NCBI RefSeq assembly: GCF_004382795.1 | Contig: NZ_SMSG01000001.1 | Coordinates: 496,001-560,000 of the forward strand | Length of the DNA: 64,000 nt | Source of the DNA: Cumulibacter soli | GTDB lineage: Bacteria > Actinomycetota > Actinomycetes > Mycobacteriales > Antricoccaceae | Reading direction: 5' to 3' | In this document: piece after piece, positions 1 to 64,000 of the stretch | Layout of the letters: every line of letters begins with the position of its first letter | Position numbering within the stretch: position 1 is the stretch's first letter | The notes under the pieces: model-generated | What the model was told of the DNA's origin: nothing | Database searches by the model: none | Seen by the model: only the letters and a program-made list of their open reading frames with translations | Translations under genes and position numbers: made by a program

Positions 1-867
1 CGATTCCAGATCACCACGGATTCGCCGTACACCGTGGTCGCGAACGGGAAACTGGTCTCCCATCACGCGTCCGGTTCGATGGCGACCTGGGTGTATCAAC
101 AGGACGAACCGATGGCGTCCTACCTGGCGACGGTGTATATCGCACGCGTGCCGTGGACGGCCGTCGAGTCCGGGGCAAGCACCGTGCGCCAAACGGCCGT
201 CGTACCGCTGAATCTGAACAAGGCTTTCGCGCACGACTTCGGTCGGCAGCACGAAATGATGGCGCTGTTCGAGCGGCTGTTCGGCCCGTATCCCTTTGCC
301 GAGTACCGCGTCCTGGTGACAGACGACGAACTCGAGATTCCGCTGGAATCACAGGGCATGTCGACGTTCGGTCGTAATCATGTGGATGGGCGCAGTGGTT
401 CTGACCGGCTGATCGCGCATGAACTGGCGCATCAATGGTTCGGAAATTCGGTCGGGTTGGCCTCCTGGCAGCACATCTGGCTGAACGAGGGCTTTGCCTG
501 CTACTGCGAGTGGTTGTGGGCCGAGTACGCCGGACACGACACCGCTGACGCGCTGGCGCGCCGCTACCACCGCCGACTGAGTTCGTCGAAACAAGACCTG
601 CTACTGGGCGATCCCGGCCCGCAAGACATGTTCGACGATCGGGTGTATAAACGCGGCGCGCTGACCCTGCACGCGCTACGACTGCAGGTCGGGGACGCCG
701 GATTCTTCGACTTGATCCGCGAGTGGTGCCAACGGCACGCGCTGAGCACCGTCACCACAGCACTCTTCGTCGATCTGGTGCGGACCCGACTCGGCGATCA
801 TGCTGCTGACGCGCTGCACCCGTGGCTGTTCGAGACCAACTTGCCGGCCCTTCCGAGGCGCGCCTAG
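1..867 (+). CDS. M1 family zinc aminopeptidase, C-terminal part (5' end outside window)
   Basis: The reading frame is open from base 1, so the start lies upstream of the window; 288 residues are visible. In visible numbering the zinc site is HELAH at 140-144, with the third ligand Glu at 163 in NEGFA. That is the HExxH-x18-E spacing of gluzincin M1 peptidases. A Tyr at about 216 (YKRGA) sits where M1 enzymes carry the transition-state tyrosine. The family removes N-terminal residues from peptides, usually in the cytosol. No long ERAP-like C-terminal domain follows, so it resembles the short actinobacterial M1 proteins. It converges with the brkB-like gene, and a tandem repeat fills the gap. 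The family call is secure; the substrate is unknown. Confidence 0.93.
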   Translation, partial: RFQITTDSPYTVVANGKLVSHHASGSMATWVYQQDEPMASYLATVYIARVPWTAVESGASTVRQTAVVPLNLNKAFAHDFGRQHEMMALFERLFGPYPFAEYRVLVTDDELEIPLESQGMSTFGRNHVDGRSGSDRLIAHELAHQWFGNSVGLASWQHIWLNEGFACYCEWLWAEYAGHDTADALARRYHRRLSSSKQDLLLGDPGPQDMFDDRVYKRGALTLHALRLQVGDAGFFDLIREWCQRHALSTVTTALFVDLVRTRLGDHAADALHPWLFETNLPALPRRA

Positions 868-870
868 CGC

Positions 871-904
871 TCAGAGCGTGCCGGCGTTCAGAGCGTGCCG
901 GCGT
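871..904. repeat. 17-bp tandem repeat, two full copies
   Basis: TCAGAGCGTGCCGGCGT occurs twice head to tail (871-887 and 888-904). A partial third copy begins at 905 and supplies the stop codon of the minus-strand gene. It lies between two convergent stop codons. It is probably a slippage product; no function is evident. Confidence 0.85.
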
Positions 905-2014
905 TCAGGCTCGTTCGGCTTCACGGGCTCGGCGTCGCGCGATCGCTCGAGCTCGGATATCGCTGTCCTGCCGTAGTTCCCGGCTGGAGGCGATCACCTC
1001 GCGTCGGGCAGCGGCCTGCTTGTCGCTGACGGAGGTCCCCTTCGGCTCCAATTGGATCTTCTTCTCGGCCTTGATCCCCGCCTGCAGTTGCCTCGCGCGC
1101 ACCACCTCGGCGTCCACGACCCCACCGAACAACAACGCGAGGTTGGTCAGCCAGATCCAGAGCAGGAAGATGATCACGCCGGCCAGCGACCCGTAGGTCT
1201 TGTTGTAGTTGCCGAAGTTGCCGATATAGAAAGCCAACCCGGCGGATGCAGCGATCCAGATCAACAAGGCGATCGCGGCACCGAGGCTCAACCAGCGAAA
1301 CCGCGGCTGACGGACGTTGGGCGTGATGTAGTACAACAGCGCAACCATGAGGATCACGACGAACAGGATCACCGGCAGCTTGACGATGTTCCAGGTGTCG
1401 ACGGCCTCCTGACCAAGGTTGATCGCGTCACCAACCTCGCGCGCCAGCGACCCGCTCATCACGGCGCTGAACACGACGAACGCCGCGCCAGCGACCATCA
1501 CCATCGTCACCACGTACATGACGACCCGCAAACCGATCGACGCTCGACCTTCGTCAACCTCGTAGATCCGGTTCATCGCCCGGCCGAACCCGCGAATGTA
1601 CGCCGAGGCCGACCAGAGCGCGCCGAGCACACCGATGACGAGCGTCAATCCAGCGCCCTGAGACTCGGTCAACTGCACGATGATTGGCTTGAGCGTCTCA
1701 CCCATATCACCGGAGGCGAACTGATCAACGAGGTCGACGACGGCGTTCGTCGTTGACTCGCCGCTGGATACCACGCCAAGGATCGATAGCAACGCCAGCA
1801 GAGCGGGGAAGATCGCCAACACCGAGTAGTACGTGAGCCCCGCCGCTAGATCGGTGCACTCGTGTCGCCCGAACTCGTGGATGGCACGTTTGAAACCGTT
1901 TCGCCACGCTGCGCGGCGAAGTTGCCCCTTGGTCATCGGTGTCGGGCGCCGTACGCCCACGGCATTCGTCGCAGTTGTCTTGGGACTGCGCTCGGCTACC
2001 TGCTGTGTGGCCAC
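905..2014 (-). CDS. YihY/BrkB family inner-membrane protein
   Basis: The 369-residue polytopic protein has the family core. It includes an N-terminal amphipathic stretch followed by DLAAGLTYYSVLAIFPALL, a region with WSASAYIRGFGRAMNRIY, and several later hydrophobic segments ending in a charged cytoplasmic tail of about 70 residues rich in Arg, Lys and Glu. YihY/BrkB proteins are widespread and of uncertain function; the old ribonuclease BN name is incorrect. I chose the GTG at 2014 because GGGAG precedes it at good spacing. The ATG five codons upstream has no ribosome-binding site. It appears monocistronic. Confidence 0.9.
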   Translation of the reverse strand: MATQQVAERSPKTTATNAVGVRRPTPMTKGQLRRAAWRNGFKRAIHEFGRHECTDLAAGLTYYSVLAIFPALLALLSILGVVSSGESTTNAVVDLVDQFASGDMGETLKPIIVQLTESQGAGLTLVIGVLGALWSASAYIRGFGRAMNRIYEVDEGRASIGLRVVMYVVTMVMVAGAAFVVFSAVMSGSLAREVGDAINLGQEAVDTWNIVKLPVILFVVILMVALLYYITPNVRQPRFRWLSLGAAIALLIWIAASAGLAFYIGNFGNYNKTYGSLAGVIIFLLWIWLTNLALLFGGVVDAEVVRARQLQAGIKAEKKIQLEPKGTSVSDKQAAARREVIASSRELRQDSDIRARAIARRRAREAERA

Positions 2015-2117
2015 TTCGCTCCCCCGCATCGGACGATCAGATCCTGCTCCTTGCTACCACAAGGCGTGTGGCCATCGCGCGTAGTTCCATCGTTCGACCA
2101 CGATGAATACTTCGCCC

Positions 2118-2126
2118 GGGGGGGGG
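2118..2126. repeat. Homopolymer run of nine G
   Basis: Nine consecutive G follow CCC immediately beyond the stop codon of the neighbouring minus-strand gene. It is the longest homopolymer I noticed. It could be a sequencing weak point or a slippage site, but it lies outside the coding frame. Confidence 0.8.
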
Positions 2127-2996
2127 TTACGCGGTGCCGGGGAGGACGCCGGCAACCTCGTCCACGACCAGCATGCCGGCCTCGCCGATCTGCGGCAGGT
2201 AGCCGATCACGAGGCCGTCGGCCACGATGATGTCCAAGGTGCCGTCTATCGCCGCCGTCCACTCCTGCAGTTCTTCGGTGTCATCACCGATCTCGGCCAG
2301 CAACTCGTTTGCAGCTTCACGTACGTGGGCGGCGTCTACCGGGGCATTGAATTGCAATCCCAGCCCAGTCGCGGACTCAACGACCGTCATCGTCGTCCCG
2401 TCGTGGATGCAAATGCCGAAGTCGCACTCCCAGCCCAGTGCGTTCAGCCCTTCGCCGAGTTTGTCGACGTCCGGAAGGTTCTTCTTGGTGCCGGTGGACT
2501 CGACCGGTGGCAGATCGGTCGACTCCCAACTCGCCAACGAACCGAAGCAGAAGAACGGTGTCTCGTGGGTGTACGAGCAATCGGCGAAGTCCTCACCGGG
2601 AGTGACCACCGCGGCGACCTGATTGGCCACCGCAATAACCTGGCCGGTGTCCGGCGTATCGGCCAGCGGCTGGGTCTCCACGGTGTACGACGCAACACGG
2701 CCATTACGGTCGGCCTGGACGAACACGATGGCGACCTGCTGGTCGGTCTGCTGATAGCAGGCCAGCACAGAGCGGGACTCATCCAGTTCGCCTGCTGTGC
2801 AGGTCATCTGGCCTTCGAACATCGTCGCAATCGCGCGGGCCGCAGACCCTTCCTCACCCACCGACTCGAGCGGGTCGTCCTCGGTGAACCGCGGCAACAA
2901 CACAAAACTGACCACCGCGAGCGCGGCGACGACGACCAGCGCGGGGTACAACCAGCGCACGTACGCGCGATTTGGCCTGTCCCCCGGGTCTTCCAC
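2127..2996 (-). CDS. Membrane-anchored protein of unknown function
   Basis: This 289-residue protein has a short charged N-terminus, one transmembrane helix at about 16-34 (YPALVVVAALAVVSFVLLP) and a long acidic extracytoplasmic part with several Cys. The topology suggests a type II or lipid-free anchored exported domain. I do not recognise the domain. It begins with a GTG and has no convincing ribosome-binding site, so the start is provisional. It stands between brkB-like and yaaA without an obvious operon partner. A long plus-strand frame overlaps it, but that frame lacks any recognisable domain and has no ribosome-binding site. Confidence 0.7.
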   Translation of the reverse strand: MEDPGDRPNRAYVRWLYPALVVVAALAVVSFVLLPRFTEDDPLESVGEEGSAARAIATMFEGQMTCTAGELDESRSVLACYQQTDQQVAIVFVQADRNGRVASYTVETQPLADTPDTGQVIAVANQVAAVVTPGEDFADCSYTHETPFFCFGSLASWESTDLPPVESTGTKKNLPDVDKLGEGLNALGWECDFGICIHDGTTMTVVESATGLGLQFNAPVDAAHVREAANELLAEIGDDTEELQEWTAAIDGTLDIIVADGLVIGYLPQIGEAGMLVVDEVAGVLPGTA

Positions 2997-3125
2997 ATCG
3001 CAAGTCTATGGTTGGGCGTGGCCGGCACCGCCGAGGCAGGGCGGCGTGAGAGGGCAGCAGTTTCGGCGATCACCGCACCGACGGGCTGATGCCAGCACGA
3101 GATCGGTGGCTGGGAGAATTAGCGG

Positions 3126-3902
3126 GTGCGCATCCTCCTGCCGCCCTCTGAAGGCAAGTTCGCCCCCGTCCGCGGCAAGCCGCTCGACCTCTTTCGACTC
3201 AGTCATGGAGAACTCACCGAGGCCCGCGCAGCCGTTCTCGATGAACTCATCGCGGTGTCGGGACGGGCGGATGCGACCAAGATCTTGAAGGTCGGTGCCG
3301 GACTGACCGATGCCGTGGCGGCCAACGTCGGTCTACGCGCGGCACCGACTGCGCCCGCGAAGCAGGTCTATAACGGCGTCCTCTTCGATGCCCTAGACGA
3401 GCAGTCCCTACAAGGTCCCGAACGCGCCCGAATGACCCGCCGCGTTCTGATCTTCTCCGCGCTGTTCGGCGTACTACGCACGAGTGACCGAATTCCGGCG
3501 TATCGGCTGTCCGGTTCGGTCACACTGCCCGGGATCGGCGGTATAGCGAAGTTCTGGCGTCAGCATCTCGGTGAGACACTGACGCCGAGCGGCCTCATTG
3601 TCGATTGCCGGTCCGCGTCGTACGCCGCCATGTGGTCGCCCGACCCGGCGAAGCACCTACCGGTGCGTGTGTTCCGGGAGTCGAACGGCGAGCGCACCGT
3701 GGTGAGCCACATGGCCAAACACAGCCGCGGCCTCGTCGCGCGGGCACTGTGTCAAGAAGCTACGGAACCACGAACTCCGGGCGAAGCCGTCGACCTACTG
3801 AACGGCTACTTTGCCGCCACAGAGGTGAAAACAGCCACCGGCGCGCCCGTTGACGTGCGCGTCGAACTCGGTGACGCCTCGATCGATGTGATCACCAGTT
3901 GA
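3126..3902 (+). CDS. yaaA: Peroxide stress protein YaaA
   Basis: The N-terminus reads MRILLPPSEGK, the signature of the YaaA/DUF328 family. Later family blocks are present, such as YNGVLFDALD near 80 and a conserved central region with SALFGVLRTSDRIPAYRL. In E. coli YaaA lowers free intracellular iron during hydrogen peroxide stress and binds DNA. The 258-residue length is normal. The start is GTG with GGGAG upstream. It lies alone on the plus strand and converges with the carbonic anhydrase gene. Confidence 0.92.
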   Translation: MRILLPPSEGKFAPVRGKPLDLFRLSHGELTEARAAVLDELIAVSGRADATKILKVGAGLTDAVAANVGLRAAPTAPAKQVYNGVLFDALDEQSLQGPERARMTRRVLIFSALFGVLRTSDRIPAYRLSGSVTLPGIGGIAKFWRQHLGETLTPSGLIVDCRSASYAAMWSPDPAKHLPVRVFRESNGERTVVSHMAKHSRGLVARALCQEATEPRTPGEAVDLLNGYFAATEVKTATGAPVDVRVELGDASIDVITS

Positions 3903-3960
3903 TCTGGATCTAGCGTTTCCGCGAGCGACGTTCCCACCGCGGGGCTGAACTCAGACGGTT

Positions 3961-4575
3961 CTAGACGTTCCCGATAACGGTCTCGACGTTCACGCCTCCG
4001 GCGGCGAGCCGATAGGTCGCCCCGACGATTGCCAGGTTCCCCGCATCGACCGCTTCGCCAATCGTGCGCGAGCGCTCGTTGAGCAGACGGGAGGTCTGCA
4101 CGACGTGTTCAGCGCCGACCGTGACCGGGTTGACCTCGTTCGGTCCGGCGCTGACCGCGATATTGCTGGGCAGGACGCGCTCGACTATGTCGCGCAGGTA
4201 CCCACCCGGCAGGTCGCCGGTCTTGACCGAGTCCATCGCGGCCTTCACGGCTCCGCACGAGTCGTGTCCGAGTACGACGATCAACGGGATGTTCAGTACT
4301 TCGATACCGAACTCGATCGAGCCCAGAACGCCGGCATCGATGACGTGACCGGCCGTGCGGACGACGAACAACTGCCCGAGTCCCTGGTCGAACAGGATCT
4401 CAGCGGCCGCGCGCGAGTCGGAGCAACCGAACACCAGCGCGAAAGGGTGCTGGCCTTCGGTCAGCTGTTCGCGAAGTTGCGGGTTCGGAAATAATTCAGT
4501 GTTGGCGTTCGCCGCGAATCGGTTGTTGCCTTCGCGCATCTTCGCCCAGGCCTGGCTTGGAGTCAAATTTCCCAC
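3961..4575 (-). CDS. Beta-class carbonic anhydrase
   Basis: The enzyme interconverts CO2 and bicarbonate. The beta-class zinc site is visible: Cys51 with Asp53 and Arg55 (CSDSR), then His104 and Cys107 (GHDSCGA). I start it at a GTG preceded by GAGGAA, giving 204 residues, the usual length. The open frame runs 43 codons further upstream, but that extension has no family similarity and would run into the 3' end of the marR gene. The gene lies 67 bp downstream of marR in the same direction, so read-through from marR is possible. Confidence 0.92.
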   Translation of the reverse strand: MGNLTPSQAWAKMREGNNRFAANANTELFPNPQLREQLTEGQHPFALVFGCSDSRAAAEILFDQGLGQLFVVRTAGHVIDAGVLGSIEFGIEVLNIPLIVVLGHDSCGAVKAAMDSVKTGDLPGGYLRDIVERVLPSNIAVSAGPNEVNPVTVGAEHVVQTSRLLNERSRTIGEAVDAGNLAIVGATYRLAAGGVNVETVIGNV

Positions 4576-4642
4576 AACTGAACTGTATTCCTCGACCGGC
4601 CGACGGATTACGTCGGATGCCGCATCTGGAATATGTCGCCTG

Positions 4643-5137
4643 TCAGAAGCCCACTTCGGGCAGTAAGGGCCCCGATCTGCCGTCAACGTCGAGGTGGCGC
4701 ACAACGCGCTCAGACCATTCCGCCAGACCAGTCACCTGCTCAGGTTCTAGTAGGTCCAGCAAATGGGTGCGCACACCATCGACGTGCACGTGAGCGGCAG
4801 CATCAAGCGTCGCGAATCCCGCATCAGTGAGCTCGGCATTCATGCCGCGCGCATCGTCTTCACACGCAGAACGCGACGTGAGACCTCGCGCTTCGAGCCT
4901 GCTCATCTGATGCGACAGACGGCTCTTCGACAGACCAGACGACGCCGCCAGGTCGGTCATGCGCAACCGGCGATCCGGCTCCTCGCTGAGCCGAACCAAG
5001 ATCGCATAGTCGGTCAGTGATAGCCCGTGACTCTCGTGAAGTTCGCGATTGAGCTGATCCATCACCAAACGTGAGGCGAGTAGGAACCCGCGCCACGCGC
5101 GCTGCTCGTCTTGAGCGAGCCATCTCGTTTCGGTCAT
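4643..5137 (-). CDS. MarR family transcriptional regulator
   Basis: This 164-residue protein has a typical MarR winged helix. The DNA-recognition part reads RMTDLAASSGLSKSRLSHQMSRLE (about 59-82), followed by the wing. It is divergent from yceI with 124 bp between them, and two similar inverted repeats lie in that gap. The natural reading is that it represses yceI and itself. A TTGAAG/TAAGAT promoter places the predicted transcription start on the A of its ATG, so the mRNA may be leaderless. The ligand is unknown. Confidence 0.9.
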   Translation of the reverse strand: MTETRWLAQDEQRAWRGFLLASRLVMDQLNRELHESHGLSLTDYAILVRLSEEPDRRLRMTDLAASSGLSKSRLSHQMSRLEARGLTSRSACEDDARGMNAELTDAGFATLDAAAHVHVDGVRTHLLDLLEPEQVTGLAEWSERVVRHLDVDGRSGPLLPEVGF

Positions 5138-5143
5138 GTTGAT

Positions 5144-5172
5144 ATCTTACGTCACAACTGTTGACGCTTCAA
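5144..5172 (-). promoter_or_regulatory. Predicted marR promoter (leaderless)
   Basis: On the minus strand TTGAAG (5167-5172) and TAAGAT (5144-5149) are separated by 17 bp. The -10 box ends 6 nt before the marR ATG, so transcription would begin at the start codon. The -35 box lies inside the first operator copy. Confidence 0.6.
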
Positions 5173-5173
5173 C
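5160..5173. promoter_or_regulatory. Operator copy 1, GTTGACGCTTCAAC
   Basis: The palindrome GTTGA-N4-TCAAC covers the -35 boxes of both marR and yceI. Its size and position fit a MarR dimer site. Binding is inferred. Confidence 0.6.
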
Positions 5174-5190
5174 TTAATCAGTTGTATCTT
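5161..5190 (+). promoter_or_regulatory. Predicted yceI promoter
   Basis: TTGACG (5161-5166) and TATCTT (5185-5190) are separated by 18 bp. The -35 box lies in the first operator and the -10 box in the second. A 5' leader of about 65 nt follows, with a possible hairpin (ATCGGG/CCCGAT), before the strong GAGGAG site. Confidence 0.6.
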
Positions 5191-5194
5191 CAAC
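5181..5194. promoter_or_regulatory. Operator copy 2, GTTGTATCTTCAAC
   Basis: The same GTTG...CTTCAAC pattern recurs exactly 21 bp (two helical turns) after copy 1, so bound dimers would face the same side of DNA. It covers the yceI -10 box. Confidence 0.55.
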
Positions 5195-5261
5195 TACATC
5201 GGGGCTGAGAAGTGCTCGGTTCTCCCGATCCTAGAACATTCAAGTAAACGAGGAGAAGCAC

Positions 5262-5813
5262 ATGACCACCGCACAGACCCTAGGACTGCCCACCGGGACC
5301 TGGAAGTTCGACACCGTCCACTCGCACGTGGGATTCAGCGTCCGCCACATGATGGTGAGCAAGGTCAAGGGACAGTTCACCACCTTCGACGGCCAGATCA
5401 CCGTCGCCGACGAGATCGAGAACTCCTCGGTCACCGCCACCATCGCCGCGTCGTCGGTGAGCACCGGCAACGAGCAGCGTGACGGCCACCTGCGCAGCGC
5501 GGACTTCTTCAACGCCGACGCCAACCAAAACCTGGAATTCGTCTCCACCGGCGTACAGTCCGCCGGCGACGACTGGAAGGTCCTCGGCGACCTGAGCATC
5601 AACGGCACCACCCGGCCGGTCGAGTTGAACGTCGAGTTCGGCGGCGTACGCCCCGACGGTCAAGGCGGTACCAAGGCCGGCTTTGAGATCACCACCGTGA
5701 TCAACCGCAAGGACTGGAAGATCGACTTCAACATGCCCGTCGAAGGTGGCGGCGTAGTGATCGGTGACAAGATCACCATCAGCATCGACATCGAGGCAGA
5801 CCTGCAGAAGTAG
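5262..5813 (+). CDS. yceI: YceI family lipid-binding-like protein
   Basis: The 183-residue protein contains the YceI lipocalin-like beta barrel (family PF04264). Typical blocks are TWKFDTVHSHVGFSVRHM near the N-terminus and later GDLSINGTTRPV. Relatives bind isoprenoid or quinone-like lipids. There is no signal peptide, so it is likely cytosolic, as in many actinobacteria. The ribosome-binding site GAGGAG lies at good distance from the ATG. It is transcribed divergently from a MarR gene and ends in a strong hairpin terminator, which makes it a single-gene unit. Confidence 0.93.
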   Translation: MTTAQTLGLPTGTWKFDTVHSHVGFSVRHMMVSKVKGQFTTFDGQITVADEIENSSVTATIAASSVSTGNEQRDGHLRSADFFNADANQNLEFVSTGVQSAGDDWKVLGDLSINGTTRPVELNVEFGGVRPDGQGGTKAGFEITTVINRKDWKIDFNMPVEGGGVVIGDKITISIDIEADLQK

Positions 5814-5823
5814 GCACCTACGT

Positions 5824-5857
5824 CAGCGGCGCGGACCCACGAGGGTCCGCGCCGCTG
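5824..5857 (+). terminator. Rho-independent terminator of yceI
   Basis: A perfect 15-bp stem (CAGCGGCGCGGACCC and its complement) with a 4-nt loop is followed by TTGCGTTCTT. It begins 11 bp after the yceI stop codon. Confidence 0.85.
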
Positions 5858-5874
5858 TTGCGTTCTTCGGATCG

Positions 5875-6339
5875 CTACCCGGGGTCGTTGGGATCCCGCG
5901 GGACCCGGCAGCAGTGCTCCAGCCATAGGCCGGCCGCGGCGAGCGCAGCAGCCAGGACCGCGCCGAGGATGCAGATGACGGTGTCGCGGCCGGCGCTGGC
6001 CAAGAAGCCCCATTCGCCCGCGGTGTACGCCGCGAACCCAGTCCATGCGCCCGCCAGGACCGCGCCGACATAGGCGCTGGCCTTCGCCAGCGCGACCGCG
6101 CGCGCGGCAACGATCGGCTCGATGGGCTCAGCGTCACGGCGCCGCAAGATCCGGTCCTTGAGCCGCAGGCCGAACACCGCTTCGGCTAACGCGAGCACGC
6201 CGGCCCAAATCGGCATGTACCAGTTCAGCGGCGGAATCTCGCCGTACCACTGGCGCACGAGCACGTGCCCGATGACGCCGGCGCCAACGAACAGCGCCAG
6301 GAGCGTTGACGGTGCGGTCGCCTTAACCTCCCGGTTCAC
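5875..6339 (-). CDS. DUF3180 family membrane protein
   Basis: This small integral membrane protein of 154 residues has about four hydrophobic segments (near 10-28, 40-56, 85-105 and 118-138). DUF3180 genes commonly follow folK in actinobacteria, and that is the case here. The GTG start overlaps the folK stop by 4 bp (GTGA), indicating translational coupling at the end of the ftsH-fol operon. Function unknown. Confidence 0.85.
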   Translation of the reverse strand: MNREVKATAPSTLLALFVGAGVIGHVLVRQWYGEIPPLNWYMPIWAGVLALAEAVFGLRLKDRILRRRDAEPIEPIVAARAVALAKASAYVGAVLAGAWTGFAAYTAGEWGFLASAGRDTVICILGAVLAAALAAAGLWLEHCCRVPRDPNDPG

Positions 6340-6866
6340 AACGCGACCTGATCGAGGCGTTCGGCGGCCTGGTCCGCTGCGCCACTGGCTTGCAAGCCCG
6401 CCAGCAGGTCGGCAACTGGCCCCTGCGGCAGCTGCGCGTCGGGCGCCACTTCATGCCACGGCGCCAGCACGAACGCGCGCTCGAATGCGCGCGGGTGCGG
6501 CAGCGTCAACTCCGGGTCACTCTGCAGCACCATCGGCGGCTCACCAGTCGGACGCGTCAAATCCGGGGAATACACCGCGATCACGTCCACATCCAGCGTG
6601 CGCGGGCCCCATCGAACGTCCCGAGTGCGCTCAGCGGCCTGCTCACACGACTGCCCGAACCGCAACCATCCATAGCCGTCCAAGGAGTCATCGGACGCGA
6701 TCAGGACGGCGTTCAGAAACGGCTGCTGCTCCACACCGCCCCACGGCGCCGTGCGGTACACCCCGCTCGAGGATTCCAGCCGCACTCCCAGCGCCCGCAC
6801 CACCGAGCGCAGATACCCCAAACTGTCGCCCACGTTGGAGCCGATCGACAGCACCGCACGGCTCAT
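6336..6866 (-). CDS. folK: 2-amino-4-hydroxy-6-hydroxymethyldihydropteridine pyrophosphokinase (HPPK)
   Basis: FolK transfers pyrophosphate from ATP to hydroxymethyl-dihydropterin, the step before FolP. The 176-residue protein begins MSRAVLSIGSNVGD, the family start. It contains YRTAPWGG near 45, and RWGPRTLDVDVI carries the ATP/Mg-binding Asp pair. The ATG overlaps the folB stop (ATGA), which fixes the start; the open frame continues upstream without family similarity. It is cytosolic and belongs to the ftsH-folE-folP-folB-folK operon. Confidence 0.96.
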   Translation of the reverse strand: MSRAVLSIGSNVGDSLGYLRSVVRALGVRLESSSGVYRTAPWGGVEQQPFLNAVLIASDDSLDGYGWLRFGQSCEQAAERTRDVRWGPRTLDVDVIAVYSPDLTRPTGEPPMVLQSDPELTLPHPRAFERAFVLAPWHEVAPDAQLPQGPVADLLAGLQASGAADQAAERLDQVAL

Positions 6867-7225
6867 GAACGCTCCCGGCGCACCCGCACCGCGACGTCGG
6901 CGAACTGCCGCGCGATCGGTGCCTGCGGCTTGTGCACGACGATTTCGGCCCACAGCACTCGGTCGTACGACAACGCGATATCCAGCAGTCGATGCGCGAG
7001 CGTCTCGATCAAATCAACCGGCTCGCCACCGATAACCTCGGCAAGACGTTCGGCCAGGTCTCCGTAATCGACGGTCTGACTCAGGTCGTCTTGCGATGCC
7101 GCAGCCGTGGTGTCGGTGCCGAGCGTGCAGTCGACGATGAACGGCTGCCCATCGCGGCGCTCGTGTTCAAACACTCCGTGATGCCCGGTAACCCTCAGCC
7201 CGACGAGCCTGATTTCGTCACTCAT
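6863..7225 (-). CDS. folB: Dihydroneopterin aldolase
   Basis: FolB cleaves 7,8-dihydroneopterin to hydroxymethyl-dihydropterin and glycolaldehyde. The 120-residue protein shows the family blocks GHHGVFEHER near the N-terminus, VDYGDLAERL in the middle and ETLAHRL, followed by the lysine in the VHKPQAPI stretch. The start at MSDEIRLVGL overlaps the folP stop by 4 bp; the longer upstream frame is not family-like. The active form is an octamer in homologues. Confidence 0.95.
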   Translation of the reverse strand: MSDEIRLVGLRVTGHHGVFEHERRDGQPFIVDCTLGTDTTAAASQDDLSQTVDYGDLAERLAEVIGGEPVDLIETLAHRLLDIALSYDRVLWAEIVVHKPQAPIARQFADVAVRVRRERS

Positions 7226-8058
7226 CGGTCCCCCCCGTTGCGCCAGGCACGCGCTACTGTCACGGCGTCCAACGACGCCCGCACGGCATGCGCCCGTACC
7301 GCCCATGCGCCGGCGAAGGCCGCCAGTGTCGAGATGGCGGCCGTGGCATCCTCTCGCCCGTCCGGCGGACGCGGACCGGTTTCGTCAGCCAGCAACAGGC
7401 CGAGGAAGTTCTTTCGGGACGCCGCGATCAGCACCGGGAACCCGGTCTCGACGAACCGCGCGGTGGCCTGCAGCAATGCCCAGTTGTGTGCCGCGGTCTT
7501 CGCGAAGCCAAGTCCCGGATCGATGATCAACTGTTCGCGCCGTACGCCGGCATCCAGCGCTGCGTTCACGCGCTGCTCCAACTCGACGAGCACGTCATCG
7601 ACCACGTCGTCGTACGACGCGAAATCCTGCATGTGCTTCGAGTGCGCGCGCCAATGCATCAGGATGTAGGGCACGTCCAACTCGGCAGCGGTCGAGTTCA
7701 TCCGCGGGTCGGCCAGCCCGCCTGACACGTCGTTGATGATCGCGCAGCCCGCGTCCACAGCGGCCCGCGCGACAGCCGCCCTGGTCGTGTCGATCGAGGT
7801 CAGAATGCCTTCTGCCGCGAGCGCCGCGATCACTGGTACGACACGATCGGTTTCGACGTGTGGTTTGACCCGTTCGGCACCCGGACGGGTCGATTCGCCA
7901 CCGACATCAATGATGTCCGCACCTTGCCGCCACAACTCGCGCCCGTGCTCGATCGCGTCCGCGACGTCGAGATAACGACCGCCATCCGAGAAGGAATCGG
8001 CGGTCACGTTCAGCACCCCCATGACCAGGGTGCGGTCGGCACGCGGGATGCCGCCCAT
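7222..8058 (-). CDS. folP: Dihydropteroate synthase
   Basis: FolP condenses p-aminobenzoate with hydroxymethyl-dihydropterin pyrophosphate and is the sulfonamide target. The 278-residue protein has GVLNVTADSFSDGG at about 14-27, DIIDVGGESTRPGA for pterin binding, INDVSGG, and the C-terminal substrate Lys region ASRKNFLG. The start [10 protein letters not shown] overlaps the folE stop by one base (TGATG). Both signature motifs are intact, so it should be the functional enzyme rather than a degenerate FolP2. Confidence 0.96.
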   Translation of the reverse strand: MGGIPRADRTLVMGVLNVTADSFSDGGRYLDVADAIEHGRELWRQGADIIDVGGESTRPGAERVKPHVETDRVVPVIAALAAEGILTSIDTTRAAVARAAVDAGCAIINDVSGGLADPRMNSTAAELDVPYILMHWRAHSKHMQDFASYDDVVDDVLVELEQRVNAALDAGVRREQLIIDPGLGFAKTAAHNWALLQATARFVETGFPVLIAASRKNFLGLLLADETGPRPPDGREDATAAISTLAAFAGAWAVRAHAVRASLDAVTVARAWRNGGDR

Positions 8059-8633
8059 CAGCCGTCCCGAGACGCGATCAGGCTCAGTGCCTCGGCACGG
8101 GTGCGGCTGTCGGTCTGGAAAATTCCGCGGACTGCGGACGTCGTCGTACGCGCACCAGGTTTGCGGATCCCGCGCATCGCCATGCACAGGTGTTCAGCCT
8201 CGATCACAACGATCACGCCGCGCGGATCGAGCGCGCCGACGATCGCGTCGGCGATCTGGGCCGTCAACCGCTCCTGCACCTGCGGACGCTTGGCGTACAG
8301 GTCGGCAAGCCGCGCCAACTTCGACAGGCCGGTGATCCGTCCCGATTGACCAGGGATGTAACCGATGTGCGCCTCGCCGTGGAAGGGCACCAGGTGATGC
8401 TCGCAGGTCGAGTAGATCTCGATGTTCTTGACCAGGACAAGCTCGCGGTGTTCCTCATTGAAGGTCCGCGATAGCACCTCGGCCGGTTCGACGTGCAGCC
8501 CGGCGAACACCTCGGCGTACGCCCGCGCGACCCGGTCAGGGGTCTCGCGCAGCCCCTCGCGATCAGGGTCCTCACCGATCGCCAGCAACAACTCGCGCAC
8601 CGCGGCGGCGGCGCGCTCCCGATCAACGCTCAT
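8058..8633 (-). CDS. folE: GTP cyclohydrolase I
   Basis: FolE opens the folate pathway by converting GTP to dihydroneopterin triphosphate. In this 191-residue protein the zinc ligands are visible: Cys77 and His80 in STCEHH, and Cys150 in EHLCMAMRG. The conserved [11 protein letters not shown] stretch is also present. Its ATG overlaps the ftsH stop (ATGA). The order ftsH-folE is common in actinobacteria. Confidence 0.97.
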
Positions 8634-10816
8634 CGCTGATCATCACCAGCAGGACGGTTCATCCAGTCATCCGGATAACTCCGCGGCTGCTGCGGTGCAT
8701 CGGAGTTCGGGTCGACGGCCGGGATCTGAATCGTCGCGTCGTCGTCGATCGTGTACGTATCCTCAGGCGCCGCATGCCTCGCCTGGGGCTCGCGTTGCGT
8801 GGTGGGCGCCGACGGCGGTTCGGAGTTCTTGGCGCGCGCCTCGGCGATTTCCTTCGGCGTCAGGATCGGCGGCGGAGCATCGCCGTTGCGGCGACGGCCG
8901 GACCCTTGGTACGGCGCCATCGGCTCACGCTTGGGCACATTCGCGCAGATCCGGTTCATATCTTCGGCGGAGAGAGTCTCCTTCTCCATCAACTCGAGCA
9001 CGATTTGATCGAGCTCGGCGCGATGCTCGCTGAGGATCTGCCACGCCTCGTCGTGCGCGATCTCGATCAGTTCGCGGACTTCGCTGTCGATCACGCCGGC
9101 GACCTCGTCGGAGTAGTCCCGCTGGTGGCCCATATCGCGACCGAGGAACGGCTCGGACTCGCTGGTGCCGTACTTGACGGCACCCAACCTGTCGCTCATG
9201 CCGTACTCGGTGACCATCGCGCGAGCCACCTGGGTGGCCTTCTCAATATCGTTGGAGGCGCCGGAAGTTGGGTCGTGATAGACCATCTCCTCGGCAGCGC
9301 GTCCGCCGAGCATGTAGGCCAGCGAGTCGATCATCTCCGAACGCGACTGGCTGTACTTATCCTCGGTCGGCAGGATCAGCGTGTGACCGAGGGAGCGGCC
9401 GCGCGGCAGGATCGTCACCTTGTGCACCGGGGCGCTGTGTGGCAATGCCTGCGCGACGAGGGCGTGACCACCCTCGTGGTACGCCGTCATCTTCTTTTCC
9501 TTGTCACTCATCGCCCGCGTCTTACGCTCCGGACCGGCGATGACACGATCGATCGCCTCCTCGAGCGCGTCGTCAGTGATCGACGTACCGCCCTTGCGCG
9601 CAGTGAGCAAGGCGGCCTCGTTCAGCACGTTCGCCAGGTCGGCGCCGGTGAATCCCGGCGTACGGCGCGCAACGGTGTCCAGGTCGACGCCCGGCGCAAC
9701 CGGCTTGCCCTTCGCGTGCACTCGCAGGATCGCCTTGCGGCCCTCTAGGTCGGGGCGATCGACGGCGATCTGGCGATCGAATCGGCCCGGGCGCAGCAGC
9801 GCCGGATCGAGGATGTCCGGCCGGTTGCTTGCCGCGATCAAGATGACGCTGCTGGTGACGTCGAATCCGTCCATTTCCACGAGCATCTGGTTCAGCGTCT
9901 GCTCGCGCTCGTCGTGACCGCCGCCCATACCGGCGCCGCGGTGCCGGCCGACGGCATCGATCTCGTCGATGAAGATGATCGCCGGAGCGTTCTCCTTGGC
10001 CTGGGTGAACAGGTCACGCACGCGGGAGGCACCCACACCCACGAACATCTCTACGAAGTCCGAACCGGAGATCGAGTAGAACGGCACCCCAGCCTCGCCG
10101 GCGACTGCGCGAGCGAGCAGCGTCTTACCGGTTCCGGGTGGACCAAACAGCAGCACACCCTTAGGGATCTTCGCGCCGATCGCCTGGAACCGGGCCGGAT
10201 TCTGCAAGAAGTCCTTGATCTCGCCGAGTTCCTCAATCGCCTCGTCGGCGCCGGCTACGTCCGAGAACGTGGTCTTCGGCATGTCCTTGCTGACGAGTTT
10301 GGCCTTGGACTTCGCGAACTGCATGACACCGCGGCCGCCGCCCTGCATCGAGTTCATCAGGAAGAACAGCAGACCCAGCAAAATGATGAACGGCAGCAGC
10401 GAGATCAGCAGGTTGAACAGCACCGACTCTTGGGTGACGGTGGTGTCAAAGCCCTCGTCACCGGCCTCGGGATCGATCCCCTGCGCGTTCTTCACGGCGT
10501 CGAAGATCTGATCGGTCGCGCCAGAGGGGTACTGCGTTTGGATTCGGTCGGTGGTCTCGGCGCCGTCCCCCGTCGGATCGATGGGATCCTTCAGCTTGAT
10601 CTCGAGGATCTGTTCTTTGTCCTTGAGGTTGACGGCATCAGCATTGCCATCTTCGAGCTGTCCCAGCGCGACTGACGTCTTGACGCTCGCGTAGTCGCTA
10701 CCGCCACTGAAGAGGCTCGAGAGCAGGATGGCGAATACCGCCGCCAGAGCCATAAAGAACCACGGCGACTTGACGATCTTCTTGTTTTTCATCCGCGTGC
10801 GGGCTGGCGTGGGCAA
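8630..10816 (-). CDS. ftsH: ATP-dependent zinc metalloprotease FtsH
   Basis: This membrane-bound AAA+ protease degrades misfolded membrane proteins and short-lived regulators. There are two transmembrane helices (about 15-33 and 128-147), Walker A GPPGTGKT at 225-232, Walker B IIFIDEID, the arginine finger region and the zinc motif HEGGH at 447-451. The C-terminal tail of about 100 residues is acidic and low complexity. I start at a TTG that sits 7 nt after AGGAGG. An ATG 24 bp downstream (MKNKKIVK) is the usual database-style start but lacks a site at good distance. It is first gene of the folate operon. Confidence 0.96.
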
Positions 10817-11218
10817 GCCCGTGCCTCCTGTTTGCTGGGGGTACTTGATACCGCGCGCCCCACGCGTGAGGCACAGTGCCGGATACAAAACGGTACACCG
10901 CGAGGCGCGCGTCTATCTCAACGTCCGCTAGCGGCGAAACGTTCCGTTGCACACTAACGCCATAGTCCACACGGCAAACGGCCAACCCGGGCGAGATTGA
11001 CGTGCTGCTCGCGCCCACGCCATCTTGCCCGCGCATCTCTAGCATCGCGCCCGCACGCGTTTCGGGCCATAGGTCAACAGCCGGTTGCTACGACGCTCGG
11101 GTTCAAATCAGTCCCTCCGCACGCGACCGTGTGGATTATCCCGATGCCACGCGTTATCAGGCCTGTTTCGAACGACATCAGTGAGTTCCCGGACAACGCG
11201 CTCCTGGAGCTACGAAAG
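10817..11218. other. Intergenic region upstream of ftsH, no gene seen
   Basis: About 400 bp separate the hpt stop from the ftsH start. I see no convincing coding frame, tRNA or terminator. It should contain the ftsH promoter. The only clear signal is the AGGAGG ribosome-binding site at 10824-10829 (minus strand). Confidence 0.5.
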
Positions 11219-11758
11219 TTAGGAGTAAACCTCAGGCTTGAGGACGCCGATGTACGGCATATCGCGGTAACGCTCCGCATAGTCGAGGCCGTACCCGACC
11301 ACGAACTCGTTCGGGATATCGAACCCGATGTACTTCACCGGGACTTCTACCTTCACAGCGTCCGGCTTGCGCAGCAGGCTGACAACCTCGATCGAGGCGG
11401 GGTTGCGCGCACCAAGGTTTTTCAGCAGCCAGGACAGCGTCAGGCCGGAGTCGATGATGTCCTCGACCACCAGCACGTGCTTGCCGGTGATGTCCTTGTC
11501 GAGGTCCTTGAGGATCCGGACGATTCCGCTGGAGGACGTCGAGGAGCCGTACGACGACACCGCCATGAACTCCAGTTCGACCGGCAGCGGCAGCGCGCGG
11601 GCGAAGTCACTCATGAACATCACTGCGCCCTTGAGCACGCCGACCAGCAGTAGTTCCTTGCCCTCATAATCCGCGGCGATCTGCTTCGCCAACTGGGCGG
11701 TCTTCTCCTTGATCTCCTGCTCGGAGATCACGACCTTTTCAATCTCGGCGTCGTACAC
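11219..11758 (-). CDS. hpt: Hypoxanthine phosphoribosyltransferase
   Basis: The enzyme salvages hypoxanthine and guanine with PRPP. The 179-residue protein has the type I PRTase PRPP loop [11 protein letters not shown] at 97-107, the early [10 protein letters not shown] block near 39-48, and the C-terminal base-binding segment [14 protein letters not shown]. The GTG start lies 11 bp downstream of the tilS stop. That tilS-hpt order, often followed by ftsH, is standard in Gram-positive bacteria. Confidence 0.96.
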
Positions 11759-11769
11759 CTTCGATGTCC

Positions 11770-12906
11770 TCAGATTCGTCGGGGAGCGGCCCGGCCACTG
11801 TCATCGGCGGGCGCGTGCACGATCTTGCCACGCTCACGAATCGCGCGGCTACCGCCCGGCAGATACACCGGGCCCTGGCCGTGATAGCGCGCCACGAGCG
11901 CATCGATCGCGATCACGTGCGCTGCCGTCACGACGCCGTCACGGGACCCCGAATCGCCCGAACGCGAGTCGCCGGAACCCGAATCCAGTGCCGGCGCATC
12001 AGGTGAGGCCGCATTGGGCGACGCCGGTTCAGGTGAAGGCGCATCAGGCGAGGACGCATCGAGTACGGCCGAATCGCGTGCGGGGGAATTGGCGGCAGCC
12101 AACCGCTCGTCCAGCCAGCGTTTGATCACCACGCGGCGAGTTCCCTCGGTGAATCGAGCCAGCGCGCGAGCGTCGATATGTGCGCCACCGACGAGTTCCA
12201 GCAGCGCGGCAGCGTCGTGCGACGGGTCTGCCTCACGCAGTTGGTCGGCGGTGCGCGCGAGCGCCGGCGCGACTCCACCGCCGAGAATGTCCTCCAGCAA
12301 CGGCAGCGCCTCGGCCCGCAGCCGCACCCGGGTGAACCGCGGGTCGTCGTTGTGCGGATCGTGCCACACCGGCAACCCGAGATCGTCGCAGTACTGGAGG
12401 GTTTGCGCCCGGCGGATCGACAGCAGCGGACGCCCCCAGGGCGGAGCGTACGGAGCCATCCCCTGCAACGATCGCCTTCCGGAACCGCGCCCCAGCCCTA
12501 ACAACACCGACTCCGCCTGGTCGTCGAGAGTGTGACCGAGAAGTACCTCGCCACGTCGATGCTGCTGCAACGCCGCATACCGCGCGTCCCGCGCGGCCGC
12601 CTCAAGCCCACCGCGCGCACCGACGTCTACCGGCACCGCGACCGCGCTCGCGCAGCCCAACTGGAGCATCTGCTCGCGCACCGCGGCCGCGCGATCGGTC
12701 GAGTCCGGCTGCAGTCGGTGATCGATCGTGATCCCGTGGACGTCGAACGACCCGCGCGCCTCGAACAGCAATGCGCTGCACAGCGCGAGCGAATCGGCGC
12801 CACCACTGACCGCGACACTGATGATTGATCGGTCGCCTTGATGAGTGGTGAGCCAGCGCCGTACCGCGACACGGACGGCGGCCACAGCCGGAGCAGGCCC
12901 CACCAT
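11770..12906 (-). CDS. tilS: tRNA(Ile)-lysidine synthetase with a low-complexity insertion
   Basis: TilS makes lysidine at the wobble base of tRNA-Ile2 so that it reads AUA. The N-terminal ATP-pyrophosphatase motif is SGGADS at 34-39. The protein is about 378 residues from the ATG preceded by GGTGAG. Residues of about 282-322 form a Ser/Pro/Ala/Asp/Gly-rich repeat tract (units such as ASPDAPS and GSGDSRSGD) just before the C-terminal domain, which is unusual. The frame stays open through the tract and the downstream family sequence resumes, so the gene looks intact. Confidence 0.92.
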
Positions 12907-12934
12907 CAACTCACCGCCGACCGAAGATCCCCGA

Positions 12935-14134
12935 TCATTCGTCGCCGCGGCGTTCGATGATGATCTCTCGCTCATCATCGGGCGAGCCGTCGTCCAGCGG
13001 AACGTGGGTGCCCTCGCGGGGTACCTCGAAGTGCCGCGTGGTGTTGCCATGCTGATCGACGACCGTGCTGCCTGCGGCAGCAATCCGGCCGTTCGGGCGA
13101 ACCCGGTCCACCCAAGCCACAGGATCGCTTAACTCGGCGCGGGTCGGCAACATATCGGGTGACTCCCAGATCCGGTTGAAGCCCGCCATCCCCACCTCGT
13201 TCACCACAGCATCAACGAAGATCCGGCCGTCGGCGTACTGCTTCATTTTGGCGTCCAACCCCAGCAGCCGGCGCATGGCGCGGTCGATCGGCGAGCTTCC
13301 TTTACGGCGCGCGTTGAACTTCCGACGAATCACGCCCACCGTGCGGATGACGTCGCGACCGACGTTGTCCATCACGTACTCGGCATGTCCTTCGACCAGA
13401 CTCATTGCGGCGGTAATGCGATCGAGGACGTCACGCTGGTCCGGCGACTGCACCAGCGAGAGCAGACCACCGGACTCATCCGCTGACCGTGTCCGAACTT
13501 TGGCGGCGAGTTCCTTGATCTGTTCCCGCAGCGAGTCGGTGTCGAGGTTCGATACCTCGACGAACTCCTCGATGAGGCCGCGTAGATAGCCCTCCAGCCA
13601 CGGATTCGCGGTGAATTGCAGTCGGTGCGTGACCTCGTGGATGCACACCCACAGTCGGAAGTCGTGCGGGTCGACCGCCAACTTCCGCTCGGCTTCGACG
13701 ATGTTCGGCGCGACCAGCAACAGTCGCCCGCCGTCTCGACCGAATACGTCGTACTGCCCAAGTACTCGGCTCGACATGAACGACAGCAGGACACCCGCCT
13801 CGATGCCGGTGACCCGACTGCCCACCGCCCGCACGGCGCGCGAGGACTTCGAGGTCGCGGTGAGCTTCTCCACCAGCGGGCCCATCAGTCCGGCGAGGGA
13901 CGACGCATTCGTCTCGATCCAGCCGGCGCGATCCACAACGAGCGTGGGCGCGTCGTACATCGGGTGCCGAATACCGGTGACGTCGCTGACGTACTCGTCG
14001 GCGCGGGCCGCGGCTTGCCGCAGTTCGGTGACGACGGTGCGCGCCTCCTCGAGAGCGATACTTGGACCGGCCTTCGTCAGTTTCTTCGCCGAGCGCATCG
14101 CGACGTCCCAGTTGATGAAGCCCTCAGAACTCAT
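12935..14134 (-). CDS. Zinc-dependent metalloprotease-like protein (DUF2342 / TIGR03624 family)
   Basis: The 399-residue protein carries the zincin motif HEVTH at 166-170 in the context CIHEVTHRLQF, followed by PWLEGYLRGLIEEF. This matches the actinobacterial family described as an F420-biosynthesis-associated hypothetical protein or zinc-dependent metalloprotease. It regularly lies between dacB and tilS, as here. The true substrate is unknown. The start at MSSEGFINWD was preferred because the upstream extension is Arg/Ser-rich and not family-like. The tilS start follows 28 bp downstream. Confidence 0.88.
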   Translation of the reverse strand: MSSEGFINWDVAMRSAKKLTKAGPSIALEEARTVVTELRQAAARADEYVSDVTGIRHPMYDAPTLVVDRAGWIETNASSLAGLMGPLVEKLTATSKSSRAVRAVGSRVTGIEAGVLLSFMSSRVLGQYDVFGRDGGRLLLVAPNIVEAERKLAVDPHDFRLWVCIHEVTHRLQFTANPWLEGYLRGLIEEFVEVSNLDTDSLREQIKELAAKVRTRSADESGGLLSLVQSPDQRDVLDRITAAMSLVEGHAEYVMDNVGRDVIRTVGVIRRKFNARRKGSSPIDRAMRRLLGLDAKMKQYADGRIFVDAVVNEVGMAGFNRIWESPDMLPTRAELSDPVAWVDRVRPNGRIAAAGSTVVDQHGNTTRHFEVPREGTHVPLDDGSPDDEREIIIERRGDE

Positions 14135-14325
14135 GGGCGCCACGTTACCCGCGGAGGCCCGTGAGCGTCGGTCCATCACAACGCGGTCACCTGCGGTCTT
14201 GGCGGGCGGACATGCCGGCCTGCGCCGTCTCCACAGCGCGGTGTCTCGTACCTCGCCACCCTTAACTCAACGACCGACCGAATGGGCGAGCACGCGGATC
14301 GGTCATCGCCAATAACCGAGGCGGG

Positions 14326-15756
14326 TTAGTGGCAGCCGCAGCCGGCGATCGTTGCCGCTACGAGATCAAGCGCCTCACGCGCGGCGTCCGGCGCGCCGCC
14401 GTCGTTGGAGATGAACGAGAACACCAGCAGCCGGCCGTCGTTGGTCACGACGGTCCCGGACAATGAGGCCACACCGGTCAACGTGCCGGTTTTGCCGCGG
14501 ACACGTCCGGCCACACCGCCCGTAGTGCCATTCTGGTAGCGGTCCGCCAAGGTCCCGCTGTATCCGCTCACTGGCAATCCGGACGCCACCGCGTCCAAGT
14601 TCGCGTCGGTCAGATCGACCACGTTATCCATCACGGAACTCACGGACGCGGCGCTCGTGCGGTCGTCCACGGACAGCCCGCTGGCGTCGTACGCCGTGTA
14701 CCCCGTCAGATCCACGCCCAGGTCTTGCATCGTGTCGGTGATCGCCTGCGTGGCGCCGTCGAAGCTCGGCGCGTGACCGGTCTCCAGCGCGACCAACCGA
14801 CCCAAGCATTCGGCGAGCGTGTTGTCGGAGATGAGCAGCATCTGTTCGATCAACTGCTCGATCGGCGCGGACTCGACCGCGGCCAGCTGCTGAGCCCCCT
14901 CGGCGGCTTCGCCGCGTTCGACGTCCGCGTCGGGACTGTCGAGGGCGTCGGCAAGTAATTGTGCGGCGTACAAGTCGGGGTCAGCGTGCCGCATCGAGGC
15001 ATCGTTAGACGGGGTACTGCGGCCGCCGTCGGTCATGAACGGGTAGACCTCAGCCGCGTACGTCGACGGCGCGTCACCCTTACCCCATCCGGACGCCGTC
15101 ACCGGACCGGTGAACACCGAGTTGTCGACGGTCACCTTCGTTACCTCGGTGATCCCGGCGTCTTTCAGTTGGTTGGCGAGTTGCTTGATCGACGCGGACC
15201 CCGGGTTGTACGTCGACTTACTGCCGCTGCGGAGCGTGGGGTCACCGCCGGCGACCACCACGATCTCGGTGGGGCTATCGCCTTCGACGACCGAGGTGGT
15301 GATGCGGCTGCCAGGCTCGAGGACGACGGCTGCCGCGGCCGCGGTGTACAGCTTCATCACCGATCCCGGCACCATCGGTTCCTTCGCCTGGTCGGAATAC
15401 AGCACGATATCGCTGGCCGGATCGATCACTTCAACCGCGACCTCGCCGAGAGTGGGGTTGTTCAATGCTGAGCTGAGCGCGCTCTGCATCCCAGCGCTCG
15501 AAGGCATCGGAGCGTCCTCGGCCAACTGCTCAAGCACCGGTGCCGGGGGTTCGTTCGGCGGCAACGAGACCGTTGCGGCAGCCTGGTTGGTGCTCGCGTC
15601 AGCGGCGCTGTCAGAATTAGTGGGTCCAGTTAGGGCTGCAGCACCAACAACCGCGCCGGCGCCGGCCGCCGACGCGAGCACCAACACGCCGAATGCGCCT
15701 AGCACGCGGATCGTCCCTGCACGTCTGTGCCGGCGAGGCGTTCGGGTCTTGGTCAC
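14326..15756 (-). CDS. dacB: D-alanyl-D-alanine carboxypeptidase/endopeptidase (PBP4, DacB type)
   Basis: This exported class C low-molecular-weight penicillin-binding protein trims peptidoglycan peptides. After a basic N-terminus and a hydrophobic segment ([20 protein letters not shown]), the three catalytic motifs are in order: SVMK with Ser132, SDN at 310-312 and KTGT at 422-425. The GTG start at 15756 has AAGGA five bases upstream; the frame extends 12 codons further. The 476-residue length is normal. It is divergent from ppa. Confidence 0.93.
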
Positions 15757-15868
15757 TCGGGTCCTTGCAGTTCTAGCGGTCAACCACAGCACTGAACAGA
15801 CTACGGGTCACGGAAATCCACCTCGCATGGCGCGAGACGCCCGAGCCCGGGTAGGAGATGGAATCATA

Positions 15869-16357
15869 GTGGAGTACGACGTCCTGATCGAGATCCCCAA
15901 GGGCTCGCGCAACAAGTACGAGGTCGACCACGAGACCGGCAAGGTCCACCTGGATCGCTACCTCTACACCTCAATGGCGTACCCGACGGACTACGGATAC
16001 TTCGTCGACACCCTGGCCGACGACGGCGACCCACTCGATGCGCTGGTACTGCTGCCGGAGCCGACGTTCCCGGGCTGCTACATCAGCGTCCGCCCGATCG
16101 GGATGTACCGCATGGTCGACGAGGCCGGCGGCGACGACAAGGTCCTGTGCGTACCCGCGGGCGATCCCCGTTGGGACGGAGTCAACGACATCTCCGATGT
16201 CTCTCAGTTCCAGCTGGACGAGATCAAGCATTTCTTCGAGCACTACAAGGACCTGGAGCCAGGCAAGCACGTCGACGGCTCGGACTGGGTCGGCGCAGCC
16301 GAAGCGAAGAAGATGGTTGAGCACTCCGCCGAAGAGTTCAAGAAGGCCGAGCACTAA
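15869..16357 (+). CDS. ppa: Inorganic pyrophosphatase
   Basis: This soluble family I enzyme hydrolyses pyrophosphate and so drives biosynthesis. In this 162-residue protein the metal-binding signature [11 protein letters not shown] is intact, along with [13 protein letters not shown] and the YPTDYGY region. The start is GTG with AGGAG 11 nt upstream. An in-frame extension upstream only reads through antisense dacB sequence and is rejected. The divergent dacB-ppa arrangement is common in actinobacteria. Confidence 0.97.
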
Positions 16358-16382
16358 AGCACAGTCACAGTTTGAAGTGGCG

Positions 16383-16415
16383 AATGCGGCGTACCCTGGA
16401 CGGGTGCGCCGCATT
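16383..16415 (+). promoter_or_regulatory. Hairpin covering a start codon (or ppa terminator)
   Basis: Two 14-bp arms pair with a single T-G wobble around a 5-nt loop, and TTTCAC follows the second arm. The GTG start codon of the next gene lies inside the second arm. It could be a terminator for ppa that overlaps the next coding start, or a structure that controls translation. A TACCCT -10-like box 6 nt before the GTG would make the mRNA leaderless and remove the left arm. Confidence 0.55.
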
Positions 16416-16805
16416 TTCACTCCGGGTTGGATCGCTTGGCATATTTTCGCGATCCTGGCGCTCGCCGGTTGCCTCTGGGCGTTCCAGTGGCAGTTGAGCC
16501 GCGCCGAAGGCGCAGACGGTGACTGGCAGAACTGGCTGTACGCCATCCAGTGGCCGATGTTCGCGGCGATGGGGGTCGCGGCGTGGGTCCGCGCTATCTA
16601 CCTCGCGTTCCGCCCACCCGGGCACGACGAGCCGCCCCTGCTGCATCATGACGATCCGGACCCCGGACGAATCGTGCACGAGGTTCGACCTAAGGCGATC
16701 GCGATGGCCCCGCACTACGACGAGTACCACAACATCGCGGATCCGGAACTTGAGGCGTACAACGAACGCCTGCGCGTGCTCAACCAGCAAGCCGGCATCA
16801 ACTAA
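16404..16805 (+). CDS. Small membrane protein of unknown function
   Basis: The 133-residue protein starts VRRIFTPGWIAWH and has two predicted transmembrane helices (about 9-27 and 46-67). A hydrophilic, acidic C-terminal tail contains repeated His. It is followed 15 bp later by a DUF3817 gene on the same strand. Small proteins with this RIFTPGW start are familiar in actinobacterial genomes next to DUF3817 genes, but I know of no assigned function. There is no ribosome-binding site; see the hairpin entry. Confidence 0.8.
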   Translation: MRRIFTPGWIAWHIFAILALAGCLWAFQWQLSRAEGADGDWQNWLYAIQWPMFAAMGVAAWVRAIYLAFRPPGHDEPPLLHHDDPDPGRIVHEVRPKAIAMAPHYDEYHNIADPELEAYNERLRVLNQQAGIN

Positions 16806-16820
16806 GAAAAGGGTTCTGAC

Positions 16821-17210
16821 TTGACGACGACGAACGAGGACAAGCTCGCCGCCAAGAAGGCGGCGTTGAAGGCGAAACGCGCCGGAGGCCCCGAAGCCAA
16901 GACCGACCGGCTGCTGCGTTACTACCGAATCTCCGCGTGGATCGTCGGCGTCCCGCTCGCTGCGTTGTTCCTGATCGCCATGCCGATGAAGTACTTCGGG
17001 GACAACGGCACGCCGGTCACCGTCATCGGCATCGCGCACGGCTGGCTGTACATGATCTACATCGTGTGCGCCGCGTTCTTGGCCATGCACCGCAAATGGA
17101 GCGTCGTACGCTCGGTGCTGGTGGTCTTGGGTGGCACGATTCCGCTGGTGTCGTTCTGGACCGAGCACGTCGTGCACTCCAAGGTTCGCGCGAACGAACC
17201 CGGCTGGTAG
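16821..17210 (+). CDS. DUF3817 family membrane protein
   Basis: The N-terminus of this 129-residue protein is highly charged and Lys/Ala-rich. About three transmembrane helices follow (near 38-55, 67-88 and 95-112). The family block RYYRISAWIVG and the TEHVVHSK end fit DUF3817 (YdzA-like). The start is TTG with AAAAGGG upstream. It is probably cotranscribed with the preceding gene. Function unknown. Confidence 0.85.
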   Translation: MTTTNEDKLAAKKAALKAKRAGGPEAKTDRLLRYYRISAWIVGVPLAALFLIAMPMKYFGDNGTPVTVIGIAHGWLYMIYIVCAAFLAMHRKWSVVRSVLVVLGGTIPLVSFWTEHVVHSKVRANEPGW

Positions 17211-17237
17211 CCGCGACACATACGCGGCGACGCGTCG

Positions 17238-17753
17238 TCAGAGGTCGAGCAGCATGCGAGAATTACCTAGCGTGTTCGGTTTGACCCTCGCCAAGTCCAG
17301 GAATTCGGCAACGCCGTCATCCTGCGACTGCAGCAACTCGACGAACACGTCCTTATCGACCGGTGTCCCGTCAATCTCGCGGAAACCGTGCCGGGAGAAA
17401 AAGTCGACCTCGAACGTCAGGCAGAACACCCGCTGCACGCCAATCTGACGCGCGTCATCGACCAGCCGTTCGAGCAGCAAATGCCCGACGCCCGCACCGC
17501 GCACCGAACCGTCGACGGCGAGTGTGCGCACCTCGGCCAGGTCCTCCCAGAACACGTGCAGCGCACCGACGCCGACTATGTGCCCTTCGATCTCAGCGAC
17601 CCGAAACTCCTGTAGGCCTTCGAAGTAGGCGACGTGTTCCTTCGCGACCAGCACCCGATTCTCGACGTACGGCGCGACGATCTCACGAATCCGCCGAACA
17701 TCTTGCGTCCGGGCATGGCGGATCGTGACCTCCGATGGGTGTGCGCTGTTCAT
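17238..17753 (-). CDS. GNAT acetyltransferase, probable short amino-acid N-acetyltransferase
   Basis: In this 171-residue protein the acetyl-CoA loop reads VRGAGVGHLLLERL, after AEVRTLAVDG. The C-terminal FFSRHGFREID resembles the short N-acetylglutamate synthases of actinobacteria (as in Mycobacterium Rv2747), which start arginine synthesis. Only similarity by eye supports that. The chosen ATG fits the family; the frame is open for 81 more codons upstream, running through a terminator hairpin, so the long form is rejected. It converges with the DUF3817 gene. Confidence 0.85.
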   Translation of the reverse strand: MNSAHPSEVTIRHARTQDVRRIREIVAPYVENRVLVAKEHVAYFEGLQEFRVAEIEGHIVGVGALHVFWEDLAEVRTLAVDGSVRGAGVGHLLLERLVDDARQIGVQRVFCLTFEVDFFSRHGFREIDGTPVDKDVFVELLQSQDDGVAEFLDLARVKPNTLGNSRMLLDL

Positions 17754-17847
17754 GGCCTTAATCTTGCTCGCCACGTCAAACGGATCACGCAGCGCCTCTC
17801 GGTTCGCGACGCCGCACGAGGCGGCGGAGCGCTTGGACGAAAGAGAA

Positions 17848-17878
17848 CGCGCCCTCCTCGCGTGGCGAGAAGGGCGCG
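17848..17878 (-). terminator. Rho-independent terminator, minus strand
   Basis: An 8-bp outer stem (CGCGCCCT/AGGGCGCG) and a 5-bp inner stem flank a 3-nt loop, with one mismatch between stems. On the minus strand it is followed by TTCTCTTTC. It lies 16 bp after the stop of the 57-codon frame and upstream of the GNAT gene. Confidence 0.75.
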
Positions 17879-17893
17879 GTCGGTAGGTGACGG

Positions 17894-18067
17894 TTACCGC
17901 GTGAGAGCGATGGTGCGCTCTGGAACAGTTCGTCGTTCGGTGGACATCAGTAGTTCGATTCCCCGGCGTCGCGCCACCAGGGGTCCCCTGGCGCATTCGA
18001 GTTGTCGGATCTCGTCGGCGTAGCCCAACTGGGCCAGACGCGACCCGATCAACGTGGTGGCGTGCAT
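17894..18067 (-). CDS. Probable small protein, 57 residues
   Basis: The frame starts MHATTLIGSRLAQLGYADE and ends TIALTR before TAA. It is Arg-rich, with no membrane segment or recognised domain. Support comes from context: it ends 16 bp before a good minus-strand terminator, which needs a transcript from this side. GGGGA lies about 10 nt before the ATG. The VOC gene upstream on the same strand could also supply the transcript. It may instead be untranslated RNA. Not recognised. Confidence 0.4.
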   Translation of the reverse strand: MHATTLIGSRLAQLGYADEIRQLECARGPLVARRRGIELLMSTERRTVPERTIALTR

Positions 18068-18189
18068 GGTTTACACATCCCCGTACATCGATTGGTTGTT
18101 GCGTCTCCTATTGTCGTCCGTCCGCGTTACGCGTGGGTGGATTCCAGGTGGCGGACGCCGCAGATCACAGTGAGTCTGTGCACGATTTG

Positions 18190-18900
18190 TCAGGCGACCC
18201 GATTTACCCGCGTCCCGCAGATCATCGACGTGGATGTTGAGCCGTCGGCGGACTGAACATCGATCGCCGAGACGCCCTCGCCACGGTCATCCGCCAATGT
18301 CACGAACCGAATGGCGCCCTCATCGAGCGCGATGACGTGCGCGTCACCCTCCGCGACCGCCGAACGACCGAGGACCTGCGCCCAGCGCGCTGCCATCGCC
18401 GCGGGGTCGTCGGCCTGAATCTCGACCGCGACCAGGTCCGTCACCACGTTGGACTTGATGTGGTTCTTCCAGTCCGGTCCGGCCCACGCCCACTCGCCCC
18501 AGTCCTCGGTGCGGTCGACGGACAGAATCGCCCCGCCGACATCGCGCGGGTGCAGGTGGATGCCCTCGATCCCTGCGCCACGGGCGACGTGCACGACGCG
18601 GACGCCGTTGGGCTCGAAGGAGGACTTCAACGCATCAAGGTCATCGACCTGCAAGATCACCATGTAGCCACCGTCCCCGCCACGCTTGTCCAGCAGCCGT
18701 CCCGCGGTGGTGCCGTCCTCGGTCGGCGAAACCACCTCAAGTAACTTGTCGCCGACCGGGTAAAGCGCATTACGCAGTCCGAAGTGCCCCACCCCCGGGT
18801 CGCGGTAACACAACTCGACGCCCAATTGTTGTTCGATCTCTCGCTCGACGGGCCCGAGATCGGCCGCTACAAGCGCCACCTGACGAAGTCGCATTCTCAT
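18190..18900 (-). CDS. VOC (glyoxalase-like) family protein
   Basis: The 236-residue protein has two vicinal-oxygen-chelate modules. The N-terminal half starts RLRQVALVAADL and includes GNHFGL-like metal region GVGHFGLRNALYPVGDKLLEV. The second half (DLVAVEIQADDP) is the paired module. Such proteins are metal-dependent lyases, dioxygenases or resistance proteins, and the substrate cannot be read from sequence. There is no partner gene; the neighbouring GNAT gene is divergent. Confidence 0.85.
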   Translation of the reverse strand: MRMRLRQVALVAADLGPVEREIEQQLGVELCYRDPGVGHFGLRNALYPVGDKLLEVVSPTEDGTTAGRLLDKRGGDGGYMVILQVDDLDALKSSFEPNGVRVVHVARGAGIEGIHLHPRDVGGAILSVDRTEDWGEWAWAGPDWKNHIKSNVVTDLVAVEIQADDPAAMAARWAQVLGRSAVAEGDAHVIALDEGAIRFVTLADDRGEGVSAIDVQSADGSTSTSMICGTRVNRVA

Positions 18901-18959
18901 ACCCGGACGCTATCGTCTTGCCATGGTGTTGCGATATCCAGCGAGCAAGGAGATCCGCG

Positions 18960-19436
18960 ATGGATAAGGCGCGAGTGCGCGTAAGGCCCGTGAGCGAGCG
19001 GGACGGCGAGCGGTGGCGCGAACTCTTCGCGGCGTACCGTGCGTTCTATCGGCAGCCCGCCGACGAGCAGGTAGTGCAGCGAGTGTGGCAGTGGGTGCAC
19101 GACGACAGTCACGAGACGAATTCATTGGTGGCTACCGCCGACGAACACGTCGTGGGGATCGCGAACTATCGCCGTTACGCGAGGCCGCTCGCCGGCGGCG
19201 CCGGGTTGTGGCTGGACGATTTATTCACCGATCCCTCGGTGCGCGGCCTCGGCATCGGACGCGCTCTCATCACGCGGTTGCAAGGTATCGCACACGATGA
19301 AGGCCTCGGTCTGGTGCGCTGGATTACCGCAGCGGACAACGTCACCGCGCAACGGCTATACGACACCTTGGCAGAGCGCACGACGTGGGTCACCTACGAC
19401 GCACCACCACGCGATCAGTCCTCGCGATCGTCGTGA
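18960..19436 (+). CDS. GNAT family N-acetyltransferase
   Basis: The 158-residue protein has the acetyl-CoA motif VRGLGIGRALITRL, preceded by LWLDDLFTDPS, and the C-terminal AQRLYDTLAERTTW. The ATG at 18960 has AAGGAG seven bases upstream, which decides the start over an upstream in-frame ATG. Its 3' end overlaps the convergent MarR gene by 22 bp. The substrate is unknown; relatives acetylate amines or amino acids. Confidence 0.9.
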   Translation: MDKARVRVRPVSERDGERWRELFAAYRAFYRQPADEQVVQRVWQWVHDDSHETNSLVATADEHVVGIANYRRYARPLAGGAGLWLDDLFTDPSVRGLGIGRALITRLQGIAHDEGLGLVRWITAADNVTAQRLYDTLAERTTWVTYDAPPRDQSSRSS

Positions 19437-19915
19437 CGGTGGTAGATCGGCCCCAACGCCCCATTGGGGTCAAGCTTGTTCAGGATCGCCTCAGCGATAT
19501 CGCGAAGCTGGCCGATCTGTTCCGGGGTCAGCACGTCGATCACATGTTCGCGGACGTACTCCAAGTGGTGCGGCGTCGTCTCCTCCAGCGTGCGTAACCC
19601 GGTCGCCGACAGCCGCACGATTCGCGATCGCCTATCGTCCGCGGAGAGCGCTCGTTCGACAAGATCACGCGATTCAAGCCGGCGTACGACGTGAGACAAG
19701 CGAGGCAGACTGGCGTTGCACTGCGCGGCCAACTCGGTCATCCGCAACTGCTGATCAGCAGACTCCGACAACACCACCAGCACGTAGAACTCGAAGTTGG
19801 TGACGCCAGAATCGCGCCGCACTTGGGAGTCGAGTCCAGCCGGTAGCAGTTCCAGAAGCGCCACCAGACGTACCCAGGCCGTCGCCTCTTCTTTGTTTAG
19901 CCACCGTGTACTCAC
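19415..19915 (-). CDS. MarR family transcriptional regulator
   Basis: The winged-helix domain is clear in this 166-residue protein: RMTELAAQCNASLPRLSHVVRRLE (recognition helix) then a wing with DDRRSRIV. Start chosen at a GTG six bases after AGGAT. The frame is open for 95 further codons upstream, but that stretch reads through direct repeats and has no family similarity. It overlaps the GNAT gene tail to tail. The target is unknown. Confidence 0.88.
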   Translation of the reverse strand: MSTRWLNKEEATAWVRLVALLELLPAGLDSQVRRDSGVTNFEFYVLVVLSESADQQLRMTELAAQCNASLPRLSHVVRRLESRDLVERALSADDRRSRIVRLSATGLRTLEETTPHHLEYVREHVIDVLTPEQIGQLRDIAEAILNKLDPNGALGPIYHRHDDRED

Positions 19916-19961
19916 CCGTTCATCCTGGCGTAAGTCTGGCGGGCCTGCCAGGAGCCCCGCG

Positions 19962-20010
19962 ACCTCGGCGCGTTGAGGACTCCGCAGCGCCACCACCTCG
20001 GCGCGTTGAG
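19962..20010. repeat. Direct repeat ACCTCGGCGCGTTGAG, two copies
   Basis: A perfect 16-bp unit occurs at 19962-19977 and 19995-20010, so the start-to-start distance is 33 bp. It lies between the MarR gene start and the ABC permease stop. It could be a regulator site for the MarR gene. Confidence 0.7.
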
Positions 20011-20033
20011 CGCAACAGCGGCACAACCGCCAC

Positions 20034-20069
20034 GAGGGCCTGCACCACCTCTCGGCGGTACAGGCCCTC
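20034..20069 (-). terminator. Possible terminator of the ABC transporter operon
   Basis: A 9-bp perfect stem (GAGGGCCTG/CAGGCCCTC) with an 18-nt loop lies 14 bp after the permease stop. It lacks a T-rich tail, so the call is tentative. Confidence 0.4.
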
Positions 20070-20082
20070 ACCTTCGGTGCAG

Positions 20083-22017
20083 TTATGCCGCCGCTAACGC
20101 CTCGACCGGGGTCACCTTCCCGGCGCGAATCGCTGGCAGTACGGAGGCCAACAGACCGCCGACGATCGCCAGGGCGAGCAGGCCGCCGAGCATCCCCCAC
20201 GGAATCGAGTAAGTGATGTCTCGATCGCCAAGCACGGAGTACGCCGCAACGGCGCCATACCCAAGGCCCAACACGACTCCGATGACGCCACCGATCAGCG
20301 CCAGCAGGAAGGCTTCGATCGAAATCATCGAGCGCAACTGGCCACGCTGGACGCCCAGCGCCCGCATCAGGCCACTCTCCCGCTTCCGCTCGATCACCGA
20401 CAACGCAAGAGTATTAGCGATCCCGACGATCGCGATGATCGCGGTCACGGCCAGTAACCCGGTAGCGACGTTCGTCATGATGTCGACAACGGCCTCGATT
20501 TCCTCGCGTAGGTCACTGTCACGTGCACTCTCGAGCGCGGTCGCTCGGGTGATCTCCGCGGCCACCTGGATCATCGAAATAAGCCCGACCCCGACGATGA
20601 TCGCGACGACCGTGTTAGTGGCGCGGGCAGCATGCCGAGTGACGTCTCGAGCGGCGATCGTACCGGGAGTGCCGCCAATCCGACCCAGCGGCCGCAGCAG
20701 TTTGCCAACCGGTACGACGAGCAATTGGGCACCGAACAGCAGACCGCACACCGACACCAGACCGCCGAGGGTAGCGATGGCGACCTGCGTCGAGAACGCA
20801 CCGAGCGCCATGATCGCCAATCCGCCCACGAGCAGGACGCCGGCGACGCAGATCCGCCAGACGGGAAGTTTCGCGCCACCGACCTGTGACTCGGCCGGGC
20901 GAAGCGCTTCGATCGGGGCGACTCGGCAGGCTGAACGGATCGGGATGTAAGCGCCAAGCAGCGTCGCTGCGATGGTTGCTGCGCAAGCGATTGCGATCGT
21001 CACCGGGTCAAGGGCGAGACCGCCCGCGGCCGCACCGAACACCTCGGCACCGACCCACCCTGCAAAGATTCCTAATATTGCACCGATCGCGGTACCGCCG
21101 ACTCCGATAACCGTCGCCTCGACGAGGATTTGCCGGCGCATCTGACGTGAGGTCGCGCCGACCAGGCGCTGCAACGCAATCTGCCGACGGCGCTGTGCCA
21201 GCAGAATGACGAAGGTGTTGCCGATGACGATCGCGGCGACCACCAACGCGATGGCCGCGAAGCTGCCGAGCAGCACCGTGATCGCGATCGTGCCGTCGCT
21301 AATTTGATCGACCAGCTGGGCACGCGCCTCGGCGCCGGTCAGCACCTCCCAGTCGCTGCCCATGGCCTGTTGCAAGGCCTGGGACGTCGCTTCGGGATCG
21401 TCCGCGCGGACCACGAAACTGTCCACCCAGGCAATGTCCTCGTTCATCGCTTCCGGAGTGAGCCAGATGGTCGCACCGGTGAGCGCCGCGACTGATGACT
21501 CCTCGGAGATTCCGCTAACGGTGTACGGCACCACATCACCGTCCGGGTTCTCGAAGGAGATTGTGTCGCCGATCTTCACACCTGCGTCGTCCGCGACGGA
21601 CTGCGGAATGGCGACCTCGTTGTTGGCCGTGGGCCACTGTCCCGATTCGAGTTCGGCGTACGCCAGTTCCGGATCGCTGAAGATACCGCGCGCGTTGATT
21701 CCAGTGAGGCTCGAGGATCCCTCGAGCGTGACGTACGAGGAAATGATTGGATCGACGCCGAGTACGCCGTCCACGGAAGCGATTTCTGCTTTTGTGTCCT
21801 CGATGCCCGTGGCACCGTCCGGGTACCCCTTCACGACGATGTCGGCGTTCTGCAGGTCCTCGGCGACAGCAACTTCGATCGCGCGACCGGCGGTCGAGGA
21901 GAAAACGGTGGTCGCGACGGCGAACAGACTGCCGATCACGATGGCGAGTACGACGGCGGCGAGTCGTCCGGGCTTGTGTTTCAGCTCAGCGAACGCCGCT
22001 CTGCTGGTCACAGACAT
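20083..22017 (-). CDS. ABC transporter permease with two FtsX/MacB domains
   Basis: The 644-residue protein has an N-terminal transmembrane helix (about 18-40) and a periplasmic MacB_PCD-like domain (about 45-235). Three helices (about 250-400) form the first FtsX domain. Further helices and a second FtsX domain sit at the C-terminus, which ends TPVEALAAA. It pairs with the ATPase gene 5 bp upstream. Transporters of this layout export peptides, lipids or drugs, or pull on cell-envelope proteins by mechanotransmission. A two-component system just upstream suggests envelope-stress or antibiotic induction. Confidence 0.92.
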   Translation of the reverse strand: MSVTSRAAFAELKHKPGRLAAVVLAIVIGSLFAVATTVFSSTAGRAIEVAVAEDLQNADIVVKGYPDGATGIEDTKAEIASVDGVLGVDPIISSYVTLEGSSSLTGINARGIFSDPELAYAELESGQWPTANNEVAIPQSVADDAGVKIGDTISFENPDGDVVPYTVSGISEESSVAALTGATIWLTPEAMNEDIAWVDSFVVRADDPEATSQALQQAMGSDWEVLTGAEARAQLVDQISDGTIAITVLLGSFAAIALVVAAIVIGNTFVILLAQRRRQIALQRLVGATSRQMRRQILVEATVIGVGGTAIGAILGIFAGWVGAEVFGAAAGGLALDPVTIAIACAATIAATLLGAYIPIRSACRVAPIEALRPAESQVGGAKLPVWRICVAGVLLVGGLAIMALGAFSTQVAIATLGGLVSVCGLLFGAQLLVVPVGKLLRPLGRIGGTPGTIAARDVTRHAARATNTVVAIIVGVGLISMIQVAAEITRATALESARDSDLREEIEAVVDIMTNVATGLLAVTAIIAIVGIANTLALSVIERKRESGLMRALGVQRGQLRSMISIEAFLLALIGGVIGVVLGLGYGAVAAYSVLGDRDITYSIPWGMLGGLLALAIVGGLLASVLPAIRAGKVTPVEALAAA

Positions 22018-22022
22018 TGCTG

Positions 22023-22814
22023 CTACACCCCCAGTCCGCGCATCGCGTCAACGACGGAGTCGACGGTCGGGTTGGGGATCTGGCCGGCGATCCGGCCGTC
22101 GCTGAGCAGCAGTACGTGATCTGCGTACGACGCGGCGATCGGGTCGTGCGTGACCATCGCGATCGTCTGGCCGCCCTCACGGGCAGCGTTGCGCAGGATG
22201 GTCAGCAGTTGCTGGCCAGTGCGGCTATCGAGGGCACCGGTCGGTTCGTCGGCGAACAGGACGTCCGGTTGACTGATCAAGGCCCGGGCGACGGCGACGC
22301 GCTGCTGTTGACCTCCGGACAGCTGCCCCGGTAGGTGGCTGAGCCGATCGGCGATATTCAGCGCGCCGGCGATTTCGGCGAGTCGCTGTTCGTCGACGCG
22401 GCGGCCGGCGAGTTCAAGCGGCAGCGCGATGTTCTGCTCCGCGGTGAGCGTGGGCAGCAGGTTGAACGATTGGAAGATGAATCCGACGTGGTCACGGCGG
22501 ACCTCCGTCACGTACTTGTCGGGACGACCGGTAATCATGGCGTCGCCGATAATCACATCGCCGCTGTCGACGGAGTCGAGCCCCGCCAGACAATGCATGA
22601 GGGTCGATTTGCCTGAACCCGATGGGCCCATGATCGCCGTGAACGACCCGCGGGGGAACGCCACAGACACGTTGTCGAGGGCTCGGACGACCCGCTCCCC
22701 TTCGCCGTAGGTCTTATGCAGGGCGCGACCTTGGACGGCCGGCATGGCCTCAGGCAGGGTGCGCTGGGGTCCGGGGGCGTCCGCACCCGATCCGTGGGCA
22801 GTGGTGGCGCTCAT
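22023..22814 (-). CDS. ABC transporter ATP-binding protein, LolD/MacB type
   Basis: The 263-residue ATPase has Walker A GPSGSGKST at 63-71, signature LSGGQQQR, Walker B VLFADEPTGALD and the H-loop MVTHD. It is a MacB/LolD-subfamily ATPase, consistent with the FtsX-type permease that follows 5 bp later. About 20 extra N-terminal residues precede the conserved domain. Its 5' region contains a perfect 26-bp palindrome 124 bp upstream. Confidence 0.94.
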   Translation of the reverse strand: MSATTAHGSGADAPGPQRTLPEAMPAVQGRALHKTYGEGERVVRALDNVSVAFPRGSFTAIMGPSGSGKSTLMHCLAGLDSVDSGDVIIGDAMITGRPDKYVTEVRRDHVGFIFQSFNLLPTLTAEQNIALPLELAGRRVDEQRLAEIAGALNIADRLSHLPGQLSGGQQQRVAVARALISQPDVLFADEPTGALDSRTGQQLLTILRNAAREGGQTIAMVTHDPIAASYADHVLLLSDGRIAGQIPNPTVDSVVDAMRGLGV

Positions 22815-22937
22815 CAGCGGATTCCTTCACTGTGTTGACATCTCGTTGACGTCTTCGACGCTAGTGAGCCCATCGGTGCCTGGGAATCCACTTATGGTCG
22901 TGATCTGTTGTGGCCAGCAGTACCCCTTTGAGAGGCC

Positions 22938-22963
22938 TCAGGTACGACCACGGTCGTACCTGA
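22938..22963. promoter_or_regulatory. Perfect palindrome upstream of the ABC transporter, probable operator
   Basis: TCAGGTACGACC and its exact complement are separated by AC, giving 12-bp arms. No T-run follows on either strand, so it looks like a protein-binding site rather than a terminator. It lies between the response regulator stop and the ATPase start. A binding site for that NarL-type regulator is the simplest idea. Confidence 0.65.
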
Positions 22964-23015
22964 TCCGCCCGATAGCGATACCCCGGTCGACGCGGGATCC
23001 GTTAGGCGCATTGGC

Positions 23016-23669
23016 TTAGAGCATCCCGACTTCGTGGGCAAACAAGACGAGCCCGACCCGGTCTCGGGAGGCGGTCTTGCTCAGCAGCCGCCCGATATGC
23101 GTCTTCACGGTGCCCTCGGCCATGTGGAGCTGCGCGCCGATTTCCGGGTTCGTGGCGCCGGTGCACACCTGCGCCAGCACTTCGCGTTCACGCTCGGTCA
23201 ACGATTGCAGCCGTTCGTCGGAAGCGGCCGCGATCGGCGGCCGCGGCGAGAACTGCTGCAACAGTCTCTTCGTGGCACTCGGCGCCAACACGGCGTCGCC
23301 GCTGGCGATCGAGCGAATCCCGGACAGCAACTCCTCCGGTCGCGCCCCCTTGAGCAAGAACCCGCTCGCGCCGGCGTGCAAGGCAGAGACGAGGTGTTCG
23401 TCGGTGTCGAACGTCGTTAGGATCAGAATTTTCGGGGCGTCATCGCCGTACGCCGCGATCACCCGCTCGGTTGCGCTGACGCCATCCAGTTCGGGCATCC
23501 GGATATCCATCACGATGAGGTCGCACTCGGTGCTCGCGAGCGCGTTAACGACCTCGGAGCCGTCGGAGCATTCGGCGACGACCTCCAGGTCATCCTGCGA
23601 ATCGATCACCATCGCGAAGCCGCTGCGGACCAGCGCCTGATCGTCGACCAGCATGATTCGGACGGTCAT
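23016..23669 (-). CDS. NarL/LuxR family response regulator
   Basis: The 217-residue protein has a receiver domain with acidic residues Asp9/Asp10 and phospho-acceptor Asp55 (VMDIRMPE), then a LuxR HTH (LTEREREVLAQVCTGATN..). The ATG has GGAG upstream; the open frame begins 14 codons earlier. It follows the histidine kinase gene by about 100 bp and precedes the ABC transporter, so it probably activates that transporter. Confidence 0.93.
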   Translation of the reverse strand: MTVRIMLVDDQALVRSGFAMVIDSQDDLEVVAECSDGSEVVNALASTECDLIVMDIRMPELDGVSATERVIAAYGDDAPKILILTTFDTDEHLVSALHAGASGFLLKGARPEELLSGIRSIASGDAVLAPSATKRLLQQFSPRPPIAAASDERLQSLTEREREVLAQVCTGATNPEIGAQLHMAEGTVKTHIGRLLSKTASRDRVGLVLFAHEVGML

Positions 23670-23730
23670 CCTCGCTCCATTCGCTCGCTGTGTCCACATC
23701 CATACCAACACCCGCCGTTACGCGCTGGGC

Positions 23731-23770
23731 TGGAGGTCATCGGCCTGACCTGGAGGCCATCGGCCTGCAC
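23731..23770. repeat. Imperfect 20-bp tandem repeat
   Basis: Two adjacent 20-bp units begin TGGAGGTCATCGGCCTG and TGGAGGCCATCGGCCTG. They lie in the gap between the histidine kinase stop and the response regulator start. No function is evident. Confidence 0.75.
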
Positions 23771-23771
23771 A

Positions 23772-24998
23772 TCACGGCGCGGCATCCGGCAGCGGCATCA
23801 TCGCATGGACTTGGAATCCGCCGCCTACCCGCGGGCCGGCCGCGAGTACCCCGCCGTACTGCTCGACTCGGGCGCGCATTCCGGCCAACCCGCTGCCACT
23901 GCCGTCCGAGTGCACCACACCGCGTCCGTCGTCCTCGACGGTGATCCGAAGTCCGCGTGCTTCACGCGCCACCTCAACATTCGCATTCACTTGCGGTCCG
24001 CCGTGTTTGAGCGCGTTCGTCAGCGCCTCCTGCACGATGCGGTACGCCGAAAGCGCCGGACCAGCCGCGACGCGATCGAGTTCTCCGTGCGTGCTGAGGG
24101 TGACAGTCAACCCGGCGCGGCGGACGTTCTCGATCAGCGCCGGTAGATCCGTCAGGGACTTGGCCGGGGCCAGGTCGGAGGTGGGATCCTCACCGCGACG
24201 TAGCGCAGCGACCTTCTGCCGAACCTCGGCCAACGCCTCACGACTGGTCTCGGCGATCTGCTCGATCGCCTGCTGTGCGCGGCCGGGATTCTTAGCAACC
24301 ACCATGGCGGCGCCGTCCGCCTGCGCCACGATGATCGCGAGCGAATGCGCGAGGATGTCGTGGGTTTCCGCAGCGATCCGGCCGCGTTCTTCCTCCGTAG
24401 CCAGACGCAGCTGCTGTTCATGTTCATGCCGCAGCAGATCGTTGCGTTCGGCCAAGCCGGCAAGTTGTGCACCGATCGCGCGCACCTTCGCCAGTTGGGT
24501 GCGGCCCAGCACGTAGGACCCGACCACGACCAGCGTGAGCGCTGTGCCGACGAACAGGGCTTGAGCTACTTCGTTTCGATAGCCGGTCGCGTAGCTCGGA
24601 AAGAGAACCCATTGGACCGTCGCCCACCACGCCCCCACAATGGCGACGGCGAGCGCCCCGTAGGCGAACCATCGAGTCCCGTACCGAGCCGCAGCGTGCA
24701 CGGCAACGAGGACAATCAGGTCTGCGGCGGTCATCAAGCCATACGGATATATCAGCATCTCGATGATCGCGATCGCGGCGACGAGACTGACAAATAAGAC
24801 GGTGCGGGTGCGCCGGAACACCAGCGCGGCGCACATGCACAGCGGCAGCAGCACGCCAAACACAACTGCGTCGCTGGCCACGATCATCGCCGAGGACGTC
24901 ACTCCGAGCACCACGAACGCGACGATCGCTATCACCAGATCGACAACGAACACATGCCGCTCGTACCAGTTGGCGGGCGCGACGTCGGGGGTGCTCAC
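23772..24998 (-). CDS. Sensor histidine kinase, NarX/DesK-like (HisKA_3)
   Basis: The 408-residue protein has four to six N-terminal helices in the first 165 residues, a short coiled linker, then ETHDILAHSLAIIV with phospho-acceptor His213. The C-terminal HATPase contains DDGRG and GSGLAGM. The small sensor loops suggest intramembrane sensing, as in kinases paired with ABC transporters. Its partners lie directly downstream. The ligand is unknown. Confidence 0.93.
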   Translation of the reverse strand: MSTPDVAPANWYERHVFVVDLVIAIVAFVVLGVTSSAMIVASDAVVFGVLLPLCMCAALVFRRTRTVLFVSLVAAIAIIEMLIYPYGLMTAADLIVLVAVHAAARYGTRWFAYGALAVAIVGAWWATVQWVLFPSYATGYRNEVAQALFVGTALTLVVVGSYVLGRTQLAKVRAIGAQLAGLAERNDLLRHEHEQQLRLATEEERGRIAAETHDILAHSLAIIVAQADGAAMVVAKNPGRAQQAIEQIAETSREALAEVRQKVAALRRGEDPTSDLAPAKSLTDLPALIENVRRAGLTVTLSTHGELDRVAAGPALSAYRIVQEALTNALKHGGPQVNANVEVAREARGLRITVEDDGRGVVHSDGSGSGLAGMRARVEQYGGVLAAGPRVGGGFQVHAMMPLPDAAP

Positions 24999-25120
24999 CC
25001 CTCCACGCTAGTCAAGGCGCACCAGCGATGACATCGGTCCGCGGTCGTGTCCTGATCTGACCGCGGGCCGATCGATCAGGTCGAGGTTCTTGCGCTCGAC
25101 TGCGCAAAAAACGCAGAGAA

Positions 25121-25159
25121 ATCGAGGGGGCATCGCTCATACAGCGATGCGCCCTCGAT
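25121..25159 (-). terminator. Long hairpin, possible minus-strand terminator
   Basis: Two 17-bp arms with one mismatch (ATCGAGGG and GCATCGCT blocks) surround a 5-nt loop. On the minus strand TTTCTCTGCGTTTTTTGCGC follows, so it could terminate a transcript that has passed the 25404 terminator or begun at the repeats. No gene lies immediately upstream on that strand, so its client is unclear. Confidence 0.5.
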
Positions 25160-25164
25160 ATTGC

Positions 25165-25210
25165 TGCGACTTTTGCAGCATCAGTGCGACTTTTGCGGCG
25201 ACTGTGCGAC
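25165..25210. repeat. Phased direct repeats, TGCGACTTTTGC at 20-bp period
   Basis: TGCGACTTTTGC occurs at 25165-25176 and 25185-25196. A truncated third copy, TGCGAC, starts at 25205. All three start exactly 20 bp apart and directly follow the long hairpin. Confidence 0.75.
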
Positions 25211-25403
25211 GTCAGTAGGCCGATCAGTCCTCGGTCGGCAGCCTGAGTCGTCGTTGGGCGGGACTGCTGGACTCAAACTCCGGCTCACGCGGGCGGTTCC
25301 GCTCGCATCGGGTGGACTCGCCACGCCGTCCGGGAATAGGCGCGATCTCGGTCCGGTGTATGCCGGGGATAGAGGTCCCGGGTAATCCGGGGATAGAAAC
25401 GAA

Positions 25404-25434
25404 CTGCGGCGCACCCCGACAGGGTGCGCCGCAG
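25404..25434 (-). terminator. Terminator of the acyl-CoA dehydrogenase gene
   Basis: A perfect 13-bp stem (CTGCGGCGCACCC and complement) with a 5-nt loop lies 21 bp after the stop codon. On the minus strand TTCGTTTCTATC follows it. Confidence 0.8.
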
Positions 25435-25455
25435 CTTCGGTAGTGCAGTGATGCG

Positions 25456-26736
25456 CTAGGGGCGCATAACCGGTACGTCGTCCTCGGTCTTCTTCGCTGA
25501 GCCCAGCATCGGGTTGATCTTGAAGGTGCCGTCGTGCTTGAGGATCTCGCGGCGAGCAATGGTCATCTTGTGGACCTCGTCCGGACCATCGGCAATCTTC
25601 AGCGTGCGCATGCTCGCGTACATCTCCGCCAGCGGCGTGAACTGGGTAACGCCTGCCGCACCGAACACCTGGATCGCGTCATCGATGATCTTCAGCGCCA
25701 TCCGCGGTACGGCGACCTTGATACCCGAGATTTCGGTAGCGGCGGCCTTGTTGCCCACGGTATCCATCAGGTGCGCAGTACGCAGCACGTACTCGCGGTG
25801 CATATCGATATTGATGCGCGCTTCGGCAATCCAATCCTGGACCAGGCCCTTGTGCGCCACCAAACTGCCGAACGTCTCACGCTCCAACGAGCGCTGCACC
25901 ATCAACTCCAGCGCCCGCTCGGCCACTCCGATCGACCGCATGCAGTGGTGAATGCGCCCCGGGCCCAGACGAGCCTGCGAGATCGCGAAGCCCGAACCCT
26001 CTTCGCCGAGCAGGTTCTCGGCCGGAACACGCACATTTTCGTAATGGATCTCCGGGTGACCGCCACTGTGATCGAAGCCGAACACGTGCGGCTGACGACC
26101 GATCGTGATACCCGGCGTGTCCTTCGGCACGACGATCATCGACTGCTGCACGTGGCGCGCGGCATTCGGGTTCGTCTTACCCATCACGATCAGGACCTTG
26201 CAGTTATCGCGCACCGCACCCGAGGAAAACCACTTCGTACCGTTGAGCACGTACTCATCGCCATCACGCTCAATGCGCAGACCGATGTTGGTCGCATCCG
26301 AGGACGCCACCGCAGGCTCGGTCATCGAGAACGCCGAACGAATCTCGCCTTCCAGCAGCGGCTCAAACCAGTCCTTCTTCACCCGCTCCGAGCCGTACAG
26401 GTTCAGGATTTCCATGTTGCCGGTGTCTGGCGCTGCGCAGTTGAGCGCCTGCGAGGCGAACCCGACCTTGCCCAGTTCCTCAGAGATCGGGGCATAGTCG
26501 ACGTTCGACAACTTGGTGCCAGGCGCGTTCGGGTCGAGGTGCGGAATGAAGAGGTTCCACAGGCCCTGCTCACGCGCGGCCTTCTTCATGTCATCAAGCA
26601 TCGCCGGGAAGCCCGAGTGCCCCAGACGCTCCTGCTCCTCGTGGTACGCCTCTACGTTCGGGTAGATGTGTTCGTCCATGTAGGTCTTGACCTTCTCCAG
26701 AAGGTCCTTGCCCTGTTGAGTGAACTCGTACGCCAT
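25456..26736 (-). CDS. Acyl-CoA dehydrogenase
   Basis: This FAD-dependent enzyme of about 426 residues introduces the alpha,beta double bond of acyl-CoA. Family blocks are SMTEPAVASSDATNI for FAD/substrate binding, NGTKWFSSGA, GPGRIHHCMR, FGSLVAHKGLVQDWIAEA and the C-terminal VFGAAGVTQFTPLAEMYASMRTLKIADGPDEVH spread over several blocks. It resembles the ACAD10/11-like bacterial group. The ribosome-binding site is AAGGAG. A palindrome 24 bp upstream of the start points to a TetR-type repressor. It is monocistronic with its own terminator. Confidence 0.93.
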   Translation of the reverse strand: MAYEFTQQGKDLLEKVKTYMDEHIYPNVEAYHEEQERLGHSGFPAMLDDMKKAAREQGLWNLFIPHLDPNAPGTKLSNVDYAPISEELGKVGFASQALNCAAPDTGNMEILNLYGSERVKKDWFEPLLEGEIRSAFSMTEPAVASSDATNIGLRIERDGDEYVLNGTKWFSSGAVRDNCKVLIVMGKTNPNAARHVQQSMIVVPKDTPGITIGRQPHVFGFDHSGGHPEIHYENVRVPAENLLGEEGSGFAISQARLGPGRIHHCMRSIGVAERALELMVQRSLERETFGSLVAHKGLVQDWIAEARINIDMHREYVLRTAHLMDTVGNKAAATEISGIKVAVPRMALKIIDDAIQVFGAAGVTQFTPLAEMYASMRTLKIADGPDEVHKMTIARREILKHDGTFKINPMLGSAKKTEDDVPVMRP

Positions 26737-26760
26737 CTGTCGGCTCCTTGCGTTCGCGGG

Positions 26761-26781
26761 TATACAACCACGTGCTGTATA
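26761..26781. promoter_or_regulatory. Candidate operator TATACA-N9-TGTATA
   Basis: The 21-bp site has 6-bp perfect outer arms and a partly symmetric centre. It lies just upstream of the acyl-CoA dehydrogenase ribosome-binding site, where a FadR/TetR-like repressor would act. The cognate gene is not in the window. Confidence 0.5.
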
Positions 26782-26885
26782 TCACGCGTGCGCTGCACCA
26801 ACATACTGAGCGCCCGTTATAAACGTCACGACGGGTAACCGGGCATCGGCGTACGCCGCCTGCGCATTCGCTCGCGGCGCCTCGC

Positions 26886-28121
26886 CTAACGGGCGTCGTC
26901 CGGATGCGGATCCGCTGGCATGCTGGCCGCGCGCCTGGTGAGGCGCTGCGCGATCATCGGGAAGAGCAGGACGGTCACCGCGCCGGCAGTGACCATCACC
27001 GACGCATTCGTCGCGGTGATGATCTCCGCCGAGACGCCGATGTGCGTGACGGCGACGATGATGGGTAGGCCGGTGGCCGCGAACAATCCGAGCGATACCT
27101 TCTCACTGGTGCTCCGGATGCCCGAATCGGTCTTGACTAGCAATTCGCGGATCACGATCGGGGCTCCGCGAACGATCGCGATCATCGCGACGAATCCGAT
27201 CAACAGCGGCCACTCTCGCAGCACCGCAAGGATGTCGATGTTCATCCCGCTGGTCACGAAGAACACCGGTACCAACAGGCTGAACCCGACGATCTCCAGT
27301 TTGTGGGCGATTTCGTCGGCATGTTTCGGCGCCGATGCCCGGAACACCGCATTTCCGAGGATCCCAGCGGTGAAGGCGCCTAGCGCGACGTCGAGATCGA
27401 GCGCCGCGGTCAGCAGCATCAACGTAATAAGCAAAAGCACCGTTAGGCGCAACGTTGTCTGCATCGTCGTATTCGACGCGTACGAGAACGCCTTCGCGAG
27501 CAGTGGCACACGACGAAAGAGCCGCGCCGGAATGACGACCGCGAGCACTGCCGCTACCGCAAACACGATGAGTACGGCGGCTGCTTCCCAGGTGCCACGA
27601 GTCGACAGCAGCAGCGACATAGCGACGATCGGCAGCAGCTCGCCCCACGCACCATGAACCATGGTCGCGGCGCCCAGCGGTTTAGCGATGAGTCCTGAAT
27701 CCTTCAGGATAGGTAGCAGGACGCCGAGAGCTGTCGACGTACTCGCCAGCGCGATCACAATGGCGGCGCGCACGTCACCATCGACCAGCAGCAGCCCGGC
27801 GCCCACACCCAGTACCGCGCAGATGATCCAAGTGAGCGCGGCATGTTTGCCCTGGCGAGAGCGCATGTGCGACGTGTTGAGCTCGAACCCCGCGAGCAGG
27901 AAGAGGAACCCGACGCCGAGTTCGCTCAGGAACTCAACCGCCTCGGTCTGTCCGGCGATACCGAACACGTTCGGGCCGATGATCACGCCAAGGGTCAGCA
28001 GCCACACCACATCGGGGACGACACGACGAGTGAGGATGGCCAGCACGGGGGCCAAGAACGCCGCTGCGGCGATCCACCACATCGACTGGAGGTTATCGAG
28101 TAGCAGGTGTCCTTCGGCCAT
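26886..28121 (-). CDS. Cation:proton antiporter, CPA2 family
   Basis: The 411-residue protein has about twelve transmembrane helices. The N-terminal half contains VGFLFLLAGFELN, with the acidic residue expected in CPA2 ion-binding helices. The second half contains VPVFFVTSGMNID, typical of KefB/NapA-like Na+ or K+/H+ exchangers. There is no C-terminal RCK domain, so it resembles NapA or GerN more than full-length KefB. It stands alone. The ion is not predictable. Confidence 0.92.
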   Translation of the reverse strand: MAEGHLLLDNLQSMWWIAAAAFLAPVLAILTRRVVPDVVWLLTLGVIIGPNVFGIAGQTEAVEFLSELGVGFLFLLAGFELNTSHMRSRQGKHAALTWIICAVLGVGAGLLLVDGDVRAAIVIALASTSTALGVLLPILKDSGLIAKPLGAATMVHGAWGELLPIVAMSLLLSTRGTWEAAAVLIVFAVAAVLAVVIPARLFRRVPLLAKAFSYASNTTMQTTLRLTVLLLITLMLLTAALDLDVALGAFTAGILGNAVFRASAPKHADEIAHKLEIVGFSLLVPVFFVTSGMNIDILAVLREWPLLIGFVAMIAIVRGAPIVIRELLVKTDSGIRSTSEKVSLGLFAATGLPIIVAVTHIGVSAEIITATNASVMVTAGAVTVLLFPMIAQRLTRRAASMPADPHPDDAR

Positions 28122-28329
28122 ACGAGAAACCTACTGGGTCCGCGGCGGCTCTACCCCATGGCGACTGCGCATTGATCGACGCGCCCACGCCCTGTTAGCG
28201 AGCGGCTCTGCTCGACGGCCGCGTGCCGCCTGCACATGACCCCCACTTGGGTGACATAACTAGCACGACTACACCTATTCGGATTAGATTCATCCGGTCG
28301 GATGAGGACGAGAAGATAGGTGATCCGGG

Positions 28330-28992
28330 ATGAATCGGGATCGTCGCGGCCAGATCGCGCGCGTGGCGATCGTCGAGGACCATCTATTGCAGCGACTGCG
28401 TACGACCGAACTATTGGAGAGCCAAGCCGACCTACAAGTTGTACACGTCTGCGACACCCAGGCTGAATTCCTGCAGTGGCTCCGTGTAGCACCACCGCAC
28501 CAACGCCCGCACCTGCTCATCCTCGATCTCGTCGCCGACCGGCAGGCGAACGCTGACCCACGAGTCACCTCCGCGCTGGTTCGGGCCGGACTGCGGATCC
28601 TCGTGCTGTCGGCTATGACTTCGCCCGCGCTCGTCCGCTCGATGCTGCGCGCTGGAGTCACCGCCGTTGTCGGCAAACGAGACACCGAGGACGACGTACT
28701 TGCCGCCGTACGGGACGCGCTACGTGGCCAGCAGTGGCTTACGCCGGAACTCGCCGGCATCATCGCTGGCGATAGCGAACGGCCGCCGCTGAGTATTCAG
28801 GAGGAACAGACGCTGATCCTTTATGCGTCGGGACTCACCCTGCAGGAAGTCGCCGACTCGATCGGCGTCAAACCGGCCACGGCCAAGCAGTACCTAAAGC
28901 GAGTCAAGGCAAAGTATGCCGCCGTAGGACGCCCAGCGCACACGAAGCTCGACCTCAGCCGTATTGCGGACGCCGACGGCTATCTCACTTAA
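28330..28992 (+). CDS. Orphan response regulator with LuxR-type HTH
   Basis: The 220-residue protein has a receiver domain with acidic Glu16/Asp17 and a probable phospho-acceptor Asp66 (LLILDLVAD), but the surrounding receiver sequence is divergent. The C-terminal HTH (about 155-205) reads LYASGLTLQEVADSIGVKP. No histidine kinase gene is adjacent. It ends RIADADGYLT, and this end is copied just after its stop codon (see repeat). It is probably monocistronic. Confidence 0.87.
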   Translation: MNRDRRGQIARVAIVEDHLLQRLRTTELLESQADLQVVHVCDTQAEFLQWLRVAPPHQRPHLLILDLVADRQANADPRVTSALVRAGLRILVLSAMTSPALVRSMLRAGVTAVVGKRDTEDDVLAAVRDALRGQQWLTPELAGIIAGDSERPPLSIQEEQTLILYASGLTLQEVADSIGVKPATAKQYLKRVKAKYAAVGRPAHTKLDLSRIADADGYLT

Positions 28993-29031
28993 CCGCGACG
29001 AATCGAGGACGCCGACGGCTATCTCGCCTGA
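28963..29031 (+). repeat. In-frame tandem duplication of the response regulator 3' end
   Basis: Codons for RIADADGYLT-stop are followed, in the same frame, by codons for RIEDADGYLA-stop. GACGCCGACGGCTATCTC is identical in both. The period is 39 bp. It looks like a tandem duplication after which the first stop was kept or gained. Confidence 0.85.
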
Positions 29032-29080
29032 CCGACCATCGGCGCGACGCCACAGGACGAGCACCTATTAAGGTCGACAC

Positions 29081-29236
29081 ATGCTGACGTTCATTCTGGT
29101 TCTACTGATCATCTGGGCTGCAATCTCCGTGATCGGCTTCGTCGTAAAGGGCCTGCTATGGCTCGCAATCATCGGGCTGGTGCTGTTCGTGGGCACCGCT
29201 CTCTACGGGGCAGCGAAACGCAAAATCAAGAGTTAA
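29081..29236 (+). CDS. Small hydrophobic membrane protein, 51 residues
   Basis: The protein starts MLTFILVLLIIW, contains two closely spaced hydrophobic helices separated by VVKG, and ends in the basic tail AAKRKIKS. The ATG has AAGG seven bases upstream. It resembles the short 'hydrophobic protein' families common in actinobacteria. Those may help membrane stress responses, but the function is not established. It is too short for usual ORF cut-offs. Confidence 0.7.
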   Translation: MLTFILVLLIIWAAISVIGFVVKGLLWLAIIGLVLFVGTALYGAAKRKIKS

Positions 29237-29296
29237 CCGCTCCAGACAGGATCGGTTCGCACCCTTCAGCGACCCGTCCGATACGTCGTCCGCTGA

Positions 29297-29878
29297 TCAG
29301 TTCACCAGTACGCTGGCGCGATCGATCGCGAACAGGTCGGGCTGTGCGCGCATAAAAGCGTCCTCGAGGGCGCCCACTCCACGCTCGGCTACCAGCGCTG
29401 CCTCGTCGTCCGTGATCGGCACAAGTTGTAGCCAGGTCACATGTACCTCATCGTCGTCGTACTGCGCGAACCGTCCGTCCCAAGTGAATGGCGGGACCGA
29501 CATCAGGTGCGGCGTCGTGGCCTCCGGATACCGGTTTGAGACCGCGTCACGATAAACCGTCCCGGGCCGTACATCGATCGTCGGGGCGATCTCGAAGCCG
29601 CAGGACGCGACCGCGTCGCCGAACAGGTCGAGAGCGCCATCGACCGCCGCAACGAACTCGACTCGGAGCCCACGGCCATCAGGGGTACGAAGCGGTGTCA
29701 CGAACGCGCTCGCCGCCACACTCGCCCACGAGTTGACTCCTCGCGCCGGGCAATCGCTCACCTTCAGAATGCCCATGGCACGGGTTCCGTCGGGCGTGGT
29801 TCGCGTGGTCGGGGCTTCCCCAAGCTCGGCCTGGAATCCTGCAAGCACCCGGTCGACAACCTCGTAAGAATTGATCAC
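29297..29878 (-). CDS. Suppressor-of-fused (SUFU) domain protein
   Basis: In this 193-residue protein the C-terminal block VHVTWLQLVPITDDEAALV is the most characteristic part of bacterial SUFU proteins, along with YPEATTPHLMSVPPF. In bacteria these domains often occur as immunity proteins against polymorphic toxins, or as solitary proteins. No toxin gene lies beside it. The start is GTG with AAGGGGAG upstream. Immunity function is therefore only a possibility. Confidence 0.7.
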   Translation of the reverse strand: MINSYEVVDRVLAGFQAELGEAPTTRTTPDGTRAMGILKVSDCPARGVNSWASVAASAFVTPLRTPDGRGLRVEFVAAVDGALDLFGDAVASCGFEIAPTIDVRPGTVYRDAVSNRYPEATTPHLMSVPPFTWDGRFAQYDDDEVHVTWLQLVPITDDEAALVAERGVGALEDAFMRAQPDLFAIDRASVLVN

Positions 29879-30025
29879 TTACTCCCCTTCGGTGATGCAT
29901 GTGTATCGAACCCGGCGGGGCTCCCACTCCGAGCCTAATGGCGCGTACTGCCCGTGCGGTGACCGTCGGCGCACGATCCGGGTCAACAGCGGCAACAAGC
30001 ACGACCTCGTACCGAAAGCGAAAAT

Positions 30026-30056
30026 GCGCCCCACCCGGCGGGGCCAGGTGGGGCGC
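30026..30056 (-). terminator. Terminator after tRNA-Thr
   Basis: A perfect 10-bp stem (GCGCCCCACC/GGTGGGGCGC) with an 11-nt loop lies 8 bp past the tRNA 3' end. On the minus strand ATTTTCGCTTTC follows it. Confidence 0.85.
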
Positions 30057-30064
30057 GGTATGCG

Positions 30065-30137
30065 AGCCGCCTTGGGGAATCGAACCCCAGACCTATTCAT
30101 TACGAGTGAATCGCTCTGCCGACTGAGCTAAGGCGGC
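30065..30137 (-). tRNA. tRNA-Thr (anticodon CGT)
   Basis: The 73-nt gene folds into a cloverleaf. The acceptor arm is GCCGCCT/AGGCGGC with discriminator U, and the D-arm contains AGCTCAGTCGG. The anticodon stem ATTCA/TGAAT encloses loop CTCGTAA, giving anticodon CGT. The T-arm contains GGTTCGATTCC. The CCA end is not encoded. It reads ACG codons. Its 3' end points away from ricT, which lies just upstream. Confidence 0.96.
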
Positions 30138-30199
30138 GGGTGACGCGATCAGTAAGTATACGCACCGGGTCCGCCGCGCCGAAGCCCGGCCGGGGTGAT

Positions 30200-31042
30200 C
30201 TAGCCCGCGTCCGAACGGCTGTCGTAAGCCTTACGCGAGGTACAGACGGACGCAACCGGACACGTCACTTGAGACCCGTCAGCGTCGAGTCGTACGACGA
30301 CCGAATCCGACGGAACCGACTCCGAAACCACTCGCCCGGCGCCGACCGAGGTATCAACCTTCGCGCCGCGCCCGGGTGAACGTTTACGAAAACTCTCGTA
30401 CAGCGGATGCTCGTACTTCAAGCAACACATCAACCGGCCACACGCTCCGCTGATCCGCAATGGATTCAGCGGCAGATCCTGGTCGCGAGCCATCTTGAGA
30501 CTGATCGGCTCGAAGTCCTTCAAGAAAGTCGAGCAGCAGGTGTCTCGTCCGCAGGAACCGATCGCGCCCTGGAGTTTGACCTCATCGCGGGCCGACACCT
30601 GGCGCAACTCGATTCGGCAGGTGAGCGTGGCACCGAGATCGCGCACCAGCGCGCGGAAGTCCACGCGACGCGAGGCCGAAAAGAACACGGTCACGACGTC
30701 GGGGTTCGCTTGTGCATCAGCAATACTGACGTCGGCGCCGATGATCTTCATCGGCAAGTCGTGCTCCTGCACAAGCCGACGCGTCGCGACCAGAGCTCGC
30801 GCCTTGTGCTTGCGTACGGCGCGGGCCCGCTTACCGTCGGCGTCCGTCGCCCGGCCGACTAACCGCTCAAAGCCGCTGGTGTCCTCGCTGACCCATTCGC
30901 CGGCCCACATCACCTGCGCCATCTCGGGGCGTTCACCCACGGGCACCAGCACATAGTCACCGATGGCGATTTCGAGGTCACCGGGGTCGTAGTAGTACAG
31001 CTGCCCATTGCGGTTGAACGAAACCGCGCACAGCATTCCCAT
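30200..31042 (-). CDS. ricT: PSP1-domain protein RicT (YaaT homologue)
   Basis: The 280-residue protein has the PSP1 domain with characteristic Cys pairs: SCGRDTCCSTFLKDF and, about 30 residues on, CGRLMCCLKYEH. In Bacillus RicT is part of the Fe-S-containing Ric complex that helps RNase Y processing. Actinobacterial homologues usually follow holB and precede tRNA-Thr. Here tRNA-Thr is next, but the upstream gene is not holB. It is probably cytosolic. Confidence 0.9.
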   Translation of the reverse strand: MGMLCAVSFNRNGQLYYYDPGDLEIAIGDYVLVPVGERPEMAQVMWAGEWVSEDTSGFERLVGRATDADGKRARAVRKHKARALVATRRLVQEHDLPMKIIGADVSIADAQANPDVVTVFFSASRRVDFRALVRDLGATLTCRIELRQVSARDEVKLQGAIGSCGRDTCCSTFLKDFEPISLKMARDQDLPLNPLRISGACGRLMCCLKYEHPLYESFRKRSPGRGAKVDTSVGAGRVVSESVPSDSVVVRLDADGSQVTCPVASVCTSRKAYDSRSDAG

Positions 31043-31175
31043 TCGCGCGAGTCTACGCGTAGCCGCGGCCAGTGCGCGGTCCGCGAATCAAATCCGCGCC
31101 ACTGCCGGAGGCCGATCAGTTATTCGCGCCTCTCGGCGCGCACTTTCACCCCGTAGTCGGGGCATAACCGCGCTA

Positions 31176-31226
31176 CGTAATGCGCAATCACGAACTCCAA
31201 GCCGTAATGCGCATTTACGAACTCCA
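31176..31226. repeat. 27-bp-period direct repeat with dyad cores
   Basis: CGTAATGCGCAATCACGAACTCCA and CGTAATGCGCATTTACGAACTCCA-type units begin at 31176 and 31203, in the 5' region of ricT. The core of the second, CGTAATGCGCATTTACG, is nearly palindromic. It may hold a regulator site. Confidence 0.65.
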
Positions 31227-31308
31227 CGCAAATGCGGCGCCCGGGCACGTGCGGCTAGGTAACCCGATCAGCGGACGCCGCGTCACACCGCGACCCACCC
31301 ATGGCGGC

Positions 31309-31812
31309 TCAATGCCGTCCACGGGCACGACGCACCAAGGCCACGATGCCGACGACGAGGAGCACCGTCAGGATTCCGCGAAGTACGCCGCCGACGAACC
31401 CGAGCGGGCCACCGACCACCCCACCGATCAGCCACAGCGCGCCGAGTATGCCGATGATGATCCAGACCCGATTCGGATGGCGCTGCAGGCGCTCGGCGTG
31501 TGCACGCCATTCGGCGCGGTCGACGCCTGGATGCCGCGGCCGGCAACCCGGCCCCGCACCGGGACGCCCACTGCCGGCCCACGCAGTTGACTCGGCCCTT
31601 GGATTCCGATCACCCTCGGCGGGAAGATCCACCACCAATGCGTCCAAGTCACCGCGCACCCGCGCGTCGTACGCGAGTTGAGTCCGTGAATCGAACTCGT
31701 CCAGTTGCAGTTGCCCCAGCGTGTGCGCGCGCGACAACCGCTTGACCATTTCTTCCCGATCGGCGTGACCCACGCGCATCTGCTGCGGGTCGATCGGTTG
31801 CTCTGTCGTCAT
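31309..31812 (-). CDS. DUF1707 domain membrane protein
   Basis: The N-terminal DUF1707 (SHOCT-like) module reads MRVGHADREEMVKRLSRAH (about 12-30) and continues LGQLQLDEFDSR. A variable linker follows, then two hydrophobic segments (about 118-135 and 138-158) and a basic end. In this family of 167-residue proteins the DUF1707 module is thought to be a small protein-protein or membrane-tethering module. It follows the ribbon-helix-helix gene by 12 bp, probably in one operon. Confidence 0.88.
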   Translation of the reverse strand: MTTEQPIDPQQMRVGHADREEMVKRLSRAHTLGQLQLDEFDSRTQLAYDARVRGDLDALVVDLPAEGDRNPRAESTAWAGSGRPGAGPGCRPRHPGVDRAEWRAHAERLQRHPNRVWIIIGILGALWLIGGVVGGPLGFVGGVLRGILTVLLVVGIVALVRRARGRH

Positions 31813-31824
31813 CCTGGCTCGCCC

Positions 31825-32598
31825 TTACTCGTCGTCGGTTTCGTCGCGGCCGCGCGGTCCACAGCCGTCGCGGTGCGGGCCGCGTCCCTCACGGTGGGCT
31901 CCGGGTCCATCGCGCCGCGGGCCTCGGCCCTCGCGATGCGGCCCGCCCCGGCGGGGGCCCGGTCCGCCTGGTCGACGCGGGTCCTGTCCGCCGAATACCT
32001 CCGACAGAACGCTGGCGATGCTGTTGGCGGTGTCGGCATCAATCCAGCCGCCCGGCCCCCAACCCCCGCGTCCTGGCCCGCGACGCGGGCCGGGCCCGAA
32101 CGGTGGCCCCGGCCGCTCAGGGCCGCCTTTCGGCCACCCACCGGCGATCTCGCCGATGATGACTTCGGTCAGGTAGGCATTCGTGGACATCCCGCGCCGC
32201 TCCGCGCGATCGTCCACCTTGTCTTTAGCCCACTTCGGCAGCCGTAGCGAGAAACGCACCAGCGTTTCGTCGGCTTCCTCGTCCTCGAGAACATCCTCGT
32301 CGGTGTCGTCCTCGTCGATGAGTTCGAAGTCGACGTGTTCGCCGTCCGGCTCGGGCTGGGTCTGCTGCACCACGAACGTGGGATCGAGACCGTCCATCGC
32401 GACCGTTACGCGCGACGAATATAGACCGTCATTGATTTCATCTGCAGCCTCGGTGACCGCATCGATCAACGCCAAACGCAGCGACGGCTCTGCAGCCGAC
32501 GCCACCCGTGACGCCACATCTTTCGTAGCGTCGTCCGCAAGAGAGAGCGCGCCGTCGATACCTTCGCGCACCTTCCCGATGTGCTTTGAAATATCCAT
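31825..32598 (-). CDS. Ribbon-helix-helix protein with Arg/Gly/His-rich repeat tail
   Basis: Three parts are visible in this 257-residue protein. The first is an N-terminal region of about 85 residues with amphipathic helices (VREGIDGALSLADDA). An acidic linker follows (DEDDTDEDVLEDEEAD). Next is a HicB/CopG-like RHH segment, LVRFSLRLPKWAKDK followed by RRGMSTNAYLTEVI. The tail of about 90 residues is Gly/Pro/Arg-rich, with repeats such as HREGRGPRRDG. Start at MDISKHIGKV. It precedes the DUF1707 gene. Autoregulation is likely, since direct repeats lie in its 5' region. Confidence 0.75.
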   Translation of the reverse strand: MDISKHIGKVREGIDGALSLADDATKDVASRVASAAEPSLRLALIDAVTEAADEINDGLYSSRVTVAMDGLDPTFVVQQTQPEPDGEHVDFELIDEDDTDEDVLEDEEADETLVRFSLRLPKWAKDKVDDRAERRGMSTNAYLTEVIIGEIAGGWPKGGPERPGPPFGPGPRRGPGRGGWGPGGWIDADTANSIASVLSEVFGGQDPRRPGGPGPRRGGPHREGRGPRRDGPGAHREGRGPHRDGCGPRGRDETDDE

Positions 32599-32614
32599 GA
32601 CGCCATGGTGCGCG

Positions 32615-32662
32615 CATTTTGACGCCACCGCAACCCCATAAAGCACACCATTTTGGCGCCAC
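32615..32662. promoter_or_regulatory. Direct repeats CATTTTGRCGCCAC upstream of the RHH gene
   Basis: Two 14-bp units (32615-32628 and 32649-32662) have start-to-start spacing 34 bp. The second contains palindrome TGGCGCCA. They lie 17 and 51 bp upstream of the RHH start, as expected for an autoregulatory RHH operator. The narK promoter lies on the other side. Confidence 0.55.
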
Positions 32663-32783
32663 GGGCTCGATAGCCTCCGTCACGTCGGGAGACGCCTCGC
32701 CTGTCGTGAACAGAATCTCGACTCACACAGGCTGGGCCACAAGATTTATTGAGATTAGTTCTCCTTTAAACGAGGATTACGTC

Positions 32784-34067
32784 ATGAGCGCGACTGCATC
32801 GAGTTCAGACAGTTCCTCCAACGCCTCTCTCACGACCTCCGCCCTCGGCAGCACCACCGCAACCACCCGCTCGGGCAACCCGTGGTTTCAACTCACGCTG
32901 GCGACCATCGGATTCGCGGTCAACTTCTGGGCTTGGGCGCTGCTCAGCCCGCTTGGGCCGCTCTTTCGCGCCAACGGAACACTCGGCGACATCACCGAGG
33001 GCCAGGTATCGCTGCTCGTCGCGGTCCCGGTCATCGTCGGGTCGATCGGACGTATCTTCATCGGCGGGCTGACCGACAAATACGGCGGACGCCTGATGTT
33101 CCCCTTGGTCACCGGCGCCACGATCATCCCGGTACTGCTCATCGGATTCTGGGCCCAAGGCTCACTCGCGGCGATTCTCGTCATGGGATTCTTCCTCGGC
33201 ATCGCAGGAACGTCGTTCGCCATTGGCGTCCCCTTCGTCAACGCGTGGTTCCCGCCGGCCAAGCGCGGCCTGGCGATCGGCATCTTCGGTGCGGGCATGG
33301 GTGGTACCGCGATCAGCGCCCTCACCACCGTGCCGATGTACGAGAACATCGGCGATACGGCGCCCTTTGTCATTTGCGCGATCGTTCTGGCGGTGTACGG
33401 CGTATTCGCCTGGTTCTTCATGCGCGACGCTCCGGGGCGGGTCGCGCCCACCACCTCGCTGATGTCGCGGATCGTCGCCAACTCCAAACTGCCGATCACC
33501 TGGCAGGCCTCGATTCTGTACGCGGTCGCATTCGGCGGGTACGTCGCGTTCTCGGTTTATCTGCCGGTGTACCTGCGCAATGCCTACGGACTCGAACCCG
33601 CCGACGCATCCAACCGGATGGCCGGATTCGTGCTTATCGCGGTAATCGGTCGCCCACTGGGTGGATGGCTCGCCGACAGACTCGGCTCGATCCGGGTGCT
33701 TGGGGCAGTCTTCGCCGTCGTCGCCGTTTGTGCGGCAATCGCATCTAGTAACCCGCCGCTGGAGAATTTCGGCACGATCGTCTTCTTGCTGTTAGCCCTC
33801 GCGCTCGGCGTCGGATCGGGCGCGGTATTCGCTCTCATCGCGCAAGCCACCGAACCCTCCCGGGTGGGTGGTGTCACCGGGATCGTCGGCGCAGCGGGCG
33901 GACTCGGCGGTTTCGTGCCACCGCTGATCATGGGCGCGATCTACGGCCTCACCAGTTCTTATCAATGGGGCCTCTGGCTGCTGGCCATCACCTCCGCGCT
34001 GACCCTGCTGCTTACCCTCACGGTGGTTCGCAAGACCAGGGCGCGAGTTGACGCGGCGCCGCACTGA
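32784..34067 (+). CDS. narK: Nitrate/nitrite MFS transporter NarK
   Basis: The 427-residue protein has twelve transmembrane helices. The NarK nitrate signatures appear as GIAGTSFAIGVPFVNAWFPP (helix 5) and GAAGGLGGFVPPLIMG (helix 11), each with the characteristic Gly-rich pattern. It moves nitrate in and nitrite out. The ATG follows CGAGGA by about six bases; an earlier in-frame ATG 165 bp upstream has no site. It precedes narGHJI, so it probably supplies the reductase. Confidence 0.94.
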   Translation: MSATASSSDSSSNASLTTSALGSTTATTRSGNPWFQLTLATIGFAVNFWAWALLSPLGPLFRANGTLGDITEGQVSLLVAVPVIVGSIGRIFIGGLTDKYGGRLMFPLVTGATIIPVLLIGFWAQGSLAAILVMGFFLGIAGTSFAIGVPFVNAWFPPAKRGLAIGIFGAGMGGTAISALTTVPMYENIGDTAPFVICAIVLAVYGVFAWFFMRDAPGRVAPTTSLMSRIVANSKLPITWQASILYAVAFGGYVAFSVYLPVYLRNAYGLEPADASNRMAGFVLIAVIGRPLGGWLADRLGSIRVLGAVFAVVAVCAAIASSNPPLENFGTIVFLLLALALGVGSGAVFALIAQATEPSRVGGVTGIVGAAGGLGGFVPPLIMGAIYGLTSSYQWGLWLLAITSALTLLLTLTVVRKTRARVDAAPH

Positions 34068-34098
34068 CAACGTCACGCGTCACGGATCGGAGGCATAT

Positions 34099-34281
34099 AT
34101 GCATAACGCAGCAGGCGAAGGCGCCGTACGCCGCCTACCGACAGATGAGTGCGTGAACCAGCCACCTCACCCAAGCAAGGCCGCCGACCTAGTTCTCCTC
34201 CACCATGTCGAGCCTGCGTCGCAGGCTTCAGGCGCTGCACACCCGGCCGCTAATCGCGCCTCACCTAGGAGCACCCGATGA
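34099..34281 (+). CDS. Possible 60-codon leader frame upstream of narG
   Basis: The frame starts MHNAAGEGAVRR with GGAGG five bases upstream, and its stop overlaps the narG start (ATGA). The product is Ala/His/Pro-rich with no domain. If translated it could couple narG translation to a leader. NarG has its own AGGAG site, so the leader may be fortuitous. A short hairpin AGCCTGC-GTC-GCAGGCT lies within it at about 34210-34226. Confidence 0.35.
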   Translation: MHNAAGEGAVRRLPTDECVNQPPHPSKAADLVLLHHVEPASQASGAAHPAANRASPRSTR

Positions 34282-37200
34282 CCGACAACAACATCGACGA
34301 CCCACTGAGCGAAGCTCTCGTCGGAACCCGACGCTTCTTCACCAAGGCAGAGGTCTCTGCCGATACGCGTTCGATCTACAAGATTGGCGGCCGCGAAGGC
34401 GACCGGTTCTATCGCGACCGGTGGAGCCACGACAAGGTGGTGCGGTCCACCCATGGGGTCAACTGCACGGGTTCGTGCTCCTGGAAGGTCTACGTCAAGG
34501 ACGGGATCATCACCTGGGAAGCGCAGCAGACGGACTACCCGTCCACCGGCCCAGACAAACCTGAGTACGAACCGCGCGGGTGCCCCCGAGGTGCCGCGTT
34601 CTCCTGGTACACCTACTCCCCCACCCGCGTCCGCTACCCGTACGTGCGCGGCGTACTGCTCGAGATGTATCGCGAAGCCAAGGCTCAGTACGGCGATCCA
34701 GTCGTTGCTTGGGGCTCGATCATGCAGGATGCCGACAAGACCAAACGCTATCGGTCTGCCCGAGGTAAGGGCGGTCTGGTCCGCTCAAATTGGGAGGAAG
34801 TCGCCGAGATCGTGGCGGCCGCAAACGTCTACACGATCAAGCGCTGGGGCCCCGATCGGATCGCCGGTTTCTCACCTATTCCTGCGATGTCACAGGTGTC
34901 TTACGTGTCCGGTGCTCGATTCATCGAGCTGATCGGTGGCGCGATGTTGTCGTTCTACGACTGGTATGCCGACCTACCGAACGCCTCACCACAGATGTTC
35001 GGCGATCAGACCGACGTCCCCGAGTCCGGCGACTGGTGGGACGCCGGATACCTGATGATGTGGGGATCGAACGTACCGCTGACACGTACTCCGGACGCGC
35101 ACTGGATGACCGAGGCCCGCTATCGCGGCCAGAAGGTGATCGCCATCGCGCCCGACTACGCCGAGAACGTGAAGTTCGCCGACGAATGGATCGCACCGGC
35201 CCCCGGGACGGACGCCGCCCTCGCGCTGGCGATGGGCCACGTGATCCTGAAGGAGTTCTTCGTCGATCGGCTCGAACCGTTCTTTGCCGACTACACGGCA
35301 AAGTACACCGACCTGCCCTACCTGGTCACTCTGGACGCACAGGACGACGGTACGTACAAGAGCGGCAAGTTCCTGGTCGCCGGCGACTTCGACAACCCCG
35401 AACGTGACTCCGAGAACGCCATGTTCAAACCGGCGTTGGTCGACGGGCGCACCGGCGAGGTGAGCATCCCCAATGGCTCGCTCGGACATCGGTTCGGCGA
35501 GGAGGGCGTCGGTCGCTGGAACCTGGACCTTGGCGATGTGGAACCAATGCTGAGCCTGCTGCGAGACGGCGCAGAGCAGGTCGCAGTATCCCTGCCACGA
35601 TTCGACGCCCTCGACGGCAAGGTCAGCGCCACCGCACGCGCGGTACCTGCCCGCCGCATCGACGGCTACCTCGTCACCACCGTCTTCGACCTGATGCTCG
35701 CGCAGTACGGTGTCGCACGCGACGGCTTGGACGGCGACTGGCCCAGCGGCTACGACGACGTCGCCGCGCCGTATACCCCGGCCTGGCAGGAGGACATCAC
35801 CACCGTCCCGGCCGAGGCCGTCGAGCGGATTGCACGCGAGTTCGCGCAGAACGCTATCGACACCGGTGGCCGGTCGATGATCCTGATGGGTGCGGGCGTG
35901 AATCACTGGTATCACGCCGATCTGATGTATCGCGCGATGCTGGTGTTGACCACGATCACCGGCTCGCAGGGGCGGAATGGGGGCGGCTGGGCACACTACG
36001 TCGGTCAGGAGAAGGTACGCCCACTAACCGGATTCCAGCACACCGCGTTCGCGCTCGACTGGCAGCGACCACCGCGACACATGAACCAGACGAACTACTG
36101 GTACCTCAACACCAGCCAGTACCGCTACGACACGTACGACTCCGACATGATCGGCGCCGGGACCGGCGCGTTCGATGGCGCCAGCGTCGCCGACCTGGTC
36201 GCCCAGGCCGCGCGGTTGGGGTGGACACCGTCGTACCCAACCTTCAACCGGTCTCCACTCGACCTCGCCGATGAGGCCGCGGACGCCGGCAAGACTCCCG
36301 CCGAACACATCGTCTCCAGGCTGAAGGACGGCACGCTGCGTTTCGCCGCCGAGGATCCCGAGGCCGAGGAGAACTGGCCACGGGTGCTGATGCTGTGGCG
36401 CGCGAACCTATTCGGGTCCTCTGCGAAGGGCGATGAATACTTTCTCAAGCACCTGCTCGGGACCAGTAACTCCGTGAACGCCACCGAGGCGGGGCCGGAT
36501 CAGCGCCCACGCACCATCGAATGGCCCGAACATGCCCCGGAGGGCAAACTCGATCTACTGATGACGATCGACTTCCGGATGACGAGTTCGACGCTGCTGT
36601 CGGACATCGTGCTGCCGGCAGCGACCTGGTATGAGAAGCATGATCTGAACACCACAGACATGCACCCGTTCATCCATTCCTTCAACCCGGCGATCAACCC
36701 GCCCTGGCAAAGCAAAACTGACTGGGACGCCTTCAAGGTGATCGCCAAGCGCTTCAGCGAACTCGCCGTCGATCACCTCGGCACCCGCACCGACATCGTC
36801 GCCAAACCGTTGTGGCACGACACCCCCGAGGCAATGGCAACCGAACATGGAATCGTGCGGGACTGGCGATCCGGTGAAGTTGAGCCGATACCGGGTAAAA
36901 CGATGCCCGTGCTGGTTCCGATCGAGCGGGACTACCCACTGACCTACGCGAAGTTGACCTCCGTCGGCCCACTACTGGACAAACTCGGGACCACGACGAA
37001 AGGCGTCACGTTCGACGTACGCGCCGAGATCGAATACCTACGGGGAAAGAACGGCGTCGTATCGCACGGGCCAACCGCCGGACGCCCGAAGCTGGAAACC
37101 GATATCCACGCCGCCGAGACGATCCTCGCGCTTTCTGGCACGACCAACGGGCACCTCGCGACCCAGGGATTCACGACGCTGGAAAAACGGACCGGGTTCG

Positions 37201-37961
37201 CCATGCACGACCTAGCAGCCGAGCACGAGGGAAAGCGGATCACCTTCGCCGACACCCAAGTCGCACCCGTCCCGGTGATTACTTCCCCGGAATGGTCGGG
37301 ATCGGAAACGGGCGGACGCCGCTACTCCCCATTCACCATCAACATCGAGCGCAATAAACCATTCCACACGCTTACCGGGCGCCAGCAGTTCTACCTCGAT
37401 CACGACTGGCTGCAGAAGATGGGAGAGGCGCTACCGGTGTTCCGTCCGCCGTTGAATATGACCCAACTGTTCGGCGAAGCAGAACTCGGCACCACCAACG
37501 AGCTCGGCGTATCGGTGCGCTACCTCACCCCGCACAACAAGTGGTCGATCCACTCCGAATACCAGGACAACCTGTTCATGCTGTCCCTATCCCGCGGTGG
37601 ACAGGGCGTCTGGATGTCGGATAAGGACGCAGCCAAGATCGGCGTCAAAGACAACGACTGGATCGAGGCGGTCAACCGCAACGGCGTCGTGGCCGCCCGC
37701 GCCGTCGTGTCGCACCGCATGCCGGAAGGCACCGTGTATATGCACCACGCCCAGGACCGCCTGATCGACGTACCGCTGACCGAGCACAACGGGCAGCGCG
37801 GCGGGATCCACAATTCCCTGACCCGGATCATGGTCAAGCCCAGCCACCTCGTCGGCGGGTACGCACAACTGTCCTACTTCTTTAACTACATCGGCCCCAC
37901 CGGAAACAACCGCGACGAGGTCACGATGATCCGCAAACGCATCACCCCGGTCGAGTACTAG
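34278..37961 (+). CDS. narG: Respiratory nitrate reductase alpha subunit
   Basis: The 1227-residue catalytic subunit reduces nitrate to nitrite at a Mo-bis-MGD centre. The FS0 [4Fe-4S] ligands are His59, Cys63, Cys67 and Cys102. Asp228 in YDWYADLP occupies the position of the E. coli Mo-ligand Asp, from memory. There is no twin-Arg signal, consistent with the cytoplasm-facing membrane-bound Nar type. The molydopterin-binding C-terminal domain is intact. It heads narGHJI. Confidence 0.97.
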   Translation: MTDNNIDDPLSEALVGTRRFFTKAEVSADTRSIYKIGGREGDRFYRDRWSHDKVVRSTHGVNCTGSCSWKVYVKDGIITWEAQQTDYPSTGPDKPEYEPRGCPRGAAFSWYTYSPTRVRYPYVRGVLLEMYREAKAQYGDPVVAWGSIMQDADKTKRYRSARGKGGLVRSNWEEVAEIVAAANVYTIKRWGPDRIAGFSPIPAMSQVSYVSGARFIELIGGAMLSFYDWYADLPNASPQMFGDQTDVPESGDWWDAGYLMMWGSNVPLTRTPDAHWMTEARYRGQKVIAIAPDYAENVKFADEWIAPAPGTDAALALAMGHVILKEFFVDRLEPFFADYTAKYTDLPYLVTLDAQDDGTYKSGKFLVAGDFDNPERDSENAMFKPALVDGRTGEVSIPNGSLGHRFGEEGVGRWNLDLGDVEPMLSLLRDGAEQVAVSLPRFDALDGKVSATARAVPARRIDGYLVTTVFDLMLAQYGVARDGLDGDWPSGYDDVAAPYTPAWQEDITTVPAEAVERIAREFAQNAIDTGGRSMILMGAGVNHWYHADLMYRAMLVLTTITGSQGRNGGGWAHYVGQEKVRPLTGFQHTAFALDWQRPPRHMNQTNYWYLNTSQYRYDTYDSDMIGAGTGAFDGASVADLVAQAARLGWTPSYPTFNRSPLDLADEAADAGKTPAEHIVSRLKDGTLRFAAEDPEAEENWPRVLMLWRANLFGSSAKGDEYFLKHLLGTSNSVNATEAGPDQRPRTIEWPEHAPEGKLDLLMTIDFRMTSSTLLSDIVLPAATWYEKHDLNTTDMHPFIHSFNPAINPPWQSKTDWDAFKVIAKRFSELAVDHLGTRTDIVAKPLWHDTPEAMATEHGIVRDWRSGEVEPIPGKTMPVLVPIERDYPLTYAKLTSVGPLLDKLGTTTKGVTFDVRAEIEYLRGKNGVVSHGPTAGRPKLETDIHAAETILALSGTTNGHLATQGFTTLEKRTGFAMHDLAAEHEGKRITFADTQVAPVPVITSPEWSGSETGGRRYSPFTINIERNKPFHTLTGRQQFYLDHDWLQKMGEALPVFRPPLNMTQLFGEAELGTTNELGVSVRYLTPHNKWSIHSEYQDNLFMLSLSRGGQGVWMSDKDAAKIGVKDNDWIEAVNRNGVVAARAVVSHRMPEGTVYMHHAQDRLIDVPLTEHNGQRGGIHNSLTRIMVKPSHLVGGYAQLSYFFNYIGPTGNNRDEVTMIRKRITPVEY

Positions 37962-37979
37962 CGGCGAAGGAGAACACCA

Positions 37980-39638
37980 ATGCGAGTCATGGCGCAAATG
38001 GCGATGGTGATGAACCTCGACAAGTGCATCGGCTGCCACACCTGCTCCGTCACCTGCAAACAAGCGTGGACGAACCGAGCCGGCACCGAGTACGTGTGGT
38101 TCAACAACGTCGAAACCCGACCGGGGCTGGGATATCCGCGGACATACGAAGATCAGGAGACCTGGCAAGGCGGATGGATCCGGGACCGTAAAGGTCGGCT
38201 CAAGTTGAAGGCTGGTGGGCGGTTCAAGAAACTCGCGAGCATCTTCAGCAACCCGAAGATGCCGAGCATCCAGGACTACTACGAGCCTTGGACCTACGAC
38301 TACGAGACATTGCTGAACGCCCCCGTGCAGCAGCAATTCCCAGTCGCTCGACCGCACTCGCTGATCTCGGGCAAGCAGATGAACGTCGAATGGTCAGCGA
38401 ACTGGGATGACGACCTCGGCGGCTCCGGTGAGCATGCCGCCAAAGATCCCATGCTGAAAGGGATCGAGGACAAAGTCCAGCTCGAGTTCGAACAGACCTT
38501 CATGTTCTATCTACCGCGGATCTGCGAACACTGCCTGAACCCGTCGTGCGCCGCCTCGTGCCCCAGCGGAGCAATCTACAAGCGCGCCGAAGACGGCATC
38601 GTGCTGGTCGATCAAGACCAATGCCGCGGCTGGCGAATGTGCATCTCCGGATGCCCGTACAAGAAGATCTACTTCAACCACAAGACCGGCAAGGCCGAGA
38701 AATGCACATTCTGCTACCCCCGCGTTGAGGTCGGCATACCGACCGTCTGCTCGGAGACCTGCGTCGGTCGGCTGCGATACATCGGTCTCATGTTGTACGA
38801 CGCTGACCGGGTGCTGGAAGCAGCGACGACCGAAGACGAGCACGGGTTGTACGAGGCGCAGCGCGACGTGTTCTGTGACCCGTTCGATCCGGAAGTGCAG
38901 CGTGCCGCGCGCGCGTCTGGCATCCCCGAGGACTGGATCGAGGCGGCGCAGCGCTCACCGGTGCGTCGGCTGATCATGGACTACAAGGTCGCACTGCCGC
39001 TGCATCCCGAGTACCGCACAATGCCGATGGTCTGGTACATACCGCCATTGTCGCCGGTTGTCGACATCGTCAAGGAGACCGGTCACGATGCGGAGGATCA
39101 CGGAAACCTGTTCGGCGCGATTGACACCCTGCGGATCCCGATCGAATACCTCGCAAACCTGTTCACCGCCGGCGATACCAAGCCGGTTGATCGGGTGCTA
39201 CGCACCATGGCCGCGATGCGCTCCTACATGCGCGATATCAACCTCGGCCGAAATCCCAATGACCACATCCCCGAGGCGGTGGGCATGTCGGGCGAAGACA
39301 TGTACGAGATGTTCCGGTTACTGGCGCTGGCGAAGTACGACGAGCGGTACGTCATCCCGACCGCGCATGCCGAACAGGCGCACGCCCTGGAAGAGCTCGC
39401 AACGGACTGTCCGGTCAGTGACTACGGTGGCGGTAATCCCGCGTTGTTCGGCGAGGGCTCAGGGGGCGTCACGCCCGTTGCGGTCGAGAACTTTCGGATG
39501 TTGCAGGTGCGTCAGACCTCGGAGTCGGTATCCGGCGAACTGGTCGGCGGCGGATCGGCGAAGGGCCGCATCAACCTGCTGAACTGGGATGGCAAGGGCG
39601 TCCCGGACGGTATGTTCCCGCCGAGCGGTGATCGATGA
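37980..39638 (+). CDS. narH: Respiratory nitrate reductase beta subunit
   Basis: The 552-residue electron-transfer subunit has four cysteine groups. They are CIGCHTCSVTCK near the start, CEHCLNPSCAASCP, CRGWRMCISGCP (with Trp where one Cys would be, giving the [3Fe-4S] cluster) and CTFCYPRVEVGIPTVCSETC in pieces. This is the normal NarH pattern. It passes electrons from NarI heme to NarG. AAGGAG lies eight bases before the ATG, 18 bp after the narG stop. Confidence 0.97.
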   Translation: MRVMAQMAMVMNLDKCIGCHTCSVTCKQAWTNRAGTEYVWFNNVETRPGLGYPRTYEDQETWQGGWIRDRKGRLKLKAGGRFKKLASIFSNPKMPSIQDYYEPWTYDYETLLNAPVQQQFPVARPHSLISGKQMNVEWSANWDDDLGGSGEHAAKDPMLKGIEDKVQLEFEQTFMFYLPRICEHCLNPSCAASCPSGAIYKRAEDGIVLVDQDQCRGWRMCISGCPYKKIYFNHKTGKAEKCTFCYPRVEVGIPTVCSETCVGRLRYIGLMLYDADRVLEAATTEDEHGLYEAQRDVFCDPFDPEVQRAARASGIPEDWIEAAQRSPVRRLIMDYKVALPLHPEYRTMPMVWYIPPLSPVVDIVKETGHDAEDHGNLFGAIDTLRIPIEYLANLFTAGDTKPVDRVLRTMAAMRSYMRDINLGRNPNDHIPEAVGMSGEDMYEMFRLLALAKYDERYVIPTAHAEQAHALEELATDCPVSDYGGGNPALFGEGSGGVTPVAVENFRMLQVRQTSESVSGELVGGGSAKGRINLLNWDGKGVPDGMFPPSGDR

Positions 39639-40354
39639 TGCGCTGGAAGCGGCACCGCCGTAGCCGACCACAACACTCCCCTGCGGCTCTTCGGGACGCG
39701 TGGCAGTGCGTGTCCCTGCTGTTGGAATATCCGGGAGATGACTTCGCCGAGCGCGTCGACGCGGTGGATCGAGCGTTGAGCGACGTAACGGCGAGCGTCG
39801 CGGAGCCACTGCGGGAATTCCTGGTAGGGATCGACGGTGTGTCCCTCCGCGATCTGCGCACGGAGTACGTCGACACGTTCGACGTCACGCGCAAATGCTG
39901 CCTGCACCTGACGTACTACACGCACGGTGACACGCGGCGGCGTGGCGTGGCGCTGATCGAGATCAAACAGGCATATCGACATGCCGGCGTCCAGCTCGCC
40001 GACTCGGACGCCGAGCTGCCCGACTTTCTGCCCGTGCTGCTGGAGTTTGGTGCCGTCGCCGATCCCGACAGTGCGTGGAAGCTGCTGAATGACTACCGGG
40101 TCGGAATCGAGTTGTTGCGGATGGCGTTGCAGCGGCGTAATTCTCGCTGGCTACCGGTGATCACCGCCCTGCGCGTCACTCTCCCGCAACTCAACGGCGA
40201 CGACCAGGAGGCGCTGGCCGCGCTGATCGCCGCCGGTCCGCCGTCCGAAGACGTCGGTCTCGATACCTCGCCATACTCCCTAGATCCCAGGCTTAATCCT
40301 AAACCCGAGCCGTACGACCTAGGTTCGACCATCCCGGTTGGAGTGCCACGATGA
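39635..40354 (+). CDS. narJ: Nitrate reductase assembly chaperone
   Basis: NarJ guides Mo cofactor insertion into NarG before membrane attachment and is not part of the final enzyme. In this 239-residue protein typical elements are LLLEYPGDDF near 29-38, EYVDTFD and KCCLHLTYYTHGDTRRRG, with a Pro-rich C-terminus. Its ATG overlaps the narH stop (ATGA). It also overlaps narI by 4 bp. Confidence 0.94.
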   Translation: MMRWKRHRRSRPQHSPAALRDAWQCVSLLLEYPGDDFAERVDAVDRALSDVTASVAEPLREFLVGIDGVSLRDLRTEYVDTFDVTRKCCLHLTYYTHGDTRRRGVALIEIKQAYRHAGVQLADSDAELPDFLPVLLEFGAVADPDSAWKLLNDYRVGIELLRMALQRRNSRWLPVITALRVTLPQLNGDDQEALAALIAAGPPSEDVGLDTSPYSLDPRLNPKPEPYDLGSTIPVGVPR

Positions 40355-41109
40355 CGACCTTCTTGTGGGTTATCGTTCCGTACATCTGCCTGGCGATCTT
40401 CGTCGGCGGGCATTTCTGGCGATACCGCTACGACAAGTTCGGCTGGACCACCCGCAGTTCGCAACTGTACGAGTCGCGGTTACTGCGTTGGGGTAGCCCG
40501 CTGTTCCACTTCGGCATGCTCGGGGTGGTAGCCGGACACGTCATCGGCCTGCTCATCCCGCAGTCGTGGACCGACGCATTCGGGATAACCCGCACGGCGT
40601 ACCACCTCATCGCGCTGATCGGCGGCATCATCGCCGGCATCGCCGCAGTCGTCGGGCTCGCGATCCTCATCTACCGCCGCCGGATCACCGGTCCGGTGTT
40701 CAGCGCGACGACCAAGATGGACAAGGTGATGTACCTGTTCCTCGCCCTGGTGATCGCGCTGGGCATGTGGAATACGTTCGCCTCGGGAGTCTTCGGTCTC
40801 GGCGGCGAATACAACTACCGCGACGGAGTCAGCCCCTGGTTCCGAAGCATCTTCTATTTCCAGCCCGACCCTGCCTTGATGGCAGATGCGCCGATCGGTT
40901 TCCAGTTGCATGCACTGTTCGCGTTCATCCTGTTTGCGCTCTGGCCGTTCACTCGGCTGGTGCACGTATTCAGCGCACCGATCGGTTATCTGACACGGCC
41001 ATACATCGTCTACCGTTCGGCAAATCAGCGGGCCGGGCAAGGCACCGGGACCCGGGCCCCACAGCGAGGCTGGGACAAACCTGAACTACAACGTAGCGAG
41101 CGAAGATGA
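40351..41109 (+). CDS. narI: Respiratory nitrate reductase gamma subunit (cytochrome b)
   Basis: The 252-residue membrane subunit has five predicted helices and binds two b-type hemes that take electrons from quinol. His-containing helices fit the heme ligands: HFGMLGVVAGHVIGLL, YHLIALIGG and LHALFAFILFALWPFTRLVHVFSAP. The ATG overlaps the narJ stop. A 55-bp inverted repeat follows before mobA. Confidence 0.95.
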   Translation: MTTFLWVIVPYICLAIFVGGHFWRYRYDKFGWTTRSSQLYESRLLRWGSPLFHFGMLGVVAGHVIGLLIPQSWTDAFGITRTAYHLIALIGGIIAGIAAVVGLAILIYRRRITGPVFSATTKMDKVMYLFLALVIALGMWNTFASGVFGLGGEYNYRDGVSPWFRSIFYFQPDPALMADAPIGFQLHALFAFILFALWPFTRLVHVFSAPIGYLTRPYIVYRSANQRAGQGTGTRAPQRGWDKPELQRSERR

Positions 41110-41131
41110 GGCTCGGCGATGAGCGACTCAT

Positions 41132-41186
41132 CTGCGGTGGATTCGCGCACGGTGATGGCGTCGTAGCGTGCGTAACTCCACCGCAG
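41132..41186 (+). promoter_or_regulatory. Long imperfect hairpin between narI and mobA
   Basis: Outer 10-bp arms (CTGCGGTGGA/TCCACCGCAG) and inner 5-bp arms (CGCAC/GTGCG) enclose a 17-nt loop. There is no T-run. It may attenuate or process the nar transcript before mobA. Confidence 0.5.
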
Positions 41187-41206
41187 AAGCTCGACCTGGC
41201 GCGCCG

Positions 41207-41794
41207 ATGAGGTACGACGCGATCATCCTCGCCGGCGGTCAGGGTTCGCGGCTGGGCGGTGTCGACAAAGCGGCGCTCGAGTTGGCTGGGCGACCACTGG
41301 TGGAACGACCGTTGGCTGCGGCGTACGACGCCGAACGCATCGTGCTCGTCGGGCCGCCATCGCTCCGACGGGACAACGTGCTGCTCGCCCGCGAGGATCC
41401 CCCCGGCGGTGGCCCGGCCGCGGCGACCGCAGCCGGAATGACAACGTTGGGCGATGGGCTGGCGCCGTGGGTGCTGCTGCTGTCGTGTGATCTCCCCCGC
41501 GCCGAGGACGGCGTACCGCGCCTGCTCGCGGCAGCCGCACCGGTCGGCGACGCTGATGGATACTGCCTGACCAACTCCGACGGCAGCTTGCAGTGGCTGT
41601 TCGCCCTGTATCGCAGCGAGGCGTTACGGGAGGCCATACATTCGATCGGTGACCCTGTGGGTTCCTCAATGCGACGACTACTCCAGCCGCTTCGGCTCGT
41701 GGCTGTACCCGACACTGACGACGTCTCAGCCGACCTCGACACGTGGGAGGATCATGAGTCCTGGACGAAACGTTTGGAGCAGAACGGTGAGTGA
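41207..41794 (+). CDS. mobA: Molybdenum cofactor guanylyltransferase
   Basis: MobA attaches GMP to molybdopterin to form the MGD cofactor needed by NarG. The 195-residue protein has the nucleotide-binding motif LAGGQGSRLGGVDK (about 7-20). LLLSCDLPRAE carries the catalytic-site Asp. The ATG at 41207 fits the family, though the frame opens 13 codons earlier. Its place after narI explains its likely nitrate-linked role. Confidence 0.92.
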   Translation: MRYDAIILAGGQGSRLGGVDKAALELAGRPLVERPLAAAYDAERIVLVGPPSLRRDNVLLAREDPPGGGPAAATAAGMTTLGDGLAPWVLLLSCDLPRAEDGVPRLLAAAAPVGDADGYCLTNSDGSLQWLFALYRSEALREAIHSIGDPVGSSMRRLLQPLRLVAVPDTDDVSADLDTWEDHESWTKRLEQNGE

Positions 41795-42062
41795 GATGGC
41801 CAGCCGTGAGCAGCAGTGGGATATCTGGGTGGATCGGGCCTGCACGACATTAGGCGTTGATCCAGAGACGGTGGATATCACTGCGATCCACGCTCTGACC
41901 AAGCGCGTCGCGCACAATCTGGACCGTCCACTCGCCCCGGTGAGCTCATACATACTCGGTGTCGCGGTCGGCCTCGCGGCCGCAGATAACGCCGTTGACC
42001 CCGCCACTCGCGACGCCCTGATGCAGCGCTTGCTGTCGACGGTCCCGGACGATGTGAACTGA
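41787..42062 (+). CDS. DUF6457 domain protein
   Basis: The 91-residue protein contains the compact helical DUF6457 pattern, with WVDRACTTLGVD at the start and VAHNLDRPLAPVSSYILGVAVG in the middle. Such genes often follow mobA/moa genes in actinobacteria, suggesting a molybdenum-cofactor role of unknown kind. GTG start preferred (GGAG seven bases upstream). It overlaps the mobA end by 8 bp. Confidence 0.85.
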   Translation: MSEMASREQQWDIWVDRACTTLGVDPETVDITAIHALTKRVAHNLDRPLAPVSSYILGVAVGLAAADNAVDPATRDALMQRLLSTVPDDVN

Positions 42063-42082
42063 ACCCGGATGCCGCGGCATCC

Positions 42083-42118
42083 GTCAAGGGGCGCGCCGCG
42101 GCCACGGCACCCCTTGAC
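42083..42118. terminator. Bidirectional terminator between DUF6457 and PLDc_N/SHOCT genes
   Basis: A 9-bp perfect stem (GTCAAGGGG/CCCCTTGAC) encloses a GC-rich interior. It follows the nar-mob unit and faces a convergent gene. It is preceded by the palindrome CGGATGCCGCGGCATCCG. Confidence 0.6.
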
Positions 42119-42132
42119 AGTCGTACGTCGGA

Positions 42133-42522
42133 TCAGCCAGCGAGCGAACGCCCCTTGATCTGCTCGAACTCCTCGGCGGAGATGACCCCCGAGTCGAGCA
42201 GGTTCTTCGCCTTGGAGATCTCGTCGGCAGGGCTCGCGGTCGACAGCGAGCGTATGTAGTCCTCTGCAGACCGCTGCGCGGCCTGCGCTTCGCGGACGTT
42301 TCGTTCTGTCATCCCCTTGCCGCGGGCGATCAAGTACACCAATGCCGTAAGGAAAGGGACGAAGAACAGGAAAAACAGCCAAATCGCCTTCCCCCACCCG
42401 CTGAGGTCCCGATCGCGGAATAAGTCGGTGACAATAGCGACCAGTGCGAACAGGTACGAGATGAAGATGGTGATCCACAGGAACCATCCAATGAGGTCCC
42501 AGAAACTGCTCCAGAAGTCCAC
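42133..42522 (-). CDS. PLDc_N and SHOCT domain membrane protein
   Basis: The N-terminus reads VDFWSSFWDLIGWFLW, and the PLDc_N (cardiolipin synthase N-terminal-like) two-helix module spans about 5-60. A SHOCT domain closes this 129-residue protein (AKNLLDSGVISAEEFEQIKGR). The start GTG at 42522 matches the family's MDFW start; a GTG three codons upstream is possible. A degenerate copy of the 17-bp dyad (CCACCC-N5-CGGTGA) lies 68 bp upstream. Confidence 0.85.
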   Translation of the reverse strand: MDFWSSFWDLIGWFLWITIFISYLFALVAIVTDLFRDRDLSGWGKAIWLFFLFFVPFLTALVYLIARGKGMTERNVREAQAAQRSAEDYIRSLSTASPADEISKAKNLLDSGVISAEEFEQIKGRSLAG

Positions 42523-42616
42523 AGCATTCACTCTTTCGTTGGTTCCGTTGGGTCGACAAGAAGAATCGCGGGAAGACACGGCACCGTCACCACCCGAAAG
42601 CGGTGAAGCGACGCGG

Positions 42617-42994
42617 CTACTTCCGCTGTTTCTTATCGTCTTTTGAGTCGCGCAGCAGAATCGCGTGTAGCACGGCGTGTACCAGCGAAATCACGATCGC
42701 GGCGAGCACCGTCTGCAGGAAGCCGCCTACGTCCAGCACATCGGAGATGCCGGCGGTAATCGCCAACAGGACGCCGTTGACGATCAGCGCGGATAGCCCG
42801 AGGGTGATGACGGTCAGCGGCAAGGTGAACAGGCGCAGGATCGTCCCGATAAGTACGTTGACCAGGCTGTAGAGGGCAGCAAGCCCGATGAGACCAAACG
42901 AGCCGTACCGAATATGCACGTCCGGGATCAGCCACGCGGCGACGCCGAGCGCCGCAGCCATGATCAACCACGCGACGAGAATCCTTCGGAGCAT
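42617..42994 (-). CDS. Phage-holin-family-IV-like (YvlD type) membrane protein
   Basis: Four predicted transmembrane helices cover most of this 125-residue protein (MLRRILVAWLI onward). The layout matches Phage_holin_4_2 proteins, which in actinobacteria are chromosomal and not obviously phage-linked. The start is ATG with a weak site; an upstream GTG would add 13 residues. Two copies of the 17-bp dyad lie between it and the divergent AI-2E gene. Confidence 0.82.
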   Translation of the reverse strand: MLRRILVAWLIMAAALGVAAWLIPDVHIRYGSFGLIGLAALYSLVNVLIGTILRLFTLPLTVITLGLSALIVNGVLLAITAGISDVLDVGGFLQTVLAAIVISLVHAVLHAILLRDSKDDKKQRK

Positions 42995-43029
42995 GTCCTC
43001 GACGATGCCGCCACCGGTGACGCGCGTCG

Positions 43030-43046
43030 TCACCCATTACAGGTGA
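43030..43046. promoter_or_regulatory. 17-bp dyad copy a, TCACCC-ATTAC-AGGTGA
   Basis: Eleven of twelve arm bases fit TCACCC-N5-GGGTGA. It lies between the divergent holin-like and AI-2E genes, 43 bp (start to start) from copy b. Confidence 0.6.
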
Positions 43047-43072
43047 CGGCCCGCCAACCGCCTATCGCCCAG

Positions 43073-43089
43073 TCACCCACCGCGGGTGA
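43073..43089. promoter_or_regulatory. 17-bp dyad copy b, TCACCC-ACCGC-GGGTGA
   Basis: A perfect dyad 34 bp upstream of the AI-2E family gene start. It is a probable binding site for a dimeric regulator. Confidence 0.65.
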
Positions 43090-43123
43090 AGGCCGGTGCT
43101 TGAAACGATGCTGCAATCACCGA

Positions 43124-44293
43124 ATGAGCATCACAGAGTCTACGGTCGAGCCGCCACGTTTCGGCCTACCGCGCGGAGTTGTCATACTGCTTGGCCTAGC
43201 CGCGACCGTCGTCGTGGTGGTCGGAATGCGACAGGTCGCCGACATCCTGGCACCGATATTTCTCGCTCTGTCCCTGACAATCACCGTCTACCCCGCGAGA
43301 ACCTGGCTGGAGCGGCATCGTGTGCCGAGTTGGCTCGCCACCATCCTCGTCGTGCTCGGAATCTACGTACTACTGATCGCGCTTATCCTTTCGTTCGCGC
43401 TTGGAATCGCCAAGTTGGCTCAGATCCTGCCCGAGTATGCCGATGAGATTCAGACGCGTATCGGCGACCTTCAATCGTGGCTTGCCGATCGCGGAATCGG
43501 CTCCGACGAGGTTCAGGACATCCTGAAGGGCTTCGACTACAGCGCTCTGGTCGGATTTGTCAGCGCGATTCTGGGCAGTCTGCTCAGCGTCGGATCGGTC
43601 CTGGTCTTCTTGATCGCCCTGGTGCTGTTCATGGGGTTGGACACCGCCATGTTCACTACCCGGATGCACCGGGTGCGCGGCGAACGGCAGCAGGCGCTGC
43701 TCGCGTTGGCCGCCTTCGCCAAGGGCACTCGCAAGTACTTCATGGTGTCGACCGTTTTCGGCGGAATCGTCGCCATCCTCGACTGGCTAGCCTTAGTCAT
43801 CCTCGGCGTGCCGGCTGCCCTGCTCTGGGGAATCCTGGCCTTCGTTACGAACTATATTCCGAATATTGGCTTCATCATCGGTCTGGTTCCACCGGCCTTG
43901 CTGGCGCTGATCACCAGCGGTCCGGGCACGATGCTCGCCGTCATCATCGTGTACATCGTGCTCAACTTCGTTATCCAGTCGATCATTCAGCCCAAGTACA
44001 TGGGCGACTCGGTCGGACTTACGACGACGGTGACGTTCTTGTCGTTGATCTTCTGGGCCTACGTGCTCGGCCCGCTCGGCGCGATCCTTGCGGTACCGAT
44101 GACGCTGCTCGCCAAGGCGACATTGGTCGATTTCGACCCGTCCAGCAAATGGCTGCAGCTCTTCCTCGGCGATTCGCCGAACTTCGACGCGCCTAAACGA
44201 CGCCGTCGACGGCGCAGATCCCGTACCTCCGCCCCCGAGGACGACGATGCCGACAGCGCGTTGCCGACCGATCATGAGTCTCCAGCTGGTTAG
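43124..44293 (+). CDS. AI-2E family transporter (TqsA/PerM type)
   Basis: The 389-residue protein has about eight helices. The N-terminal half carries ILAPIFLALSLTITVYPARTWLERH, and the conserved C-terminal half reads LGVPAALLWGILAFVTNYIPNIG. These blocks are characteristic of the family, which includes quorum-signal exporters and ion transporters. The substrate is not predictable. The C-terminus is a basic tract (RRRRRR) then an acidic tail. It converges with mscS, with 4 bp overlap. Confidence 0.9.
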   Translation: MSITESTVEPPRFGLPRGVVILLGLAATVVVVVGMRQVADILAPIFLALSLTITVYPARTWLERHRVPSWLATILVVLGIYVLLIALILSFALGIAKLAQILPEYADEIQTRIGDLQSWLADRGIGSDEVQDILKGFDYSALVGFVSAILGSLLSVGSVLVFLIALVLFMGLDTAMFTTRMHRVRGERQQALLALAAFAKGTRKYFMVSTVFGGIVAILDWLALVILGVPAALLWGILAFVTNYIPNIGFIIGLVPPALLALITSGPGTMLAVIIVYIVLNFVIQSIIQPKYMGDSVGLTTTVTFLSLIFWAYVLGPLGAILAVPMTLLAKATLVDFDPSSKWLQLFLGDSPNFDAPKRRRRRRRSRTSAPEDDDADSALPTDHESPAG

Positions 44294-45129
44294 ATTGCCG
44301 GAGGGCGGGTGTACGGCGCTTCCGGCCGCTGGGAGGTAACGGTGGCGGCCACCGCTTGCACGTCCAATGCCCGCCCGATAGCCGATACGACGGCGGACGT
44401 CGTCGGCACGTACGTCACGGGATCGGTCCAGTACCGGACCAGCATGGTCAGCTTGCGTCGTTCGATACTCAGCATCAACACCGTTGGCATTGGGTCCGTC
44501 AGCACATTCGGGGTGCTGGCCGCGGCGGCGCTCAACACCCGACGTAGTTGATTGATCCGGCGTTCGCGCTCCGGACCGTCAGCGACCAGTTCGCAGCGCA
44601 CCTCGACCTCCGAGCGTCGGCGACCGAAGCGGGTGTGGTTGACCAGCGGTTCTGCGAGAATCAGCGCATTCGGCACATGCACGATGCGGCCGTCAGTCGT
44701 CGTGATCAACACCGAGCGGCCGTTGAGACTGGTCACCGTTCCTACATATCCGTGCGATTCGACCTCATCGCCGACATCTACGGGTTTGCGGCTCTGCAAA
44801 ACGATCCCGGCGCCGAAGTTGTCCGCGACTCCCCGCAGCACCAGGAACGCCAAAGCGGCGATGACGATGACGACCACCAGCACCGGTCGAATCTGCGCGC
44901 CGAGAAATGACAACGCAAAACCGACACCCAGGAACAGCACCAGGTATTTGACGGCACGCACGATCAGCAGCCGTAAGTTCTCCGATATCCCGTGCACCTT
45001 GGCCAATGCCGCGTTGACCGTGTGCTTACTGACGCGGAACGCGACCCAGGTCAGCAATAGCGTCGCTACCGCGAAAGCGATATCCCAGGCACTCACCTCA
45101 CTGGGGGAAACTATGTCCTCAATGGTCAC
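44290..45129 (-). CDS. Mechanosensitive ion channel, MscS family
   Basis: The 279-residue protein has about three N-terminal helices (near 15-33, 55-77 and 80-100). The pore-lining segment ALAFLVLRGVADNFGAGI is then followed by the beta-domain block VGDEVESHGYVGTVTSLNGRSVLITTTDG, typical of MscS channels. It should release solutes on hypo-osmotic shock. It is divergent from sulP1, and one dyad copy lies in the gap. Confidence 0.9.
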   Translation of the reverse strand: MTIEDIVSPSEVSAWDIAFAVATLLLTWVAFRVSKHTVNAALAKVHGISENLRLLIVRAVKYLVLFLGVGFALSFLGAQIRPVLVVVIVIAALAFLVLRGVADNFGAGIVLQSRKPVDVGDEVESHGYVGTVTSLNGRSVLITTTDGRIVHVPNALILAEPLVNHTRFGRRRSEVEVRCELVADGPERERRINQLRRVLSAAAASTPNVLTDPMPTVLMLSIERRKLTMLVRYWTDPVTYVPTTSAVVSAIGRALDVQAVAATVTSQRPEAPYTRPPAI

Positions 45130-45232
45130 CGCTCGCCATCCCTTTCCGCCCGATCATCACTGCGCCCTCAGGACGCACCTGGTACACCGCTATGGCTTAC
45201 CGCCGCACCGACCTCCTCGCTGTCACCCGTCG

Positions 45233-45249
45233 CGGGTGATGTAGCGGCC
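45233..45249. promoter_or_regulatory. 17-bp dyad copy c, TCACCC-GTCGC-GGGTGA
   Basis: A perfect dyad in the divergent gap between mscS and the first SulP gene, 104 bp upstream of mscS and 93 bp upstream of sulP. Confidence 0.65.
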
Positions 45250-45341
45250 ACACCGCCGAAGCACGCTGACAACAGAAGGCGTGCGGTTCGTGGCCGCTGG
45301 CACTCCTCGGATGTGGAGATCATGGTGAGCGACGCAGGGGC

Positions 45342-47066
45342 ATGGGCGCGATGAGCTCGGATATGACCCAGGATCGTCGGTCGCGGCTAGTGGGATTCTT
45401 GCCGCGCCGACGGGATATCGGACACGATCTGGGTGCTGGCCTGACCGTCGCGTTGGTCAGCGTCGCGGAGGGTATGGCGTACGCGCTGGTCGCGGGAGTC
45501 GACCCGATCTATGGCCTCTATGCAGGCTCCATCACCGTCATCATTGGCTCGTTGCTCGCCTCGACCTCGCTGCTGATGGTGACGGCCACGAACGCGCTCG
45601 CGTTGGTCACTGCCGACAAGATCGGCGCCCTCGGCTCAGATGACCCGGCGAAGGCCATGTTTACCTTGACGCTGCTGGTCGGGGTCGTGATGACCATCCT
45701 CGGGTTACTGAGGCTCGGATCTCTCATCCGTTTCATCTCCCGAGAGATATCCGCCGCGCTCGTGACCGCCGTCGCGTTACTGATCGTGCTCGGCCAGTAC
45801 AAGGATCTCGTGGGGTACACCAGCGACCTCGACGGCAACAAGGTCCGTAAAGCCATCGATATCACCGCGCACCTCCCCAGTTGGGATGGGCCAACAGTCG
45901 CTGTAGGCGTCGCCTGCATCATGTTGATCGTCCTGACCAAGAGAACCAAGTTTCGCTCGTACGCCGATATCGTGGCTCTCGTCGTCGGTACCGCCGTCGT
46001 CGCGGCCTTCGACCTGCAGAGCATCGAAACGATCGGCGACATAGCGTCCATCCCGACCGGCCTGGATTCAGTGCCCACCCCACATATGCCTGACCTGTCG
46101 TTGGTTCCCACGCTCATACCGGCCGCGATAGCCGCGGCGATCGTCGGATTATCGGAGGCCGCGACGGTGGGGTCGGCCTATCCGAACAGAGACGGCACCC
46201 CCTCGGACGCGAGCCGGGACTTCATCGCGCAAGGGGCTGCAAACATCGTCGGCGGGTTCTTCCGCACGATGGTGGTCGCGGGCTCGCTGTCGCGAACGGG
46301 CGTCAACGCCTCAGCGTCGGCTCGCAGTCGCTGGGCCGGCGTGTATGCGGGCATCCTTCTGGTGATCCTAATTGTGCTCGCGGGCAACGTCGCCGAGCTG
46401 ATACCGCTGTGTACCCTGGCCGCGATCCTCATCGTCATCGGCGCCGAGACCATGGTCCGCGAGTTACGCCACCTGATCCAGTCCCGGTTCGTATCGTGGC
46501 CGCACCTGGTCGCCGGCGCGATCACGGTGCTCGTGGGTGTACTGGATGAGATCACGACAGCCGTGTTCACCGGCGTTGGGCTCTCGCTGCTGTTGTTCAC
46601 CCTGACTATGGGCGATCGGCTCAAGATAACCGCATGGCAACCGATCTCGGCCGGGCAATGGCGCGAGACGACTCCGCCCGAGAGGCTGGAGGTGGGCAGT
46701 ACGACCGTGCTCGCGCTGAGCGGTTCGGCATACTTCGCGTCGGTGTATCGCGCCAGCCACGCATTCCCGAAGAGTGATGAGCAGGGCGGCGCGGCAGTCA
46801 TCCTGCAGGTGCGGGGACGACGCCTCTACTCGCTGACCGGTGTCGACTTCCTACTGGACCTCGTGCGGGACCTCAAGAAGTCGAGGAATCTCGTTATTCT
46901 GGCGGATGCCGAACCCAGCCAGCGCCGCACGTTCGAACGGACGGGGCTCCTCGCCGAGGTCGGCGAGGAGCACGTGATCTGGCGGGAGAGCGTCATCGGT
47001 GCCGCCGCGACCGAGGCGTTTGCGGTCGCGCAGCAGTGGCACTCCGCTAATACGAGTCAGCAGTAG
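45342..47066 (+). CDS. SulP family anion permease, first of a tandem pair
   Basis: About 12 hydrophobic segments are followed by a C-terminal STAS-like domain (about 440-560) in this 574-residue protein. The N-terminal block LVSVAEGMAYALVAGVDPIYGLYAG is the SulP signature. The family carries sulfate, bicarbonate or other anions; the direction and ion cannot be read. Its start is ATG at 45342 or 45351. It lies 2 bp before the second SulP gene. Confidence 0.9.
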   Translation: MGAMSSDMTQDRRSRLVGFLPRRRDIGHDLGAGLTVALVSVAEGMAYALVAGVDPIYGLYAGSITVIIGSLLASTSLLMVTATNALALVTADKIGALGSDDPAKAMFTLTLLVGVVMTILGLLRLGSLIRFISREISAALVTAVALLIVLGQYKDLVGYTSDLDGNKVRKAIDITAHLPSWDGPTVAVGVACIMLIVLTKRTKFRSYADIVALVVGTAVVAAFDLQSIETIGDIASIPTGLDSVPTPHMPDLSLVPTLIPAAIAAAIVGLSEAATVGSAYPNRDGTPSDASRDFIAQGAANIVGGFFRTMVVAGSLSRTGVNASASARSRWAGVYAGILLVILIVLAGNVAELIPLCTLAAILIVIGAETMVRELRHLIQSRFVSWPHLVAGAITVLVGVLDEITTAVFTGVGLSLLLFTLTMGDRLKITAWQPISAGQWRETTPPERLEVGSTTVLALSGSAYFASVYRASHAFPKSDEQGGAAVILQVRGRRLYSLTGVDFLLDLVRDLKKSRNLVILADAEPSQRRTFERTGLLAEVGEEHVIWRESVIGAAATEAFAVAQQWHSANTSQQ

Positions 47067-47068
47067 CC

Positions 47069-48691
47069 GTGCCCGCACTCATCCCGACAATCGCCGGCTA
47101 CCGCACACAGTGGCTGCCGTCCGATGTCATCGCTGGACTAACCGCCGGCTCCGTGGTGATTCCGCAAGCCATGGCCTACGCGACCATTGCCGAAATGCCC
47201 GTGCAGGCCGGATTGTACACCTGCATCGTTCCGATGCTGGTGTACGCGCTACTCGGCGGTTCGCGCACGATGAGCGTATCGACGACGTCCACGATCGCGA
47301 CGCTCAGCGCCACGACGGTGATAGCGGCAGGTGTGGCGGCGGGTTCGCAGAACGCGCTCGGAACTCTCAGCGCGCTGACCCTCCTGGTCGGCGCGATTCT
47401 GCTTGTCGCACGACTGCTGCGTCTTGGCTCGCTCGTCGAAGCGATCAACAAACCCACCATCATCGGCGTGCAGATCGGTGTCGGAATTACCGTCGCGCTC
47501 GGGCAATTGCCGAAACTCCTCGGCGAGGGCGATGATCCCAGCGGCGAGGGATTCATTCGCGCGCTGGCTGGCGTCACTCGCTCACTGTCCTCGGCGAACA
47601 CCGCGACGATCCTGCTCGCAGTCGGCTCAATTGCAACGTTGCTGGTGATCAAGCGCTGGCTCCCCCGCGTCCCTGGACCGCTCATTGTCGTGGTGGCGGG
47701 GATCCTGCTCATGGCGCTAACTCCACTCGCTGATGCGGGAGTACGCCAAATCGATGCGATCCCGCGAGGGTTGCCGGTACCTGCATTACCAGACTTCGCC
47801 CACCTCAGCGGACTCGTGCCCGGCGCACTCGCGATTTCGGTGATGGTGTTCCTGGAATCGGCAGCTGTCGCTCGTAGCCTCCGGGCGCCTGGGGACAAGC
47901 AGATCAACAGCGACCGCGAACTGTTTGCGGTCGCAACCGCCAATGTCGCTGGCTCGCTGTTCGCGGCGATGCCCGCGGCCGGCGGCTTCTCACAGAGTGC
48001 CGTCAACCGCGCTGCCGGGGCGCGATCACAGTTGTCCGCGATCGTCACCGTACTACTCGCGGTCCTTGTGGCTCTTCTCTTAGCCCCGGTGCTGAGCATG
48101 TTGCCGGAGGCAACTCTAGCCTCGATGGTGTTCGTCGCGGTCATCGGACTGGTCGACATACGCGCCCTGATGCGGATACGGAGGATCAGTGGTCGCGATT
48201 TCTGGTTGGCGATCGTCACTGCAGCACTCGGTCTTACCGCCGGACTGCTGGCAGCAGTGGCGGCGGGAATCGTCATCACGCTCGGCCTCGTGCTGCACGA
48301 GTTGAACCGGGTCAACATCTCGATTAGCGGGCACCGGGACGACGTGCTCGCGATACTTATCGGAGGCCCGTTATACACGTCCAACATCTTGTCCTCGGAA
48401 CTCGCGGTGCTCGACTTGGCCAAGCAACACCCTGATGTCCGGGCTATCGCAATCGACCTAGGACGTCAGTATCAGGTCAGCGTCACGATTATCGAAGGCC
48501 TGCAGGACCTCGATCGCGAACTTGCGGCGGCGGGAATCCAGCTTCGACTCGCACGCTTACAGCCCACGGTGTCGCAGACCTTGGCCCGAACGCCCTGGTA
48601 TCAGCAATTCGAGGCCGAGCATCGCGTCTTCGCTACCGTCGGCCACGCGCTCGCTACCCCACCAACTGATTCATTCACCCAACCTGGGTGA
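47069..48691 (+). CDS. SulP family anion permease, second of a tandem pair
   Basis: This 540-residue SulP protein carries a clearer family start, VVIPQAMAYATIAEMPVQAGLYT, and a C-terminal STAS domain (from about 415). It is only moderately similar to its neighbour, so the pair may be an old duplication or a heteromer. GTG start. The stop codon lies inside a perfect copy of the 17-bp dyad. Confidence 0.9.
   Translation: MPALIPTIAGYRTQWLPSDVIAGLTAGSVVIPQAMAYATIAEMPVQAGLYTCIVPMLVYALLGGSRTMSVSTTSTIATLSATTVIAAGVAAGSQNALGTLSALTLLVGAILLVARLLRLGSLVEAINKPTIIGVQIGVGITVALGQLPKLLGEGDDPSGEGFIRALAGVTRSLSSANTATILLAVGSIATLLVIKRWLPRVPGPLIVVVAGILLMALTPLADAGVRQIDAIPRGLPVPALPDFAHLSGLVPGALAISVMVFLESAAVARSLRAPGDKQINSDRELFAVATANVAGSLFAAMPAAGGFSQSAVNRAAGARSQLSAIVTVLLAVLVALLLAPVLSMLPEATLASMVFVAVIGLVDIRALMRIRRISGRDFWLAIVTAALGLTAGLLAAVAAGIVITLGLVLHELNRVNISISGHRDDVLAILIGGPLYTSNILSSELAVLDLAKQHPDVRAIAIDLGRQYQVSVTIIEGLQDLDRELAAAGIQLRLARLQPTVSQTLARTPWYQQFEAEHRVFATVGHALATPPTDSFTQPG
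48675..48691. promoter_or_regulatory. 17-bp dyad copy d, TCACCC-AACCT-GGGTGA
   Basis: A perfect dyad whose last three bases are the stop codon of the second SulP gene. It lies 77 bp upstream of the first GAP-family gene, which it would control. Confidence 0.65.
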
Positions 48692-48767
48692 ACCGCTCTC
48701 GGCTTGCAGAAGGCCACTGTGAAGCGTCGGTATCGTCCGGCGGCACAACAGCACAAGCGGAGTCACC

Positions 48768-49481
48768 ATGGGATCGCTTCTCCTGCAGCTACTACCGGTG
48801 GGCTTGGGCATCATCATCAGCCCGCTGGCCATCGTGGCCGGGATCGTTGTTCTCGGCTCACGTCGAGCGCGGGTCAACAGCGTCGCGTACCTCATCGGCT
48901 GGGTGGCCGGTATCGCCGTGTCGATCGTCGTGTCCCTATGGATCTTCCACCTCTTGGAGATCAACGCGCGACGCGATCCCCCGGCCTGGCTGACCGTTGT
49001 CCATTTTCTGCTCGCCGCAGTCCTGATCGTGCTGGCCGTGTTGGTGCTGTCGCGTCAAAAGGCCGCGGTAACGCGTATGGCTGCAGCGAGCACACCGCGG
49101 GAGGTGGTCAAGGCAGCACCGTCACTGCCTGGGTGGTTGCGCGCGATCGACGAGTTCACGCCGATACGCACCGGGCTCACCGGCTTCGGTCTCTTCGTGT
49201 TGAACCCGGTCGATCTGTCTTGTGCGATCGCCGGCGCGTTGACGCTCTCACTAGCCGATGTGAGTCCCGCCGCGCAACTGACCGCCACGATCATTTTTGT
49301 GGTGGTTTCGTCTGCGTCGATCCTGGTACCGGTGTCCTACCTGGTGCTGCGCGGGTCGAGGGCCGAGCCGGCATTGCACCGGCTGCGCGATTGGGTCACC
49401 GGCCACACCGGTGTGATGAATGCGCTGTTGCTGCTGGTCATCGCCGCGTTGCAGTTGGTCAAAGGGCTGCAGTCGCTGTGA
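48768..49481 (+). CDS. GAP/Sap family membrane protein, copy 1
   Basis: The 237-residue protein has six predicted helices arranged as two groups of three. The N-terminal block LLPVGLGIIISPLAIVAGIVVL and GFGLFVLNPVDLSCAIAGAL are typical. GAP (GPL-addressing) and Sap proteins in mycobacteria help move glycolipids or sulfolipid to the surface, and the fold resembles LysE. Substrate here unknown. Confidence 0.87.
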   Translation: MGSLLLQLLPVGLGIIISPLAIVAGIVVLGSRRARVNSVAYLIGWVAGIAVSIVVSLWIFHLLEINARRDPPAWLTVVHFLLAAVLIVLAVLVLSRQKAAVTRMAAASTPREVVKAAPSLPGWLRAIDEFTPIRTGLTGFGLFVLNPVDLSCAIAGALTLSLADVSPAAQLTATIIFVVVSSASILVPVSYLVLRGSRAEPALHRLRDWVTGHTGVMNALLLLVIAALQLVKGLQSL

Positions 49482-49514
49482 ACCCTCACCTGGCCGTGAC
49501 GACCGGCCTGCACG

Positions 49515-50435
49515 TCATCCACGTATGACGCACCGAAACCCCAAATGGCTAGTGCTGCTGCGGACCGACTGACCCTGGCGCGCGGGCGGGCGGTATCGCC
49601 GACAGTACGACGGTGCGCAGATGTGTGAGCCGCCCTTCATCACCTTGCGATCCGATTCCGTTAGCGGGCTTTCGGGCGCGCAGCAGGAGTGCGCGACCGC
49701 GTCCGCCCCGGCATGGCTCTCGGTCCACGTGGACGTCGTCCACTCCCACACATTTCCGATCATGTCGACGAGGCCCCAGTCGTTCTCGCGGTAATGCCCT
49801 ACCGGCGTCGTCCGCTCGCGTCCGGGAGGGTCCAAATTCTGCCACGGGAATTCTCCGCGCCAGGTGTTCGCCATGCTCCTACCTCGTGGCTCAAGCTCAT
49901 CGCCCCACGCAAACTCGGTCGGCGCTCGGCCGCCGCGGGCGGCGTACTCCCACTCAACCTCACTCGCGAGTTCTTTCCCGGCCCATTCGGCGTAGGCCCG
50001 CGCATCCTCGAACGCAACGTGCACCACCGGATGGCGCTCGAGCCCATGCAGGGTGCTGCCGGGGCCCAGCGGGCTTTTCCAGGTCGCGCCCGGTACCCAT
50101 TGCCACCATCGTTGCCAGTTGTCGAGCGGAACCGGGCCGTCGGTCTGGGTGAATACCAGCGATCCCGAAAGGAGTTGCTCCGGGCGCGCGTCAGGAAACT
50201 CCTCTATGGTCGGTGCGATCTCGGCGACGGTCTGATGGCCGGTGTCACGAACGAATCGGCGGAACTCGGCATTGGTGACCGGATGCTGATCCATCCAGAA
50301 TCCTGATACGTGCTCGAGATGCGCGGGACGTTCCTCCGGATAGTGCTTGTCGCTGCCCATCACAAATTTGCCGGCCGGAATCTGCACCATATCCTTGAAC
50401 GGATCGGCGTTCGTTGCGCGGTGAACGCGGGGCAT
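49515..50435 (-). CDS. Formylglycine-generating enzyme family protein (SUMF1)
   Basis: The enzyme oxidises a Cys in the CxPxR motif of sulfatases to formylglycine. In this 306-residue protein the catalytic Cys pair is Cys273 and Cys278 (GGSHICAPSYCRRYR), the arrangement seen in Streptomyces FGE. NVWEWTT and the N-terminal GKFVMGSD also fit. GGAGG precedes the ATG. Its likely substrate, the arylsulfatase gene, is immediately upstream on the same strand. Confidence 0.94.
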   Translation of the reverse strand: MPRVHRATNADPFKDMVQIPAGKFVMGSDKHYPEERPAHLEHVSGFWMDQHPVTNAEFRRFVRDTGHQTVAEIAPTIEEFPDARPEQLLSGSLVFTQTDGPVPLDNWQRWWQWVPGATWKSPLGPGSTLHGLERHPVVHVAFEDARAYAEWAGKELASEVEWEYAARGGRAPTEFAWGDELEPRGRSMANTWRGEFPWQNLDPPGRERTTPVGHYRENDWGLVDMIGNVWEWTTSTWTESHAGADAVAHSCCAPESPLTESDRKVMKGGSHICAPSYCRRYRPPARQGQSVRSSTSHLGFRCVIRG

Positions 50436-50556
50436 GGAAGGCCTCCCTAACTCGACGACGGCGCACGATGCCGTTCGCAGGTTCCTAGCGGATCGTCGCC
50501 TCAGACGTGATCCCCAGCTCCGAATGCGTGAGCCGGGGATCGCGTCCGACGATCGA

Positions 50557-52878
50557 CTACTCCCTCGATAGCACGGCGAGCGCCTCGGTCTCAAGATCCA
50601 GGTACGCCTCAGGACTCACATCGACCGCGACACCGTAGATCCTGCCGCCAGTGAAGGCGAACGGGCTCGTGTAATCGCGGCTCACGTTGTCACCGCTGTC
50701 AAAGCCGACGCACAGTCCGTCGCCGCAAAGCGTGAACTTTCCGGTCTGGGTCCGCATCGGCCCGGAATCCACGACTTGGTCATCGACGTACAACTTCGCT
50801 GTACCGAGGGACTCACGAAACTCACCCGCCCCCTCCCGGACGAACTCGACCCCAAGTGCGTGCTTACCCGCAGGAAGTACGTCGGATACAAACGTCTGTT
50901 CCGGTTTCACGCCGAGGAAGTTGTAGACGTAATGGAGCTTGCGGTTCTTGATGAACAGCGAATGGCCGCCGAACCGAGACCCGTGCGCGAAGATGACACC
51001 CTCGGCGTCCTCGGTGATGTCGACGTCCGCGATGATCTTGTACGAGCGTCCCCGTACGCTCACCGCTACACCTTCTGGTACGGCCCCTGAATCGGGGTAG
51101 TAGATGTAGCGGTTCCGTGACGGTTCTGCTTGTGGCCGCTCCACGGTCAATTGCTCCAGGGCAGAGCGGTCATCGAGCGGCAACACCTGATTCGCCTCAG
51201 CCTCTTCGAACCACGCGGCGACTAACTCCTGCACCTTCTCCGGATAGTCGGCCGCAAGGTTGTGTGCCTCGGCGCGATCCTCTTCGAGGTTGTAGAGCTC
51301 CCATTCGTCCTCGTCGAAGCGCCCGTGACCGGTCAGCGGCGCGTGTACCGCGGCAACCTTCCACCCGTCTTGCCAGAGCCCACGAGTCCCAAGCATGCAG
51401 TAGTACTGGCGCTGTTTTGCGGTAGGTGCGTCGGCGCCGTCAAAGCTGTAGCGCATCGATACGCCGTTCAGCGGCTTTTGCTCGACTCCGCGGTACACAT
51501 CCGGCATGTCGATTCCCGCCACGTCCAGGATCGTCGGCACGATGTCCGTCACGTGGTGATACTGGTGCCGGATCTCGCCCTTTGCCTTAATACCCGCCGG
51601 CCAGTGGATGATCATCGGATCGCAGGTGCCGCCAGCGTACTGGGAGTAGCGCTTGAACATTTGGAACGGCGCCGAGAAAGCCGCGGCCCACCCTGTCGGG
51701 TAATGGTTGTACGTGTCCGGCGACCCGAGGGCATCGAGATACTGCAGGTTCTCCTCTACATCGTCCGGGAATCCGTTGAAGAACTTGTTCTCATTGACCG
51801 ACCCGCTGGTCGAGCCCTCACCCGAAGCGCCGTTATCGGCGCAGTAGAAGATCAGCGTGTTATCGAGCTGCCCCGACTGCTCAAGGTAGTCCACCATGCG
51901 GCCAATCTGCGCATCGGTATACTCCGAGAATCCCGCGAATACCTCAGCCATACGTGAGAACAAGCGCTTCTCATCGTCTGAGCACTGGTCCCACGGTTTG
52001 ACATAGTCAGCGGCGTTCGCCTGGTCCTCCGGAAGAGGGTTGAACGGTGTGAGCGGCGTGCCTTCGGGCAGGATGCCGCGATCGATCATCCGTTGCAGGA
52101 CCCATTCGCGATAGGCGTCGTATCCGTCGTCGAACATGCCCTTGTATTTGGCTGTGTATTCCGCGGGCGAATGATGCGGCGCATGATTAGCGCCCGGGCA
52201 GAACCACATGTACCACGGCTTCGAGGGATTTCCGGACTTCTGGTCACGGATCATCCGGATAGCCTGGTCGGCCATGTCCTTAGATAAGTGGTATCCATCT
52301 TCTGGCGAATAGGGCTGCTCTATGTAGTGGCTGTCCTCAACGAGGTCCGGGTACCAGTTGTTCGTCTCGCCGCCGAGGAATCCGTAGAAGCGATCGAACC
52401 CCATCGACAGCGGCCACGCCGACCGACTTCCACCTGCGGAGTTGTCTTCTTCGGGCACATTGTGGTCCTTACCGACCCAGAACGTCGAGTACCCGTTGTC
52501 CTGGAGCACCTGGCCGATAGTCGCGCACTCGGCCGGAATGCGACCGGAGGCGCCGGGGAATCCGTTGGTGCCCTCCATGATGCAGGCGACGTTATTGACG
52601 TGGTGATTACGCCCGGTGAGGAAGACCGACCGGGTCGGCGAGCACAACGCTGTCGTGTGCCATTGCGTATAGGTCAATCCGTTCTGCGCGAGGCGATCCA
52701 GCGTCGGCATGTTGATCCGCCCGCCGTACGGCGACCAGGACGCCATGCCCGTGTCGTCGTACAGGATGACCAGGATGTTCGGGGCGCCCTCCTTCGCCCG
52801 CGTGAGTTCGAACGGCCCCCAGTCGGGCACCGAATCACGCACATCCAACTTGATCGTGCCCTGAAACTCTTTCGCCAT
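50557..52878 (-). CDS. Arylsulfatase, formylglycine type
   Basis: The 773-residue enzyme carries the modification motif Cys79-Ser-Pro-Thr-Arg83 and metal Asp41/Asp42 near the N-terminus. It resembles the large AtsA-like arylsulfatases, with a C-terminal extra domain (about 575-770). No signal peptide is visible, so it may be cytoplasmic. The start ATG is chosen with GGAGAG seven bases upstream. FGE follows downstream. Confidence 0.95.
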   Translation of the reverse strand: MAKEFQGTIKLDVRDSVPDWGPFELTRAKEGAPNILVILYDDTGMASWSPYGGRINMPTLDRLAQNGLTYTQWHTTALCSPTRSVFLTGRNHHVNNVACIMEGTNGFPGASGRIPAECATIGQVLQDNGYSTFWVGKDHNVPEEDNSAGGSRSAWPLSMGFDRFYGFLGGETNNWYPDLVEDSHYIEQPYSPEDGYHLSKDMADQAIRMIRDQKSGNPSKPWYMWFCPGANHAPHHSPAEYTAKYKGMFDDGYDAYREWVLQRMIDRGILPEGTPLTPFNPLPEDQANAADYVKPWDQCSDDEKRLFSRMAEVFAGFSEYTDAQIGRMVDYLEQSGQLDNTLIFYCADNGASGEGSTSGSVNENKFFNGFPDDVEENLQYLDALGSPDTYNHYPTGWAAAFSAPFQMFKRYSQYAGGTCDPMIIHWPAGIKAKGEIRHQYHHVTDIVPTILDVAGIDMPDVYRGVEQKPLNGVSMRYSFDGADAPTAKQRQYYCMLGTRGLWQDGWKVAAVHAPLTGHGRFDEDEWELYNLEEDRAEAHNLAADYPEKVQELVAAWFEEAEANQVLPLDDRSALEQLTVERPQAEPSRNRYIYYPDSGAVPEGVAVSVRGRSYKIIADVDITEDAEGVIFAHGSRFGGHSLFIKNRKLHYVYNFLGVKPEQTFVSDVLPAGKHALGVEFVREGAGEFRESLGTAKLYVDDQVVDSGPMRTQTGKFTLCGDGLCVGFDSGDNVSRDYTSPFAFTGGRIYGVAVDVSPEAYLDLETEALAVLSRE

Positions 52879-53011
52879 GACAAGACTCTCCAAACTCGGT
52901 GCGCACGCGCGCGATCAGATCAAGTCCACCTACCGGTGTGCTATCCGGAAGGTCAGCGATCGGCAATCAACCGCTACGGGCGAAAATTAACCTCTCATCA
53001 GGCGCCGGAGG

Positions 53012-53028
53012 TCATCCGGGACGGGTGA
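53012..53028. promoter_or_regulatory. 17-bp dyad copy e, TCATCC-GGGAC-GGGTGA
   Basis: Eleven of twelve arm bases match. It lies in the gap between the arylsulfatase and second GAP gene, 51 bp (start to start) from copy f. Confidence 0.55.
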
Positions 53029-53062
53029 ACTCTGTAGTCATCTACGCAGCCGCACGCCCGGA

Positions 53063-53079
53063 CCACCCAGTGCGGGTGA
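53063..53079. promoter_or_regulatory. 17-bp dyad copy f, CCACCC-AGTGC-GGGTGA
   Basis: Eleven of twelve arm bases match; the first base is C rather than T. It lies 67 bp upstream of the second GAP gene. Confidence 0.55.
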
Positions 53080-53146
53080 GCTCATTGACGCCTAGCGCTG
53101 GAAGCATGTGCCGACACCCAGTATTCGACGGCGGATCGGATGTTCG

Positions 53147-53821
53147 ATGAACGCGGTGATCGCAGACCTGCTTCCACTAGCGGTTGGCGTGGCGGTTTCG
53201 CCGATACCGATCATTGCGGTGATCCTGATGTTGCTGTCGACGCACCCTGGACCGACGAGCGGCGGATTTGCCCTCGGCTGGATAGTCGGCATTGCATTGA
53301 CATCAACCGCCATGGCGCTGATGTACAACGCTGCCGGGGCTGCAGCCGACGAAGGCTCCTCCGGAGGGGGCGGATGGTTCCGACTCATCCTCGGGCTCCT
53401 GTTGATCGCTCTCGCGGTGCGAAAGTGGCGCGCGCGGCCGACTGATGCTGATGCACCGCAGCTGCCGCACTGGATGTCAGCGGTGACGCAGTTCGGCGTA
53501 GCTAAAGCAACCGGTCTCGGCTTGGTTCTGTCCTCAGTCAACCCGAAGAACCTGCTGATGGCAGTCGCCGCCGGCACCGTTATCGCAGATGGCGTCGGTG
53601 GCGCTGACGAATTCACCGTCGCGGTGGCCGTCTACACGGTCATCGCCGCGAGCACTGTCTTGATACCTGTTATCGGTTACGCCGTCGCCGCGGCTCGGGT
53701 ACGTCCATGGCTGGATGCCCTTCGCGGGTGGCTCGAGGCCAATAACGCAGCGATGATGGCGGTCTTGCTGTTGGTGCTCGGCGTCATGATCCTCGGCAAA
53801 GGCATCGCCGGTCTCGGTTGA
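53147..53821 (+). CDS. GAP/Sap family membrane protein, copy 2
   Basis: The protein of 224 residues has the same LysE-like six-helix layout as copy 1 (LLPLAVGVAVSPIPIIAVILML at the start, LVLSSVNPKNLLMAV in the middle). It is divergent from the arylsulfatase. The ATG at 53147 follows GGAT; an upstream in-frame ATG lies inside the promoter gap. Confidence 0.87.
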   Translation: MNAVIADLLPLAVGVAVSPIPIIAVILMLLSTHPGPTSGGFALGWIVGIALTSTAMALMYNAAGAAADEGSSGGGGWFRLILGLLLIALAVRKWRARPTDADAPQLPHWMSAVTQFGVAKATGLGLVLSSVNPKNLLMAVAAGTVIADGVGGADEFTVAVAVYTVIAASTVLIPVIGYAVAAARVRPWLDALRGWLEANNAAMMAVLLLVLGVMILGKGIAGLG

Positions 53822-53892
53822 TTCGCTACCCTTGGCGCGATGGCTTTCACCTACGGGAGGCCTTCGGATCCGCAGACCGATGGACAGAAGGA

Positions 53893-54210
53893 CTAGGTGC
53901 CAAGTAGCTTCGCCTTCTGCGCAGCGAACTCTTCCTCGGTAAGCACACCACTGCTGCGCAGTTCACCAAGTTCTTTCAGTTGCGCAATGACATCATCGGT
54001 TCCGCTCGCCGCGGGAGTTGCAGGCGGGGGTGGGGTATATGCCTGCTGCTCGCGGTACGCATTGGCCTGTTGCTGCTCCATCGCACGCTCTTGCTGATGC
54101 CGCGCGACGCTTCCGGATACGGCACTCGCTGTTCCCGCCACCACCGCCGTACGAGCCATCGTGCCCAGTAACCCCGGCCGTCCGACACGACCGATTCCTC
54201 GTCCGAACAT
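53893..54210 (-). CDS. SHOCT domain protein
   Basis: The 105-residue protein has a Gly/Arg-rich N-terminus, a weakly hydrophobic stretch (TMARTAVVAGTASAVSG), a Gln-rich coil and a C-terminal SHOCT domain (LKELGELRSSGVLTEEEFAAQKAKLL). SHOCT domains mediate oligomerisation or protein contacts. It is the last gene of a minus-strand set. Confidence 0.88.
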   Translation of the reverse strand: MFGRGIGRVGRPGLLGTMARTAVVAGTASAVSGSVARHQQERAMEQQQANAYREQQAYTPPPPATPAASGTDDVIAQLKELGELRSSGVLTEEEFAAQKAKLLGT

Positions 54211-54317
54211 GTGCTGCCTCCTTGAAAGGTAAGTACCTGCCTGTGATCCGATACGGACGTCAACCCTGGGTGTCCGTCGCGATCGGGCGTGACTAGTGAA
54301 CGCTGGCGGGTCGTTGG

Positions 54318-54743
54318 TTAGGACGCTTCGAGGTCGGCGTACGCCTGCTGCACTTCGTCCTCTGGAACCCGTCCGTGCGCGACAATCGCTCCGCCGGCCT
54401 CTTCCAGCGCCGTAAGCAACTCTCGCGCCCAGAGCTGTTCATAGACGATGACCCCGGCGGCCGTGCCCGGCTGAAGTTCAGCTCCCGCTACCGCCAGATC
54501 TTCCTCACTCAACAGTCCACCGAACTCGCCATCGATACTGTCGTAGAGGCTTGCCGCGGGCGAGGAGAGCGAGTCGATCTCGAACGCATCGACGACTCCA
54601 TCGGCGTCCTTCGACACGAACACGAGGTCGATGATCCGGACCAGGTCGCGTTCGACAAGACTCGCGAGCGCATTGGCTATTGCTCCGTGGAATTCGCCAT
54701 CGCGGAACTCGGCCACGAGGAAATCGATGGGACCTCGCTGCAT
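54318..54743 (-). CDS. DUF6325 family protein
   Basis: The 141-residue soluble protein begins MQRGPIDFLVAEF and has the pattern LVRIIDLVFVSKDADG, then acidic segments and a C-terminal helix. DUF6325/DUF1269-like proteins are frequent next to SHOCT genes in actinobacteria and may be stress proteins. Function unproven. A dyad copy lies 86 bp upstream. Confidence 0.82.
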   Translation of the reverse strand: MQRGPIDFLVAEFRDGEFHGAIANALASLVERDLVRIIDLVFVSKDADGVVDAFEIDSLSSPAASLYDSIDGEFGGLLSEEDLAVAGAELQPGTAAGVIVYEQLWARELLTALEEAGGAIVAHGRVPEDEVQQAYADLEAS

Positions 54744-54828
54744 GATGCCTCCTCAAGAGGTTCGGGTGAAATGTCGGCGCTGCAGCCCGTGTCGCGGCAA
54801 ACGTAACCCGCACGGAGGGACCTCGATC

Positions 54829-54845
54829 TCCCCCGTCACGGGTGA
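54829..54845. promoter_or_regulatory. 17-bp dyad copy g, TCCCCC-GTCAC-GGGTGA
   Basis: Eleven of twelve arm bases match. It overlaps the end of the YggT-like gene and lies upstream of the DUF6325 gene. Confidence 0.55.
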
Positions 54846-55336
54846 ACGTCTCCCGGGTATCCGGCGGCGCCAGCTACAGGTGGCGCCGCCGGCGGCAACA
54901 TCGCAGCCGTACGAGCGGCCTTGGCCTTCGCATTGAGCCACGACAGCAATGCCGCAATCGCCGCTCCAAGCAGTAGGTAGATCAGCGTCGCGAACAACAG
55001 TGACGTGTCCAGGACGGATTGCCCCGAAATCTCAACTGGCGGGAAAATTCCACGGAATGGTCGCATCGCAAACTGAGCATTGCGATACACCCACATCGTG
55101 AAGGCCGCATCCGTGCTCGCGCCGAAAAGTCGTAGGACGAACGCCAGCGACAACAGCACCGTGTTGATGATGACGAATATGTACGCCATCCACGCCGCCA
55201 CTTTGGCGATCGCAAGGACAACGGGTATGTCGCCGGTCGATCGCTTACTGGCGTCAGTAGCACTAGTACCTTGCGGCCGCGACGAGTACGAATTCGGGTT
55301 TCCGGTCGGATGCTGACCAACGTAGGGATTCGTCAT
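54836..55336 (-). CDS. YggT-like membrane protein
   Basis: In this 166-residue protein two or three transmembrane helices follow a Ser/Asn/Pro-rich N-terminus (first helix about 40-72, second about 110-137). The segment RPFRGIFPPVEISGQSVLD between them recalls the YggT family loop. It ends with a Pro/Ala-rich tail. The match is modest. It lies downstream of the HAD gene with 42 bp between. Confidence 0.7.
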   Translation of the reverse strand: MTNPYVGQHPTGNPNSYSSRPQGTSATDASKRSTGDIPVVLAIAKVAAWMAYIFVIINTVLLSLAFVLRLFGASTDAAFTMWVYRNAQFAMRPFRGIFPPVEISGQSVLDTSLLFATLIYLLLGAAIAALLSWLNAKAKAARTAAMLPPAAPPVAGAAGYPGDVHP

Positions 55337-55371
55337 CGCCCCATCGTCATCTCTGAGTGAGCTCGTGTGAC

Positions 55372-55388
55372 TCGCCCGTCACGGGTGA
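55372..55388. promoter_or_regulatory. 17-bp dyad copy h, TCGCCC-GTCAC-GGGTGA
   Basis: Eleven of twelve arm bases match. It overlaps the stop codon of the HAD gene and lies 35 bp upstream of the YggT-like gene. Confidence 0.55.
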
Positions 55389-56317
55389 ACCGACGCCTGT
55401 TCGCCCGGAAAGACTCGCGTCCAATCGTGCGCCATGCTGACGACTGTCCATTCCAATCGGGCGGCCGTGTCGCGGATCGGTTCGCGATCGTCGCCCAACG
55501 TCGCGCTGTGTCCCGAATATTCAAACTCCCTCGTAGCATCGTCGTGATCGACGAGCAGAGCGAGCGACGGACCATCTCCGGTGGTCGCCCACTGCATCAT
55601 CTCGCTATCGCCATCGGAATTGCCGGCCGCGAGAATAGGCCGTCGTCCCAATTGGGTTTGGATGTTGTTCACCTTCACCGGCCCCTCATTGGCGCCACCG
55701 ACCAGTCGACTCGAGCGCGCCAGGGACGGCCCACCGTCTTGCTTTCGGAAGTCGTACTCGATCAGTGTCCCCACCACAAGTTCCTGGGGCACGCCATACA
55801 GGTCGTCGGCAACAGCCCGCACGAACTCGGCTCCACCGCCGGTCACCACCGCGACGGTGAATTCTCGCGCGCGTAATTCGCCGATGAGCTCCAGCATCGG
55901 AGCGTAGATCGTGCGGCCCAGTGGTACCCCGAGTGTGGGGTGAACGGCGGATTTCACGAACGCAGCGGACTCAGCGGCGAATAACTCGGGTTCGATACCT
56001 TCGAACAGTTCTGTCAACGCGACGGCGATCTGAGCCAGGCCCAACTCGCCGATCGCAGCGCGATCACCATTGATCAACGCGGCGTACTCCGCGCGGTCGA
56101 CGACCGACGGTTCCGATGCGACTCGATCTTTGAGCGCCTTGACGAAGAACTCCCACTGCACATAGTTCGGTTTCTCGCACCACAACGTGCCGTCGTTATC
56201 GAAGCACGCAACCCGCGCCGTGCGCGGAAGCGCCTCGGAAGCATCAAGGAATGCGATCACAGAATCCCGCGTGGGACCCGGACGCCAACTCGGCAATAAC
56301 CCACCTGTGTTCGTCAT
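55379..56317 (-). CDS. HAD family hydrolase
   Basis: In this 312-residue protein the HAD motif I is DNDGT at 40-44 with the nucleophile Asp40 and Asp42. Motif II/III region (VAVVTGGGAEFVRAV) and the GNSDGDSEMM loop are present. It resembles phosphoserine-phosphatase-like HAD proteins found with sulfatase genes in actinobacteria. The substrate is unknown. The start at MTNTGGLLPS is preferred over a longer frame of 25 more codons. Confidence 0.9.
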   Translation of the reverse strand: MTNTGGLLPSWRPGPTRDSVIAFLDASEALPRTARVACFDNDGTLWCEKPNYVQWEFFVKALKDRVASEPSVVDRAEYAALINGDRAAIGELGLAQIAVALTELFEGIEPELFAAESAAFVKSAVHPTLGVPLGRTIYAPMLELIGELRAREFTVAVVTGGGAEFVRAVADDLYGVPQELVVGTLIEYDFRKQDGGPSLARSSRLVGGANEGPVKVNNIQTQLGRRPILAAGNSDGDSEMMQWATTGDGPSLALLVDHDDATREFEYSGHSATLGDDREPIRDTAARLEWTVVSMAHDWTRVFPGEQASVHP

Positions 56318-56520
56318 GACTTCCCTTCGCCGTACGGGCCCGAATAACACGGTTGTGGCAACCCTGACCCGCGCATCACCGATAAGCCTCACCTATATCG
56401 GACGACCCCCACCCCCGTGACGCTGGTGTTAGCGTCCGCTCCATGCGCGGGTATTACCGCGCACTCGACATCGAAACTCATATCCGTCCCCGATCCCAAT
56501 GCGCAGAGGCGGCAGTTGGC

Positions 56521-59500
56521 ATGTTCGGAAAATCGCTGTGGCGTTCACGCACGAAGCGCTCCTGGTGGGCCTGCTTATTGTCGATCGCACTGGTCGTGCC
56601 GATGGCGGCGTTCATCGGTACGCCTGCCAGCGCGGATGAGGGTGATCCGGAGTATCTGCAGATCGAGAAGTCGATCTCGTCCAGTGAACTGACCGCCGGT
56701 GACCAGTTCACCTATCAAATCCAGGTGACCTGTTCCGAGGCCGACTGCGTCAACGCAACGATCGATGACGCGTTCCCACCGGAACTTGCCGGGTTCCCGA
56801 TCACCAACGTGTCGATCACACCCGACGCATCGACGGTGCCTCGTACAGTCACCTGGAACGGCGGTGATGCGCGCCCGGACAACTTCACCGACGACACTGA
56901 GCTACACGTTGACCTGCAGCAGCCGCTGCAAGCAGGCGGTGTCGGGCTGAGCAACGGCACAACATTCACAATCACCGTCACGTCCGAGGTCCCGCAGGAT
57001 CAGCCGCCCGGGGAAGTCACGTTCACCAATACCGCTAACACAACAGCCGACAATGCCCAACCCGTCTCCGATAATGCGAGCGCGACTATCGTGGTCGCAC
57101 CGACGATCGGCGTGGACGCGACGAAGGCGTGGGCGCCGGAAAACGCCGCCTGGAACCCCGGCACCGAATCGACCATAACCGTCGGGGTCACGAATACGTC
57201 GAACGCTCCGGTACAGCGAATGGTGCTACAGGAGCCGCAGACCGCTCCGGATGGCGCGAGTGCGCTTGACCCAAATAACCCGTTCGTCCTGCACGACTTC
57301 ACCGGCTTTGACGGCGTCTCGATCCCGCCTGTCTGCGAGTCCACGCAGGTGGACGCGTACGTACAGGGCGGTGACGGCACCTGGAACTGGGTGAGCGGCA
57401 CACCGGCGACCGACCTCGGATTGCCCGATGGCGTGACCAACGAGGACGTCGGCGGACTGCGCGTGACCTGCATCGGCACCGACATCCCGCCGCAGACCAC
57501 GATGTCGTTTGAGATCGACGTGACGCAACGCGACCTCGACCGCAATACCGGAGAGTCCTTCGAAGCCGAAACCCGCACGACCGACAATGTCGTTGAGGGG
57601 CAGACCGAGGCTATCGGCTATGACCCGGCTATTGACACCGCGACCGCGTCACACACGATCACCCCGACCGACTTGTCGGCCGGGGCCACCAAGAACATCG
57701 AGCCCGCCCGCATTCCTGCCGGCGACAGCGCGGCAGCCACGATCTCCGGCACGAACACCTCATCCGGACCAGTCAGCGAACTACGCATTTCCGACCTCGA
57801 CTACTTCACCGAGGACGTGACCTTCGGCGGCTTCAGCGAGCCACCGACCTGGCCCGAAGGCGCCACGTCAGCGGAGGTCATCTACTACCCGCTAGGCGGC
57901 GGCAACCCCGAGATCGTCCCCTTCGACAACGGCCAGACGCCCGCGCCACCGTCCGAAGCGATATCGGGATTCGAGATCGTCTACTCCGCCGAGGACGACG
58001 CGATTATCGCCACTGCGAATGCGAGCGCCGCGTTCACCATCGACACGGACGCCGACACGGCGGCGGACGGCGAACTCGCAACGACCAACAACATCACCAC
58101 AACCGTGAACACGGCATCGGGACGCCAGGCGACTGCAGACGCCAGCGACGACCTCACCGTGGTGGATCCGAGCATCGTGGTGGACCTGGCCAAGTCGATC
58201 CTGCCAGCGACTGCCGTGCTACCAGGCGAATCGGTAACGACCTCACTCACCGCAGTCACGGCCTCGGCATCGGAGTTCATTGACCCGAAAACCATCGTGG
58301 TCGAGGATTCCTGGGGCGACGAGGATGACTTCTGGAACGCATTTAATCTGTCATCGGTCGCGCCTACCCAGGTGCCGCCGAACTCGACTCTCGAGGTAGC
58401 GGTCGAGGTCAACGGTGAGTGGGTCAGCGTCGCGTCATTCGAATCGCAACCTAACCCTCGCACCGTGACCGTGAGCCAGGCGGAGATTGAAGCTGCGATC
58501 GATCCGGCAACGATGGACGATGTCACCGGTATCCGGTTCACCTTCACTGCCGATGACGTGTTCCCGGCCGGCACTACCGTCGCTCCGTATTTCACCTCCA
58601 CGGCGCGCGCCGAGTTGCGTGATGGCAGCGGCCCGACAACTCCCGGCGAGGCCCAGCCGGTGACGTACACGAACGCCGCCACGACGACCGGGACCGGTGT
58701 GACCCCTGACGGCCAGGAACTCGAGGGCACCGATGACGCCAGCGATGACGCCACGATCATAAGTTTCGACGGCGTCGGGCCGGGAGCACTCGACGTCACC
58801 AAGAGTTGGTCCGAACCAACCGTCGATGCGCAGTCTGGCCAGACTCGCGCCACCACGCTGTCGTGGGGTGTCGCGCCCGGGTACGACACCGTGACGCTCA
58901 CCGATCCCCTGAACGCCGAGGCGACCGAGAACCCTGAGGACACGGTGTTCCAGGCATTCAACCTGATCGCCGTCAATCCGATTGCCCCGAGTGATCAACC
59001 GTACGCGAACGGGTGGTGGTTCAAATACGACACCGTGACCGCAGTCGAGTTGTACAACGGCTCCGGCTGGGTCACTGTCCCCGAGCCGGCCGGCGGATGG
59101 AACGGTCCAGGCGGCTTCGTCGGGTATGACCTCAGCGGTCCCGAGCAGCAGTCCACTACCGGAGTGCGACTCATCATGCAGGAGAACACCGCAGCCCGCG
59201 AAGCGGCGCAACAGGATGGGCCAGACTTCGACCCGTACGCCCCAGATCCAGGAAGCGGCGTCGGTTCGACCAGTACCTTACGCACCTTCGACCTGACCTG
59301 GCAGATCCGGGACAAGACTCGGGTCGGCGACCAGTTCGTCACCGCCGAGGACGTATACAACACGTCCGATCCCGGCGTCGTGAACAACACCGTCCGGATC
59401 GATGCGACCGATGGCGACACGACGAATTCCGACTCGGCGGACGCCGACATCCTGATTCTCGACCAACCACCGGCCGTCAACGTCGTTAAAACCGCAAGCG

Positions 59501-62500
59501 ACGACCTGCTGTACATACCTCCGGCCGACTCTCCGGCAGATGCATACCCGAGTGTGAATTTCGGGATCACTGCACAATCGGAATCAACGGCGGCAGCCTC
59601 GTACGTGCGACTCACCGATCCGATGCCGTGCGACGACGGTGATCTACCGGTCTGCAACACCCCGAACACCGCCGCCGACGCGAGCGCTAACCCGTACGCA
59701 GACGTCGACAGTTGGGACGACCTTGGCTCGGTCGAGAACCCGTTCGACCGGTTCACCATGACCTCGATGGTCATCGGCGCGAGCGTCACCGATGAGGTCG
59801 ATCTGTCGCAGACAACCGTGTGGCTCTTGGAGTACGTCGACGGATCCTTCTCCTCGGTGCCGAGCACCGCTGCGGACATCAACAGCGGATCGGTCGATCT
59901 CACCGATGTGGTCGGGTTCTCGATTACCTATCAGGGAAGCGATCCGGCCGAGGACGGCGGCACAATCACGTCCGGCAACGTGCTGAGCGTCGACATCGAC
60001 GCGACCCTGCGTTCGACGATTCGTAGCACCTCCGAGCCGCAGACCGCGGACGCGGACGAGACGATCGACGTGACGAATTACGTATTCGCGCAGTCATATG
60101 ATCCGGTCACCGCGGATGAGGATGCGATCGCTGCCGACAATGCGCAGGCCGGGGTAGTACTGTCCGGCGGCACGATTGACGTCGTCCCGTCGAAGACCGT
60201 CGATCCGGATGAGCTTCCCGAGCCGCAGCGTGATGATCCGGTGACGGTCACGTTAGGGGCGACGTCGGGAGACAGCACGCTCCCCTCGGTGGATGTCACG
60301 CTGGAAGACCAAGCGTTATCACCAGACTTCTGGAATTCGTTCGACTTCATCGGTCTCGGCGCGATCGCGGCCCCGGACGGCGCCGACCAAGTTCAAGTCG
60401 ACGTGTACGGACCATTCGGTGACGGCGACGAATTGACGTGGGCGGCGGGTACTCCGAGTCCGCTGGATTCGCCGACGCTGGCCGTCGACGAGGCGCAGTA
60501 TCCGGATGTGCAGGGCATCCGATTCACCTTCTCGAAGGCCGACGGCACCGTATTCTCCACCACGCTGCCGGCCCCGGCGTGGAGCGCAGATGCCACGTTC
60601 GAGGTTCAGCTCCGAGACGAGTACCGCGACGGCTCCGGACCGACCCCCGTTGAGGGGTCGGTCGAGAACACCGTCACGGTGCAGAACAACGGCCAGCTCG
60701 CCTCCTCCGACGAGGAGACCGCACCCGCCGAGATCAACCTCAGCACCGGAACTCACGACATCGAGGTCAACAAGCTCGCGAATGAAGGCACCCACTTTGC
60801 TACGCCTGGGACGCCGATCCCGTGGCGGCTGCAGTTCCAGAACACAGGCACGGGTTACCTGACGGTCGATCAGCTTCAGGACACGCTGCCCGAGGACCTG
60901 GTCTATCTACCGAATCCCGCGCCGACGTACACCGCGCAGGAAGACGGGTTGCTGTCCGAGGATGTCACGTTGACCCAGGATGGGCAGGACCTCATCTTCA
61001 CCTGGCCGGATGACGGCAACACGATGGCTCCCGGCGAGATCTTCGAGATCACCCTCTACCTCGAGTTGCAGCCCGTCGCCGCAGATGTACAGGTGGAGAA
61101 CACAATGGTCGTCCACACCGAGGAAACGCTGGACAGTTGCGCCAACATCTCGCCCGACCTCGAGGTCACTGACGATTTCGAGAACGACCCGACGACGTGT
61201 GGAACGACGGACTATGTCGAGCCGACCCCGGGCCCGAATCTATTCACGCTGAAGGGCGTTCAGGGTTCGCTCGACGGCGCCATCAACCCCAACGGTCCTG
61301 ATTCGAATTGCTTGACCTTCGAGACCGCAGGTGAGACCTACTACCGCTCGCCGTGTGCCGCCAACAGCGTCGTCGGCGGCGTGGACCAGTGGGTGTTGCA
61401 TGTGGCGAACGCCGGCACGACACCGGTCGAATCGATGACAATATTCGACCAACTGCCTGTCGCCGGCGATCAGCAATTGGTCTCCGGGGCGAGCCGCGGT
61501 TCGCAGTACAAGGTGGAGTTGGTAGCGGAATCCCTACAGGCGTACCTACCCGAGGGCACGATAGGCACGATCGAAGTCACCACCGATGCCGGTGCCTGCG
61601 TTAACACCTGGCCCGTGGTCCAGACCAAGGATCCGTGCACTCAGAACGGCGAGACCTGGACGGAGGTCACCGACGGCGCCGAGATCGACTGGAGCAACGT
61701 AACCGGCGTCCGGATGACTATGGACTTCACTTCGACACCCAGCGGGGGGTTGCAGCCGGGTGACGAGGTGAACCTCGTTGCGCAAACCCAGAACACGCTG
61801 ATCAGCGAGGATTTCCCCGAGGGCGTGTCCCCCGTCGTTCCCACGCAGGATGAATTCGCGTGGAACCAGTTCGGCGTGAAGTACCACTCCGCAGGCGAGG
61901 ATCACAAAATCGCGCCGGCCATCGTCGGCGTCCATCTGCTGAATGGGCCGATCCAGCTCAGCAAGGCAATCACCGGCCCGGGAGCGACGTACGCCGCGAC
62001 GAGTTTCGACGTCGACGTCACGTGCACTCTCGATGGTGTCGACCTCAACCTCGGTGAGGCGTCGACCGTGACGTTAACGGCGGAAAACGACTACGCCCAT
62101 CGGATAGATGGAATCCCTCTCGGCGCAGACTGCACTCTGCAGGAGGCTGGTGACCTCGGCGCTTACGGGGAAACTTCCCGCTCCGGCACGCCGGTCACCC
62201 TCGATGTCGATATACCGGCCGGCGAGGGCGATCCGGTGCCGGAGGCTCAGGTAGCCACGATCACGAACGACTATCAGATGACGGGGCTGTCGATCACTAA
62301 GCAGGTAACCACCGACGCCGTGGTCGGTGACTTCGGACCGTTCGACTTCACGCTGGCCTGCACCTCGATCACCGGAATCCCGATCACGTTTGGTGACGAA
62401 GGAACCACCGAACTCACCTTCACGCTGACCGGCGGCGAGACGTTCACGGCGCCCGAGAACACCATCCCGGTCGGTGCGGAATGCACCGTCGCAGAGGTCG

Positions 62501-63462
62501 ATTCGGCGGCGGCAGACTCCACGATCATTATCGGCGACAATGTCACGGACAACGGCGATGGCACCGCCACGGTAACCCCTGGCGCGGAACCGGTCGAGGT
62601 CATCTACACCAACGCTTACGACGCGGGCGTGTTGGCTATCGAAAAAGTCGTCGACGGAAACGGCGCTGACCTGTACGGCGCCGGCCCGTTCACCTTCGAG
62701 GTGCTCTGCACCTGGCAGGGTCAAACGGTCGTCGATGCCAGCTACGACGTCGTTGCCGGCGGAACCCGCACGATTGGCCCGCTGCCAACAGGCACCGTCT
62801 GCTCGGTGCAGGAGACATTCACTGGCGGCGCAAACTCGACGACGCTCGAACCGGACGGCGAGATCGTGATCGAGCCCGACGCTGGCGAGATTCCCACGGT
62901 GAGCGTGATGGCGACCAACACCTTCGACGTAACCGAGCTCGTGGTCACCAAGGAGGTCACCGGTGACGAAGAGGCCGCCTCGGCCGCGGGCGAATTCACG
63001 ATCGAGTTGACGTGCACCCGGCCGGTAGACGGGCAGAGCGTCCCCGTCGATATTCCCGGCGGCGCGCAGCGGTCGATCGCTGCCGGCGAGTCGACGGTGT
63101 ACCCCGACCTGCCGGTCGACGCGACGTGCGATCTCGCCGAGACCGATGACGGCGGCGCTGAGAACACCTCGCTGGTCATCAGCGGCGAGGCGGCATCCGA
63201 GGTCAGCACCGACGGTGGCTCCGGATCAGTAACGCTCGGCGCTGCCGATGACGCGAATGCTGTACTGACCAACCACTTCGAACCCGCACCCCCCGGCGGC
63301 GACGGCCCTCCCCCGGTCGGGCCGAACCCCGCACCGGATGGGGGCGGTTCGGACTCGATCGCGTCCACCGGGGCCGACGTGTGGGGCCTCGCCTCGGTCG
63401 CGGTGGCGCTGGTGCTCGCTGGACTGGGGGTGCTAGCAGCCGCCAGGCGGCATCGGCTCTGA
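56521..63462 (+). CDS. Large secreted acidic repeat protein with sortase-like anchor
   Basis: About 2313 residues. The N-terminus carries a Sec-type signal: a basic stretch (WRSRTKRS), a hydrophobic core LLSIALVVPMAAFIG and ASA just before the mature start. At least seven units of about 150-250 residues follow, each opening with a short K-motif (for example VTKSWSEP, VDLAKS, VNVVKT, IEVNKL) and recalling DUF11-like repeats. Four C-terminal units resemble DUF5979 (LSKAITG, ITKQVTT, IEKVVDG, VTKEVTG). A Pro/Gly linker, IASTGAD, a hydrophobic helix and RRHRL end the protein, as in sortase substrates. Start: GAGG lies 11 nt before ATG 56521; ATG 56443 is possible. Confidence 0.85.
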   Translation: MFGKSLWRSRTKRSWWACLLSIALVVPMAAFIGTPASADEGDPEYLQIEKSISSSELTAGDQFTYQIQVTCSEADCVNATIDDAFPPELAGFPITNVSITPDASTVPRTVTWNGGDARPDNFTDDTELHVDLQQPLQAGGVGLSNGTTFTITVTSEVPQDQPPGEVTFTNTANTTADNAQPVSDNASATIVVAPTIGVDATKAWAPENAAWNPGTESTITVGVTNTSNAPVQRMVLQEPQTAPDGASALDPNNPFVLHDFTGFDGVSIPPVCESTQVDAYVQGGDGTWNWVSGTPATDLGLPDGVTNEDVGGLRVTCIGTDIPPQTTMSFEIDVTQRDLDRNTGESFEAETRTTDNVVEGQTEAIGYDPAIDTATASHTITPTDLSAGATKNIEPARIPAGDSAAATISGTNTSSGPVSELRISDLDYFTEDVTFGGFSEPPTWPEGATSAEVIYYPLGGGNPEIVPFDNGQTPAPPSEAISGFEIVYSAEDDAIIATANASAAFTIDTDADTAADGELATTNNITTTVNTASGRQATADASDDLTVVDPSIVVDLAKSILPATAVLPGESVTTSLTAVTASASEFIDPKTIVVEDSWGDEDDFWNAFNLSSVAPTQVPPNSTLEVAVEVNGEWVSVASFESQPNPRTVTVSQAEIEAAIDPATMDDVTGIRFTFTADDVFPAGTTVAPYFTSTARAELRDGSGPTTPGEAQPVTYTNAATTTGTGVTPDGQELEGTDDASDDATIISFDGVGPGALDVTKSWSEPTVDAQSGQTRATTLSWGVAPGYDTVTLTDPLNAEATENPEDTVFQAFNLIAVNPIAPSDQPYANGWWFKYDTVTAVELYNGSGWVTVPEPAGGWNGPGGFVGYDLSGPEQQSTTGVRLIMQENTAAREAAQQDGPDFDPYAPDPGSGVGSTSTLRTFDLTWQIRDKTRVGDQFVTAEDVYNTSDPGVVNNTVRIDATDGDTTNSDSADADILILDQPPAVNVVKTASDDLLYIPPADSPADAYPSVNFGITAQSESTAAASYVRLTDPMPCDDGDLPVCNTPNTAADASANPYADVDSWDDLGSVENPFDRFTMTSMVIGASVTDEVDLSQTTVWLLEYVDGSFSSVPSTAADINSGSVDLTDVVGFSITYQGSDPAEDGGTITSGNVLSVDIDATLRSTIRSTSEPQTADADETIDVTNYVFAQSYDPVTADEDAIAADNAQAGVVLSGGTIDVVPSKTVDPDELPEPQRDDPVTVTLGATSGDSTLPSVDVTLEDQALSPDFWNSFDFIGLGAIAAPDGADQVQVDVYGPFGDGDELTWAAGTPSPLDSPTLAVDEAQYPDVQGIRFTFSKADGTVFSTTLPAPAWSADATFEVQLRDEYRDGSGPTPVEGSVENTVTVQNNGQLASSDEETAPAEINLSTGTHDIEVNKLANEGTHFATPGTPIPWRLQFQNTGTGYLTVDQLQDTLPEDLVYLPNPAPTYTAQEDGLLSEDVTLTQDGQDLIFTWPDDGNTMAPGEIFEITLYLELQPVAADVQVENTMVVHTEETLDSCANISPDLEVTDDFENDPTTCGTTDYVEPTPGPNLFTLKGVQGSLDGAINPNGPDSNCLTFETAGETYYRSPCAANSVVGGVDQWVLHVANAGTTPVESMTIFDQLPVAGDQQLVSGASRGSQYKVELVAESLQAYLPEGTIGTIEVTTDAGACVNTWPVVQTKDPCTQNGETWTEVTDGAEIDWSNVTGVRMTMDFTSTPSGGLQPGDEVNLVAQTQNTLISEDFPEGVSPVVPTQDEFAWNQFGVKYHSAGEDHKIAPAIVGVHLLNGPIQLSKAITGPGATYAATSFDVDVTCTLDGVDLNLGEASTVTLTAENDYAHRIDGIPLGADCTLQEAGDLGAYGETSRSGTPVTLDVDIPAGEGDPVPEAQVATITNDYQMTGLSITKQVTTDAVVGDFGPFDFTLACTSITGIPITFGDEGTTELTFTLTGGETFTAPENTIPVGAECTVAEVDSAAADSTIIIGDNVTDNGDGTATVTPGAEPVEVIYTNAYDAGVLAIEKVVDGNGADLYGAGPFTFEVLCTWQGQTVVDASYDVVAGGTRTIGPLPTGTVCSVQETFTGGANSTTLEPDGEIVIEPDAGEIPTVSVMATNTFDVTELVVTKEVTGDEEAASAAGEFTIELTCTRPVDGQSVPVDIPGGAQRSIAAGESTVYPDLPVDATCDLAETDDGGAENTSLVISGEAASEVSTDGGSGSVTLGAADDANAVLTNHFEPAPPGGDGPPPVGPNPAPDGGGSDSIASTGADVWGLASVAVALVLAGLGVLAAARRHRL

Positions 63463-63592
63463 TCGGATCTCATCAAAATAGTGTGAGGACACATGGCCTA
63501 CTTCGGATAGTCTCGATGTACATGCCTGAGCAGGCGATCGTCACGTCCGCAGCACGCATCCGCGCCCGCTGCGAATGTCCGATGGAGGCTCC
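63463..63592. other. Gap before the LuxR gene, no feature seen
   Basis: This 130-bp gap holds the GGAGG site for the next gene. I recognise no dyad, terminator or small frame with support in it. Confidence 0.5.
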
Positions 63593-64000
63593 ATGACCGC
63601 CACCCACACATCCGCCCGACGCTCACACCACCCAGACTCCACCGATAACGAACGGAGCCCAAGCCGTCCACCGGCGGCCGGCACCCCCTGGTTGCCGCGC
63701 AAGTACCTACCGCGCACCCGACTCTGGGCCAGGTTGGATATCGCAACTCAGGAGGCCATCACGGTCGTCGTGGCACCAGCCGGATCCGGCAAGACGCTCG
63801 GCGTCGCCGGCTGGCTGCAGCAGACGCCTGATGCAGAAGGCGCGATCTGGCTGGATGCGAGTTCGCCTATCACCACCGCCTCCTTCGAGCAGACCATCGA
63901 CGCGGCAGCCGCACCGAGCGCCAAACCACGCATCGTTGTCATTGATGATGCGCACCTGCTATCCACACGCTGTATCCGGTACATCGAAGAGCGGTTAGAG
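63593..64000 (+). CDS. MalT/LAL-type LuxR regulator, N-terminal part (3' end outside window)
   Basis: The frame is open to the last base, giving 136 residues. After a basic, Ser/Pro-rich start come PWLPRKYLPRTRLWARL, the conserved entry of MalT-type STAND ATPases, Walker A APAGSGKT at about 61-68 and Walker B RIVVIDDAHLL. A C-terminal LuxR HTH would be expected beyond the window. GGAGG lies four bases before the ATG. It could be the regulator of the neighbouring cluster, but nothing in the sequence proves that. Confidence 0.85.
   Translation, partial: MTATHTSARRSHHPDSTDNERSPSRPPAAGTPWLPRKYLPRTRLWARLDIATQEAITVVVAPAGSGKTLGVAGWLQQTPDAEGAIWLDASSPITTASFEQTIDAAAAPSAKPRIVVIDDAHLLSTRCIRYIEERLE

Follow-up and report, generated by a model that had tools for sequence, protein, structure and literature searches.

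Introduction

The closest described relative of the system reported here is a region of Actinoplanes SE50/110 that holds two MalT-like regulators, and in which the motif TCATCC-5 nt-GGATGA lies 34.4 ± 1.0 nt before the transcription start (PMC7567727). Deletion of the MalT-like ACSP50_3915 resulted in loss of transcription and its overexpression in gain; binding was inferred from the motif and the mutants, and the gene content of this MalT-activated region (MRLGR) was described as varying strongly (PMC7567727). The MalT box of E. coli is cited as GGAKGA (PMC7567727, PMC9628970). Similar arms are also known from the group I sites of BldM in Streptomyces, TCACcC-g-n-n-c-GgGTGA (PMC4125116).

Here we describe a block of genes preceded by related dyads in a 64,000-nt stretch of the Cumulibacter soli genome (the window). 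A first-pass annotation had taken these dyads as a local regulon under one regulator that it could not name. Our analysis supports that proposal through clustering, exact spacing and linkage to LAL genes, and points to a MalT-like LAL (large ATP-binding LuxR-family regulator) as the probable class of the regulator. The block is best read as a new case of the Actinoplanes-type region, that is, a putative LAL-activated envelope and sulfur island.

Results

A 17-base dyad is clustered in the window

Scanning the window for TCACCC-N5-GGGTGA with at most one arm mismatch yielded exactly the eight copies previously reported, spanning 12.4 kb and starting at 43030, 43073, 45223, 48675, 53012, 53063, 54829 and 55372; the third had been misplaced at 45233. 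Three copies (43073, 45223 and 48675) are perfect and five carry one mismatch, which corrects an earlier count of four each. When two mismatches were allowed, the window gave 12 matches, versus a mean of 3.8 and a maximum of 9 in 100 shuffles. The four additional matches start at 25411, 42590, 48977 (within a gene) and 52967, and the one at 42590 is the degenerate copy already noticed ahead of the PLDc_N/SHOCT gene. As the first-pass annotation had claimed, the spacer is five bases long at all eight block sites and the spacing is specific, since exact TCAYCC/GGRTGA pairs at spacings of 0 to 12 number five in the window, four of them N5 and one (28290) N4. The left arm reads TCATCC in one of the four exact block sites and TCACCC in the others. 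The repeated 17-base palindrome is real.

Across the genome (3.94 Mb, 20 contigs), 17 dyads were found at one mismatch or fewer. The block holds eight of them, including all three perfect ones, and the nine copies elsewhere each have one mismatch; reading the pattern backwards gave 7 matches genome-wide. The binomial probability of 8/17 falling in the block span is 2e-16, for a span picked after the sites were seen. Dyads are concentrated in the block and not spread evenly, the latter being the outcome that the first-pass annotation had named as speaking against a regulon. Six of the nine outside copies fall within called genes (L133, L134, L135, L137, L139 and L140), another sits at the end of a gene (L132) and two are intergenic (L136 and L138).

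Organization of the island

At the left end, a PLDc_N/SHOCT membrane protein gene (42133..42534, -; PF13396 9.8e-7, PF09851 1.1e-6) is preceded by the degenerate dyad (42590..42606, -; two mismatches) and a -10-like GATTCT (42567-42562, offset 22). The gene of a Phage_holin_4_2 type membrane protein (42617..42994, -; PF04020 1.9e-20, scanned as the longer ORF 42617-43033) comes next, with a dyad at 43030..43046 (-; one mismatch) and CATCGT at 43007-43002 (offset 22). Its ATG at 42994, a start read from the sequence, sits 35 nt past the dyad, so that the mRNA may be nearly leaderless. In the opposite direction, the start codon of an AI-2E family transporter gene (43124..44293, +; PF01594 2.4e-48) lies exactly 34 nt past the perfect dyad 43073..43089 (+), whose offset-22 box, TGCAAT, does not fit nAnnnT.

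The perfect dyad 45223..45239 separates the divergent genes of an MscS-type mechanosensitive channel (44290..45129, -; PF00924 7.8e-14) and of the first of two SulP permeases with STAS domains (SulP 1, 45342..47066, +, PF00916 3.7e-67; SulP 2, 47069..48691, +, PF00916 2e-85). A -10-like CACGCT occurs on its + side (45262-45267, offset 22); TAAGCC on the - side does not fit as a -10 box. The third perfect dyad (48675..48691, +) ends on the TGA of SulP 2 and is followed by CACTGT (48715-48720, offset 23) and the gene of GAP/SfLAP family membrane protein 1 (48768..49481, +; PF11139 1.2e-33).

Further right are the genes of a formylglycine-generating (sulfatase-modifying) enzyme (49515..50594, -; PF03781 3.5e-76) and a sulfatase (50557..52893, -; PF00884 3.1e-60; likely start ATG near 52878). 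The dyad TCATCC/GGGTGA at 53012..53028 (-), exact for TCAYCC-N5-GGRTGA, directs its box TAATTT (52989-52984, offset 22) towards the sulfatase, and the dyad at 53063..53079 (+; one mismatch) directs AAGCAT (53102-53107, offset 22) towards GAP/SfLAP family membrane protein 2 (53147..53821, +; PF11139 2.4e-43, scanned as the longer ORF 53108-53821). A SHOCT protein gene (53893..54210, -; PF09851 1.3e-9) is followed by one for a DUF6325 protein (54318..54743, -; PF19850 9.2e-6), towards which the dyad at 54829..54845 (-; one mismatch) and TACGTT (54805-54800, offset 23) are oriented. The last dyad (55372..55388, -; one mismatch), with GACGAT at 55348-55343 (offset 23), lies 35 nt ahead of the ATG at 55336 of a YGGT-like membrane protein gene (54836..55336, -; PF02325 2.5e-5, 25.0 bits, below the cut-off of 27) and covers the stop codon of a HAD-type hydrolase gene (55379..56392, -; PF12710 3.7e-12); both overlaps with stop codons had been seen before. 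The hydrolase gene has no dyad ahead of it and is an island member by position. A 2339-aa protein with DUF5979 repeats (56443..63462, +; PF19407 2.3e-39), encoded between the block and the regulators, also has no dyad ahead of its gene, and its membership in the regulon is not supported.

Dyads stand at a fixed distance from predicted -10 boxes

Across 334 dyad flanks, an nAnnnT box was found at offset 22 in 93 cases and at offset 23 in 74; no other offset from 0 to 59 exceeded 11. Seven of the eight window sites have a -10-like box at offset 22 or 23 (chance about 2e-6 to 5e-6), the exception being the perfect site 43073. The dyad is predicted from these sequences to overlap the -35 region at a fixed distance.

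Two MalT-like regulators are encoded beside the block

A pair of LAL genes (C1:559575-564778) follows on the right, 8 kb beyond the last dyad. LAL1 (887 aa, +) enters the window with its 5' part (63575..64000) and runs to C1:562238; LAL2 (845 aa, C1:562241-564778, -) is convergent with it, beyond the window, and is followed by a 66-aa ORF and by DUF1269 and DUF7144 genes. Apart from these two, queries with three LALs detected no large LAL in the genome; the other matches were of HTH size and lay in short frames. Both proteins display the traits of the LAL family, namely large size, an N-terminal P-loop ATPase and a C-terminal LuxR HTH (GerE, 2e-15 and 1.9e-14). LAL2 scores above cut-off with AAA_16; LAL1 stays below cut-off with the ATPase models, though its P-loop GSGKT is visible. 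TPR_MalT is weak in both. The match to solved MalT reaches 6.1e-34 for LAL2 and 5.8e-8 for LAL1, and against the MalT equivalog model NF003420 (cut-off 537 bits) they score 216.8 and 113.2 bits, respectively.

Neither LAL promoter has a good dyad; a two-mismatch dyad ahead of LAL1 is followed, at offset 21, by the box TAGTCT. In a phylogenetic tree, LAL1 groups with three Nocardioidaceae LALs from dyad loci (support 100/100) and the nearest relative of LAL2 sits in a locus devoid of dyads, on which grounds we infer that LAL1 is the likelier regulator. Assigning the site to one of them by recognition helix failed, as NTVKTH is near-uniform and shared too widely. Several deep clades of the tree go with the same dyad, and the motif is not strictly paired with one particular LAL; 46 of the 48 labelled rows come from dyad loci and 2 from loci without a dyad, two further rows, E. 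coli MalT among them, being unlabelled.

Dyads and LALs in other actinobacteria

In four closest sister genomes (two of the genus and two of the family), we found no exact dyad, no DUF6325, no sulfatase (one of them gave a partial match of 39%) and no close homologue of either LAL. The island is lacking from these genomes, hence there is no orthologous locus to compare. One sister (G003) encodes a distant LAL-like frame of 873 aa, yet has no exact dyad.

Absence of the sites at orthologous loci of relatives had been proposed as an argument against the regulon, and DUF6325 and DUF7144 loci of more distant relatives do carry the dyad. Among 80 DUF7144 loci taken from named actinobacteria, we counted 117 exact matches to TCAYCC-N5-GGRTGA and no more than one at any other spacing (N4, one). 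At least one exact dyad is present in 61 of these loci, and in 16 of 37 DUF6325 loci, the other 21 having none. A LAL was found in 52 of the 80 DUF7144 loci: 49 of the 61 with a dyad versus 3 of the 19 without (Fisher 6e-7, for rows that are related). Perfect dyads of relatives lie at a LAL gene start (L044), between two divergent LALs (L049) and 140 bp before a LAL (L143), and an exact dyad falls within -500 to +450 of the frame start in 12 of 70 LAL frames. A dyad at most 200 bp before the DUF7144 match was recorded in only 24 of the 80 loci, by a test designed for a match position of 10001. Of the 117 exact sites, 46 are within genes as drawn by a crude gene caller, versus 3478 of 4000 random positions; some genic dyads surely reflect over-long frames of that caller.

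Near-copy removal reduced 169 flanks with dyad plus box to 102 downstream proteins, among which we counted PLDc_N (23), SHOCT (22), DUF308 (14), DUF6325 (12), DUF7144 (10), GH15 (4) and AI-2E (3), in a tally that is biased for DUF6325 and DUF7144, by which the loci were picked, and that takes gene starts from the crude caller. The mean number of exact dyads per genome is 8.1 in 30 genomes with DUF6325 versus 2.0 in 268 without, uncorrected for clade and GC effects. At position 4 of the arms, 167 distinct sites read C/G (112), C/A (22), T/G (17) or T/A (16).

Discussion

It is highly probable, in our view, that a MalT-like LAL activator encoded just right of the block uses the dyads as its operators. 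Most likely, one or two nearby MalT-like regulators switch on a membrane and sulfur gene island through dyad promoters. Each arm, TCAYCC (GGRTGA on the other strand), would be a MalT-box-like half-site. An oligomerised LAL with ATP bound would place two of its LuxR-type DNA-binding domains on the 17-mer, spaced by one helical turn. With 22-23 nt between its end and the -10 box, the dyad would stand in for the -35 element, and RNA polymerase would be recruited directly by the bound LAL. What this model adds to the observations is LAL binding, activation rather than repression, and control by ATP and inducer. The controlled set would comprise SulP, the sulfatase and its activating enzyme, GAP, MscS, AI-2E, the holin-like protein, SHOCT/PLDc_N, DUF6325 and YGGT.

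Other readings were weighed against this one. An unlinked regulator, for example of TetR, MarR or CRP type, could bind the dyad and leave the LALs as mere bystanders: domain models found no regulator gene among the block proteins scanned, and 12 of the 61 dyad loci have no LAL of at least 250 aa in the fetched DNA. We regard this as unlikely in view of the linkage between LALs and dyads across loci, the dyads at LAL promoters in relatives, and a motif, spacing and promoter distance that are those of the Actinoplanes MalT-like regulon (PMC7567727). Nor do we expect the dyad to be an RNA hairpin, terminator or attenuator, or a chance palindrome of a GC-rich genome. RNA of the dyad could fold into a 6-bp stem closed by a 5-nt loop, but the fixed distance to the -10 box puts the dyad upstream of transcription starts and the arms mix freely at position 4 without keeping their pairing, such that, on one strand, the stem would contain a C-A clash at 22 of the 167 sites. 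Spacing and clustering exclude chance, and taken together this reading is extremely improbable.

A BldM-type orphan response regulator of the LuxR/FixJ family deserved close attention, as the BldM consensus has identical arms (PMC4125116). The window encodes an atypical response regulator (28330-28992) that matches the receiver domain weakly (1.5e-7) and contains an HTH, and the exact N4 dyad TCATCCGGTCGGATGA lies at 28290, 25 bp ahead of it; a 51% paralogue of the protein is encoded at another place in the genome, and its matches in the sisters are only 24-32%. With degenerate arms and up to one mismatch, N4 sites also outnumber N5 sites in this genome, 92 versus 31. BldM spacing, however, is 4 and that of the block always 5, with N5 prevailing over N4 by 117 to 1 in the 80 loci; N4 sites number 45-68 in the four island-less sisters as well and are not tied to the island; and relatives of the response regulator occur in only 2 of 130 loci searched (25-29% identity), versus LALs in 52 of 80. 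Spacing and linkage thus rule against such a regulator, which we hold to be very unlikely.

If a MalT-like LAL controls the island, the regulator left unnamed so far gains a class, two candidate genes and a testable promoter rule. The regulon type would extend from Actinoplanes and four other Micromonosporaceae (PMC7567727) to the family of the window, and also to Streptomyces, Nocardia, Nocardioides, Marmoricola, Rhodococcus, Kribbella and Pseudonocardia. DUF6325 and DUF7144, families without assigned function that are not named in any paper of the literature searched, would be tied to one control system, and inducing one LAL could reveal their joint role. One similar system has been published, from another actinobacterium; the present one seems to be part of a far larger group that is mostly undescribed. 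Whether this group amounts to a phylum-wide actinobacterial envelope regulon, so far unrecognised, is in our judgement an even call. The window would then be one island among many with divergent LALs and a shared promoter code (TCAYCC-N5-GGRTGA, then 22-23 nt, then nAnnnT) older than any LAL clade, under which a changing set of membrane-associated genes, with PLDc_N/SHOCT, DUF308, DUF6325, DUF7144, AI-2E, SulP/sulfatase and GH15, would be passed around as cargo. If true, islands could exchange regulators and cargo and still be controllable; the region of Actinoplanes would then be a local example.

Comparison with known systems

BldM group I sites share the arms and a LuxR-family HTH with the system described here and differ in their spacer of 4 (a 16-bp palindrome), their response regulator of about 200 aa and their developmental genes (PMC4125116). 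E. coli MalT resembles it in LAL architecture, half-site (GGATGA/GGAGGA versus GGRTGA here) and -35 overlap (PMC7567727, PMC9628970). In contrast to E. coli, the block lacks maltose genes, its half-sites form an inverted N5 pair, and its LALs score far below the equivalog cut-off.

Compared with the Actinoplanes region, the fourth letter of the arm is mostly C here and T there, and the host lies outside the Micromonosporaceae, to which the published comparison was limited (PMC7567727). The amino-acid genes in Table 1 of that study are absent here, and sulfur, channel and SHOCT/DUF6325 genes are found instead (PMC7567727). No glutamine amidotransferase II, M20/M24 peptidase or amino-acid permease was detected in the block proteins scanned; these Actinoplanes-type families do adjoin dyads in genome G037. 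Other traits of an MRLGR are found here, with N5 dyads before several genes, a predicted fixed promoter distance and MalT-like regulators in the region. As in Actinoplanes, two hexamers with a 5-nt spacer form a palindrome that is predicted to overlap the -35 region, with an equal distance to the promoter. Likewise, many promoters and two MalT-like LuxR regulators are gathered in one region, and many of the products are membrane or unknown proteins in a gene order that is not conserved between strains (PMC7567727).

The dyad is concentrated in one gene block

Scanning the window for TCACCC-N5-GGGTGA with at most one mismatch returned eight copies, all within 43030-55388. The first-pass annotation had the same eight copies, but one placed at 45233 lies at 45223, and three rather than four are perfect, the other five carrying one mismatch. 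The whole genome contains 17 copies at this threshold, of which eight, including all three perfect ones, fall in the block, and the pattern read backwards, used as a control, gave seven copies genome-wide. With the relaxed arms TCAYCC/GGRTGA, the five exact copies in the genome comprise four in the block and one at C2:398748. Allowing one mismatch raised this number to 31, versus 10 for the backwards control.

The block encodes PLDc_N/SHOCT, holin-like, AI-2E, MscS, SHOCT and DUF6325 proteins, two SulP permeases, two GAP/SfLAP proteins, a sulfatase with its formylglycine-generating enzyme, a HAD hydrolase, and a YGGT-like protein whose match is slightly under the Pfam cut-off. To its left lie narGHJI-type genes and a mobA-like gene, both identified by sequence reading in the first-pass annotation and in our report, and a DUF6457 gene identified by domain match. 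A domain scan found no DNA-binding regulator among the block proteins scanned.

Two LAL genes lie to the right of the block

Exact dyads in relatives pointed to loci carrying the same gene families. In genome G059, dyads accompany AI-2E, two SulP, HAD, DUF6325, sulfatase, alkyl sulfatase and DUF7144 genes. A gene next to them encodes a LuxR-type protein of 882 aa that matches both ATPase and MalT-like TPR domains; the LAL (large MalT-like LuxR regulator) of G059 is 100% identical to that of a Nocardia cyriacigeorgica record (L186). A dyad is also found at the start of an LAL-type gene in G037 and between two divergent LAL-type genes in G027. A genome search using one relative's LAL as query gave its best matches at C1:559878-564715, directly right of the window. 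Two convergent genes are found there: LAL1, which encodes 887 aa and begins at window position 63575, and LAL2 (845 aa), which lies right of the window.

Between the block and LAL1 lies a gene without a dyad upstream (56443-63462). Its 2339-aa product, which contains DUF5979 repeats as well as a DUF7601 domain, is probably located at the cell surface. Right of both LAL genes are a 66-aa frame, a DUF1269 gene and a DUF7144 gene. The DUF1269 gene is preceded by a two-mismatch dyad with a fitting -10 box (position 9230 of L130, the LAL region of this genome), and both DUF families adjoin dyads in relatives as well. The 66-aa frame (L130:8866-9066), located between LAL2 and the DUF1269 gene, has no Pfam or NCBIfam match and may encode a small protein that partners the LAL. 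Unmatched frames of similar size occur next to dyads and LALs in two other loci, L049 (9939-10181) and L104 (17614-17862).

Promoter geometry and co-occurrence with LALs

Exact dyads in 129 loci gave 334 distinct flanks for analysis. The -10-like box nAnnnT begins 22 nt after the dyad end in 93 flanks and 23 nt after it in 74, while every other offset from 0 to 59 was seen at most 11 times. Such a box faces a gene at seven of the eight window sites, the exception being the perfect site 43073, and also at the degenerate site 42590, compared to 12-13% of random positions. By this promoter rule, the start codons of the AI-2E (43124), holin-like (42994) and YGGT-like (55336) genes would coincide with predicted transcription starts, and leaderless or one-base-leader mRNAs are predicted for all three.

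Among 80 named loci (the best 80 of 448 relatives from a DUF7144 alignment; 1.53 Mb), the exact relaxed dyad occurred 117 times with spacing 5 and at most once with any of the other spacings between 0 and 12. At least one exact dyad was present in 61 of these loci, and an LAL with at least 250 aligned residues in 52. Both occurred in 49 loci, the dyad alone in 12, the LAL alone in three and neither in 16 (Fisher 6e-7, the loci being related). Since 14 LALs were counted in the S. coelicolor genome (PMC3282765), finding an LAL in 65% of 20-kb stretches far exceeds the expectation for scattered genes. The exact dyad was absent from all five Gordonia loci of the 80, and was present in 16 of 37 DUF6325 loci. 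We consider it likely that the dyads are operators of an LAL activator.

The four sister genomes (two from this genus, two from this family) all lack the exact dyad, DUF6325, a full sulfatase homologue (39% partial match in G003, one of the four) and any LAL1 homologue beyond the HTH end. LAL2 gave HTH-sized matches only, plus one distant LAL-like frame (26%) in G003. These shared absences indicate that island, sites and regulators are gained or lost as a unit, for which horizontal transfer would be the simplest explanation.

Candidate regulator and a second dyad

As for which LAL reads the dyad, LAL1 forms a clade (support 100/100) with three Nocardioidaceae LALs, all from dyad-bearing loci, and a member of this clade is the sole LAL found in L142 and L143. 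The neighbour of LAL2 in the tree is a partial Gordonia sihwensis LAL from a locus without the dyad. However, LAL2 is nearer than LAL1 to MalT itself, which favors it because in Actinoplanes the MalT-like protein closer to MalT was the regulator (PMC7567727). Based on the tree and locus content, we lean towards LAL1 as the candidate regulator.

An exact TCATCC-N4-GGATGA at 28290-28305 precedes, by 25 bp, the gene of an atypical orphan response regulator (28330-28992; 51% paralogue at C5:202038). BldM group I sites also have a spacing of 4, so the genome may contain another dyad system, distinct from the first and perhaps autoregulated. At one mismatch or fewer, TCAYCC-N4-GGRTGA is 4 to 11 times commoner than its backwards pattern in all five genomes (92 vs 10 here, 45-68 vs 4-14 in the four sisters), an excess that might reflect codon usage or a genuine site.

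Comparison with Actinoplanes SE50/110

Among the literature matches listed for the motif, gene families and LALs, the only direct precedent was PMC7567727; no paper in the literature searched named DUF6325 or DUF7144. In that study, a 51-gene region of Actinoplanes SE50/110 contains 17 promoters at which a TCATCC-5nt-GGATGA palindrome overlaps the -35 region, and it also includes a second MalT-like gene. Of the 51 genes, 42 were transcribed less when the MalT-like gene ACSP50_3915 was deleted and 39 more when it was overexpressed; none of the maltose-metabolism genes responded. The reported distance from motif end to transcription start, 34.4 +/- 1.0 nt, is the geometry predicted here from offsets 22 and 23. 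As in Actinoplanes, dyads adjoin a class II glutamine amidotransferase gene in G037 and G045, and M20 and M24 peptidase genes in G037, so these two genomes probably belong to the same group. The window's island differs from the Actinoplanes region in its cargo and in the fourth arm letter, at which C is common (C/G in 112 of 167 distinct sites).
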